Under the pieces are notes generated by a model. The model had not been told where the DNA came from and ran no database searches. It saw only the letters and a program-made list of their open reading frames with translations. Both the position numbers and the translations under genes were made by a program. Below, piece by piece: positions 1 through 64,000 of a stretch of 64,000 bases of DNA. The DNA comes from Pocillopora verrucosa (Eukaryota > Cnidaria > Anthozoa > Scleractinia > Pocilloporidae): NCBI RefSeq assembly GCF_036669915.1, contig NC_089322.1, forward strand, positions 17,911,719 to 17,975,718, in the 5' to 3' direction. The stretch's first letter is position 1. The number at the start of each line of letters is the position of its first letter.

Positions 1-1267
1 TATGCTTGCAAAATCATTATGCTTTGAGAAGAAGGAAATAACACACCATGTGAAAAGTGATAATTTAATGTTCAGTGATTCAATGTATGATCTTTTGAAA
101 CAAGAGATCTACAGTGCCTCTTTTAAAATCATTCTAAATGTCAGTTGGTAACCAAATGAATATAAATGCATATGCCATCATTATAGCACACCTCTCTAAA
201 AAATACAAAAATTTCAGGAGTAATATAGTGCATATCTCTAGACATATTTTAACCCAATGTACATTTTGATGACTAATAACATTTAGTAAAACTAACTTAC
301 TAAGTAGATCCCAGTGGTAAGAAGGGTGATTTGTGTTATCTACTGGAGTATATATCTATTTCGTGTACAATGCAGGTACCTTTTACTAACGCTCAGTGTA
401 TCTGCTGTATAGCAAATTATCGGTTCTCAATATACATTTTTATGACCTGTAACAGGTATTAGTAATACATTTAGTAACATTAAATTATTAAGCAGGTCCC
501 AGTTGTCAGAAGGGTGATAAATGTTATCCATTGGATAAATCTCTCTCCAGTGTTCAGTGCAATGCTAACACTCACTGTATCTGCTGTGTAGCAAATTATC
601 TGTTCAATAGCCTTATTCTGACCTTTCCAACAGCTGGGCCCACATGTGTTTGATACAGGGTTAACAGCTATGCTTAATTTCTCTACTTACAAATGACTTT
701 CATGTACATGTTCAATAGTTTTCACTGTATTTTACTTCGAAAATAACGAAACTGTGCTTACCAAAAATGTGATTGGAATGATTGTGTTATTTTGTTTCAA
801 AGAAATAACCAATTTGGATCAGGCATCCGAGTGCTAAGCTGATAAAAACAGCAGTAATTGATTAATATTCTTCCACATGAAAGTACCTTGATGTCTAAAA
901 ATAAACATGAAATATATCCAGACACATGATTATATATAGTGCCAATAATAATTTCTCAAAATAGAAATGTAATGTACTTTGTACTTTTTAATTTGCATGG
1001 GTTTTTTTTTTCTTTCTTTTTTTTTTTTCAATCTATGCATCCAAACAAACAACTTAACCCCTTTTTTGGGATAATTTGGAGTAGAATATGTATATTCAGA
1101 CATGTGTTAAAAATAATTGTGACTAGTGAATGAAAAACATCTACATGACTTAGTTGGCAATGAAGGAGATTCTCATTCATTCTTTTTTTCTTTGAGTTTT
1201 GCATTTTTTTTTTTTATGTTAATCTGTTTCATGATTTATTTGATCTTTCAAATCCATGTCTTTACTT
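1..1267. other. non-coding 3' flank with a diverged tandem duplication
   Basis: I see no convincing gene here. Two diverged copies of a segment of roughly 175 bp lie side by side at about 261-433 and 434-612. Each contains a block of the type cagt(g/t)gt(a/c)agaagggtga followed by a shared tail ending in tgtagcaaattatc. The rest is AT-rich, with T-runs near 1000-1030 and 1180-1215. A TTTATT at 1235-1240 (AATAAA on the minus strand) could be the polyadenylation signal of the minus-strand gene that ends at 1500. Confidence 0.5.
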
Positions 1268-1473
1268 AACCCTTTAACTCCCAGATCATGTTTGTAATTC
1301 TTCTTACTGTCAACCATACAATTCTTATACTGATAGTTCAGAGAATTTAGTATTGGATCAACTAATTGTCCCCAAATTGATATTTTCCTTTGTTCTCATC
1401 ACTTTTCTGCTTGATATTGTATTGATATTGTAAGGAGAAATTCTGTCTTGGTCACTCATGGGAGTTAAAGGTT
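1268..1473. mobile_element. short inverted-repeat element, family A
   Basis: About 206 bp bounded by inverted ends (aaccctttaactccca at the left, tgggagttaaag at the right), the arrangement of a non-autonomous MITE. Related copies are at 17165-17374 and, in the other orientation, at 62574-62790 and in the interrupted block at 11176-11628. It falls between the stop codon and the probable poly(A) signal of the PDZ/death gene, so it is probably part of that 3' UTR. Confidence 0.65.
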
Positions 1474-1499
1474 GAGACCTTCTTGTCCTGCTCTTCTGA

Positions 1500-4400
1500 C
1501 TACACATCAGATTCTTTTTTGTGTGCTTTTTGGAATGCTTTAAAGCATTTTGAGCAACTTTTACTTTCTACCCAGTTTTGTAATATCTGTAAGATATCAT
1601 GGCGTTGCATGTCATCAAGAATATTCATTATCCTTTCAACAGTGGCATTATTTCCTTCTCTTTCACTCCAAACACGCAGGAGACTATCAGTTGGTTGATT
1701 GTTTAGGAGATTAATCTCACCTCTTGTAAACCCAAGGTGCTCACCAAAAATACGATAGTCATTAAAGAAGGGAGATTCTTTATCCAAACTTTGACACATT
1801 GTAAAGTATATTTTCCCAGGAATATTGTGAATAATTTGTTCCTGTTTGTCTGTCTTGGATATCTTCACGCATTTGCAGCAGACAGAAATATCTTGGGCTT
1901 TGCTTGGCACTTCCACAGTAGGTGCCAAAGGCAGACTGTTTACTTCATTGTATCCATTCTGGGAATCAGATGGCATTTGTTGAGTTGAGCAATTGACTGG
2001 CCTTTCTTGGTCAGGGGAAGCATTAAATTTTGCATCATTCAGGGTGCTGCTTGCACCTTGGACCTCCTCACACAAATCAACACTCTGTACTCCATCTGCT
2101 TGAGAGCTATTTGAAAAAGAAATTTGTGCTTCACTTTGGGATGTGGTAAGGATTCCTTTCTCCTCCTCCACTGGCCATGTGTACCTTTCTTTAGGAGAAG
2201 GCGAATTCTTTTCTTGTAGAAGGCCCAAGGGTTCTTCAATTGATAACACTACAGTGATCTGAGCTTTCTGAAGCATGGTTTTCATCTCTTCAAAAGAGAG
2301 CCCTTTAACTGGTTGTCTGTTGACAGCTGTTATCTTGCATCCAGGGCTGAGATATGGACACTTGGCCGCTGGTGTTTCTCCAGCTGCAATTTGCTTTATT
2401 ATTGGGCATGGTTGTTCTAGTTGATTCTGTGCAAAGAAATTGTGTACATCTGCTCTCAGCATATATGATAAGGGAAGGTACAGCCAGAGGGAATGGGGAA
2501 ATACAGTCTGAAACATGATGCTAGACCCCCTTCTAGGGTTCCACCACTATCAGAAAACCTGATTTTCAGCTCCCCTCCTTCCCCCTGTGAATACTTTATT
2601 CTCTTTCCCTTTGTTGAAATGTGTTGGAGCAGGAGTAAAATGTGTGGACATGAAGATGTGAAGAAATGTTTCATCTGGCATTTTATAATGATTTTCTAAA
2701 TCGGTTGTGATAAAATTAGACTGAAGTAGATGCATGTTTATATCATTATGAAATAAATGAATTGGTGATTATGGCCGGGAAAATGTTGATGTAGATGGAG
2801 AAAACACTGGAGAAGTATCAGAAAGATAGCATTTGATGTGGGATGATAGAAAAATTGGAGGAATAGATAGGAGGAAGCTGTAAAATTTGAAAATCGTGAC
2901 AAAATTAGTTCAGGATGAAATGAGATGTACATATGAAGAAAATGCATCATCCAAATAATTTTACGGTGAAAATTGCAGGTTTAATTACCTTGGCAAATAC
3001 AAACTTAAAACCGAGTGGCTCTTTTGAACTTTTCTTTTGTAACTCAGCTTGAAGTGGTCTCCAGTCTAAAATTGCTGGTGAGTCAATTGCAAGGCTGGTA
3101 AGGTGATCTTAAAAGGATAATGAGAACACCGTATTATTAAATGTTGAAGTAATAACTATGATATGGCTCCTAACTGGCTTACTGCCCAGGAGGAATAGAA
3201 TACCATTCCTTTAAAAAAATGTGCTTGCAACAGTTAAATGACCTGTGGATGAAATAAATATGAATAACTGACCCTAATTGCTGGCCACAAACTACAACTA
3301 AAAGGAAGTTTGAACAATTCCAGGCATCCATGTGATTTGCAACTGTGCCAGACTATACTTCAAGATATGTTTGCAGTTGAGTGAAAGTCCATTTTTCTGT
3401 AATGAAGTTCCTGAATTTTTTGGTTTGTCTTCAGCAGAATGAACAGGTTTGTGAACTTCATCAATATTTTCAGGTTATAGGAAACAGGAAGTGGGTTTAA
3501 ACTCAATGCTTCAGGAAATTCTACATTTCCATGAAAGTATTTAATCAATATATGGAACATTAATCTTTGTAAAAGGGAAACATACCATTCTGTCTCCATT
3601 GCCTCCGTTGAATAGTTACTTTGATCTGCTTTTGAAGGTTCAGTTGGTGGACAATTTTCTGTAGTCCTTCATATGTTTCATTCTCAAGTTTACGTTCATT
3701 GATGGAAATGACAATGTCTCCATATTTCAATTTTTTGTGGTTGAAGTCTGGTAGCTTGATGTTGTTCACCAATGCATATGTTTTTTTACCATCCTGGAAG
3801 TCCTGAAAAATATTCAACAAACACATTAGCCACTCCAATTCTGGGAATCTAAATACCATCTCTTTGCAATAAACTGAGGATTAAAGTTGAATGTGTGTGC
3901 ATGTGTTGAGGAGGGGGGGGGGGGGGGAGGTGAATATCTTTTCACTTGCACAATTTCCTGTTTTGCTTACTTAAGACCCTTTCTTTCTAAACCGTTTCTC
4001 CCATCAGTATCACCCCTAAAACCAATAATGAGGTTATGAGAATAAAGGAAATGATCACCAACAAAAGAAGCTCTTGATTGTTAGGCAAATTCTCTTTGTC
4101 AGTACCATAGGAAATATGTAGAGAACAGTATAGAGGAAATGTATACTGATGATAGGACGTAAAGGGTTAAGTTGGGTAATGTGAAAGGAAGAATAACTAA
4201 TACCCCTATTGGGCTTATGCTTGTTGTCAAGGAAAATAAATTGATGCAATAAGGTTAATTTATGTCAAATAAATGTGGATATTTTGATGTGGGACATAGA
4301 GACAGGGCATCAGACCTTTATAATCTTATAAATTTTTATGTGAGTGTCTTTTAAGAAAAAGTCTCAAAAAATTTAAGGAGAGGTTAGCTAGGATTCTTGA

Positions 4401-6084
4401 GTGAATCCAGAGAGATTAAAAAAAAGGGAGGGAGGGAGGGAACAAACATTGAGCTCAATATCATTACAGACAAAAAAACAAAATATTTAAAATCACAGAG
4501 AAGAAGCTTGTGTGGCCTCTCCAAATTCAGCATGAACTGGATGTGGTACTTACAGGGTAAAAGATGTTGAGAGAAAATGCAGCTGAGAATGGAAGCCTCT
4601 TGACTCTGACTTTAATATCAATTGCAACTTGGTTTGGGTCCCAGAGATAAAATTCTTGTTGTTCTAATGGCTTTCTTATAGTAACACTCAGAACACTTTG
4701 GCAATTTTTCAACTTTTCCAAAAAGGATGTGTCATAGCTCATAGTACTTGAACCATTGATGGATGTTATCCAGTCTCCAGGTTCCAAGATGTTAACTGCA
4801 TTGCTGTTGTTTTCTATTTCTTTCACAATCCAGTACAGGTAAGCTGGATCCCTGTCTGCATCCTATAAATAAAGAGGAAACATGTGCTAAGGTTGAACAA
4901 GAGTGCTGTAATTCTACTAATAATGTACATAAAAAAATTATGCATGCCTAATTGGCTGAAAAAGAGTGCATTTTTCATGTAACACAAATGCAAATTTGGA
5001 ACATGAGTGCAAAGTTTTAGCAATGGTGCAAAGTTGAAACATGAGTGCAAAGTTGTAGCACAAGTGCAAATTGCAAATAACACACTGCTAAAATTTTGTC
5101 TTGACTTACTCTGATGTGTTTTTCATATAAATTATTAACAGGTAACAAAATGATTTCTCATGCAATTGGATGTAAATAAGGACTTCTAATTTTTCAAGTG
5201 CATGTGCAATTTGATGTTTTGAAAAATTTACAAATGCTTATTAACACAAAATTACTTGAGAATAATGTCATACCTTATCAATAATTTACATGAAAAAAGC
5301 ATCACAGATAGTTGAGACAGGCACAATTTTGACAGTGCAAACCTATTTTTAATTTGCATTCATGTTACAACTTTGTGTTACATGACAAATACAGTAATTT
5401 CCAACCAATCAGAAGCATGCGATCTTTCCATTTATAGTATTATTTTGATAAATTTTACAAATTCCCAGATGTGCCTTACATGTTAGATCATGATAACAAC
5501 TACTTGATAAAATTGATCATTCTAATTACCTATTTGCTAGATAATGTAGTGTGGATATCATAAATTAACTCAGGGAATTAATTCAGTCTTGTCACTCAGA
5601 ATTTCATAATTAATTTAAAGACGATTCGTTGTCAACGCGAAATCTAAATTTCTCGGAGATTGTATTTCTAATCAGGATACATTAGTTGAAAAGCGCGGAA
5701 ATAACAATTTTGAAGTGGCGCCCTTTCTTATTACCCTCAGGAAAGCAAAAGAAATCTATGTTTCACCATGAAAGAAATATAACCACGAAGATTGCACTAT
5801 TTGATAATCACATTCGCTATGTTGCAATATGACCATCCTAGCTATTGGCGCTTTTTTCGTTTACAAATAAATATAGCAATCCGATGTGCTCGTGAAATAG
5901 AATTTATTTAAAGTATGCAGAAATAAATTCCGGAAGCCCATTTAATTTGCCGGAACAACTTTGTGTTTCAATAAAAATGCTTTGAACTGACTCGTTCCTT
6001 TGAAAAAAACAAAAACAACGAAAAAACGAATAAATCGGAAGGAAAGCCTACCTCGTAAACTTTATTGAGGCGAGATGGATGCAT
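1500..6084 (-). CDS. three-PDZ plus death-domain adaptor-like protein
   Basis: Minus-strand gene of five coding exons: 6084-6052, 4862-4554, 3802-3586, 3107-2989 and 2426-1500. All junctions are GT-AG and the phases close to 534 residues. The start is the ATG at 6084, an 11-residue exon whose donor joins in phase to exon 2. PDZ-like domains cover about residues 10-80 (GDWITSINGSS), 85-190 (GDIVISINERKL) and 215-300 (PLGFKFV at the carboxylate-loop position, then GCKITAVNRQPV). A serine-rich linker follows, then a death domain at about 431-513 (FGEHLGFTRGEINLL, later LLRVWSEREGNNATVERI), then a lysine-rich tail. Death domains bind other death domains in apoptosis and innate signalling; PDZ domains bind C-terminal tails, often of membrane proteins. 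A scaffold linking membrane proteins to death-fold signalling is an inference. I cannot name a vertebrate orthologue. The first PDZ is the least typical. Confidence 0.85.
3908..3927. repeat. poly-G run
   Basis: A pure G tract of about 18 bases in the intron between coding exons 2 and 3 of the PDZ/death gene. Similar runs recur at about 10594, 24459, 26463, 27018 and 42262, so the length here may be unreliable in an assembly. Confidence 0.6.
3976..4171 (-). mobile_element. short element, family B, reverse orientation
   Basis: About 195 bp matching, in reverse, the repeats at 8429, 16535, 17709 and 20934. The shared core includes tatggagaa, tcatttcctttattctcat and gtgatattgtaaggagaaat. Its ends are versions of aaccctttaa and ttaaagggtt, that is, short inverted termini. 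It sits in an intron of the PDZ/death gene and carries no coding sequence. Confidence 0.6.
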
Positions 6085-7322
6085 TCTAGTGAAACCAAAT
6101 ATGGAATGGTTTGGCGAGTTCAAAAGAAGCCCTCCCCTATCTCAGATTAGGATTTATTTCGGAAGTGATGCAAGCATCTTTTTTAGAAAAAGCTGGCAGG
6201 TCTGGTGTTGCCATCAGATTCCTGGCAATTACAATACAAAAGTGCGCAATCGGTAGGTCTTTAATAATCATCGAAAAAAGATTTACGAAAAGAAAAATTA
6301 ACTATCTACTTCGAAACAATTCAACAATTCAGTTGTCTGCGTAGAGAGACTTACCGCTTTCACTGAAATTGAACAACCCAAGGGACTATTCCCTTTTGTA
6401 GGGTACATCTCGCGTGTCATTTTTGGGCCATACGTTGTAAGATCGGGCCAGTACTGGGAATTGTGTATGCGAGCTAAACTTGTTTGTTCCATGTTTCACG
6501 TTAAATTATTCAGTAGAATTTTGTTTGCTGACAGGAATGTGCTTCGCTGTTTGCAGAATTCTGTTACGGACCAGTGACTCGCGCGATGATTGGTAAATTT
6601 AAACTCGTGATCGCCGCATGCTTCACTTTTAGTTCATGCGCCTTTAAAGTAACAAACTGTCCTGCTGAGAGTACCAAAGGCATGTAAACATATTAATGTA
6701 ACCTCGATCGCAAAATTCTCCAATGTTCAGAATAACTTTCTTAGGACGTGTTACTTTGATGATTTTGTCTTTTCTTCATTTACTGTGACTGCAAAGCAAT
6801 ATCTAGGGGTTCAACCGAACGCCTGTTGTTTGGAATCGTCACGCAACATCCTTTCTGGAGCGGAAGGGGAATCCCCGCACTTAAATACTTTTGAATGTAA
6901 ATAAGTCCTTAACTCGCATTATGCGCTTCGAATATTTCAATAAATAAATATTTTTCGAACCCTATAGGTAGCATACAGAACTACCTTCGGTATATTTAAT
7001 TTACTTTCCCCGACGGAAAAAGAGAAAAAAAATCCCGCAGCTACCCCTCCCTCTCCTCCCACACGCCCACGTTCCTCCACAGGCCCCCCAACCACGTTGG
7101 TTGTACAACAGTATTAGTGTTAGCTGTCTATGGACGCCTTTAGATGAGATAGAGAGAAAGAAATATCTCTTTTCAAAAGACAAATATTCCTTTTTTAAAA
7201 TTTTTTGGTTGAGATACATTCAAATATGTAAAATTTCAAACTTTATCCAAGATTTCTATGGTTAACAATAAAGGTAGGGTGGAGATCTGTGGTTCATTTT
7301 CTATCGGCCATTTTCAGTGGAA
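6085..7322. promoter_or_regulatory. shared divergent intergenic region
   Basis: These 1.2 kb separate the minus-strand PDZ/death gene (start 6084) from the plus-strand PLP enzyme (start 7323), so both promoters and 5' UTRs should lie here. I see no clear TATA box or other site I can defend. Short open frames between 6065 and 6492 look non-conserved. A C-rich patch lies at about 7035-7095. Confidence 0.45.
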
Positions 7323-10300
7323 ATGCTCGTTTCGTGGAGAGATATTGAACGAGCCAGGGATACTATCAAGGGGTGTGGTGTGGTTGTCAGGACACCTTTA
7401 CTCCGAAATGTGGAACAGAGGTTTGGTTTTGATGACCAATTCAAACTGCATTTGAAAATGGAGAACATGCAGAATACCGGTACGGTTAAAGAATTAGAAG
7501 GAAGGGGCGATTAATTATCGGGTTCGGGGACGATTTTCCTACGGTATTTCGGTTGTCTTTTACAGACGCCTCATAGGGGTTTTCTTAGACCCTGTTTTGT
7601 GGTAATCAATATCCTTTTCGATTTCCTTGTTTGTGTGCATTGTAATGTTTACTTAATTTGTTACAGGATCATTTAAAATACGTGGTGTTGTGAACCAGTT
7701 TGCCAACATCCCCTCTGTGATCACCGAGAATAAGAAAAGTCTTGTTTCGATGTCTGCTGGAAATTATGGAAAGGCATTTGCTTTGGCGACAAAGGAACAA
7801 AACCTTCCAGCAATTCTGTGTATGCCTGAAACTGCTCCCATTAATAGAGCAAAACTTATTGAGGTACAAATTTAACCCTTTAACTCACAAAAGTGATTAA
7901 CTTGTAACTTCTCCCTACAACCAAACAGGTAATGAGATTACTCAAACTTATCAGGTACCATAATTATACTAAAAACATCTGTTCACTTCAGTGTCGGCGC
8001 AGGCCACTGGTGGATATTTACCTTGCTACTTTGCAGCTTGGTAAATATCCAGTTATTAACACCTTTACTTTGATGATATCCACTGGTGGATATTTACCTT
8101 GCTACTTTGCAGCTTGGTAAATATCCAGTTATTAACACCTTTACTTTGTTGAACAGTTGTTAAATATTGCAGATATATACAAAAAAGCAAGGAAAACCTA
8201 CTGAAGGTAAATTTTTCATGCTGATTTACAGAGTTTCGGTGTGAAAGTGGAAAGAATACCCACGAGTGAAATACAAGATGCTGTTGATCTTCATGTTGCT
8301 GAAGATGGAATGCACTTTCTTCATCCATTTGATGATCTTCATCTTATTTCTGGTTTTGCCAGGTATTATCTGTTTTGCAAACAATAACTTATGTGTAATT
8401 ATAATGATGATGATATTGATCTCGATATTAACCCTTTACACCCTAAGATCAATATTCATGTTCTCCATACTGTTCTCTATACATTTCCTTAGGTGCTTAC
8501 AAGGAGAATTTGTTTAACAATCAAGAGCTTCTTTAATCGGTGATCATTTCCTTTATTCTCATGACCTTTATGTTTGATCTAGGGGTGATATTGTAAGGAG
8601 AAATTGGCCATTTCCAAATTACCTCTGGCCTCTTTTTCAAAACAAGGACTGGTGCTCAACCACTTGTATGAAAATGAGTTTAAATTGCACATGAATTTAA
8701 CTTACTAGTTATAGTTCTCACTAGAGCTACCCCCGCCCTACAGTACCATTTTCTTTTTTTTTTTTTGAGTTGGGCTTGTTGTTTACAGTTGTGTAGTTAT
8801 GACCATTTGCGGGAAAAACGTTGATACCTTGCGGCCGTGCAAGCGATCAAATCGAGATTTTTTTTGGTTACGATCAACCGAAAACACCTACATTCTCTCT
8901 TCTCCAGTCTTCCTCTATACTAGGACAAATCTCGTGTCAAAGACGCCGATCCTAAAAGTCCTTGCGCGCGTGTCTTTTTACTGGCAGCCCATGACCATTT
9001 GCAGGAAAAACGTTGATACCTTGCAGCCGTGCAAGCGATCAAATCGAGATTTTTTCTGGTTATGATCTACCAAAAATACCCACATTCCCTCTTCTCCAGT
9101 CTTCCTCTATATTACGCGGGGAGTCCTAAGGTGCCTCCTTGGGTTTTTGGCCCTCTGGGGCCAAAAACCCTGCCGGGGCAATTATCATATGAAAGGATGA
9201 GCACCATGACTTGCTTTAAAAAAGAAGGCAAAGATAATTTGGAAATGGCCCATTAGATACAAGTCACTCTGAGGGATCAAAGGGTTAAAATGCTCCAATG
9301 TATTTCACAACACTTTACATAGGACTTTTGCTAGACTACACTGAGCCCCTGTATGAAGATCTTCAAAACTAGTAGCATTACAACTATTTTAAAGGAGCTA
9401 AGGCAGGGCTAAAAATTGGTAGTTGCACGGTTGCCAGTGGCAAGTTAAAACTGACCAAAAGTTAATGTTTGAACCCCCTATGTGCAACTATGCTACAGAA
9501 TTTTGAAAAGTTGCAATGTAAATTATGTGAAGTACAAAGTTAAAAATAAAACTCAATATGTAGTTTAATTGGACTACCTTTCTCTTCATTTCTTTGCCTG
9601 GACTCTAAGATCACCCATTTTAGCGAACTTTTTAGTTCTGAAATGGAAATTCTGAGCTGTTTTAATAATGATTTCACGAGCTTGTTCTTTGCTTTTAGTT
9701 AACACTCTGTTTAAAGCCCTGGGGCATTTATTCAAGTTTTTCATTTTAAACTAGAGGAAATCAAGGGCTGCTTCATTTTGGGATGGGCCACTAAGAATTC
9801 AAGGAAACTGGCCAGACTGGCCACCAAGCACTGGAGTTAATTTTTAGCCCTGGCTAAGGTTCCTTTTTACATTTCATATCCTATTACTGAGGCCTATAGT
9901 TAGTTTGCACTTTATACACAAAAAACTATTTAGCGTAGCTCTTGAGATCCTGGAGGACATTCCAGAACCTGATGTAGTGGTTGTTTGTTGTGGGGGTGGA
10001 GGTCTCCTCTCAGGGGTTGCAGCAGGCATCAAGCTCAAAGGAAAGAAGAAGACCAGGATTTTTGGAGTGGAGCCTGAAGGAGGTGAATGTTTTGTGATGA
10101 TCAAATATATCTTGATTGTGGTCTATTTTAACATTTTTGTGGCCTACAGAGTAGGCATAATTTAGAGAGCAAGTGCTCAGTAATTTCTTGGTGAAAATTA
10201 TATCTGCTATCTTTGATCTTTACAGCAAGGGGGGAGGGACAGTCAAAAGAAAGGAGGGGGGAAGGGATGGGGCATGGAAATTCACTAACCTTTCCCTATC

Positions 10301-11896
10301 CTCTTCCCCCACCATCCATTCTAACTCTCCATCAAACATGGCTGATTGAATTTAATGAGCATGAGCTTATAATATTAACTTACCCTAATAAGACACCTGC
10401 TTTGCGGACTGACATTTTTATTTTTCATTAATTAAATATAGTTTGTTTGCTTGTGTTTTGCAGCTCCAACAATGTATCTGAGTAAACAGCAAGGTCATGC
10501 TGTCAGTGTGAAATCTGTTAACACTATTGCTGCTGGATTAGCCCCACCCTATGCTGGTGAGAAAGAGTTGTAAGAGGGTTGTAAAGGTGGGAGGGGGGGG
10601 GGGTTGGGGTCCTGATTTTGTATGGCACAAACTTTACAAAAATTCATTCATCACTTCTCCTTTACACAGAATTTTATGTGCCACAAATTTAAAAGGGAAA
10701 ACTTCAAATCTCTCTTCTTGTGAATGAGGTTTCAGGGAAATCTTAAACTTGTCACAACATGAAAGGGTGCCTCATCTCTCTTGCTGGTTCATAAAGTCAC
10801 AAATCACCCTCCCCTTTCTGTAAAATTCAGGTATCACACAAAAACCCCTTGCCACCCTCTTCTAAAATGGAAGAACTATTGGCAGTTGTTGCATGTTTTG
10901 GTTGTTCACATATGGTGGTAATCTTAGAGAGGTCAATATTATTTCATTTAAATGATCTAATGTCATTTGTTACTAACAATAACTATGAACATATTGATAC
11001 TTTCTGCAGGAAAGAAAACTTTTCAACATGTGAAGGAGTATGTTGAGGACATTGTTCTTGTGACAGATGAGGAAATAAAGAGGTTGGCTAATTTGTCTGT
11101 GTAGCGATAACTTATTTTTCCATACCTAAATTCCACCTGTTAGTTCTGAGCAGTGCAGCTCCAGGGTATGTTTTCTTTAATCCTTTAACTCCTATGAGTG
11201 ACCAATGCTGACTTTCTCCTCATGATATTGATACAATATCAAGCAGACAAGTAAGGGGGTTATTGAAGGGGGTAAGTTGCTGAAGAAACTGTGGTGCTGT
11301 ATCAGTGGGAGAGTGTAACAGGGTGATTTAGTATAATCAACTGAGTTGATAATGTTAATTGTCCACCATTAAGAATAAAAAGCTGATGTTTTGAGTATTG
11401 GTCCTGTCTTTTGCTCTGACCAAGGGCTAAGGCTTGAAACATCAGCTTTGTAACTCTTTATGGTGGCCAATTTACGTTATCAACTCAGTTGATAGGACTA
11501 TATTACTGAGAGTATTATTACTAGTGGTTAATTCAATTTAAAATTCTTGAAACTAACTTCTTAAGAGTTGTATGGAGGACGGTGAGGAGAATTACTAATG
11601 AGATCTTTGGATTAAAAGGGTTAAATTTTTCTCTTCCAGTAGGGACCAAAAGTATTCATTCCTTTTTGGGGACAAGATGTGCTGACTTGTTTTGTCTCTT
11701 TTGATCCTTTTACAGGGCAGTGAAGACTTTTTACCAGGCTGGGTTAGTTGTTGAACCATCTGGTGCTGCAGCATTTGCAGCTCTACAAGCAAACAAAATT
11801 CCTGATTTGTCAGAAGGGAGTAATGTTGTTGCTATAGTGACAGGAGGAAATGTCACACCAGAAGAACTATGTGATTTGATGAATTGTAATTATTGA
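7323..11896 (+). CDS. PLP-dependent serine racemase / threonine dehydratase family enzyme
   Basis: Seven exons: 7323-7479, 7667-7863, 8232-8362, 9934-10082, 10464-10556, 11010-11082 and 11716-11896. The phases close to 326 residues, against about 340 for animal serine racemase. The first in-frame ATG is 7323, with stops upstream. Fold-type II signatures are clear. SFKIRG around residue 56 carries the lysine that forms the internal aldimine with PLP. SAGNYG is the substrate loop, GGGGLLSG the phosphate-binding loop, and VTGGN lies near the C terminus. The reaction should be racemisation or alpha,beta-elimination of serine or threonine in the cytosol. The loop reads Ser-Ala-Gly-Asn where serine racemase has Ser-Ser-Gly-Asn; the second serine is the proton donor for D-serine formation, so a dehydratase is the better guess. 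The exon 6 donor (gttggc) is weak. AATAAA is at 12225-12230. Confidence 0.88.
7873..7955. repeat. partial copy of short element, family D
   Basis: About 80 bp beginning aaccctttaactcac and running through ctccctacaac, matching the left part of the longer copy at 19554-19760. It lies in intron 2 of the PLP enzyme gene, just after its donor. Confidence 0.45.
8004..8148. repeat. two tandem copies of a 69-bp palindromic unit
   Basis: Two nearly identical units (about 8004-8072 and 8080-8148). Each begins ccactggtggatatttacc and contains the reverse complement of ggatatttacc (ggtaaatatcc) 20 bases later, so each can fold into a stem. They lie in intron 2 of the PLP enzyme gene. The near-identity suggests a recent local duplication. 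Confidence 0.75.
8429..9288. mobile_element. family B element split by a nested inverted-repeat element
   Basis: A family B repeat starts at 8429 (attaaccctttaca), runs to aaggagaaatt near 8605, and resumes at about 9250 (tagatacaagtcactc) to end in aaagggttaaa. The 640-bp insert has inverted ends of about 40 bp: ggccatttccaaatta at the left and its near reverse complement taatttggaaatggcc at the right. Inside, a segment starting gaccatttgc(g/a)ggaaaaacg is present twice (8798-8880 and 8991-9073). No transposase frame is visible. All of it is intron 3 of the PLP enzyme gene. Confidence 0.7.
11176..11628. mobile_element. family A element (reverse) interrupted by a family C fold-back repeat
   Basis: The outer parts (11176-11257 and about 11511-11628) match family A in reverse. 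Between them, about 11259-11510, lies a fold-back repeat with arms sharing atcaactgagttgat / atcaactcagttgat and aaagctgatgttt / aaacatcagcttt. A second family C copy is at 20559-20790 in SEC13. Both family C copies start with gttattg(a/g)agggggtaag. The block is intronic, before the last exon of the PLP enzyme. Confidence 0.6.
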
Positions 11897-13294
11897 ATCT
11901 TTGTAACCCTTTACAACCTAACATCAGTATGCATATTCTCTATACTGTTCATGCCTCTAACAAGCCAAACAAAATCCCTTTTTGAAGGGATTGCATTCCC
12001 GAAGTTATGACAATAACCTGTTACTTGATTTTGGTTTATCCTGACTCATGACTCTAGCCTGAAGCCTGAATCAGTCGTGCTTCTGTCATGCTACAGTCAA
12101 AGCTAATTGTGATTGACCCAGGTACAGCATAAGCACAGCATCTGAACTGGGCTTTCATCAGGAAAGTAACCGATATATTATCATTGTTGTTTGGGTTTGT
12201 TGGCTTCTGCTTCACTCATTAGCAAATAAACCATTTGGCAACAATTTTTTACATTTGTGACAAACGTTATTCTTTTATTCAGTTTAAAATGCTTCTGAAA
12301 TAGATTTACAATAGGGAATCTGCTGTAATCAGTTTAATTTAAACTTGATCAATTAGGCGCAATTCTCTGAAACACAAAGTGTGATTCTAATAGAATATTT
12401 AGACAATAAGAATGGTTGTATTTGTCTATAATGTGGCCAAACCTAGACTTGCAGAAGTTCATGTGATAGCATACGGTAAGCCTTCTATTTATAAATTGAC
12501 TATAAGTTTTAACTAGAGGCATATTAGGTACCTAGTTAATTATGGCCTAGCAACATTGATAGTGTCCTTGAGGCTGGCACCTCTAAGTGAGTTGAATATT
12601 TGTAAAATATTTTGTAAATAAGTTCAAGAGCAGAAATAAGACACAGTGTGATTTTATTCTATAGTGTGCATTGTAGGAGATCAAGGATCAATGTCAGTAT
12701 CTGAGCAACAGCACACTTAACCCTCCCCTAACCCAACAACAGTCAACTGATATCAAGTAAGGGTTAATTTGGGTAGGGGGAGGGGCAAGTTTGCAGTTGC
12801 TCAGATACTGACATCAATTGCCCCTGAGTTTAACAGCTTATATATAAAATCATCCACTATCTGCAACTTGTTCATACATCCATAGCTTTTTGGTAATTTG
12901 AGAAGCAATGCCAGATGTTTACATTGAAGTTTCATGTTGAACCTTATAAAAGTAATAATCATTTTAGTTTCAGTAATTTAGCCACCTTCCAAAACTTGTG
13001 AATATCACATGGAAACATCTGAAACAGTTATTTAAGACTTTGTAAAAGTTGATCAGGAGATAAAAAATAAAAATAAAAACATCACATTTATTTTACGCTT
13101 AGTCTTTGTAAAATTGTTTTCTGGTATTGCTGCATATGTATGGAGGAATTTGATTTCTTTTAGCGTCTTTCAAAGCAGCTAAATTCGGTGGCCTTGTCAC
13201 GCAAGCTTTCTTCTGTAACATGATTGCGTTCAATCAAGTCAATTCCAACAATCTTAGTTGCTGTCCAAGAATCTGAGCTTAGTTTTCAAAATCC
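11897..13294. other. convergent intergenic region
   Basis: Holds the 3' UTRs of the PLP enzyme (AATAAA 12225-12230) and of CENP-L on the minus strand (TTTATT at 13087-13092). A truncated family B fragment lies at about 11905-11960 directly after the PLP enzyme stop, and a hairpin repeat at 12689-12815. I see no further gene. Confidence 0.6.
12689..12815. repeat. hairpin repeat
   Basis: The arms aatgtcagtatctgagcaa (left) and ttgctcagatactgacat (right) are nearly perfect reverse complements. Further in, ccctcccctaaccc is mirrored by gggtagggggaggg. A diverged relative of one arm occurs in intron 4 of both RdRP genes (about 33375-33430 and 48523-48590). Confidence 0.7.
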
Positions 13295-14536
13295 TTATCT
13301 CAATCTTCCGTAAAATTCCTTAGTTAACGCTGCTCTTGTCAGCTGCTCTAAGATGTGGTCAGTAAAGCGAGGATGCACAATTTTAAGCTTCCCTTCGCAT
13401 GCAATGAAAGCCACAGCTGTTCTCACTCTTGTTAAAGGTAGTCCTTCCAAATTGATTCTGAAATGATGATAAAAATGCTTCTTCAATGCTTCTAGAAACA
13501 TCACGGATTCTTCTTCAGTAAAAATAGACGAGTCGCTCATGTGGATAATGTCCCAGAGTTGTTTGGCATCCTTCCCTTCGATGCTGTAAAGGATTCTTCG
13601 AAGACCTGCCACGGAAGATGCATCATAGCAAAGTTCGATTGTCGGAGATCTCTCGGGCGAAGACATGCCAGCCCATAGCGAGAAATACCAACCGAGTTCG
13701 ACTGATGAAAAAGTCATTGGAGTAATTCTACAATCAAACTGGCTTTGACACCAACTGATCAAATTTTTAGAGATATTAACAGGCCCGTTGATGAGGCATA
13801 TAGGTAGACAGGTAAAGTGTTCTTGAAGTCTTGCGTCCTCCTCCTCCTCGCTTCCCACTGAGCAAAACAGAGTTGTCAAAATCGGAACAAGCGGTTCTAC
13901 TTCCCCCACAGGCTGTAGCCGTAGACTATCAGTGCTGCAGACGATTATTTTCACAGCTGAAAATTTTGAGCCTTCAGCTGAAATATCTTTATGAACAGAG
14001 AATTGCACTTTGAATTTTCTTTCTTCGACATTTCCATCTTCATCAACTAAAAGTTGTTTTTCTGTTTCCAATTGTAGAAAAGCTGACAGCTGATTCCCAT
14101 AGGTTTCAAGAGAACTCTTGTTCTTCTGATCAAAGTTGTGAAGTGGCGAAGCCTGATGAACCCGCAGTGTTTTACCTACAATTTCTCGAACTGGATCTCT
14201 TATCTGTTCAACAACGTGCGCATTGCTTGGTAGTAAATTAGGTGATCCACTGGAATCCTTAAGAGTTGATGTTCTTCTTTCGATTTCGGTCGATGCAGTT
14301 TTCGATCGAAGGTTTTCTGTCAATCCGCCGTCACCGTCTAGATGGCTTCGGGAAGCACGGCCCGTTTTTGGTGTTTTCACGTATGGTGTATGCCTTCTTG
14401 AAAGCCAAGGAGATCGAGCGGACTTGGAATTTCTGTTCCTAGCACTAAGAGGAGTAAATTTTCCCACCCTTGTAGAACTTGTAGCGGATGTTGAAGGTGT
14501 TGTCAAAGCTTCCTCCATTTTGTGAACGGTTTTCAA
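13295..14536 (-). CDS. CENPL: centromere protein L (CENP-L)
   Basis: Single-exon minus-strand gene of 413 residues. CENP-L pairs with CENP-N in the constitutive centromere-associated network, which links CENP-A chromatin to the kinetochore in the nucleus. The C-terminal half carries the family pattern: FTCLPICLINGP, then a Trp/Phe/Asp-Cys segment (ISWCQSQFDC), ELGWYFSLWAG, EGKDAKQLWDIIH, a FYHHFRI helix and TRVRTAVAFIACEGKLKI. Vertebrate CENP-L is about 340 residues; the extra length is a basic, Ser/Thr-rich, probably disordered N terminus with several Thr-Pro or Ser-Pro sites (FTPL, RSPW, HTPY, KTPK), plausible mitotic Cdk targets. Translation could start at Met1 (14536) or Met7 (14518). It is head-to-head with SEC13, 221 bp away. 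I first considered p31comet and dropped it. Confidence 0.9.
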   Translation of the reverse strand: MKTVHKMEEALTTPSTSATSSTRVGKFTPLSARNRNSKSARSPWLSRRHTPYVKTPKTGRASRSHLDGDGGLTENLRSKTASTEIERRTSTLKDSSGSPNLLPSNAHVVEQIRDPVREIVGKTLRVHQASPLHNFDQKNKSSLETYGNQLSAFLQLETEKQLLVDEDGNVEERKFKVQFSVHKDISAEGSKFSAVKIIVCSTDSLRLQPVGEVEPLVPILTTLFCSVGSEEEEDARLQEHFTCLPICLINGPVNISKNLISWCQSQFDCRITPMTFSSVELGWYFSLWAGMSSPERSPTIELCYDASSVAGLRRILYSIEGKDAKQLWDIIHMSDSSIFTEEESVMFLEALKKHFYHHFRINLEGLPLTRVRTAVAFIACEGKLKIVHPRFTDHILEQLTRAALTKEFYGRLR

Positions 14537-14757
14537 ATTTGCGCGCTCGTTCGTTTACATGGTTACCAAGCATAGAAGGAGCGGTTGCTACTACGTCTGA
14601 CCCGAAATCGAGGTAGTTCTGCCACGTTGAGAAACGAGAGTGGACAGAAATGGTGAGACATAAATTGTTTTGGCATTTTCCTGCATTTAATTGCTTTTAG
14701 GAACCATTTATCGAACTGGTAACCTGTTGTTTGAATGTGGTGTTCTTCTTCTTCATC
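14537..14757. promoter_or_regulatory. bidirectional promoter, CENPL / SEC13
   Basis: Only 221 bp separate the two divergent start codons, so both 5' UTRs and core promoters are compressed here. The CENP-L side has gcgcgctcgttcg and is richer in CpG than the surroundings, as is usual for housekeeping bidirectional promoters. No TATA box is evident. Confidence 0.6.
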
Positions 14758-17700
14758 ATGAAGGTGTCTGTGCTTAATACAGTGGATACCTCGCACGAGG
14801 ATATGATCGTGAGTAGATCATGCAAGTCTCACAATTTCCCAGAAACGAGTGTGATTATTTTAAAATTGACGACTGATTCGGGAAGTTGATACTACAAATG
14901 ATAAATAATGAACCAAAGGACATGTGGGGTAGTAATACTGACTTGTAAGCGGCTTTTAGTAGCGTCGAACATCTTTCATAACTCTAAAATACAATGATTT
15001 TTTTCAAAGGAAGTTCTGATATACTATGCTAGCTAGCTAGTTAAATGTTAAACTTAAACTGACTTAAACAGAAATGTGAGAAGTACCAAAAGGACCTTTA
15101 TGTTCGGATTAAACGTTTGAATATCGCAAACGTAAATAAATTATAACAAAATCATCGTTAATTCATAAAGCATAATTTTCTCATAACTCTGTCAGCTAAC
15201 CATGGTTTTTGCAAAACAATTTGTAGATCACCTCTCACATTATCTTTGTTTATGATTTGTTTAGCATGATGCACAAATGGATTATTATGGCAAGAAGCTG
15301 GCGACATGCTCATCTGACCGAACAGTAAGAATTTTTGAGATCAGTGAAAAGGGTCAAACTCTTGTTGCTACTCTGAGAGGGTAAGTGTGAGATTTAGGCA
15401 GCCTGTATCTCTGACTACGCTAGTCAAGGCTGTTAATGAATTTGCCAGTAGTTGGAAAGTAAGAAGTAGAGGGTGGCCATATTATCATGGAGGCCATGTT
15501 GTTTCATCAGAGTAAAGTACATGCACGACTTGGAAGAATTCAGTTGAGATTTTTCAGGCATTCCGCAGAGCACATACAAACCTTCAAGCAAATCCTAATG
15601 TGGAATAAATTGACACATTTGAACCTGTTTCTGGTAAATTTTACACTCAGTTCACTTGAATGGGTAAACTGTTATGGTTGACTTGCTGGTAGTTTTGGCC
15701 TGCTACTAGCTCATGTTGACAACCTTACCAAAGAGCGATCTTTCACACAATTTGATTAGGAAAAGCAACACAACAATGTTTTGAACCTTTGTTCTCTTAT
15801 TTAGTGGTTTTTGTCTGAATAGACTAACCCTCCTTGATACAGGGTTGTTGATAGAAAATGCAGTAGACATACCATTTGAGTTGAGTAGGTACCTGAATTG
15901 AATTATATTTCTGTAGCAAGCTGCGTTGTTTTGCAGGGGGGCATGCTCCTGAAAAAACTCCAAACTTTGTGAGTTGTGACAGCTGTCTGGGACATAATTG
16001 AGCAACTCTTTGTAGCCATGCATTGATGGTAGAATCATTTTAAAAACAAACATTTTCTGTCTCCATTCCCAATTCATATAGCTGGCACAAAATGATTTGA
16101 CAGCCTGTGGGTTTCCACCACCTACCATCTTTTAATGACAGCCCTGTAGATCTACTCAGTATCATATATTGTAACCTTGTGTCTAATTTTGTCTGAAACA
16201 CATGATTGAGGATATGACCAGTTTTAATTTTTGAATACATAAGAAATGGAAGATGGGAAGTGGCTAAGTTGAAAACTGGATAGTATAGGTGAGGTACATG
16301 TAACTTCACCAGTCAGCTCATATGCTTGCATGACTTTGTTTTACATGGAATTGCAAAGCTTTTTTTTTTCCTTACAAGAGTGAAAGAAAGTAATATTGAA
16401 AACACTAACTCTTTATAAATAGACATGAAGGCCCAGTGTGGTCAGTGAGTTGGGCACATCCTAAATTTGGAAATCTTTTGGCTTCATGTTCTTATGATAG
16501 AAAGGTAAGTGCTTTTTCTTTTTATCTTTTTTACTGTAAAAAGATTTTCATATAACATTAGTATGCATATTCTCCATACTGTTCTCTATACATTTCCTTG
16601 CTTACCAGGAGAATTTGCCTAACAATCAAGAGCTTATTGTGTGTGCGATGATTTCCTTCATTCTCATAACGTTAATGTTTGGTTCAGGGTTGATAATGTA
16701 AGGAGAAATTATATACTTATCACTCTTACAGGTTAAGGGTTACAATAGGATAGCAATGTTTGAGACTGCATATCAGATAAATAACATTTATGTTTACTGC
16801 TCAGGTTATTTTATGGAAAGAAACAAGTAATGGTTGGACAAAGCTTCAAGAATTTTGTAATCATGACTCATCAGGTATGCAAAAAATTCAGTTATAAAGT
16901 AAATGGAAATACCTTTAAGTGTGGAATCTAAACTTCCCTTCATGTAAACCTGATCTGTCTGCTGTGCAGTGATGGTTAGCAGAAACAACATTAACAGCAA
17001 AATTGTTTTGTAGCAGTTTGTTGAATATCATGGTGAAAAAAAAATCAGTTTGGTGTAACAGAGGTAAAGAGAACAAGGATTAATATAGGACACATGTACA
17101 TTTGTATCTTTGGTTGCTCAGGCTTGAACATAAGTACTTGTAAATTCATATTTCCTCCCCATTTAAGCCTTTAACTCCCAAGATCTCATTAGTTAATTCT
17201 CCTTACTGTCTGTCATATAGTTCTCGTGATATTAGTTGGGAGAATTTGGTAGTGAATTAATTAATAATGTCCTAATGAATATTTTCCTTTATTCTCATCA
17301 CTTATCTGGTTGATATTGTATTGATATTGTAAGGAGAAACTCTGTCTTGGTCACTCATGGGTGTTAAAGGGTTAACGGTTAATTTGTTGTTGTTTTTCTT
17401 TTGTCATTTTTGTTTTAGTAAATGCTATATCCTGGGCTTCTCCAGACTATGGTTTAATGCTAGCTTGTGGATCTTCCGATGGCTCCGTCTCTATTATAAG
17501 CAGTTCAGGTGAGAATGATTTGTTTGATCTTCCTGAACAATACAACTTTCATTGCAACTAAGTGTTGGAAAGAAATTTTACCTTTTCAAGGCTTCTATAG
17601 TATGCCCAAATGTTACTGAACGATTTGCAAGTTGCATTCTTTGTGTTAAGAACTTTGTTCTTATCAGGAAAGTATGCTCTAGAAAACATTTCATTTTTAC

Positions 17701-20700
17701 CTCTGCTATTAAACCCTTACAATCTAACTTCAGTATCTTTATTCTCCATACTGTTCTCTACACATTTCCTTTGCTACTAACAAGGAGAATTTGTTGAATA
17801 ATCAAAGCTTCTTAGGTTGGTGATCATTTCCTTTATTCACATGAACTTGATGACTGATTCAGCAGTTTTACAGTAAGGAGAAATTAGATCCTGGTCACTG
17901 TTGAGGTTTAAAGGGTTAAAAAGTATTTGGAGGGAATTTTTCCATTCTAAGATTCCAAAACATGTTTTATTTTGTCATATCTTTAGGTGATGGGCACTGG
18001 GAAACAATAAAAATAAGTAACGCACACACAGTAAGTACATTTATTTTTTTCTCAGATGGCACGGTAATGAATCCTGCAATCTGATTGGTTCTTAATGTGG
18101 TCCTTATTTTCCTATCTCTGCCCATGGGCAATAGTAACAGATGAGAGTGAATAATACTTTCCATAAGATCATTGACTGCTTTTCAAAAAAACATTGTTGT
18201 GACAGTCCTTGCCAAACTAGTTCTGTTGCTTTTTCTAAAGTGTACCTGTGTTTTTTTTTCTTATGTGCTCTCTAATTGATAGGTGTCAGATTGTGACAGT
18301 TACTCATAAAAATAATGTTTCAAAGTTTGTTGGAAGCCTTTTAAATCACCTTTATCATTACGCAAATGAAAATGTTTTGGTGAAGCTTCTCTCTTTCATT
18401 TGCATTACCTCTATTTTAACTACCATTTGCTTGCTCAAAAACTGTTCAGTTTATGGAAGATCTTGCTGTAATTACAGCCCTAAATCATTTTGGTTCTTTT
18501 AGAAAGAATTTCATTAAGTTTAAGGAAAAAAATAAAATGTTATTCAGCAGCCTAAGTCGGTCCGTCTTGAGAAAAACTGTGCCCTCTGTCTTGAGTACTG
18601 CCCATCGGGTGGTACTTGAAACCTTGGGCACAGATTTTCCTAATACAGATCCCCTGGCTGGCAAATAACATATGTACTATGTAAATGTGGATGTTACACA
18701 ATCTGCTCTGTTGCAACAGTAAGCTGTAGTAATTTTAACACTCATTGCTGTGTTTATTCTTGACATGCATGCTTCTATGCTGTCAAGATGTAGCTATTGA
18801 GTAAGATGAACTCATGATGCTGTTCACATACAGGGCCTTATTTGTAATCCTGTGTGGTGTAATTGTCATGTACATTTGTTCAATTAACTTAAGTACCATT
18901 GCAGCAACTGTACATGCAAGATAATTAGTGAAATCAACAGACTTAATGATGTGAAGTAGTCACTGTGAAAAGATTCTTTGCTCTGATAAAGGGCTAATAG
19001 TTTCAGGGCGTGAAATTAACTTTTTTTTCTGATAGCCACTTGGCTCCTAAATTCTTAAAAGTGGTAGCCAATTCAAAAAAAGTTGGTCGCCATTTTCAAA
19101 GACAAACAAAATCTTTCTTTACGCTGTCAGCGTTCTAGATAGACCCTCCAAAATTAAGTTAGGGAAAAGATCTTTAACGTGCTACAAAGTGGACACTAGG
19201 ATGGATGATATACAACGTTCAGGCTCTTCTAAATCCAAGATGGCGTCTAGGTATCGATCGAGATGCATGTGCTACGTTTTGGAAACAAACTTAATGAGGA
19301 AGTTTGCTGCAGATTTATCTTTGCAAATCTTTTTAATGCACTATATCTCTTGGTAAGGTTATGATGAAACGTTTTAGTCACATTGGCGCCTGTATTAGGC
19401 GCAATTTCAAGCCCTGAGTTTAAATGTTGGTTCAAGACTCTCCTTTTATGGTGGCCCTACCACAGAAGAACATTTTCCTTACAATAACTGCAGATACATT
19501 TTCACTTAGAAAGGTGATGAGACAAAAGAAAATATCAACTTGTATATATTGTTTAACCCTTTAACTCCCAGAACTGATTAACATAAAACTTCTCCCTACA
19601 ACATCCATACATTCTTCAGCAAACGGGTAATGAGAATATTCAAACTTATCAAGTAGAAGCTGCTATCTTGGTCTAGCACCAAGTTCTCATAACTAATTTA
19701 CAAGGAAATGTGTAGCAGCGACAGAGGAGAATTAACAATCAGATCTTGGGAGTTAAAGTATTAATGTGAAAATGAGATCTCAGAGTTAAAATTATAAGAA
19801 AAGAGTGCCAAAAAGTTAGGAGAATTGGTATTTCAGGGCGTGAAATTGTGCCCAATACAGGCGCCAATGCGACTAAATTTTTCACTTTGGCGACCAAATC
19901 CTGAAAGTTAATCACCAAATTGGCAACTAGAATGTTTCATCATAACCTTACCAAGAGATATAGTGAATTAAAAAGATTTGCAAAGATAAATCCGCAGCAA
20001 ACTTCCTCGTTAAGTTTGTTTCCAAAAAGTAGCACATGCATCTCGATCGATAACTAGACGCCATCTTGGATTTGGATGAGCTTTAAAGTTGTATATCATC
20101 CATCCTAGTGTCCACTTTGAAACACGTTAAATATCTTTTCCCTAACTTAATTTTGGAGGGTCTATCTAGAATGCTGACAGTGTAAAGAAAGATTTTGTTT
20201 GTATTTGAAAATGGCGACCAACCTTTTTTTGAATTGGCTACCACTTTGAAGAATTTAGGAGCCAAGTGGCTATCAGAAAAAAAAATTAATTTCACGCCTT
20301 GTATTTACCTTTACATTGTAAGTGAAATGGTCAAAGAAACCATATGACAAAACTACATCTCATATTGAAGGGGATGACAAAAATATTATTTTAGTTTGGC
20401 AGAAACACTGTAAAGCAGCAATAATAAACAAAGAAGAAATGGCAATGGCAAAGGATGCATTTGATCTCTGTTTGTCTTTGTTAATCAACTGACTTGTTTT
20501 CTTCTGTTTAGATTGGTTGCAATGCTGTTAGCTGGGCTCCTTCAGTCGTGCCAGGGACGTTATTGGAGGGGGTAAGATTCTTTAAGAAAAATGTGGTTCT
20601 GCATTGGTGGGGGGAATGAAGAGATGATTTGGTTTTATCAACTGAGTTGATAAAATAAACTGTCCATGGTAAAGAGTTTCTAAAGCTGACATTTGGAGCA

Positions 20701-23700
20701 TGACAAATGACAAATGGCAAAGGACTGAGGTTTGAAACCTTAGATTTTAGGAACTCTTTAGGCGGCCAATTTACACTATCAACACAGCTGAAAAAAAAAA
20801 CAAACAAACAGAAAACAAATTGTTATTATTTGAGGTAACAAAATTATCACAATATTTTAATGTTGTGATTGTTTTTCACTTCTTTTCAATAAAAGGGTTT
20901 CTAATATCTATGATTATTTTCATGTTGTCTTCATAACCCTTTAAACCCTAACATCAGTATGCATATTCTCCATACTGTTTCCTATACCTTTCCCATGATG
21001 CTGACAAGGAGAATTTGTGTAACAATCAAGAGTTTCTTTTAGCTGGTGATCATTTCCTTTATTCTCATGACCTTAATATATGATTCAGGGGTGATATTGT
21101 AAGGAGAAATTTGATCCTAGTTACTCTTAGGGGTTAAGGGGTTGAAGGTATTAATTTTTTTGTTTCTCTGGGCTCTACATGCATTAGTTTGCAACATTTT
21201 TTCAGTAGTTTGCAGTGTTTATTCACAGGGAAATAGTTTTTGGCTACAATCTTTAAAAAAAAAAGGAAACTGTTTCGACACTTCTTGACCTTAATGGAAG
21301 GTAAGATAACCCCTCCCCCTCTCTCTCAAAAAAGAAATTTTTATCCAAGGAGCTTTTTTTAAGAGGCAGAACTGGTTCTTATATCCAACAAATTCCCGCC
21401 ACCTGTAGTTGTCCATACTTTTAAAGAATCACAAAGAATACTGGATATTGTTTCTCCTTTTCTTTTTTCACTAGACTGGGGCAAAGTCCGGTCCTTCAGT
21501 CAAAAGATTTGTCACAGGGGGATGTGATAACTTGGTAAAAGTATGGAAGTAAGTCACAAATACAAGTAATGATCATGGTTGAATAAAATGCATTTGCTCC
21601 AGCCTAGGAATGAGTATTTTTGTCTCCTTTTTTGTGTGATAAAATCCAAGGCATGATTAAACCTAAGGCATGATTAAACCTGTGAACTTTGATTGGTAGT
21701 GTGGCTCACAGTTCTGATTTGCAGTAACTCGTGTCATGTTATTATCTACATATCCTACTATGGCATCCAGACTGAGGCTGGTCAACCTGTAGGACTTCAC
21801 TTGGTCAGCCTGATATTAAAACTCTGGCATGAAATTGAGGTGGATAGATATCATACCTGTGTGAGATCAAGGCTATGTGTGTTATCAGTCAGTCCAAGGT
21901 GGCAAACAGAAAAAGCTAGTATGATCTAGCTTTGGATTAATACCTGCAGGACTGAAAAATGGCATGAATAGTATGCCTTTCCTTTCACCCTGATTTTGGT
22001 GGCATTAAATTTTTAGTAGATTTCTACTGTAATCCTGACTCTTGTCTTTAATGTTATTATTTTTAGAGAAGTCGATGGCCAATGGGAAGAGGAGGAAAAA
22101 CTAGAAGCACACAGTGACTGGGTCAGAGATGTTGCTTGGGCACCTAATGTTGGTCTCCCTATTAGCACCATAGCAACATGTTCTCAGGTACAGTATGTTT
22201 AAGTCATTGGATGTTAGGTTGTTTATGCATTCAACAGAAGACATAAAATTATGTGTTGATTTGGCCTGTGTAGGATGTATTTCCTACCTCAATTGAGCAA
22301 TGTAAAGGACATGATTATCCTAAAAAAGAAATGTGTTACTGTAATGATAATGGCTACCAAATGAAGCCTCCTTGGATTTTCAATTTAACACTGTAATTTT
22401 GTCAGAGGCCAAATTGTTCTAAGGAACTTGAAAGGTGTTATTACTGTAAGAGTAAAGGTAAGAACATGCAATTTACAATTTTTTTTTAATGAACTTTTAT
22501 GCAGGATTGTCGTGTTGTTATCTGGACAAAGGATGAAGTTAATGGAGGAACATGGACTTCTAAGGTATCCTAGAAATTTGAAATATAATTAATTCAATGT
22601 TTATTAAGTTTTTCAGTCTCTATTTCTTGTGCCAGTAAGGGTTTGGCTGTCAATTTTATGTGGATGGGCTAAGTTGGAATGGCTATTTTTCTTATTTGAA
22701 ACAACTAAGTGTTTTCTTGCAGAATTACAGTGAGTTTGGCAAGGGGTTTTGCGAGAAAGTCTAGATAATTTTGCCAATAAGGTTTCCAGTTTTCAAGACC
22801 TTAAAAAAAATAATGATTAAAGACGTCTTCTTTTCCATACATGAGTATGTATAAAATAATGGTGTTTGTTTTCTCTGCAGGTTGTAAAGAAGTTTGGTGA
22901 TGTTGTGTGGCATGTGAGTTGGTCAGTCACAGGCAGCATTTTAGCTGTATCTGGGGGAGATAACAAGGTATGCAAGAACCAGTGTTTTTTAGCTGTCAGA
23001 AAAGCATGGGATAGGTCAGACTACACATAGGCCTCATTTCGCAGTATAGTAAATTGTGCAAGTCAATAAAAATCAGTGATTATACATGTACATCTTGATG
23101 CCGTATGTTTGTCCTTGGGTATCACTCCCAGAATTGGTGTGCTGCCACCTCATTTTTTTCCCTAATCTGCTAAAAAAATATGGAATTTACCAGTGGACAT
23201 TCCATGAAGTGGCCCTTCTTGTCCCCTTTTTCTGGGTTGAATTGGAATTTTGAGTGTTGGTTTTTATGGAGGAGGAAAATGGTGAACCTGAAGAAAAACC
23301 CATGTAGCAAAAATGAGATCCAACAACAAAAACTCAACTCACATGTGATACCAGGCCCAGGAATGGCACCATTTGTTGTGTTTCTATCTACAGAATAATA
23401 CATGGGTGTACGTAGATATAGAACAACACATGTGAATAAATATTGTATTTTTTCATACGGGTTGTAACATTTTTTCTCTGGGCTGGAAATCCATGTATAA
23501 CACCATAGTTATATGATAAAGAGGTATTACACACAGTCTATTGATAAGTTATGGGGTGTTTTGGAGAACATTTAAAGTAAGACAGCTGATGGTTTTTTAA
23601 CCTTTGATACATAGTTTATTTGCATTTTGTTATTGGAGCCTTGTATTGTGGGTCACTAAATCTCTTTTCCTTCCATAGGTGAGCTTATGGAAGGAGTCTC

Positions 23701-23762
23701 TAGAGGGGCAGTGGGTTTGTGTCAGTGATGTGTACAAAGGTCAAGGTCAGGAGCCACAATGA
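14758..23762 (+). CDS. SEC13: SEC13, COPII coat and nuclear pore WD-repeat protein
   Basis: Twelve exons: 14758-14808, 15265-15380, 16423-16504, 16805-16874, 17419-17508, 17987-18030, 20512-20571, 21475-21548, 22067-22187, 22505-22564, 22881-22967 and 23679-23762. The phases close to 312 residues. SEC13 is a six-blade WD propeller that completes its fold with a blade from SEC31 (COPII vesicles) or NUP145/NUP96 (nuclear pore Y complex). Family segments are easy to follow: [86 protein letters not shown] and [15 protein letters not shown]. The exon 7 donor (20572) falls inside a family C repeat. AATAAA is at 24147-24152. Introns are long relative to exons and filled with short repeats. Confidence 0.97.
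16535..16741 (+). mobile_element. short element, family B
   Basis: Shares with the other family B copies tatgcatattctccatactg, tttcctt, aggagaatttg, tcaagagctt and aaggagaaatt. It lies in SEC13 intron 3. The left end is more diverged than in the copies at 17709 and 20934. Confidence 0.6.
17165..17374 (+). mobile_element. short inverted-repeat element, family A
   Basis: Matches the copy at 1268-1473 along its length, including gatattgtattgatattgta and tctgtcttggtcactcatgg. The inverted ends are cctttaactccca and gtgttaaagggtta. SEC13 intron 4. Confidence 0.65.
17709..17918 (+). mobile_element. short element, family B
   Basis: A 210-bp copy with ends aacccttacaatct and ggtttaaagggtta and the usual core (ttctccatactgttctct, ggtgatcatttcctttatt). 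SEC13 intron 5. Confidence 0.65.
19004..19416 (+). mobile_element. MITE, family E, forward copy
   Basis: About 413 bp with inverted termini: cagggcgtgaaatt at the left, and aatttcaagccctg at the right (reverse complement cagggcttgaaatt). It is flanked by a possible 5-bp target duplication, agttt. It lies in SEC13 intron 6, about 420 bp upstream of an inverted second copy. Fragments of open frame inside are not long enough to call a transposase. Confidence 0.7.
19554..19760. mobile_element. short element, family D, between the two family E copies
   Basis: About 207 bp from aaccctttaactcccag to cttgggagttaaa, so it has inverted ends like family A but a different interior (acttctccctacaac, caaacttatcaagtag). 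A partial copy is at 7873-7955. Confidence 0.55.
19834..20299 (-). mobile_element. MITE, family E, inverted copy
   Basis: About 466 bp, the reverse-orientation partner of 19004-19416. Its right part, attggctaccac to atttcacgcc, is the reverse complement of the left part of the first copy. It is flanked by a possible gtattt target duplication. It appears to be an independent insertion rather than part of one large palindrome, because each copy has its own termini and flanks. Confidence 0.7.
20559..20790 (+). mobile_element. fold-back repeat, family C, overlapping SEC13 exon 7
   Basis: Related to 11259-11510. It shares the left end gttattg(a/g)agggggtaag, the atcaactgagttgat arm, and a right part with gaactcttta and gg(c/t)ggccaatttac. 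The first 13 bases of the shared left end are the last 13 bases of SEC13 exon 7, and the following gtaag is its splice donor. Confidence 0.6.
20934..21143 (+). mobile_element. short element, family B
   Basis: A 210-bp copy with ends aaccctttaaaccctaa and gttaaggggtt. SEC13 intron 7. Confidence 0.65.
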
Positions 23763-24502
23763 TGTCACAGTTATTTCACATAGCCATATTTAGACAAAGA
23801 ACTTTTTTAAATATCTAGAGAAGAAAATGTGAGATACATCTGCATCAAAGAACTTGGACCTGGGAATGTAGTTTGGTTACCTGAGAATGGATAGGAAGAT
23901 CTGTTGGTCAGAAGCTTTGCTTCACAAGGAACACAGCACCACATGGTTTTTCTATTGTTTTGGCTGTAATTAACAGCTTTCTCATGGCTTGAAAAGTTCT
24001 GTGTTTATGGTCTGTGGTTGATGTTGATGTTGTCAATGTTATGGTTTAAATAGGGAAAGAAGATCTAATTTCTACAGTACATCCTGTCACTTTTAATCTG
24101 TCAAATTGACATACACTGTTCATAAATAGTTGGTACTAGCTTTGTGAATAAAATTGAAGAAACTTGTGTGTGACTGCACAAAGTTATTTACTGATTTTAA
24201 TCATGTCAGATCTGCTCTGCTCACTTTAATTACCATGAAAGGGAAAAGTTTTGGCACCCTCTAAGACTACTACTTTTTGAATTTTTCTATAACTCTCATT
24301 TATCTTCCCATCTCTCCTGTTTTAATGATGCCTAATGGTACAAAATTATTGCAAATTTGGGGGAGTGGGGAGCTGGAAGTAAGTCATAACAGCTGAATTG
24401 TAGGATTTCTGTTTATGTGGAGGGCCTTTTACCACCTGGTAAGGAAGGTGAAGGGTTGGGGGGGGGGGGTTATGCCAACCTATTGTGCTACTCAAAGTAG
24501 GT
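23763..24502. other. SEC13 3' UTR and spacer
   Basis: SEC13 3' UTR with AATAAA at 24147-24152, then a spacer with a G run at about 24459-24469. No gene seen. The duplicated unit begins at the right-hand edge, at about 24503. Confidence 0.6.
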
Positions 24503-24959
24503 AGACAGTATCTGCCACAAAAATAAACATATCTATGGTCAGTTAAGATTTCTGTTTTACACAAAACTACTTTTCCATCTTACGTGACTTTTCCATCATC
24601 CGTGACTACATCGTTAGACAAACGTAAAACTAAGCTTTTATTACTTTTCCATCTGTTAGTGAGTAGGCAATTAATTAAGAAATTAAACACTCTGTATCTC
24701 TTTGTTGGGTACCGATACCTGTTCTGGTCTATGTAGTTTGTAGAAACGAGTCCCACCTTGAAAAAGTTCCTCTATACTTCCATCAGTCCTCTTAGCTTTG
24801 AATTGGGAACATAACCTCGATCAAACAACATTTTGTCTCGGACTCCCATGCAATTTGAAGAAAAATTGAACCTGGTTTTTGTCGAACACATTTAAGAAAG
24901 TAATTTAAGTAGTGGAAATTATAAACTCAGCCCGTCTAAAAAGAAATGTGAAAGATGAA

Positions 24960-25240
24960 TTGTTGTGAGTCGTGGAATTGATTGGAAGCTATGTATATGT
25001 GAATGGCGGAAGTCGCAGCGTTACGCAATCACGCGTACAACCACTTCCGTGACGATCAATTTGCATAATTTATCTTTCCGAGAAACGAAACCAGCTTTCG
25101 AATTCCCGGAAGCAGAAACAAGGTTTACAGCAAGTGATTTCTGTTTCTTCGCACTTTCTTTAGTAAGTAAATGGTGACATGAAGATGGATTTGCGATCAA
25201 AGTAGTTCCTTTACATCTTGAAAAGAAAGTTTTACCCAAG
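24960..25240 (+). promoter_or_regulatory. conserved promoter / 5' non-coding exon of RdRP copy A
   Basis: This block is conserved with 40780-41084 and ends at a strong donor (ccaag|gtaagt, 25240/25241) that would splice to the acceptor at 27071-27072, seven bases before the start codon. An in-frame stop in the exon end (ctt gaa read as tct tga in the ATG frame) shows it is non-coding. It contains an octamer ATTTGCAT (25059-25066), a tgacg CRE-like core, and a perfect GAS-type palindrome TTCCCGGAA (25103-25111); all three recur in copy B. The 5' boundary is not determined. Confidence 0.5.
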
Positions 25241-25818
25241 GTAAGTCATCTCGCCGTGAGAAATATTCAATAATTGGACGCCAATAGCACAGAAAGTAAA
25301 TATGCTCGCTAGGATTTTGTTCAGAATGAGTTTGGTGAATATAACAAATATTAAGCCGAAGGTTAGAGTATTTCACTTGGCAACAAGTATATTTTTCGAT
25401 CGGCCGATGTACGTATACTGCAGTCAGTTGAAATTGTGCAGTAACTAGAGATGAATTGCTCAAATCTATCGAAAATATCGCAATCAGGTTCAGTACTGAA
25501 GCTGGTTACGTTCGTTGCTTAATCATGGTACGAAAGTATGATACCACTGACAGTGCTAATGTGCCTCGTAATCGGCTGGTTAAATTGAATAGTTTCCAGT
25601 GGAAACGTGTGTCCGATTTTTGATTAATCTTTCTAGTTTAGAAGCAAAGTAACACACCAGAATTTGAATACGGAAACTTTCATTCTGAATTTTTTGGTAT
25701 TATGTTCAGTTAGAAAGAACTCTCCAAAATTTAAAACTCTTCACTTCATCCTTATTAATTATTAACAAAATAATTTCTAAGCAGTGAAGCCTCTTCTCTC
25801 TTACTCAGACCATTTTAA

Positions 25819-26378
25819 GGTTACTTCCCACCTTCGCGGGTGTCCTTCGGAAAAAAATTCGTACGCGCCTTAATTTCACTAAAATCCTAGAGAACTATAC
25901 ATCAGAAGAAAGCTTACTAACTGCAGTTTACGATGAAAATATAATTTAAGCGACTTTTCCTTTATGGAAGTGTCAGGAGCCTGTAAGGCGTGAAACGACC
26001 GAGGGTTATTCTAATGAATTTATTGGGTATCGAATGCCGCGGCACGAGCAAAATGGCTGCACAGTTTTATTCACAAGGCATCAATTAACTTACGTGGGTC
26101 AGGCTTTTTCGATATTCTGATTGGCTTTCTAGATTTTGGTATAGCTAAAAATATGCGAGGCGTGTTGCGTAAATGGAAACCACGGGACAAATATTTCCAA
26201 TATCGAAATCTCCCGACACACTTTCGTTTGTCTTGGAATGTTTTGATGAAATTTGACGAGAATCGTTTAAAGATTTAAGAAACTTTTTTATGGAAACATT
26301 AAGTTAAATGTTTGAATTCAGTTTAGTCAATTAAAGGAAAAATTAATTCTTTTCGGCCTCTGAGGATGGGAAGTAACC
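25819..26378. mobile_element. inverted-repeat element in 5' intron of copy A
   Basis: About 560 bp bounded by GGTTACTTCCCA and its exact reverse complement TGGGAAGTAACC. It is absent from the matching intron of copy B, where sequence passes from the 41650 region to the 41760 region without it, so it inserted after the duplication or was lost from copy B. A G-rich tract (26463-26498) follows, also missing from copy B. Confidence 0.65.
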
Positions 26379-27017
26379 CAAAAAGAGGCACAGTTAGTGA
26401 ATATTACACCACATAAAACGAGGATGCATTAGCCCGCGGAAGAGACAAAACTCCTGTTCAGCTGGGGGGGTGGGGGGGGGAGGGGAGGGGGTAGGAGGTT
26501 AGTTTTGCACCCGATGATTTCCTCGCGAGATACCAATGTACCTTAAAATTGCAAAATCTTTATTACCAAATACCTAAAATTGCCTACAGTTGTTGAATCG
26601 TGTCAAATGCTAATTCACAACAATCGTGAAGAATAACATAACTACAGAGAAAGTGAATACCCGAGACCCAGGAAACCTGACTACCCAAAATCCCCGGCCC
26701 GGCCCGCAAAATGGTGGCAGGAAATTATAAACATTTGATTTTCATTATAAAGAAAATTTATTCCAAAACGTAAATAAAAACCCTTCACATGGTTATGTAA
26801 CAAAGTTAAATCAAGCAAGATGTTGTTACAGCATAGAGAATGAGAGCAAAAAAACGGAGGCAGTTACATCGCCGGGAGTACATGAAAATGTCCGTAAACG
26901 TGAGCTATTTATGACTGTCAGTGCCCTGATATTAAGAGATGCATTGAACTTAACCTCAAGCGCTTGATTATCTTTGATATTTTCAGGTTTCCTCTGCAAT
27001 TTGCGGAAAGCAGTGGA

Positions 27018-27032
27018 GGGGGGGGGGGGGGT
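27018..27032 (+). repeat. poly-G tract just upstream of the coding-exon acceptor, copy A
   Basis: A run of about 14 G after gtgga, some 40 bases before the acceptor at 27072. Copy B has the same tract at about 42262-42275. Such a tract replaces the usual pyrimidine tract and may form a quadruplex in the pre-mRNA. Confidence 0.6.
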
Positions 27033-27079
27033 GAGGGGAATTCTGCAGTGCTAATATTCTATTTCCTGGCAGGTCTTTA

Positions 27080-30000
27080 ATGGCTTACGCTGCACAGAGA
27101 TGGTCTCTCATGAGTCGGGTGGGCAAAGTTACTCTCCATTGTAAAAAATGCAACACAGAACTGGCCACGAAGGAAACTGTGATGCTGGCTAAGGTACCCC
27201 CCTCCGGTACCCACTTAGCCGTTCGCGAGGGGATGGAAGAACAGGTAGAAGCAAAACTTCATAAGGTCGAAAATGAAAAGGGCGGGAAAAGTGCACGGTA
27301 CTGCCCTTACGTTTTTCATTGCCGAGGGTGTGGCGAACGCGTTGCAAACATAACAAAAGTGGCAGGGAAACAGCTTATTTGTTTTGGAATAGAATATTTA
27401 GATATTTTTCATTATGGAGGATCATGGCGAAGTAAAAGGATTACAGCAAATAAACTGTCAAAAGTGAGCAAGGAGTTGGAAAAAGAGTGTGGAATTGAAG
27501 TTGTCAACGTTACGACGCATGCGCAAGAGACAGGAAGAATACACCAGTCCCGTGGGGATAGCAAATCCATGGTTTATTGTGATACAAGTGGATTGACTCA
27601 CACATCGCGCGAAATCGATTTCTTAACGCGTCTAGTCCCACGAGATTATCAGCGGGAGTTGTTCCTTTCTGCGATGCGCGGTAATACGCTGGTATATCTT
27701 CCCACAGGCTCAGGAAAGACTCTGATTGCAGCCATGGTGATGAGTTGCATGAAGAAGTTGAATCCAGGCAAAGTTATGGTATTCCTTGTCGACCGAGTAC
27801 CGTTAGCGTACCAACAAAGTGAGAAGATCAAGTCACAGTTGACAGGTTTGACGGTTGAAACGTTGGTCGGTGAAATGGAGTCGCCTCAAAATGGGAGTAT
27901 TCATCAAAGATTAGCTGATAACAAGATTGATGTGTTAATCTTAACACACCAGATTTTTCTAAATTTTTTAGCCACGGAGGACAACCCACCCATTCGCCTG
28001 TCCGATGTTTCTGTCCTGGTTTTGGATGAGGCTCACCACTGCAGCGGGCACCACCCGTACAACGAGATTATGGAGTACTACAAAAAGACACCAAACCGGC
28101 TTAAACCTGTTGTGCTCGGTCTATCAGCCTCGCCGGCCGGAGAGCTTACAGTCAAAAGAACCAGTGAGAAGCTAAAAGAGCTCCTTGAGAACTTGGATTG
28201 TAAAATCGCGATGCCCATTAAGTCGGATGTAGATGTAAATATCCCAGACGTGATTTATGAAAGATCTGACTACATGAACACTGACCAAGTTATCCTCCAG
28301 CTATATATTGAAGAACACATCAAACATCTGATAAAGAACCATCTCAAAGATGTATCAGATCGTCAACGTTTTGAGTTTCCCGTCTTCTCATCGAATTTTA
28401 GAGGTGCGCTGAGAAAGCTCATTGACAGTTACCATGGTAACAAGAAATCCTTCAAAGCGCTCACCGTTGCTGAGCATGCAATGCACTTGCTCAGCGTTGT
28501 TGAGTTTTGCGAAGTTCTTGGTTACCAGTATGCCGTTGAAAGTCTCAAAGAATGTGTACACCGCATTGTTTACGCTAAGTCGCCGAAAGATTGTGCCTTG
28601 AAGAGGCTAATTGGAGGTCAACCTACTTTTCAGGCACTCCAAAATTTGGCAGACCAAGCATGCAGGGCTGACCACGTACGCGCAGTTGTCATGTCGGACA
28701 GGTTCAAAATTCTTGAGAAGCACATAAAGCAGTTTCTTTGCCGAACTTGGGAAGACCCAACTTCTAGAGGTATCATTTTTGTGAGCTTGCGCAAAACGAC
28801 CTTCAAACTTTGCGAGCAGATCAAAGAGATCCCGGATGTGGCCAAAACGTTAAATCCTTCCCCTTTCGTCGGCCATGGACAAGGAAGCTATGACGGGATG
28901 ATATGGAAAGACGAACAAGAAAGGCTGTTGAAAGAGTTTAGAAAAGGAATATGCAAGCTTCTGATTTGCACGAGTGTTTTGGAGGAAGGACTGGACGTCC
29001 CCGAATGCAACCTGGTCGTTCGCTTTGAGGGTACAGCAACACTTCGGGCGCTGGTTCAGACCCGCGGGCGCGCGTCCCGTAGACGTGACAGCAAGTTTGT
29101 CGTCATTTGCAATGAAAAACAAGAAAGAGATGCCAGAGATCTGTGTCTCAAGGAACAGAACATGGAAGAAGCTATCAGATGTTTGATGGATGGACCGAGG
29201 TGCCAATCACAAGCAGATGAATTTGGATGCGAAGTAAGAAAACCAAAGCTCTTCCTCCCCGGCACAGAGGATAATGGTGTGAATACTTCTCTAGTCATGC
29301 GCCACAGCCCTCGTATATCTGTCATGGTGCACAATATGGTTGGTCAAGAATCTCGCGTGATAGATTTTCTGAACGACACCTTTGACGTGATATCTTCAAA
29401 GCCAATCCAGTCCACTTCATCGCTCGTTGATGCACCTAAAAAGAAAACTACATTACAAGATATGGCGTTTGAACTCGAACCAAGCTATATTGAAGAAGCC
29501 AAGGAGTTTCGCTCAAAGGAAGAGTTTGCATGTCACGTGACAGAAGCGTGGTGCACGTGCCTCACCCACCGTGACGAGGAACCACTTCCGGTTTGGCTTC
29601 AGGCCCCGCCATTAGAAAAGCGCCGCAGATCTAACGAGCCATTTCATTGGTTGAAAGCAAATTCCTTGTGCTTGGGTACTTTTGTGAGTCGATGCCATTT
29701 TCAGTGTGAGTGGCCTCTGGAGACCACACTAAAAAATATTAAGATTCATTTTGATCACAGCTTTAAAATGCTGACCTTGCACTCCTCCAGGCAATCTTCC
29801 ATCGTTCCTGGTCAAGGTGCTGTTGGTAGAGGTCCATACAAAATAGAATTTCGCTACGACGAGATTGAAGATTTCATAATCGTGGATTGTGATAGTAATG
29901 CAGGAATCATCAAAATATTTCTGACGGCGAGACACCCTCCACGGCTGTATCGCCAACTGGAGGACGAATCAAATTTTTTCCACCTCGCTCAAATAGATGA

Positions 30001-33000
30001 ACAAGACGATGAAGATGATTCAGTCGTCTCGTCAAGTGAAGATGACTCGGAAACCGAAGGCCTCTCGACCGACGAAGAATATGCGGATGTAATAACCGCC
30101 GATTTTCATGACGCCTCCCCAGATGTCTCACGTAATCTCGCAGATAAAGGAAGCTGGGAAAGGGCGTCAGATTTCCACAATGGTGAAAATGCCGTAAGCC
30201 AGTGCTTTACCTATTGTGTTACAATACCATTTAATGAACTTGTCCAGTTGAGGCACTTGTTGACCACAGTCGAGAAAAGATTCCACAAAAGTGCATTTTA
30301 CTGCCGAGTGAAGGAGAGCCATGGGAAATTACCAGATGTAAACATTCCCGATAGTTTGCCATTTGACGTTCAGTATGCCGCTGGAAGTGTCCTCAGTTTT
30401 CATCCTTTGGTTCGCGGAAGAGTGCCATCTGGTAAATTTGGTAGTCTTTTGCTTGGAAAGTCTTCCGATATAGCTATTGCCGCTTTGGAAAAATTGAGTA
30501 AAGTGTTGGAAAAAGACAAGTTTTGTGACCCAGGCAGCACTCTGGAGTCGTTACTGAAACAAAACAACCCATCGACCTCCGGGATGTTTAACAGGTTGGT
30601 TCCAGGCCATTGCGCTTTGATAAAGCGCGCGGTCATCACCCCAACAAGGCTGCTCTTCTATCCACCGGAAGTCATGGTGAAGAATCGCGTGCTCAGAAAT
30701 TATGATACAAACGACTTCCTCTGTGTCAGTATTCGTGACGAAGACCTGTCAAAAATGTCTGCAGCAAGAGGGAACATCGACGATCTATTAGACGGAATGA
30801 AACTCAAACTAGATGAAGGACTTGAGATAGCTGGTCAGCGGTTTCAGTTCTTGGGTTCCTCGAACAGTCAGCTTCGTAACCATAGCTGTTGGTTTGTAGG
30901 GCCCAGATATCTACCGGACGGCATACGTCGCTGGATGGGAGATTTCACCAAAATCAGGTAAGTGAGTACTATTCCTTTTTTCAATTTCCAACAAGTGAAC
31001 GTTTCCAGTCAAAATTAACAAAAAATTATTCTCCAATAAAGCGATATCATTCCTTCAACCAGTCTAGCCATTGATTAGAGGTGAACAGGAACGCGAAGCA
31101 TTTGAATAGAGTACGAGATTAACAAATGTTGGCTACTTAGGCACTTTGTTACGGGGAAGTGGTCTGAGTCTAGAAGTGATGTTGTCACACATTCACCTGT
31201 GAGATTCACCATTAGTAAATGGTTATATGCACTTTATTTAGGAAAACTGCAAATTACAAGGTATGATGGGAGCAAAGTATTCCGGAACTGTTTTGTTTCA
31301 CATCACTCGGTGATTGGTCAAGGAAACCTGTTCAGCCCTTTCCGTCATGGAGGTGCAAAACTCAAATTGGTCATGACTCAGTTATTTGCATATTACTCCG
31401 TTTTACGCAGTTTGCTTGTTCATTTTTTTTTCTATTTCCCTTTGGCTCATGTGATATTTTCCACTGTTCTAATTGGCCATATGAACATTAAAATGTTTTT
31501 ATATTGCTTTCCAATAGGTGTGTTGCCTCATACATGGCTCGTATGGGCCAGTGCTTTTCCACCTCCTTAGACGCTGTGGGGTTTGCGACCAGTGAGGATA
31601 CCTATCATGACGTAGAAGATGACGTTGAGACACCTGACCGAAAATACTGCTTCTCTGACGGAGTCGGAAAGATATCCGAAGAGTTGGCTGCAGAGGTATG
31701 GTGAATATTTATTTTACTTCGGAAAAGGGGGAGGTATTCTCCTCTAAATTCTAGCCCGCTGAAACATAAAGTAGTACAGTGGTGTAAGCCACTTCACGTG
31801 AGGCGCATGGAAATTGCCATTTGCGACCTTCCCCCCCCCCGTTTCAATAATCCTTTTTACGTTCTTATTTTAGGACATTTACGTGTATTTAATTTCAGTT
31901 CTTATTTCCTTCTTGTACTGATTTTAGGATTATGAAAGTCAGTCCTTCGAAAAGCGCTGCAATACACTTTACGTGTTTTAGAAATTTAAAGAGCTTCTGA
32001 TATGTTGCGAAATCTTCATTTGACAATTGAAGCTTTCAGCTTGTAGACCTAAAGAAACGCATTCTCTTTCAGGTCGTCCGAAAAATTGGTAAACCATTCA
32101 AACCATCCGCATTTCAAGTCCGTTGCGCCGGCTACAAAGGTGTCCTTACGCTAGATCCCAGACTTCCAGGGAAACAGGCCATTTTTCGTAAGAGCATGTG
32201 CAAGTTTGATAGCTTTCACCGCAGACTGGAAGTATTGCAAACGTCTCGTCCTCAGGTCGTTTTCCTCAATCATCAGGTCATCATGCTTCTATCCAACCTA
32301 GGAGTCCCGGATGAAGTCTTTATCAAATTGCAAAACGACATGTTGGACAAACTGTCAGGTAAGAAGATGACGTCAAGAGATTCGCGTCAGAAAACGTCCG
32401 ACTTAGAGAGGATGATCACTTAATTACATGGAAAAAAGTGAAAAGTTGCGTTTTGAATCTGAGAATGTTTAAGCTGATAAAATATGGAGAGATGCGGCGT
32501 TTGCACCTTTTTAACGTTTTGTTTTGTTTCTGTGCTGGCTTAAACAACCTCATAACCATGCGTTTAAATACATGCTGCTGAGCAGTACATGTGATAGTTA
32601 TGCTAAATAGATGTGCGTTAACTTTGTCATTTAGATGAAAGCTTTTTAAACTCTTCATTTTTATTCCGTGACAATTGTCTATATTATCACAAAACCGTCC
32701 TACTAGACCACTGTTGCTGACTAAGTTAGAATTGGCAAAGAATAGAGTCAGTGTCCAGGCCTCATCTTCCTTCCTTTAATTCCGTCTGGTATAATAATCC
32801 CTCATATTACGCCTGTTTTTTGTTCAAAGGGATGCTTGTGAATGAACGTGATGCTATTCAGCTATTGGGAAGTGGAGCCAAAATGGGCGTGTCCTATCAC
32901 AATATTTCTAATGCAGGGATACCACTGACAACGGAGCCATTCTTTAAATCGCTGCTGGTCGCCATGTACCGAAATCATATGCACGAACTGCTTGCCCGAG

Positions 33001-36000
33001 CCCGCATTCTTTTGCCACCAGCGGAAGCGCGCTTGATGATGGGTGTGATGGATGAGCTTGGTGTCTTGAAACCTGGTCAAGTGAGTTTTTTAAAATTTTA
33101 TTTTATTTTCAAGTTTTACTTTCTTTATTGCTCACCGTGAATCTGAGCCTGGTACGGAAGAGTCTGCCTTAATATAACTTCACAATAACGGCTAATTTTT
33201 ACAAATGGCCCTTGAAAACTGATTTTTTGAAATGAATACAAATTTAACCCCTTCGCAGCAGATTTACACAATAAAAACATCACATTTTGCGATCGAACTC
33301 CTCGCGAATATTTCGACAAATTTCTGAACAGCTAGAACAATTCAGGGTTACACTGCCTGGAAGGTCTATATTATGCTGATGGTCAATTTTACCTAACCCT
33401 CCCCTAACCCAACACTACCTAACTTGTTTACACTTGAATGTTGTTGAACTCCCATAACATGTCACATCACATGACCGGACAAACTCTCCCCCCTCCCCCT
33501 CCCCCTCCCCCTCCCCCTGGTGCCCTGGCCATGCAGGCCACAATGGGCCTCAAATCCTACTCGCAACCATCATTAGACCAGTTTTGGAAAGATAATGATG
33601 ATTTTGAGGAAGGTAAACAGTAAATTTGCTTTTGGAATCTTTTGAAGAACATGTTTAATCTGTTTTATCGCGGTTATCAGGTTTTCGTACAGTATTCCGC
33701 CGTTGAAACACGCGCTGATCGAGATGACGAGTTTAACAAGAACAAAAAAATTGTGCTAAGGGGACCAGTGGTGGTTACTCGGAATCCATGTTTACATCCG
33801 GGAGATGTACGTCAGCTCGAGGCTGTTGACATACCAGGCCTCTGTCATCTTGTGGACTGTGTCGTTTTCCCACGTCAAGGCTCGCGGCCACACCCTAACG
33901 AGATGGCAGGTAATATGAATCACTTTCTCTTCCAACCTGAAACACTTACACGCGCTTAAGTTTATATATATATATATCTTGATTTATTTAGGTATATCGT
34001 GAAATGATTTAGTTTCCACCGAAGACAGCCTCCCCTACGAAGTAATGTGACTGAAATTTGCTTATTTATTTGCGATATTTAGACAGGCTGGCTCGGTTCA
34101 GCATCAAAGCTGGTTTAAATGGGGGCCTGTATAAACAGTAAGAAGGTCAGACTACAACGCTGGAGCTACGTTCTCTTTTCGAGAAGTGCGTGGGTTCGTT
34201 AATGTCCCTTTCTAATCAGCACTTTGAAGATGCAAGAGATAGGGCCGACGGTTTATGGTTCTTATCTGAGAGGAAAAGAATGTCTAATTATTTGCAGATG
34301 TCATGGGAAAGGCAGTAAATTCTCCTCAGTTGTTTTTTAGACCCTGAGTGTTGGTCCGGTCCGTGGCTTTAACCCACGACCTTACGCACGGCAGTCCAGC
34401 GCTCTACAACATGAGCTAACCAAGCGAAGTTTTTTTTTTTCATAAGAATTCAAGCGAAATCTACGAAATTTAGTCATAAACAGATCAGATTGTGAATATT
34501 TGAACGAACTTCTAAATGCCCATTCTTATTTCAGGCGGTGATTTGGACGGCGATCTATACTTCGTCTGTTGGAATAAAGACCTGTTACCAAGGAAACCAA
34601 ATTACCCGCCAATGGACTATCCGTCACTTCGTAAACTGGAGAAGACTGAGCCAATCACTACTCGCGACATGACAAAGTTTGTGGTGGATTACATCCGGTC
34701 TGACCAGTTAGGCGTTATTGATAATGCGCACAAGGCGGTGGCGGACATTGAAGAAGACGGCGTGCAACATAAGGATTGTCTTTATCTCGCAGAACTGCAC
34801 TCTTTGGCGGTTGATGCACCCAAAACGGGAAAATGGCCGAGTACTAAGGGTATTAGGAGGATAGAAAAGCGTCCTGATTTCATGATGAAGAGCGATAAAC
34901 CAAGTTATCCCTCTGAAAAGGTTATAGGAAAGCTCTTTCGGCGCTGTCGGAAGTTTAAAGATGCTACGTCTGAAAAATACGATCAAAACCTTCGTTTGGA
35001 CAAGTCTCTCTTGTTGCCAGGTAACGACAGTTTCGTTGAAAACGCCAAAGAAGTCTATAATTGGTATCGTGACAAGATGGAGGGCTTGATGCGGCTGTAC
35101 GGCATCGAAACTGAGGCAGAAATCATCACTGGCTGTTTCATGAAGCTTCGGAATCGCTTGCGCAAAGAAAAAACGGAAATTGCCGAACTCGTCGGCGAAC
35201 AACTGTTTGCAATACGCTCGTACCTCCGTCGTGAATTCTTTTATGAATTCGGGAGCGATGGACAGTGGTTAAAAGGCGATGTGCTGATTTCGGATGAGAT
35301 GCGTTTAAAGGCCTCGGCTTGGTACAGAGTGGCCTACACGTTTGCGCATGATCACGGTAATGGTTCAGACCCAAGCAACGAGAAGAGGCTACTCGGTTTT
35401 CCTTGGTTTATCAATGACATCATGCTCGCCATCAAAACGCGAAAAGATCGACCCAGTCAGCCCCAGGCCTTAGACGTTAGCGCAACCGTAGGTCAGAGTC
35501 TTGTAAGGTTGTTTCACGAAGAGAAGGACTGGTTACTTGAGGAGTTCAGAGCTCGAATAAGAACAAAGAACGTTATATGTCGTCATCTGCAGGCCGCTGA
35601 ATCCACTTCTTCAATGAGTATCGTCGGCTCTACTGCTACGCTACTATTTCACAAGACTTCAGATCTTGATCTGTTCTTTTTACCTCAGGATACACAGGCA
35701 CGAAGCCATCAGGCCCTCCCTGAGGTACCACCAGAAGAAAGTAACAATTTAGTTGAGGAAGGAGCGAAAGTATTGAAGTCCTTGATTCCTCTCTTGAAGG
35801 AGGAGACGTCAGAGCAACAAGAAGAAGAAGACGAAAACGTTAAAAATCTCTTCTGGAAAGTTCTTCTCGTCAACAAAAAGTCTTTCCCTGTAAGTATCGC
35901 TTTTAGTTACACCATATCCAAGGGTGTATATCTTTACTACGACTTGTGGTAAATATGATGTGGGCGACTTAACTTATGCTGTAGCGTTAGTAAACGTTGT

Positions 36001-38463
36001 TCATATGTGACTTCGTAAACAACGACACTGTTGAATTAGTGTTACGACAGCTTTACCGACGAAACACAGCACCAACCATCAAGTGTTGGACGATTGTACG
36101 CTAACCACGCTTAAGAAGAGTCTTCATCCGCGAAAAATTGATTAAAAAGGGAAAATGATAACAATTAAGAAAAGATCTATTTTCCACATTCTTTTCCTGT
36201 CTAATTAGGGTCTTTAGCACTCTCTTCAAATATTGACACCGCGCTTTTCTCCGCATTATTTAAATTGGATTTTCTTTTCATCCAGGTCCTCTCATGCAAG
36301 CAGCCAACAGTGAACCTGATAGATGGCAGTAATTGCTCTCCAACCCTCAACTGTGATTTGATTTCATCCCCTGACTGTCTAAGAATGGCCGCTTTGCTAT
36401 CAAGCTACATCAAGTCGTATCCTGATCTCTTATTAGTGCTCCGTGCTATACACCGATGGTGTTGCGTGACAAGGTTGTCACGCAACGCAGCTGGCGCTGG
36501 AAACATTTCAGACTTGCTCTCTGCCCTTCTCTTAGCCCAATGCATACAGATTAAAAACTTTAATGAGGAGCACGTTTTGGCACACCAAATGCACGGTGGT
36601 GCAAGGGATGGTAAGCAGTACATGGAATTGGAAAATGTCATAGGATATCTGGAAGCTTACCAGAACGATTCCCAATTCCCTCAGGTAGAGCCTGACATCA
36701 CCCAAGTTGGCCAGCTTCTGGTGACCTTTTTTCAATCACACGACTCGTGTTTTGAAAGAGAGCTCCCGCAATCGCTCGCACGTCTTTTCGGTGCACGAAA
36801 GCTCTCAAAGCTTCTGGGGAAAGATCATTTAGTCCTTGTGAAAGAACAAATGCAACGCGCCTATCAGCTCCTGGCGTTATTTGGAGACGCACAGATCATG
36901 TTAACCATAAGTGGCTCCGAAGATTACAACGTAATTTTTCTTTCGCCACTTCTTTCCTCGTTCATAGCGGGCGTTGAGAAGAGTAAAGCTCAAGAAATAG
37001 CGCGGAAGACCGGAGCGAGGAGCGTCATCATTCGCCCCAATTTTCCACGGTCGTGTTCCTCAGCTGTACTTGAGGTGAAAGGAAGTGAGCCTGCGATACG
37101 AGCAGTGGAGAGAGAGCTGGAAGAGATGAGCACAATAGCATCACGCGACAGGATCTCTCTCATAAGTGGCTGTTTTGTAGAAGATGCAAGTCTGCTTTTG
37201 TTTGAAGGAAGTCGAAGTCAAAATGATCACGTTTCTCTGTCACCATACGATGGGCGTTGTCATCAGACACACGACCGATTGGTCCGGCATGTCGCCTTGC
37301 TAGAAAATGTCACGTACGATGGAATCTACGCATACCGCCGTTTTACAGAAAAATTCTTTCAACAACTGCGATTACTCGAGAGAGATTTCGATCCTCAGGT
37401 GCATGGTTGTCGTGAATTCGCTGTACACTTTGGACGAATCTACATGTTCAGTGTTCCGCATATCTTGCTCGAAGATAGCGAGTCCATCACTATTGCAATG
37501 CTGAGAACGAATAAACGGAAACCAAGTGCCTTAGACAGAAGGAACAGCCACAGTCAGGAAGAGTCAACTCCAGAAAGAGTCACTTTCGTTGACCAAGAAC
37601 AAGAACGCGCTCGGAGAAGGAAGAGGCGGGCAAAACGTAATGTGACATTTAGCGAAACCAAGAAGAAGCGGAAACGCGGAAATCCTTCGAGGAGCTCCCT
37701 GTTCACGGTTGTTCACTCGCCAGACAGAGTGGAGATTTTTCTTCACGAGACTGAATTCCGGCAAGATGGAAATCCCACTGAAAACTTCTCAGTGGACATT
37801 TTGGATGGAGGGGTAGAATTTTACGTCAGGTTCGACGAGAGACTCAACTTTGTTGAAGTAAAGCTTCCAAACCTACGCTGGTTTATGGTGGACGTCAAAA
37901 GACCTTACCAACGCCGACCAGATCATGGCGTCGCACAATATGGCGAACAGGCAGATGACAACTTCGTTTTAGACGGCTGGGAGACAGACGTTCGTTTCTT
38001 GTTGCAATCCCGTTATGCTTTGGCGCTGAGTGACATCCGGGATACCAAGTACGCTAAGTACCAGTGTATACTCGAACCCAGTACGGGTGAGCAGCCATTT
38101 ACTGTTCAGGAAGAGTTATGGAAAGATGTGCGACTAATTCGCCACTACAAGTCTAAAAAGTTCACATGCGCTTCACGTCAAGGTGGGTTCCTCTCTGGCC
38201 TGACAGCATACCTCAACGAGGTGACAGAATATTCCAGACCATTGGGGCCGGAGAAAGTCGGTGAATTCAGAGAAAAACACACTCGTTGGGAGGTGTCATT
38301 GGAGGCAAAGCTTCCAGAAGATTTAGCAGCCAAGGAAACTGTTAAAACGTTCTTAGAGGAAGTATGGAAGTTCGCATTTGCTTTATCCTCATTCGTATCG
38401 AAGGAAAATGAGGTTAATGTCGGCCAATTAAGAGGCCTCCACCTAGTGAACAATTTTTTATGA
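27080..38463 (+). CDS. helicase-RdRP-nucleotidyltransferase fusion, copy A
   Basis: Seven coding exons: 27080-30957, 31518-31695, 32073-32358, 32830-33080, 33681-33909, 34535-35889 and 36286-38463. The phases close to 2784 residues with no internal stop. Domains in order: (1) zinc domain, residues 17-125, C21-x2-C24 and C81-x2-C84, like the RIG-I C-terminal RNA-end-binding domain; (2) SF2 helicase of the Dicer/RIG-I group, about 185-715: PTGSGKT (K213), DEAH (316-319), SAS (349-351), a helical insert about 430-530, QTRGR (660-664); (3) cellular RdRP, about 840-1850, catalytic DLDGD at 1610-1614, with an acidic insert near 973-1008; (4) nucleotidyltransferase, GS at 1972-1973, DLD at 1984-1986, third Asp probably 2072, then the helical PAP-associated domain; (5) KH-like segment about 2265-2340; (6) basic run 2500-2526; (7) unassigned C-terminal region. 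Inferred role: unwinding, copying and tailing RNA for small-RNA amplification, perhaps in the nucleus. AATAAA is at 38976-38981. No RNase III or PAZ domain is present. Confidence 0.93.
33486..33520 (+). repeat. (CCCCCT)n tract in intron 4 of copy A
   Basis: About five units of ccccct, G-quadruplex-prone on the minus strand, inside an intron-embedded repeat. The open frame through it reads poly-proline but has no splice support. Copy B has a diverged C-rich run at about 48689-48712. Confidence 0.6.
34347..34440 (-). mobile_element. tRNA-derived SINE remnant in intron 5 of copy A
   Basis: On the minus strand this reads like a decayed tRNA: an A-box region (ggttagctcatgttgtagag), then a B-box-like ggtcgtgggtt. 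The anticodon stem no longer pairs and there is no intact acceptor stem, so it is not a functional tRNA. A T-run (34431-34440) flanks it. The matching position in copy B (about 50028-50040) lacks it. Confidence 0.65.
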
Positions 38464-40211
38464 GTAATGTTAGATTCGCTGAAATCTTTTTCACGTCAGA
38501 GAATATCATGATCACTTGATCCCAGCTCCAGTTGCTTAGATAAATGGCCTAGAACAAATCATTTTTTTTAAATTTCGATAGTCAATTGTTACATTTCTCG
38601 AAACTCAGTCGAAACGCGCTCTAAGTACGATTCTATAAGGATATAAGAGATTATAAACTGTGCTCAAATGTATGAAAATTAGTAGGCATGAAAGTGAACT
38701 CGCTCACCATCCCGAAATGAATCTTTTGTCTGGTCTGTGAATCAGTTATTATTATTAACTGAATGTCGCGCACGTTTTCTCAAGAGTGTAATTTTGAGCT
38801 TTTTTACGAGAGAATTCCTTACTAGGGAGATTTTTTTAACATCGTGTTTTTAACGACATTTAAAAGACATTTCATCAGAATCTTTCAGTTCAGTAGCTAA
38901 GGTAAAAGTACTGATTTAGATAAATGTTTCCAAACAGCCCTCTGAGTTTTGCTTAATTTTGCCCAATCCGGCAGAAATAAACACGAGGCTGCTGAAAACA
39001 ACCTATGCGTAAGCTAAAGGCGGCCATTTTCTAACGCTATAAAGTGAAATTCATGCGAGTGAGGACGAAAATAATGTTTTATAACAATTTTTGGCTGCTG
39101 GGTACAGTTTTTATTGTGTCATGCTTGTTTGAGGCATGTAGCCAACTCAATAAAGGAGCTTAACCTCGCGGTACATCTAGTACTCGATGCATTCTGTTTC
39201 TAGGCCGAAGTATTCTCGTAAACGAATTCACCAAGAGCACTGATAACTCACAAAATCTCAGTCCTTCGCAGTCACTCTTTGGGAGGTCACGCGATGCTTT
39301 CCCCGGCCAAGAGATGGTGCAATCTACCATCCGTCCTTTATCTTATGTTATAAAACTAAGATACTACGAGCGCCTGATTGGTCAAAAAAAACCATCGCTT
39401 ATTGCACCGGTAAATCTATAGAAAATTGAAATTTATGTAAGGTCATTTTATCTCATACTTGGGTTGTGGGGAGAACTCTTGAAAAGTTTGTAAGTTACTC
39501 GTCTCTGGCTTGTGATTTCCAAGCTTTTCTCCCAGCATCCTGTCTGGGTTATGCTGGGAATCCAGAAAGTGCGGTTTATCGGAGGAACAGGACGTAAAAA
39601 ATCAAATGAAAAAAAGAAAAAAATCAAATTAATGTTGAGGTTCACATTTTTCTCAGGTTACCTAAGAACTTCGAATAACCTTTCACTAAAGAAAATCTTG
39701 CTCTTCAATTTTCAACTTTTACACTCGTGGTTATTGAATTTTGATGCGCGATCCGGCTGGTAATGCAATTAAGAGTCTGTCCACGAGAGGACCGGGCAGG
39801 CGTGACACATGCTATTTCATCGATTTCTTTCAAACTTTCACAGTTTATGAGGGTCACTAAGTTATTCATTAATCCAAAGTAGTTCGGGCTCCCGGTTAAT
39901 CCTGGCGTTATTAGAGCCCCCGCATCAAATCGCTAGGGTAAAAGGCTAAAATTAGCTCGAAAAATGCACTTCCAACGAATCTCTCTCATACTAACAGAAT
40001 ACGATGGATTTTGATCTTATTAAATCCAATGGGTGTTTTAACCTTAACGAAATAATTCCTTAATTTGGGGAAAATTTAATATAACTTCTGTCAAATTAGA
40101 GCAGTCAATCGTTAACTGTGTCACGTAACTATTTCAAAGAAAGGAAAAAAATTAGGGTTTTTTGATTGAAATTTAATTGCATGCCGATCTCTTTTGCCAC
40201 TTAATGTAGAC
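38464..40211. other. 3' flank of copy A and duplication junction
   Basis: The first 1.2 kb is 3' UTR and flank shared with copy B (AATAAA 38976-38981). From about 39690 to 40211 the sequence has no counterpart that I see in the other unit, so this is the spacer at the duplication junction. No gene is visible. The strand of origin of the spacer is unclear. Confidence 0.6.
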
Positions 40212-40779
40212 AGACAGTATCTGCTACAAAAATAAATATATCTATGATCAATTAAGATTTCTGCTTCACACAAAGCTTCTTTTCCGTATGTTTGTGAGAG
40301 GCAATTAATTAAGAAATTAAATGCTCTGTATCTCTTAGTTTAGCACCTGTTCTTATCTATGTGGTCTGTAGAAATGAATCCCACCTTGGAAAAGTTCCTC
40401 TATATTTCCATCAGTCCTGTAAGCTTCGAATTGGGAATTAACATAACCTGAATAGAACAACGTTTTTTCTCAAACTTCCATGCAATTTTGAAGAAAAATT
40501 GAACCTAGTTTTTGTCGAACACATTTAAGAAAGTGGAAATTATAAAATCAGTGAATAATTTAGTAAATTTAGAGTTATCAATAAATGTGAAAAATCATGG
40601 TAACTTGAACAGTAGTCACCCGTCTGAGTTGTTATGGCATTCTAATGTTGTACATGAAATCACAGATTTTGAACATTTACCCATTTACCCGTATTGATAA
40701 GACAGGAGGTTGAATTTCATTTAAGGAAAATTTTTATTAAGCCCGTCTAAAAAGAATTTTGAATGATGAATTGTTGTGT

Positions 40780-41084
40780 GAGTCATGGAATTTATTGAAC
40801 GCCATGTATATGAGAACGGGTGATTGCGAGATTACGTGTTGCGTCACGCAATCACGCGCACAACCACCTCCGTGACGATAATTTGCATAATTTATCTTTC
40901 CGAGAAATAAAATAAGCTTTCGAATTCCCGGAAGCAAAAACAAGGTTTACAGCAAGTGATTTCTGTTGCTGAAACTGCAAATGTCGGCAACTTCGCACCT
41001 TTTTTAGCAAGTAAATTGTAACATGAAGATGGATTTGCGATCAAAGTAGTTCCTTTAAATCTTGAAAAGAAAGTTTTACCCAAG
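40780..41084 (+). promoter_or_regulatory. conserved promoter / 5' non-coding exon of RdRP copy B
   Basis: Counterpart of 24960-25240. The octamer ATTTGCAT is at 40881-40888, the GAS-type TTCCCGGAA at 40925-40933, and the donor caag|gtaagt at 41084/41085. The splice partner is the acceptor at 42318-42319. The conserved motifs inside otherwise drifting sequence suggest function, but the transcription start is unknown. Confidence 0.5.
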
Positions 41085-42326
41085 GTAAGTCATCTTATCG
41101 TGTGAAATATTATTGGTATCGAAACATGGACGCCATTAACACAGCAAGTAAATATGTTCGCTAGGATTTGGTTCAGAACGAGTTTGGTGAACATAAAAAG
41201 TATGAAGCCGAAGGTTAAAGTATTTCACTAGGCAATAAGTGCAATCTTCGATCGGCCGATGTTCTGCAGTTAGTTGCAATAATTTTAAATCACCAGCTCT
41301 AAATGCAAAGTGACAATGTTTTGATGGAAGAAATTTTTAAAATTGCATTCTAATACAAACTATGGTAGTTGATCATGAAATACTGCGTAGAGATGAAAAG
41401 AAGACATGTAGCAGTTATATTTTTGGATCGGAGAATAACTTCCCATTCGAAATCTTCATGATGGTTTTCATGAAAAAGCGCCTCAACGCGAATCCGATCT
41501 CATATAACGTTATATTTATTTGAGATCAAAATTGTAATTCAGAACGATACGGACAGTGTAGTAACAAAAGAATAATCGCTCACATCTATCGAATATATCG
41601 CAATCAGGTTCAATACTGAAGCCGGTTACGTTCGTTGCTCAATCATGATACGAAATTTGGTCTGACGCCAACGTGGAGCTTCGTCAGTACCAGTCGCTTT
41701 CACATAGGATTTTTTTCTCTTCTTGACAGAATGGTACTCTACTTGACAGAATGGTAGGACAGTCTTGCACCCGATGATTTCCCCAAGGGATGCCAATGTA
41801 CCTTCATAACCAAATACCTCAAATTGCCTACAGTTGTTGAATCGTGTCAAATGCTAATTCACAACAATCGTGTAGAATGAAATAACTGCAGAAAAAGCGA
41901 ATATCTGAGACCCAAGACACCTGAATACCCAAATTCCCCGGCCAGGCCTGCAAAATGGTGGCAGGAAATAATAAACATACGATTATAAACTATACAGAGA
42001 ATTTATTCCAAAATGTAAATAAAAACCCTTCACATGGTTATGTAATAAAGTTAAATCAAGTAAGATATTGTTACAGCATAGAGAATGAGGGCAAAAAAAT
42101 GGGGGCAGTTGCATCGCCGGGAGTACATGAAATCGTTAGTGAACGTGTGCTATTTATGACTGTCAGTGCCCTGTTATTAAGAGATGCATTGAACTTAACC
42201 TCAAGCGCTTGATTATCTTTGATATTTTCAGCTTTCCTCTACAGTTTGCGGAAGACAGTGGAGGGGGGGGGGGGGCGTGAGGGGTGTTCCGCAATGCTAA
42301 TATTTCTATTTCTTGGCAGATCTTTA

Positions 42327-45300
42327 ATGGCTTACGTAGCACAGGGATGGTCCCTCATGAATCGAGTGGGCAAAGTTACTCTACATTGTAAAAAATGCAA
42401 CGCAGTACTGGCCACGAGGGAAACTGTGATGCTGGCTAAAGTACCCCCCTCCAGTACCCATTTGGCCGTCCGGGAGGGGATGGAAGAACAAGTAGAAGCA
42501 AAACTTAGTAAGTTTGACAATGAAAAGGGCGGGAAAAGCACACGGTACTGCCCTTACATTTTTCGTTGCCGAGAGTGTGACAAACATGTTGCAAACTTAA
42601 CAAAGGTAGCAGGGAAACTGCTAATTTGTTTTAAAATAGAAAATATAGATATTTTTCATAATGGAAAAAAGATAACGGCAAATAAACTGTCAGAAGTGCG
42701 CAAGGAGTTGGAAGAAGAGTGTGGAATTGAAGTTGTCAACGTTACGACGCATGCGCAAGAGACAGGAAGAATACATCAGTCCCGTGGGGATAGCAAATCC
42801 ATGGTTTATTGTGACACAAGTGGGTTGAATCATACATCGCGCAAAATCGATTCCTTAACGCGTCTAGTCCCGCGAGATTATCAGCGGGAGTTGTTCCTTT
42901 CTGCCATGCGCGGTAATACGCTGGTATATCTTCCCACGGGCTCAGGAAAGACCCTGATTGCAGCCATGGTGATGAGTTGCATGAAGAAGTTGAATCCAAG
43001 CAAAGTTGTGGTATTCCTTGTCGACCGAGTACCGTTAGCGTACCAACAAAGTGAGAAGATCAAGTCACAGTTGACAGGTTTGACGGTTGAGACGTTGGTC
43101 GGTGAAATGGAGTCGCCTCAAAATGGGGGTATTCATAAAAGATTAGCTGATAACAAGGTTGATGTGTTAATCTTAACACACCAGATTTTTCTAAATTTTT
43201 TAGCCGCGGAGGACAACCCGCCTGTTCGCCTGTCCGATGTTTCTGTCCTGGTTTTGGATGAGGCTCACCACTGCAGCGGGCACCACCCGTACAACAAGAT
43301 TATGGAGTACTACAAAACAACACCAAACCGGTTTAAACCTGTTGTGCTCGGTTTATCAGCCTCGCCGGCCGGAGAGCTTGAAGTCGAAAAAACCAGTGAG
43401 AAGCTAAAAAAGCTCCTTGAGAACTTGGATTGTAAAATCGCGATGCCCATTGAGTCGGATTTGTTGTTACATGTGAATATCCCAAACGTGATTTATGAAA
43501 CATCTGACTGCAAGAACACTGAACAAGTTATTCTCCAGCTATGTACTGAAGATCACATCGAACATCTGATAAAGAGCCACCTCAAAGATGTACCAGATCG
43601 TCAACGTTTTGAGTTTCCCGTCTTCTCATCGAATTTTAGAGGTGCGCTGAGAAAGCTTATTGATAGTTACCATAGTAACAAGAAATGCTTTAAAGCGCTG
43701 ACCGTTGCTGAGCATGCAATGCACTTGCTCAGTGTTGTTGAGTTTTGCGAAGTTCTCGGTAACCAGTATGCCGTTGAAAGTCTCAAAGAATGTGTACACC
43801 GCATTGTTTACGCTAAGTCACCGAAAGATTGTGCTTTGAAGAAGCTAATTGGAAGTCAACCTACTTTTCAAGCACTCGTTTATTTGGCTGACCAAGCAGG
43901 CAGGGATGACCACGCACGTGCAGTTGTCATGTCGGACAGGTACAAAATTCTTGAGAAGCACATAAAGCAGTTCCTATGCCAAGCTCAGGAAGACCCAACT
44001 TCTAGAGGCATCGTCTTTGTGAGCTTGCGCAAAACGACCTTCAAACTTTGCGAGCAGATCAGAAAGATCGCGGATGTCGCCAAAACATTAAATCCTTACC
44101 CTTTTGTCGGCCACGGACAAGGAAGCTATGATGGAATGAGGTGGAAAGACGAGCAAGAAAAGCTGTTGAAAGAGTTTAAGAAAGGAATATGCAAGCTTCT
44201 GATTTGCACGAGTGTTTTGGAGGAAGGACTGGACGTCCCCGAATGCAACCTGGTCGTTCGCTTTGAGGGTGCAGCAACACTTCGGGCGATGGTTCAGACC
44301 CGCGGGCGCGCGTCCCGTAGGCGTGACAGCAAGTTTGTCGTCATTTGCAATGAAAAACAAGAAAGAGATGCCAGAGATCTGTGTCTCAAGGAACAGAACA
44401 TGGAAGAAGCTATCAGATGTTTGATGGATGGACCGAGGTGCCAATCACAAGCAGATGAATTTGGATGCGAAGTAACAAAACCAAAGCTCTTCCTCCCCAG
44501 CACAAAGGATAATGGTGTGAATACTTCTCTAGTCATACGCCACAGCCCTCGTATATCTGTCATGGTGCACAATATGGTTGGTCAAGAATCTCGCGTGATA
44601 GATTTTCTGAACGACACCTTTGACGTGATATCTTCAAAGCCAATCCAGTCCACTTCATCGCTCGTTGATGCACCTAAAAAGAAAACTACATTACAAGATA
44701 TAGCGTTTGAACTCGAACCAAGCTATAATAAAGAAGCCAAGGAGTTTCGCTCAAAGGAAGAGTTTACATGTCACGTGACAGAAGCGTGGTGCACGTGCCT
44801 CACTGACCGTGACGAGGAACCACTTCCAGTTTGGCTTCAGGCCCCGCCATTAGAAAAACGCCGCAGATCTAACGAGCCATTTCATTGGTTGAAAGGAAAT
44901 TCCTTGTGCTTGGGTACTTTTGTGAGTCGATGCCATTTTCAGTGTGAGTGGCCTCTGGAGACCTCACTAAAGAATATTAAGATTCATTTTGATCACAGCT
45001 TTAAAATGCTCACCTTGCATTCCTCCAGGCAATCTTCCATCGTTCCTGGTCAAGGTGCTGTTGCTGGAGGTCCATACAAAATAGAATTTCGCTACGACGA
45101 GATTGAAGATTTCATAATCGTGGATTCTGATAGTAATGCAGGAATCATCAAAATTTTTCTGACGGCGAGACACCCTCCACGGCTGTATCGCCAACTGGAG
45201 GACGAACAAAATTTTTTCCACCTCGCTCAAATAGATGAACAAGACGATGAAGATGATTCAGTCGTCTCGTCAAATGAAGATGACTCGGAAACCGAAGGCC

Positions 45301-48300
45301 TCTCGACCGACGAAGAATATGCGGATGTAATAACTGCCGATTTTCATGACGTCTCCCCAGATGTCTCACGTAATCTCGCAGATAAAAGAATCTGGGAAAG
45401 GGTGTCAGATTTCCACAATGGTGAAAATGCCGTAAGCCAGTGCTTTACCTATTGTGTTACAATACCATTTAATGAACTTGTCCAGTTGAGACGCTTGTTG
45501 ACCACAGTCGAGAAAAGATTCCACAAAAGTGCATTTTACTGCCGAGTGAAGGAGAGCTATGGGAAATTACCAGAGGTAAACATTCCCAATAGATTGCCAT
45601 TTGACGTTAAGTATGCCGCTGGAAGTGCCCTCAGTTTTCATCCTTTGGTTCGCGGAAGAGTGCCATCTGGTAAATTTGGTAGACTTTTGCTTGGAAAGTC
45701 TCCCGATATAGCTATTGCCGCTTTGGAAAAATTGAGTAAAGTGTTGGAAAAAGACAAGTTTTGTGACCCAGGCAGCACTCTGGAGTCGTTACTGAAACAA
45801 AACAACCCATCGACCTCCGGAATGTTTAACAGGTTGGTTCCAGGCCATTGCGCTTTGATAAAGCGCGCGGTCATCACCCCAACGAGGCTGCTCTTCTATC
45901 CACCGGAAGTCATGGTGAAGAATCGCGTGCTCAGAAATTATGATACAAACGACTTCCTTTGTGTCAGTATTCGTGACGAAGACCTGTCAAAAATGTCTGC
46001 AGTCAGAGGGAACATCGACGATCTATTAGATGGAATGAAACTCAAACTAGATGAAGGAATTGAGATAGCTGGTCAGCGGTTTCAGTTCTTGGGTTCCTCG
46101 AACAGTCAGCTTCGTAACCATAGTTGTTGGTTTGTAGGGCTCAGTTCTCTACCGGACGACATTCGTCGCTGGATGGGAAAATTCACCAATATTAAGTGAG
46201 TGAGCACTATTCCTTTATTCAATTTCAATTTCTGTTTTGTTTCACATCACTCGGTGATTGGTCAAGTAAAACTGTTCAACCCTTTCCGCCATTGAGGTGC
46301 AAAACTCAAATTGGTCGTGACTCTGCTATTCGCATCTTTCCCCGTTTCACGCAGTTTACTCGTTCATTTATTTTCTATTCCCTTTAGCCTCATGTGATAT
46401 TTTCCTCTGTTCTAATTGGCCTTATGAACATTAACATTTTTTATATTGGCTTTCCAATAGGTGTGTTGCCTCATACATGGCTCGTATGGGCCAGTGCTTT
46501 TCCACCTCCTTAGACGCTGTGGGGTTTGCGACCAGTGAGGATACCTATTATGACGAAGAAGATGACGTTGAAACAGCTGACCGAGAATACTGCTTCTCTG
46601 ACGGAGTCGGAAAGATATCCGAAGAGCTGGCCGCAGAGGTATAGCAAATATTTGTTTAACTTGGGAAAAAGGGAAGATTTTCTCCCCTGAATACCTGAAT
46701 ACGAGCCCGCTGAAACACAAAGTAGTACTGTGGTGTAAGCCTCTTCACGTGAGGTGCATTGGAATTACCATTTGCGACTTCTCCCTCTTTGAATAATCGT
46801 TTTTACGTTCTCATTTTAGGCGTCTACGTGTATTTAATTTCAGTTCTTATCTCCTCCTTGTACTAATTTTAGGTTTATGACAGTCAGTCCTTCGAAAAGC
46901 GCTGTAATACACTGTACGTGTTTTAGAAATTTAAAGAGTTGCTAATATGTTACGAAATCTTTATTTGGCAAAAGGAGCTTTCAACCTCTATGCCTAAAGA
47001 AACACATTCTATTTCAGGTTGTCCGAAAAATTGGTAAAGCATTCAAACCATCCGCATTTCAAGTTCGTTTCGCCGGCTACAAAGGTGTCCTTACGCTAGA
47101 TCCCAGACTTCCAGGGAAACAGGCCATCTTTCGTAGAAGCATGTTCAAGTTTGATAGCTTTCACCGCAGACTGGAAGTATTGCAAACGTCTCGTCCTCAG
47201 GTCGTTTTCCTCAATCATCAGGTCATCATGCTTCTATCTAACCTAGGAGTCCCGGATGAAGTCTTTATCAAATTGCAAAACGACATGCTGGACAAACTGT
47301 CAGGTGAGAGGATGAAGTCAAGAAATTCGAATCACAAAACTTCCGACCTAGATAGGATGATCACTTCATCTTGTTTCGACTCATTACATGGAAACATGGT
47401 AAAAGGTTGCCTTTAGAGTTTGAGAACGTTGTAGCTGATAAAATATGGAGACGTGCGACGTTTACACCTTTTTTAACGTTTTGTTTTGTCTCTGTACTGG
47501 CTTAAACCACCTCATAACCATGCATTTAAATACATGCTACTGGGCAGTACATGTGATAGTTATGCTGTATAGATGTTCGCTAATTTTGGTGGAAGCTTTT
47601 TAAACTCTGCATTTTCATTCCGTGAAAATTGTCTATATCATAACAAAACCGTTCCAGTCAACCGCTGTTGCCGACTAAGTTAGAATTGGCAAACAATAGA
47701 GTTAGCGTCCAGGTATTATAATATCTCATATTACTCCTGTCTTTTGTTCAAAGGGATGCTTGTGAATGAACGTGATGCTATTCAGCTATTGGGAAGTGGA
47801 GCCAAAATGGGCGTGTCCTATCACAATATTTCTAATGCAGGGATACCACTGACAACGGAACCATTCTTTAAATCGCTGCTGGTCGCCATGTACCGAAATC
47901 ATATGCACGAACTACTCGCTCGAGCCCGCATTCGTTTGCCACCAGCGGAAGCACGCTTGATGATGGGTGTAATGGACGAGTTAAGTGTATTGAAACCTGG
48001 TCAAGTGAGTCTTTTTGATTATTTTTTTTAAAGTTTTACTTTTCTCTATTTCTAACTCTGAGCCTGGTATGGAGGATTCTGCCCCAATATAATCCAACGA
48101 TAACAGCTGTTTTTTAATGGCTCAAATTTAACCCCTTTGCGGCAGATTTACACAATGAAAAAATCATATTTTACGATCGAACTTCTCGCGAATATTTCGA
48201 CCAATTTCTGAACAGCTAAAATACTTCGGGGCTACACTGTCTGGAAGGTCAATATTATGCTGATGTGAATATGAAAGCGATCTTCGCAACTATGAACACT

Positions 48301-51300
48301 ACTTAAGCAGTAGTGAAAAGAAGGCCTGAAAAAAGTTCAGGCCTGTACGGGATTTGAACCCATGACCTCTGCGATACCGGTGCAGTGCTCTACTTCACCT
48401 CTACTCTTTTCACTACTGCTTAAGAAGTGTTCATAACTGCGAGGATCGCTTTCATATTCACGTCTTTATCCGCAGTTCAAATATATGACTTTCATGTATT
48501 CACAACCGTCTATTATGCTGATGGTCAATGTCAGTACCTGAGCAGCTGTTTACACACTCCTCCCCAAACCCAACACTACCTAACTTGTTTACACTTGAAT
48601 ATTGTTGGACTCCCATAACATTTCACCATTACAGAATTACTTAATGTCCTGCCAAAGAGCATCAGATGGCCGGACACACTCTCCGTTCTCCCCACCCCCC
48701 CCCCCCTCCCCCGTGCGCTAGCAAAGCAGGCCACAATAGGCCTCATATCCCGCTCGCAACCACTATCAGACCACTTTTGGAAAAATAATGTAGATTTTGA
48801 GAAAGATAAAGAGGAAGTTTGCCTTTGGAGTCCTTTGAATAACCTGTTCATTCTGTTTTATCGCGTTCGTCAGGTTTTCGTGCAGTACTCTGCGGTTGAA
48901 ACACGTGAGGATCGAGATGACGAGTTTAACAAGAGGGAAAAAATTGTGCTCAGGGGACCAGTGGTGGTTACTCGGAATCCATGTTTACATCCGGGAGATG
49001 TACGCCAGCTCGAGGCTGTTGACGTACCAGGCCTCTGTCATCTTGTGGACTGTGTCGTTTTCCCACGTCAAGGCTCGAGGCCACACCCTAACGAGATGGC
49101 AGGTAACATGCCTGTTGCGACACTTTGAATCGCTTTCTCTTCCAACCTGAAACACTTACACGCACTTAAAATTTTATAGCTTGATTTATTAGGTATCTCG
49201 TGAAAGGACCTAGTTTCCACAGAAGACAGCCTCCCCAACGGAGTAATGTGACCGAAATTTGTTTATTTATTTGCGATATTTAAACGGGCTGGCTCAGTGC
49301 AGCATCAAAGCTGGTTTAAATTGGGGCCTGTATAAACAGTAACAAAGTCAGATCACGTCACCGGGAGCTACGTTTTTTTTGCGAGAAATGCGTGGGTTCT
49401 TTAATATCGCATTCTAACCAGTACTGTGGAGATGCAGGAGACAGGGCCGACGGTTTAAGGTCCTTATCTGAGTAGACTAGTGTTACGGTATTCTCTAACC
49501 GACAGGAAAATAATACAATCCTACAAACTCAACTACTTTATCAAACAACGAGTGATATTCTTAATAAGGAGCGACTCGTAAAGAAAGTACAGTAAAACTT
49601 ACTTGAGCCCACTACAGTCTATATCTTAGCTCACCACCGAGTCAAACTCACAGTTTCCTCCAATGTTTCTTGAAATTAGCAATCTTCCACTGTAGCTCTC
49701 TCTCACGATGTAGCTTTCTAAACAATCGGTCACTCCCTACAACAACAATAACTACTACTTCATAACTGAGTCCTTACGTACAATTACAAAGTGTTCTGGA
49801 ACATTCCAGAAACTTACAAAAGAACTATTTTAGTAGTATTAAGTAAAAGCTGCGTGACTTGATGAAATGTTCTAGAAAGTTCTATGGTACGCATGTCAGC
49901 ATGACTAAGCCGTCTGGGGATTTCTAGAAGCTTATGTTTACAACAACAATTACTCACAACACTAGAGTGTCTAACCATTTACAGATGTCATAGCAAAGGT
50001 AGCACTTTCTCCTCAGTTGTTTTTAAGACTCTAAGAATCCAAGCGAAATCTACGAAATTTAGTCATAACAAGATCAGATTGTGAATATTGAAATCAGTTT
50101 CTGGAAAAATTATTTCTGATTTCAGGCGGCGATTTGGACGGCGATCTATATTTCGTATGTTGGCATAAAGACCTGTTACCAAGGAAAGCAAATTATCCGC
50201 CAATGGACTATCCGTCACTTCCTAAACTGGAGCAGACTGAGCCAATTACTACTCGCGACATGACCAAGTTTGTGGTGGATTACATCCGGTCCGATCAGTT
50301 AGGCGTTATTGACAATGCGCACAAGGCGTTGGCGGACTTTGAGGAAGACGGTGTGCAATCTCGGGGATGTCTTTATCTTGCAGAACTGCACTCTCTAGCT
50401 GTTGACGCACCCAAAACGGGGAAGTGGCCGAGTACTCAGGGTATTGAGGTTAAAAGGCTTCCTGATTTCATGATGAAGAACGATAAACGAAGTTATCCCT
50501 CTGAAAAGGTTATAGGAAAGCTCTTCCGGCGCTGTCGGAAGTTTAAAGATGCTACGTCTGAGAAATACGATCAAAAACTTCGTTTGGACAAGTCGTTCCT
50601 GTTGCCAGGTAACGACAGTTTCGTTGAAAACGCCAAAGAAGTCTATTATTGGTATCGTGACAAGATGGAAAGCTTGATGCGGCTGTACGGCATCGAAACC
50701 GAGGCAGAAATCATCACTGGCTGTTTCATGAAGCTTCGAAATCGCTTGCGCAAAGAAAAAACGGAAATTGCCGAGCTCGTCGGCGAAGAACTGATCGCAA
50801 TACGCTTGTACCTCCGTCGGGAATTCTTTCGTGAATTCGGCAGCGATGGACAGTGGTTAAAAGGTGAAGTGCTGATTTCTGATGAGATGCGTTTAAAGGC
50901 CTCGGCTTGGTACAGAGTGGCCTACACGCTTGCGGATGATCATGCAAATGATTCAGACCCAAGCCACGAGAAGAGGCTACTCGGTTTTCCTTGGTTTATC
51001 AATGACGTCATGCTTGCCATCAAAACACGAAAAGATCGACCCAGTCAGCCTCAGGCCTTAGACGTTAGCGCAACCGTGGGTCAGAGCCTCGTAAGGTTGT
51101 TTAACGAAGAGAAAGACTGGTTACTTGAGGAGTTCAAAGCTCGAATAAGTATAAAGGACGTTATATGTGGCCATCTGCAGGCCGCTGAATCCACTTCCTC
51201 AATGAGTATCGTCGGCTCTACTGCCACGCTACTATTTAACAAGACTTCAGATCTTGATCTGTCCTTTTTACCTCAGGATACACAGGCACGAAGCCATCGT

Positions 51301-54011
51301 GCCCTCCCTGAGGTACCACCAGAAGAAAGTAACACTTCAGTTGAGGAACAAGCGAAAGTATTGGAGTCCCTGATTCCCATCTTGAAAGAGGAGACGTCAA
51401 AGCAACAAGAAAAAAAAGACGAAAACGTTAAAAATCTCTTCTGGAAAGTTCGTCTCGTCAACGAAAAGTATTTCCCGGTAAGCATCACAGTGGTTTTAGT
51501 TATATCATATCTAGGGGTGTTTATCTTTACCATGAATTGTGGTAAATATGATGTAGGCGACTTAACTTATGCTGTAGCTTTAGCATATGTTCTTCACATA
51601 TGACTTGGTAAACAATGACACTGTTGAATCAAGGTTATGATAGCTTTACCGACGAAACACAGCTCCAACCGTCAAGTGTTGGACGATTGTACGCTAACCA
51701 TGCTTTGAGAAGAGTTTTCATCCACGAAAAATTAATTAAAAAGGGAAAATGATAACATTTAAAAAAATATATATTTTCCACATTCTTCTCCAGTCTTCAG
51801 TTTTCAATCTTCAAATCCTGATACTGCACTTTCCTCAACATTATTTAATTTAAATTTTTGTTTTTCATCCAGGTCCTCTCATGCAAGCGGCCAACAGTGA
51901 ACCTGATAGATAGCAGTAATTGTTCTCCAACCCTTAGCTGTGATTTTAGTTCATCCCCAGACTGTCTAACAATGGCTGCTCTGCTCTCAAGCTATATCAA
52001 GTCGTATCCCCATCTCTTATTGGTACTCCGTGCTATACACCGATGGTGCTGCGTGACAAGGTTGTCACGTAACGCAGCTGGCGCTGGAAACACTTCAAAC
52101 TTGCTCTCTGCCGTTCTCTTAGCTCAATGCATACAAAACATGCATTTTAATGAGGAGCACGTTCTGGAAACGATAGCACACCAAATGCACGGTGGCACAA
52201 GAGATGATAAGCAGTCCATGGAGTTGGAAAATGTCATAAAATATCTGGAAGCTTACCAGAACGATTCCCAATTCCCTCAGGTAGAGCCCGACTTCACCCA
52301 AATTGGCCAGCTTCTGATGACTTTTTTTCAAGCACACGACTCGTGTTTTGAAAAAGAGCTCCCGCAATCACTCGCACGTCTTTTCCGTGCGCGAAAGCTC
52401 TCAGAGCGTCTGGATAAAGATCATTTAGTCCTTGTGAAAGAACAGATGCAACGTGCCTATCAGCTCCTAGCGTTATTTGGAGACGCACAGATCATGTTAA
52501 CCATAAGTGGCTCCGAAGATTACAACGTAATTTTTCTTTCGCCGCTTCTTTCCTCGTTCATAGCGGGCGTTGAGAAAAGTAAAGCTCAAGAAATAGCGCG
52601 GAAGACCGGAGCGAAGAGCGTCATCATTCGCCCAAATTTTCCACGGTCGCGTTCCTCAGCGGTTCTTGAGGTGAAAGGAAGTGAGCCTGCGATACGAGCA
52701 GTGGAGAGGGAGCTGGAAGAGATGAGTACACTGGCATCACGTGACAGAATCTCTCTTATGAGTGACTGTTTTGTAGAGGACGCAAGTCTGCTTTTGTTTG
52801 AAGGAAGTCGAAGTCAAAATGATCACGTTTCTCTGACACCATACGATGGGCGTTGTCATCAGACACACGACCAATTGGCCCAGCATCTCGCTTTGCTAGA
52901 AAACGTCACGAACGATGGAATCTACCCTTACCGCTGTTTTACAGAAAAATTCTTTCAACAACTGCGATTACTTGAGAGAGATTTCGATCCTCAGGTGCAT
53001 GGTTGTCGTGAATTCGCTGTTCACTTTGGACGAATCTACATGTTCAGTGTTCCGCATATCTTGCTCGAAGATAGCGAGTCCATCACTATTGCAATGCTAA
53101 GAACGAATAAACGGAAATCAAGTGTCTTAGTCAGAAGGAACAGCAACAGTCAGGAAGAGTCAGCCCCACTAAGTGTCACTTACGTTGACCAAGAAGAAGA
53201 ACGCGCTCGGAGAAGGAACAGGCAGGCAAAACGTAATGTGACATTTAGTGAAACCAAGAAGAAGCGGAAACGCGGAAATCCTTCGAGAAGCTCCTTGTTC
53301 ACGGTTGTTCACTCACCAGACAGAGTGGAGAATTTTCTTCATTATTCCGGATTCCGGCAAGATGGAAATCCCACTGCAAACTACTCAGTGGACATTTTTG
53401 ATGGATCGGTAGAATTTTACGTCAGGTTCGATGAGGTACTCAACTTTGTTGATGTAAAGCTTCCAAACCTACGCTGGTTTATGGTGGACGTCAAAAGACC
53501 ATATCAACACCGACCAGATCACGACGTCGCACAAGATGGCGAACAGGAAGATGACAACTTCGTTTTAGACGGCTGGGAGACAGACGTTCGTTTCTTGTTG
53601 CAATCCCGTTATGCTTTGGCGCCGAGTGACATCCAGGATACCAAGTACGCTAAGTACCAGTGTATACTCGAACCCAGTACAGGTGAGCAGCCATTTAGTG
53701 TTCAGGAAGAGTTGTGGAAAGATGTGCGACTTGTTCGCCACTACAAGAAGTCTAAAAAGTTCACATGCGCTTCACGTCAAGGTGGGTTCCTCTCTGGCCT
53801 GACAGCATACCTCAACGAGGTGACAGAATATTCCAGACCATTAGGGCCGGAGAAAGTCGGTGAATTTAGAGAAAAACACACTCGTTGGGAAATGTCATTG
53901 GAGGCAAAGCTTCCAGAAGATTTAGCAGCCAAGGAAACTGTTAAAACGTTCTTAGAGGAAGTATGGAAGTTCGCATTTGCTCTATCCTCATTCGTATCGA
54001 AGGAAAACTGA
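42327..54011 (+). CDS. helicase-RdRP-nucleotidyltransferase fusion, copy B
   Basis: Seven coding exons: 42327-46195, 46461-46638, 47018-47303, 47754-48004, 48874-49102, 50126-51477 and 51873-54011. The phases close to 2767 residues. The start is chosen by match to copy A; an in-frame ATG 108 bases upstream lies in the intron. All catalytic residues of copy A are kept: zinc cysteines C21/C24 and C81/C84, helicase PTGSGKT (K208) and DEAH (311-314), RdRP DLDGD at 1607-1611, nucleotidyltransferase GS (1968-1969), DLD (1980-1982) and the probable third Asp, D2068. The exon 1 donor is gtgagt, two bases shorter than in copy A but in the same phase. The stop comes early, right after FVSKEN, because of a small insertion, so the last 17 residues of copy A are missing. 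Copy B has extra residues (ETI) in the nucleotidyltransferase helical part. AATAAA is at 54569-54574. Both copies look functional. Confidence 0.92.
48265..48522. mobile_element. tRNA-containing inverted-repeat element in intron 4 of copy B
   Basis: An insert of about 258 bp absent from copy A, with a 12-bp target duplication, tattatgctgat (48253-48264 and 48511-48522). Inverted arms of about 56 bp (gtgaatatgaaagcgatc at the left, its near reverse complement gatcgctttcatattcac at the right) enclose a tRNA-like core. On the minus strand the core has gtagagcactgc (A-box part) and ggtcatgggttcaaatccc (B box). Confidence 0.7.
49477..49965. mobile_element. inverted-repeat insertion in intron 5 of copy B
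   Basis: About 490 bp starting CTAGTGTT and ending AACACTAG, placed where copy A reads directly from ttatctgag to aatgtctaa. No transposase frame. It inserted after the duplication or was lost from copy A. Confidence 0.6.
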
Positions 54012-56926
54012 ATGAGATTAATGTCGGCCAATTAAGAGGCCTCCACCTGTTGAACAATTCTTCATGAGGAATGTTAGATTCGCTGAAATCTTTTTCACGT
54101 CACAGAATATCACGATCACTTGATACCAGCTCCAGTTTCCTAGATAAATGGCCTACAACAAATAATTTTTTTGCAATTTCGATAGTCAACTGTTACATTT
54201 TTCGAAACTCAATCGGTATATATGCGCTCTAAGTACGATTCTATAAGATTATAAACTGTGTATAACTGTATCAAATTTAGTTGGCATGCCAGCGAACTCG
54301 CTCACCATCCCGAAATGAATCTTTTGTCTGGTCAGTGAATCAGATATAATAGTAAATGTCGCACTCGTTTTCTTAAGAGTGTAATTTTGAGCTTTTTTAC
54401 GAGAGAATTCCTAACAAGGAAGATTCTTTTAACATCATGTTTTTAACGACATTTAAAAGACATTTCATTGGAATCTTTCGGTTCAGTAGCTAAGGTAAAA
54501 GTACTGATTTAGATAAATTTTTCCAAACAGCCCTCTTAGTTTTGCTTAATTTTGTCCAATCCGGCAGAAATAAACATGAGGCTGCTGAAAAACAACCTAT
54601 GCGTAAGCTAAAGGCAGCCATTTTCTAACGCTATAAAGTGAAATTCATGCGCGTGTGGACGAAAATAATGTTTTATAACAATTTTTGGCTGCTGGATATA
54701 ATTTTTATTGTGTCATGCTTGTTTGAAGCATGTAGGTAACTCAATAAGGGGGCTAAACCTTGCGGAACATTTAGTACTTAATGCATTCTGTTTCCCGGCC
54801 GAAGTATTCTCGTAAACGAATTCAGCAACAAAACTGATAACCCTCGAAATCTCAGTCCTTCGCAGTCACTCTTTGGGAGGTTACGCGATGTTTTCCCTGG
54901 CCAAGGGATGATGCATTTCACCACCCGTCCTTTATCTTTTCCTATAAAGCTTAGGTACTTCGAGCGCCCTGATTGGTCGAAAAAACTATCGGTTATTGCA
55001 CCGGTAAACCTATAGAAAATTTGAATATATGTAAGTTCATTTTAGCTTATACTTGGATTGTTGGGAGAACACTTGAAAAGTTTGTAAATTATTCGTCTCC
55101 GGCATGTGATTTCCAAACTTTTTTCGTTTTCTCCCAGCTTCCTGTCTAGGTTGTGCTGGGAAACCGATATAACGTGCAGTCTATTGCAGGATCAGGACGT
55201 AAAGAAGTGAAATAAAAGTTGAGGTTCTCCTTACGTTACTTAACATAACAAATTCAAAGTGCGTCATCCTCATGTTTGCTGTGCATTTTTATAATTTTTC
55301 GTCCCTTCAATAAGAGTCTAACAATGTTTGTTCTTTATTTTGAGTTTTATTTATCTACAAATAAAGAGTCAAAAGGAGGCTGTTTACAAATTAGTCTCAA
55401 CAATTCAACTAAATTTTCTTTATGCTCTTTTCACGATTGAAATTCTCTCACACAATGTCTTCTGTCCTCCCGATTCCTAATTAGCTAGGCGTGCAAACAA
55501 GACTTCGTGCCAAATCTGTGACGTAGCAGCTGGTCATTGGTTACACTTACTCATCCATAATCATCAGAAATTATAAGATTTTCAGCAAACTACGTCGTCT
55601 TGCAGAGGATGAAGACGTGTCGTCCATTTGTGCCGAAGATAAAATTACATTTTGAGGAGATAAGACGCTTGGCTTGTAAAGAATAGCAACAGAAAGAAAT
55701 GCTATGTTATTATACCACCAGGTGAGTATTTCTTTGGAAGATATTACCTTAAAATCCTTCACAAAGCGTAGCAAGTGTCGACATCTTTTCCAAAGAAGTT
55801 AATACGTGTCAGTTGTTTCCTTGAACGGTTATACAACTCGAAGCTCGATTGAATAAGGTGTCGGCCACTAAAGATACAGAACCTGTGGTTCTAGTAACCT
55901 ATGCTGGGAATATATTTCTGTGTTTCTTTCGAACGCTAAAATAAATGTTATCTTCGTTCGTCATTCTGCAGTTGTTCGCGGCCACGTGGAGCTGTAAAGA
56001 CTTATTCCCCAAATCTCATCCCCGCGGAAATTGGTACATCAAGAAAATAATACAAAATATAGATTTCAAAGTCCTTTAGATTGCATGTCATTCTAAGCAA
56101 AATTTTGCACTCCTAAGCGGTCCTGATCACGTTTATAATTCATATCTTCAGAGAGAGGGATGGTGCGAGAAATATTGGAGGATGAAGAATCTGGACCAGA
56201 GGAGACAATGGAATCATTGAATAAAAGGAGGATACCACAAAGATAAGAAATTTTATATAATTTTGTAACAGCAATAAAAATGATGGCCCTTTAAACCTTT
56301 CTATATTGTAAGAAGACTTGTGTCTTCCGACAGATGTCTTTTGAGTTATCTTGGACGAGGAAATGCCTGGAATAGAATAAGTCACTTGGTAAGTGAATAG
56401 CTTTTGACGGGCCACCATTTTTGGAGTCGTTTGTTGTGGTGCAGATTGTTAAGGAGACTGTGAGATATCTCGCTGTTCATTTCGACTAAGCTTACTAAGA
56501 TTTGGTGGAATTCATCTCAAAGAAATTCTTTAAGTCGCAAAAATATGAGCAACTGGACATCGATATAAACTTGCCTTCAGAAAAATAAAACTAAAATTGT
56601 TGATTTCCTTGAATGACTGATTGTAGAACATTTCTTGGTTGTTTAACAGTTAGTACCACAGCATCAGTTAAGGTGATTTTTTTTTTAAGATGGCACTGTA
56701 TCAGAAGACCTTAGACAAAGACCAAATGAAGTTCCAAAATTCGAATTGCGGGATAAAAGGAGTTAATTACACTTTCTTTTTTTTAACAACGACATTTGTT
56801 GCCGAACACTATCGACTTAAACACAATCCTAATGACTGGAGCTCTGCGAAGGTTTGAACTTACAGCATGACCTTGTTCACAACAACTGACGTAAGAAAGC
56901 TAGGTTCTGACTTAGAACAGACTCCG

Positions 56927-57061
56927 GTAAAATTTCCGCACAGCCCCATCCTACATTATACATTCAGTTCTTGAACAGAGAAAACAATGACAAAAACAAT
57001 ACATTGCCATTGGGAAAACAGATTTGTTTTACAATAGTATGGGGCTGTGCGGAAATTTTAC
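56927..57061. mobile_element. 135-bp MITE with 22-bp perfect inverted ends
   Basis: The ends gtaaaatttccgcacagccc / gggctgtgcggaaattttac are exact reverse complements. Flanks agactcc and agattcc may be a diverged 7-bp target duplication. Confidence 0.75.
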
Positions 57062-59128
57062 CCAGATTCCTTTAAACAGGTGACAAAACCTTACAACCCT
57101 CGTCAAACGACTTCATCGCAACCGACCATACAGAACAGTCTACTGAATTTACCGAAAGATCGGAAATATTAACTAGGAAGAATTCTCAGATACTGCTTGA
57201 ACCTGAAAGCCAATAGAATCACAACAAAACTTAGCAATCGGTTTCACGAACCAAACTAATAACATTTAACTGTTACACCGACCTTTTTACTTGACTGTGG
57301 CTTTCGATCAAACTGTCAAAACTCATTGGGATCGACTAAAGCTTCATTCGGACGATTACCCAACACAACAGGCTACAAATAATACACAGAGGCAATGTAA
57401 AACTTTAGAAATGATTGAAAAAAAAGTTATAGAAGCGAACACTTTATTTTCTGCAAGAACTGAGCTAAAGAAGAAATTACACAACTTTTGCCGTGCAATG
57501 AAACAGAAAACTAGTACAGTGCCATCTTAATAAGCTCTTAATCACTTTATCCCGCCAACTGAGGTCGGTATTTATCTGTAAGTTCTATTTTAAACTCTAA
57601 TGCCTGGTCAAGAGTCCTTTTGAACATCGTTAAATTCGGAGTGTGTCGTTATATCTAACAGTTGTTAACAAAGAATTTAGTCTTCCAAGGTTCGATGAGA
57701 TTTCTGTTCGTAGAGATGAAAATGGACATCTAAAAAGCTTTGAGAATCGATGAAAATAAGCTATCAAACTAACGACGAATGAACAGTCTTTTTGGAATAA
57801 ATAATAAAAAGATTAATGCCGAACTTAATTTAAAAAAAAGAAAAGCATGCTAGTCTCAGTTTTCCACAAAAAATTATAAAACGTTCGTACTGGTTCATAA
57901 AATATTTTGGCTCGTAGTGAGAGGCTTGTTTGACTATTAGTACAAGTTTCACAAAGAAATATAGATTTCCACGCTTTGAGGAGACTTTATTTGACCTTAA
58001 AGATGATGATAAATTCGCAAAAAATATTCAAATTGGATAAAAAGCAAACGAAAATGGAAAAGAATAGCACATTGTCTTTTTTTGTTGATGTTTTTAAAGG
58101 TGCTAGAGATAATGCGACTTTTGTTTAGGGTTTATCAACATCGGGTTTTCAATATCTTTTTTCAACACCGTGTAAACATAAATGATGTAGTAACGTGTTG
58201 ATTGCTGAAAGAATTAAATACCAAATTCTGCATATGTTGCAAAATGCGGAACGCTTTAAGAATAAATCTCTTTCTTTTATTTCAAATTTATACACACAGT
58301 TGAATTTCGATAAGATTCCACATTATGGCGACGAAAGATGAAATTTAAGAAGAAGTTTAAATATTTGCTCACAATGAATATAAAGTTTTAGAAAGAAGGC
58401 GCGTTGATTTTTCACGAAAAACTAACAAAATGCAAATCAGTTAATTCAACAGTTTTGTTAAATAAATCAGTTTTGCTGTAAGCTCTGTGTTTCGAGAAGA
58501 ACATTGCTCGCGTGACATTTGCGTTACGTTTAAAAGTTTATTTAGTTTAATATTTCACTTTTTCTTTTCGCTTATTGATCACCTTGATTGACACTGAAAT
58601 ATGAGTAAGTTGATGGTTTTTAGTAGTTTTTACACGTGTCGTGTCGGAGGCATGAATCAGGATAGCTTTCCCGTTTTTGATGATTACACAGTTTAGTTTA
58701 ACCCTGGAATCCCGTCACGAAGTAAGTCAGTTGTTTTAAGTCGTTTTTGGTTTCCTTAGGCTTTGTTAAATTCAATTATTCGCGTTGATTTCTGTTAGTG
58801 TAATATCTGTAAGACCGCATGTAATTAGCGGTCAAATCTGTTCGTGTTTTTAAGATTATATGATGTGCTTAGGTCTCTTAATTTTGGTTAGGTTCTGTTG
58901 TTTAGAAATCTTATTTATTTTATTGTTTCAGATCGAATAAAATTCTTGTAAAATTTATACGATTCGGGATTCTTCAGAGCCAAGTAATTTGGTTTTCATC
59001 CGACGGACCACTCTGGTTAAAGTCTTTTGCATATCTATCACTGAGAACAACGAAATTTAAAATTTGAAGAATGGGGCGAAAAAGCCTGTTAATTGTATGT
59101 ACCTTGTTGACTTTGCAACCAGTCTCTC

Positions 59129-59455
59129 GAATCAAATGATTTTTATCGTCTTACAGTGCAAAAAGTGTTTCCTTCAAATTCCAGATAGAGGCATGATATT
59201 CAAATCCAAAGTCTACTGAATCAAATGATTTTCATCGTCTTGCAGTTCAAAAGGTGTTTCCTTCAAATTTCAGATAGATGCATGATATTCAAATCCAAAG
59301 TCTACTGAATGAAATGACTTTCATCGTCTTACAGTGCAAAAGGTGTTTCTTTCAAATTTCAGACAGATGCATGATATTCAAAACCAAAGTCTACTGAATC
59401 AAATGATTTTCATCGTCTTACAGGGCAAAAGGTGTTTCCTTCAAATTTTCAGATA
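59129..59455. repeat. tandem repeat, about 88 bp x 3.7
   Basis: Units start near 59129, 59218, 59306 and 59394 with gaat(c/g)aaatga(t/c)tttcatcg. Each contains cttacag(t/g)gcaaaaggtgttt and (ac)agata(g)atgcatgatattcaaa; the last is incomplete. Each unit repeats a cttacag that looks like a splice acceptor, but no coding frame follows it. Confidence 0.8.
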
Positions 59456-61399
59456 GCAATGGCTTTCTGTTTTTTGCCGATTTATGTAGCGTTCTTTTTT
59501 TCTTTTAACGAACGTCTCAGTTAATTAACCAGACTTTTGAGATATATCGCATTCGGGGAAAGGAGTTACTAGTTTCTCTTTCGACCAGGCATTAGATTTA
59601 AAAATAATGACGTAGTTAATTTAGTTTACCTTGTATTAAGTCGTAACAAGATCTTGAATACTGTCACTCGGTGTAACACAGGATCATGGCAAAGAGAAAA
59701 AAAAAATTAAACGTTCCAATGGCTAGGGAGTTTTAAATTTGGACTCTATCAGCGCTCAACTACGACACTTCTCAGAGCTAATTGCTTTATTTGCTTGAGA
59801 AGAGTGTCAAGAATTCGGAACTTAATTTTTTGAGTTGGCTCTCAAGGATAAAATAAAAAATCTGTTCCAACAATTACTCGGCTATTTCATTTTTGATGGA
59901 AATTATTTAGTCCATAAAAACTCGGAGCCTAATTGTGAACTTTATTCGCTCTTGCGGATAAAATCAAATTTTAAAAAATATACTCCAATAATTAAAAAAG
60001 TTTTGTAATTCCTTCCACGATTCATTTACAAGTCTTGGATACGTTTTCAGTTAAAGCAGTTTTTCTTTTCTGGAAAGGTTCAAGAATGACGCATTTTTAT
60101 TAAAAAATGGCTTCGAAAATTGATTTAAAAGTTCTGTATAATTTTTTTCATTGCTTTTCGATCCTGTGTCACATTTACAAAGTGACAGAATTTTAAGATC
60201 TTTTATTCTGAGAAAACATCATGACAAGCGATGAGCCTAATAACTAATCGGAATTTAAAACAAAAGCTGAAAAAACCATCAATAACTGATCAAGTTTCGG
60301 AACTATCTTTAGCTTGTCATGGTGTTTTTTCGTTAAAAACTTTTTTGCATGCATCTCGTGCAAGGAATTGTGAACGAAAAACTCTGGTGAGGAGATAGAT
60401 TTGGTCGATTCAGAATTTCTTAAAACGAAAATAATTTTTTACTAAGAACGAGGCAATAATTGGCGTTGACTCAACATTGTTTTTGCACGAGATGCTGTTT
60501 AAAAAGTTCATGGCAGGAAATTTTAAAGGATGCGTTGTTAAAAATTTTTGCCGAAAAAGTTGCCAGGGGAAACTCTGTGCAAATTCGTCCAGATTTTCCC
60601 GCCAAAAGTCTTAGTATATATACAAATTTTTTTTCATTGAAAATTACTTATCTAATCAACTTGTCATTAAAGAGAATTGAAACAAATAAAATGTGAAATG
60701 AAACACGTGATGTTTATTGAGTGTTCATTGCAAGACGATAGTTTTACTGACTTTTCATTAGTAAATAAATAGTGATATCACAAGAGGACAACAAGTTGAT
60801 AGATATTAAGTTTATTGACAACAGAGATATGACCTGCGCAAACATATATTTTTTTTAAAAATTGGCGCATGCGTATTTTGGGCGCCGTATTTTTCTAAGT
60901 CTTTTGGCGGGAAAATTCGCTACATTTGAACAGATGTTATTTACAGAAAAGATAACGAAGTGTGCGTATTATAAGCGCTCGTAAGTTTTTTGGCGGAAAA
61001 TTGAAAACGTTTAAACAATCCATAACGCGAGTTAAGCTGACAAAAATTTCCAAAAATCTGCGAAATATTACGTGCTTTCGTTTCGTATCAAGTCCTCGAG
61101 TTTGTCAAATGGATCTCAGATCTGACCTTTCATATTCTTGAGAGAAAAACACTTGATCTGTTTTGTACCTCTGAGTAAATCTTTCCTTTCGCCTGTAAGC
61201 AAGTCTTCAAGTTGTGTAATTCGTGATTGAAGCATCAGTGATATTCACCAGTCAGTCTTCAAGAAAAAGAAAATAACAATAAATCAACTGAGGCAATGGA
61301 TCTTATAGCATATAATAGTTGCAGATAACTAGTGAGCTGCAGGAAAAAAAATATGAGTGATAAGCAAAATATCCGTTCATATTAAACGTTAAACCATCA

Positions 61400-61763
61400 A
61401 ATAAGGGATTTATTATTCCACTAATTTCTAATGTTTTGTCGTTCAGTTTTCGAAATACATCCTACGGCCTCATCTAAACTTCTTACATATCGATTGTTAA
61501 GGCCTGCACGAAAGACGAAAATAATGTCAACGAAACCATTATTATAGCCAACGGAAAAAAAAGCGCTTTAAACTTTGGTGTTGAAAAAGCGAAGCCAAGA
61601 AACGGGGGAAAAACCACACAAGTTAAATTGTTCTAAGAGTCCATTTTGTTGTTCCGTTTTCCGTCTGTGTTTTCGCCTTGCTCTACAGCGTAGTACCGTG
61701 GCATATTTTGCGCGTTCCATTGCCCTAGTATGATAAAATTACATAGTAGTGGAATAATAAATT
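61400..61763. mobile_element. fold-back element
   Basis: tttattattccacta near 61408-61422 and tagtggaataataaa near 61746-61760 are exact reverse complements bounding about 350 bp of non-coding sequence. This fits a non-autonomous inverted-repeat element. Confidence 0.55.
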
Positions 61764-62573
61764 TCAATATTTTAACTCTGCAGAGTTTACTCGCCTAAAT
61801 AAGTGAACGAAACATTAAAAATAACCTGGATTTGTGCGTAAATTCAGTATGATCATTGATCAATATTCTCGTAAATTTTCGAAATGAATATGATATTACA
61901 CTTTATGCTGTTTCCTACTAAGCTATGCAACTCTGAGCAAACAGGTTCTCGTTGAAATGAAGCAACAATCGGCAATTAATCTCAACCTTCGTCAACAAAC
62001 CCTCTAGGGCATGACGGAATCAAAATGATGTGATCATATATAATAAGTTATTGGCTGCAACTTTTAGAAAGTAATTCCTATTGGTTTTCGGAGTCTGCAG
62101 GAATTTTTAAAATGAAGAAATATTGAGGTCTTGGCCATCTTTTCTACGAGTAAAAAAGTTGAAAAATCCAAGAAGCATCTTCTCGCACAAATTAAAAAGA
62201 AATCGTGGTACGTAAAAATTATGTTCAATTTTGAATAACAATAAAAAAATCAACTCCCTTAGTGATGTTTTTTCCGAGAATGAAAAGCTGAATTCAATCT
62301 TCCTTTTAAGACATCATTTTTAAGATCATTCTCTAGCTTTAAAGAATTGTTTTGGTTCAAAGGTTCCGTTGGGGACGTTTACGAATCATGTAAAATTAAT
62401 ATTTGAAAAAGTCCTTTACATGACATCAAGTAATCTATTCGTTTAAGGAATTAGTTCCTTTTTAGAAAGTTGTGAATCAATTTTGGATTCTTTTGTTTTA
62501 ATACCAGAAATGATTCGTGTCTATCACTGCTAGAGAACAAGACCTGTATGATATCGATTTTTCGAAATTTGGA

Positions 62574-62790
62574 TAAACCCTGGGCCTTTTGCTCCCATGA
62601 GTGACCAAAATAGAATTTCTCCTTACTATATCGGCACGATATCAAACAGACGATTGATGAGAATAAACAAAAATATCAATTAAGGGACCATTAGTTGATC
62701 CAATACCAAATTCTCAGAACTAACATCATTAAAATTGTATGGCAGACAGTAAGGAGAATTACGGATGAGATCTTAGGAGTGAAAGGGTTA
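62574..62790 (-). mobile_element. short inverted-repeat element, family A, reverse orientation
   Basis: Reverse copy of the family at 1268 and 17165: it begins aaccctgggccttttgctccca and ends gagtgaaagggtta, with gaatttctccttactat and ccaataccaaattctcag inside. Confidence 0.65.
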
Positions 62791-64000
62791 AGATGGTATG
62801 ATGAAGTTCACAGTTTCTCCGCTCTCATGAAAAACTACTTCTGACCAACCAAATTGTTTTAAAAATTTCTATCAATTTTTTTTACTTTTATATCAAAAAA
62901 ATCTTTTTCACTTTGACTTCTTCACAATTTTTTTTAGGATCGGAAATCTTTTTAGTTGCCAGTTTAAAAAACAAGAAAGAAAAAGACATTGATAAACACG
63001 AAATAAACTCGTGCAAGATGGAAACAAAATTACCAAACTAACAGATTCACAGAAATGTAATCTTCAATAATTTCATCAGAGGTCACGTCTCGTTAAAACT
63101 TGATTAAAAACCTTTCTGAGATTTAAAATTATTTCTGCCACCAATAACAACTTTATCGGAATAACCTTTTAATTTAGTTTTTGCTTTGAATGCAAGAACA
63201 TTGAAAAAATTTATTTCCACAGCATTTCTTCGAATTAAGCAAAAAACTTCGCTTGCATTTTTTGTCTGTTTTATTTTGCACTTCAAAACTTAACAATCAG
63301 CCTCCCAAGTGTTTTCTCTATTGAATTGATTAAAAAAGGTCCAATTTTGTGAAAAATTGTTTAGGATTCTCACTTAGCAGAGATGTAAAAAGAAATATAT
63401 ATATAAAAAAAGATGACGATACGTAAATTTGTGGAGCTTATTAAAATTTTAGGTATTCGAGAGTTTTAGGGAATAAATTACATTCGAAAGTCCTTATTTT
63501 GAACGATATGGAAATTCAAGAAAATTAACATTTTTTGGGCATATTTTTTTGAGCATAGGATTTGCCTCAAAAGCTAATATGGTGACATATTAACTTACAT
63601 CTCTTATGATCGGCTTGTTCATAAGCTCTCTGTCTCAGAATTAAAGGAGTCTTAAACAGGCACAGCTGTTACTATGGTAACTTGATACCTCATGTGGAAG
63701 GTCATAACATGTGGTATATTCTTCTAAAATTTGTATTTTTTTATCAAAATGCAAAATGATGGTAATGATTCACGTAAACAACATTGTTGTAGACTATTTA
63801 AAACATCTCAGTCAGATAGTTTTCCTTCTCATTTGACTCAGCCTATATACGAATGCACAAATCCAGATTTTTAAGCTTTACAAGGGCAGATAGTTTAGTA
63901 ATCGCAAAAACTAAAATAACTTGAACTAACCTTAACAGAAGTCATCCCGTTTTCCTTTCTTCCTCTGAATTTCTTGAATTTGAGATGTACCCATTCTGCG

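Follow-up and report, generated by a model that had tools for sequence, protein, structure and literature searches.

The question raised by this locus is whether one gene of the scleractinian Pocillopora verrucosa encodes a helicase, an RNA-directed RNA polymerase (RdRP) and a nucleotidyltransferase as a single polypeptide and, if so, what such a protein might do. The window analysed is a 64,000 nt stretch of NC_089322.1, and the gene, hereafter copy A, occupies positions 27080..38463 on its + strand. An earlier note on this DNA had proposed a single spliced frame from an ATG at 27080 to a stop at 38463, and joining the seven exons (27080-30957, 31518-31695, 32073-32358, 32830-33080, 33681-33909, 34535-35889 and 36286-38463) bore this out: the predicted product is 2784 residues long, with a single stop at its end, and all six introns have GT/AG boundaries. 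Exon 1 sits within a 1308-codon stop-to-stop frame and contains the helicase and the start of the RdRP; the DLDGD motif of the RdRP and the transferase palm are together in exon 6. Introns 1 to 5 follow residues 1292, 1352, 1447, 1531 and 1607, all inside the RdRP (residues 1186-1744), and intron 6 follows residue 2059, between the transferase palm and the third aspartate of the same domain. Hence the fusion does not depend on any guessed splice between domains.

A tandem paralogue, copy B, lies on the same strand at 42327..54011, with seven exons (42327-46195, 46461-46638, 47018-47303, 47754-48004, 48874-49102, 50126-51477 and 51873-54011) encoding 2767 aa, and copy C is found 0.27 Mb away. 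The protein of copy A is identical to that of copy B at 2506 of 2761 aligned residues (91%) and to that of copy C at 1265 of 2664 (47.5%). Both have the layout of copy A and all six of its introns, in the same alignment column and phase, and domain order and motifs are consistent across the three aligned copies. Were the model an annotation artefact, in which two or three adjacent genes had been wrongly joined, the AATAAA or ATTAAA hexamers in introns 1, 4 and 6 might be taken as internal ends, these hexamers also being found in exons 1, 6 and 7. However, the domains share exons, every intron falls within a domain, and even copy C, divergent as it is, has the same order and intron phases; the separate-gene reading was therefore rejected, and we regard it as very improbable.

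Between copies A and B the exons are 92.1-96.5% identical and the introns 79.1-86.4%, although the flanks beyond the coding span are 90-91.5% identical, such that this contrast is by itself modest evidence. Inside exons, 15 bases of copy A are absent from copy B in exon 1 and three in exon 6, a count of bases missing from B that leaves out insertions in B. The A-B dN/dS is 0.34 overall (0.22-0.59 by region), and third codon positions are the most changed, with 146, 117 and 232 changes at positions 1, 2 and 3 between A and B (2761 codons) and 1127, 820 and 1754 between A and C (2664 codons). The dN/dS and the excess at third positions together indicate purifying selection. That A and B are haplotype duplicates was considered and rejected, since the two sit on a single contig, begin approximately 15 kb from each other and have a dS of 0.13.

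The domains themselves were assigned through Pfam scans, of full-length sequence for copies A and C and by segment and genome scan for copy B, and through profile searches of the PDB. The SF2 helicase (27635..29191, + strand; residues 186-704, motifs I, II, III and VI) matches DEAD (5.7e-19) and Helicase_C (3.2e-19) in copy A, where the motifs are PTGSGKT at 208-214, DEAH at 316-319, SASPAG at 349-354 and QTRGRASR at 660-667; they are kept in all three copies, with S/T exchanges in motifs III and VI of C. Its best PDB matches were AncD1D2, a Dicer ancestor (1e-48), plant Dicer (4.4e-39), MDA5 (4.8e-36), LGP2 (9.4e-36) and RIG-I (7.6e-34), and it is predicted to be of the Dicer/RIG-I type on the basis of motifs and best PDB similarity. 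CARD was absent among the Pfam matches of full-length A and C. Downstream is an RdRP-associated PH-like domain (29732..30223, +; residues 885-1048), matching PH_fung_RdRP in copy A at 5.4e-4 and 20.1 bits, below the cut-off of 27, and PH_met_RdRP in copy C at 30.7 bits, above the cut-off of 27; a genome scan detected it in copy C only. The RdRP (30635..34944, +; residues 1186-1744, spanning exons 1-6) matches PF05183 in copy A at 1.2e-173 over profile positions 1-581 of 582, with 579.4 bits in A and 574.1 in C against a cut-off of 23.8. In the PDB search its match to plant RDR2 (1e-130) was much stronger than that to QDE-1 (2.6e-18). DLDGD (34540..34554, +; residues 1610-1614, at the start of exon 6) is identical in all three copies, which are predicted to carry a complete eukaryotic RdRP with the catalytic DxDGD.

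The same exon encodes the nucleotidyltransferase palm (35536..35847, +; residues 1942-2045), in which the GS and SDLDL motif lies at 35626..35673 (+; residues 1972-1987, GS at 1972-1973 and SDLDL at 1983-1987); the second half of the domain, with the third acidic residue, D2083 (codon at 36355), and a helical core, begins exon 7 (36286..36900, +, the end being approximate). GS, SDLDL and the third aspartate are present in all three copies. MTPAP-like_central, for which the Pfam cut-off is 27 bits, scored 28.2, 29.3 and 44.4 bits in A, B and C with the segment alone, 28.5, 30.6 and 42.0 in a whole-genome scan, and 24.8 (just below the cut-off) in full-length A and 40.9 in full-length C. A profile of all three copies aligned weakly to GLD-2 in the second half (E 0.0056, for the whole chain), and none of the three segments matched PAP_assoc in Pfam. 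We predict a transferase of the Cid1/GLD-2 type with its catalytic triad intact; the modest palm match in A and B and the weak PDB support count against this assignment. Like Cid1, GLD-2 and MTPAP it has a palm with GS and DxD, a third aspartate and a helical core, but here it is joined to an RdRP and lacks a PAP_assoc match. All the motifs named in the earlier note (PTGSGKT, DEAH, QTRGR, DLDGD and GS...DLD) were thus located in the 2784-residue frame, and the Pfam search it had suggested matched all three enzymes, upholding its proposal of one polypeptide, to which the shared exons also point; the catalytic motifs are intact.

Further comparison revealed another arrangement in paralogue D, which has an RdRP with DLDGD and a transferase fold from which both DxD aspartates are missing, the third aspartate still aligning. 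No helicase was found beside it, and it matches the PH-like region and the C-terminal domain. A transferase fold without DxD is apparently tolerated beside a DLDGD-bearing RdRP, which raises an alternative for copies A-C: that their transferase is mainly structural or RNA-binding, non-catalytic in the cell, with the known helicase-RdRP as the working unit. The low identity of A and C in this region (32, 25 and 36 identical residues in 1901-2000, 2001-2100 and 2101-2200) would fit; against this, GS, both DxD aspartates and the third aspartate are kept in all three helicase-bearing copies whilst their surroundings diverge, and we consider a non-catalytic role unlikely. Exon 6 had no relative when compared with viral contigs and with bacterial and archaeal genomes. 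Beyond the transferase core, the stretch leading to a weak, possibly KH-like domain (36961..37122, +) had no match in the PDB sequence search; KH_1 itself was seen in two of the three copies (E 0.056, 13.7 bits, below the cut-off of 21.5). The C-terminal domain (37396..38460, +, with an approximate start) is conserved in all four paralogues, D included; it had no confident match in Pfam or the PDB, its single PDB match being at E 0.65.

At the other end of the protein, the zinc domain of the earlier note (27128..27415, +; residues 17-112) stands in so far as C21, C24, C81 and C84, two CxxC pairs at 21-24 and 81-84, are invariant in A, B and C as putative zinc ligands, but its likeness to the RIG-I C-RD passes the cut-off only in copy C. 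RIG-I_C-RD (PF11648, cut-off 25.6) scored 20.6, 24.0 and 31.3 bits in A, B and C with the segment alone, 23.1 bits, below the cut-off, in full-length C, and 30.6 bits for C in a genome scan from which A and B were absent. Yippee-Mis18 outscores it in copy A (23.9 bits, cut-off 26.6), and the PDB search gave the MDA5 C-terminal domain at E 0.011, followed by ankyrins at E 0.025. The domain resembles the RIG-I C-RD, its best assignment, with Yippee as a competitor. RIG-I-like receptors and the DRH proteins of C. elegans combine an SF2 helicase of the same group with a C-RD-like zinc domain; in the receptors the C-RD comes after the helicase, whereas in copies A-C the C-RD-like domain precedes it. 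This N-terminus favours a second alternative, that the protein senses and processes RNA in antiviral defence, apart from classical RNAi amplification. Foreign RNA would be recognised by the RIG-I-like domain and helicase and converted by the RdRP to dsRNA, which would either be diced or be detected by RIG-I-like receptors, and the transferase would mark foreign RNA for decay. Five of the six RIG-I C-RD matches in the same genome, on C1 and C4, are in keeping with this, as by analogy is Nematostella, reported to have four RdRPs of which RdRP1-3 are induced by poly(I:C) (PMC8476169) and in which secondary siRNAs were described as not detected (PMC12768352). We see an antiviral role as possible, at perhaps one chance in a few.

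Part of the architecture is already familiar. Helicase-RdRP fusions have been described in Dictyostelium, oomycetes, Hydra and Nematostella (PMC4791657), RrpA-C of Dictyostelium being such fusions (PMC3661229); two of these hosts, Hydra and Nematostella, are themselves cnidarians. All have DEAD and Helicase_C followed by RdRP in one chain, as here, but copies A-C add the transferase and the RIG-I-like N-terminal domain. The published proteins were placed in clade RDR-gamma (PMC4791657), and by PDB E-value copy A is closer to plant RDR2 than to QDE-1. The main text of that paper contains neither 'nucleotidyl' nor 'rig-i', and no published report of either addition was found in the open-access literature searched; the novelty hence seems limited to these two domains. 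The parallel that the earlier note drew with fission yeast is a fair one: Rdp1, Hrr1 and Cid12 form a known complex, RDRC (PMC3380556), of the same three kinds of enzyme, there three proteins and here one chain with additional N- and C-terminal domains. Tetrahymena Rdr1 likewise pairs with a nucleotidyltransferase, co-purifying with Rdn1 or Rdn2, which are separate and mutually exclusive subunits; a helicase subunit is not named in the account consulted (PMC6562869).

Taken together, and as judged from sequence, copies A-C probably represent an RNA-directed RNA polymerase complex in a single chain, the likeliest reading being that of a yeast RDRC made as one protein. Several lines support this: one frame with six canonical introns, none between two domains; a 47.5% identical paralogue that keeps order, intron columns and phases; purifying selection, with helicase, RdRP and transferase motifs in all three copies; and the precedents of Rdp1-Hrr1-Cid12 and of Rdr1 with Rdn1 or Rdn2. 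Counting against it are the passing of the RIG-I C-RD cut-off only in C and the higher Yippee score in A, the tolerance in paralogue D of a transferase fold without DxD, by analogy the Nematostella siRNA result (PMC12768352), which also bears on the small-RNA amplifier conjectured in the earlier note, and the RdRPs of Branchiostoma, for which a role outside RNAi has been speculated (PMC6396948).

In such a complex, the zinc module and helicase would engage RNA ends or duplex and pass a single-stranded template to the RdRP, which would synthesise the complementary strand. The separate transferase subunits Cid12, Rdn1/Rdn2 and CDE-1 are thought to add untemplated 3' nucleotides, and the tethered transferase might extend either the template or the product in the same way. 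The resulting dsRNA would go to Dicer and Argonaute proteins; the genome has nine RNase III matches (four pairs and one partial) and 35 Piwi exon matches. A fuller reading, which we hold tentatively and at slightly less than even chances, is of a cnidarian one-chain RNA sensor, copier and tailer, the RDRC condensed into one enzyme, in which the end-sensing RIG-I-like domain and helicase would select the template, the RdRP copy it and the transferase finish or mark the 3' end. On this reading the fusion of RdRP and transferase would be the older core, and either one branch gained the helicase or the other lost it, as paralogue D suggests, in which no helicase is detectable and the transferase looks dead.

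If the single-chain complex is real, an animal gene fusion would testify that the three yeast RDRC activities operate as a unit, and point changes in one recombinant protein could tell template choice, copying and tailing apart. RNA recognition has a RIG-I-like and an RNAi branch, and the two may meet in this one polypeptide, a joining that bears on the roles of animal RdRPs outside nematodes.

Re-deriving the spliced frame reproduced exactly the coordinates (27080-38463) and residue count (2784) that the earlier note had given for copy A, the gene joining a helicase, an RNA-dependent RNA polymerase (RdRP) and a nucleotidyltransferase in one chain. Exon 1 (27080-30957) comprises 1292 codons in a single open frame and holds the helicase, a PH-like region and the start of the RdRP; six more exons, with canonical splice sites, complete the protein. 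Introns 1-5 lie within the RdRP domain and intron 6 within the transferase, none falling between domains, and exon 6 holds both the DLDGD motif and the transferase palm. The same order is found in the tandem paralogue copy B (42327-54011) and the more distant copy C (C11:17655100-17667575, loci L009 and L010, around 0.27 Mb upstream), and all six introns share alignment column and phase across the three, copy C having one more. As every intron is intradomain, domains share exons, and B and C keep order and introns, copy A is read as one gene; this gene model is well supported, and the proposal of a single helicase, RdRP and transferase frame is borne out.

Full-length Pfam scans covered copies A and C, and segment scans all three. 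Copy A matched RdRP (1.2e-173), Helicase_C (3.2e-19), DEAD (5.7e-19), PH_fung_RdRP (5.4e-4, under its cut-off) and, slightly under the cut-off of 27, MTPAP-like_central (2.5e-5, 24.8 bits). In copy C, RdRP (4.8e-172), Helicase_C (4.8e-15), DEAD (5.8e-15), MTPAP-like_central (2.7e-10) and PH_met_RdRP (2.9e-7) all exceeded their cut-offs; the last had one match in the genome scan, copy C itself. Scanned alone, the transferase segments passed the MTPAP-like_central cut-off of 27 (28.2, 29.3 and 44.4 bits in A, B and C). That profile has 15 matches in the genome, three being the fusion copies, all over cut-off; PAP_assoc was absent from the Pfam matches of the three segments. Among PDB entries, a Dicer ancestor (1e-48) is the best match of the helicase, followed by plant Dicer and MDA5/LGP2; for the RdRP it is plant RDR2 (1e-130), QDE-1 being far weaker (2.6e-18). 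The transferase matches are weak: GLD-2 (0.0056) comes first, and an unrelated designed protein (0.14) scores better than an RNA uridylyltransferase (0.37) or Cid1 (0.54).

The N-terminal zinc domain matched the RIG-I C-RD profile in all three segments, but only C passed the cut-off (31.3 vs 25.6), and in A Yippee-Mis18 scored higher (23.9 against 20.6 bits). At full length, copy A gave Yippee-Mis18 at 0.0046 and RIG-I_C-RD at 0.025, and copy C RIG-I_C-RD under cut-off (8.9e-5, 23.1 bits). Of the six RIG-I C-RD matches in the genome scan, one is copy C, three lie on C4 and two on C1; neither A nor B was picked up. A profile of the three zinc domains matched the MDA5 C-terminal domain (E 0.011), a weak likeness, since ankyrin chains score nearly as well (0.025).

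Copies A and B lie in a tandem duplication with a unit of ~15 kb (~24472-39611 and 40181-55217). Their exons are 92.1-96.5% and their introns 79.1-86.4% identical, a contrast not to be read simply, because the flanks (330 bases 5' of the start; 422 and 549 aligned bases 3' of the stop) are 90.2-91.5% identical. The A-B dN/dS of 0.34 overall falls to 0.22 in the RdRP and rises to 0.59 in the linker; dS is 0.13 overall, ranging from 0.042 (linker) to 0.22 (N-terminus), and the regionally low linker value suggests that gene conversion may have occurred. Synonymous sites are saturated between A and C. Architecture, intact motifs, selection and duplication are observed features of this family.

Also in the window are three open frames at 1503-4862 (-), perhaps a single PDZ-Death signalling protein, where a Death domain (7.8e-13) and PDZ matches were found, one of the latter over cut-off; a CENP-L match at 13298-14554 (-; 5.3e-40); and a PLP-dependent enzyme exon at 9848-10162 (+; PALP 2.7e-14). 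Genome-wide, GFP-family sequences gave 74 exon matches, with two large arrays (C1:28361248-28791301 and C1:670362-884433); the one exon tested most resembles amFP486, EosFP, Azami Green and similar GFP-like proteins, which are anthozoan, so that the genome very probably belongs to an anthozoan.

Across the 353 Mb genome (52 contigs), 35 PF05183 exon matches were listed: A, B and C account for 16, a related gene, paralogue D (C1:36113000-36132000, L011 and L012), for five, and a cluster of divergent RdRP genes (C2:14468322-14543228) for 13, with a single one on C10. Paralogue D matches the PH-like region and combines a DLDGD-bearing RdRP with a transferase-like stretch and the C-terminal domain common to A, B and C; the 14.6 kb preceding the first matched exon of D gave no helicase match (E <= 1). 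With exon joins predicted, no DxD was seen in the transferase-like stretch, and a third Asp aligns. The transferase and C-terminal module of A, used as query, did not reach D, all seven genome matches (E <= 1) lying in A, B and C. Among the loci examined in the C2 cluster, DLDGD is kept in L002 and L003 and altered to DLSGE in L004 and RVGGD in L005. The genome also has four RNase III domain pairs, one partial RNase III match and 35 Piwi exon matches. Of these pairs, three fall one each in adjoining Dicer-like loci (C7:5256243-5291736), and the other lies at C7:1881703.

Helicase-RdRP fusions are already known: Bollmann 2016 (PMC4791657) places them in oomycetes, Dictyostelium, Hydra and Nematostella, and PMC3661229 reports a helicase domain in all three Dictyostelium RdRPs. 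Copy A extends this design by a transferase and an N-terminal RIG-I-like domain. The terms 'helicase', 'fusion' and 'nucleotidyltransferase' are absent from the main text of a survey of animal RdRPs (PMC6396948). A search of a single open-access collection of papers found no description of an RdRP-transferase fusion, so the novelty is provisional. Nematostella has four RdRPs, and secondary siRNAs were not detected there (PMC12768352). An antiviral role without amplification seems rather unlikely for the coral fusion protein. Somewhat favoured is the reading that it acts as a single-chain version of RDRC, the fission-yeast complex of Rdp1, Hrr1 and Cid12: the zinc domain and helicase would engage the template, the RNA would be copied, 3' addition would follow, and there may then be a hand-over to Dicer.
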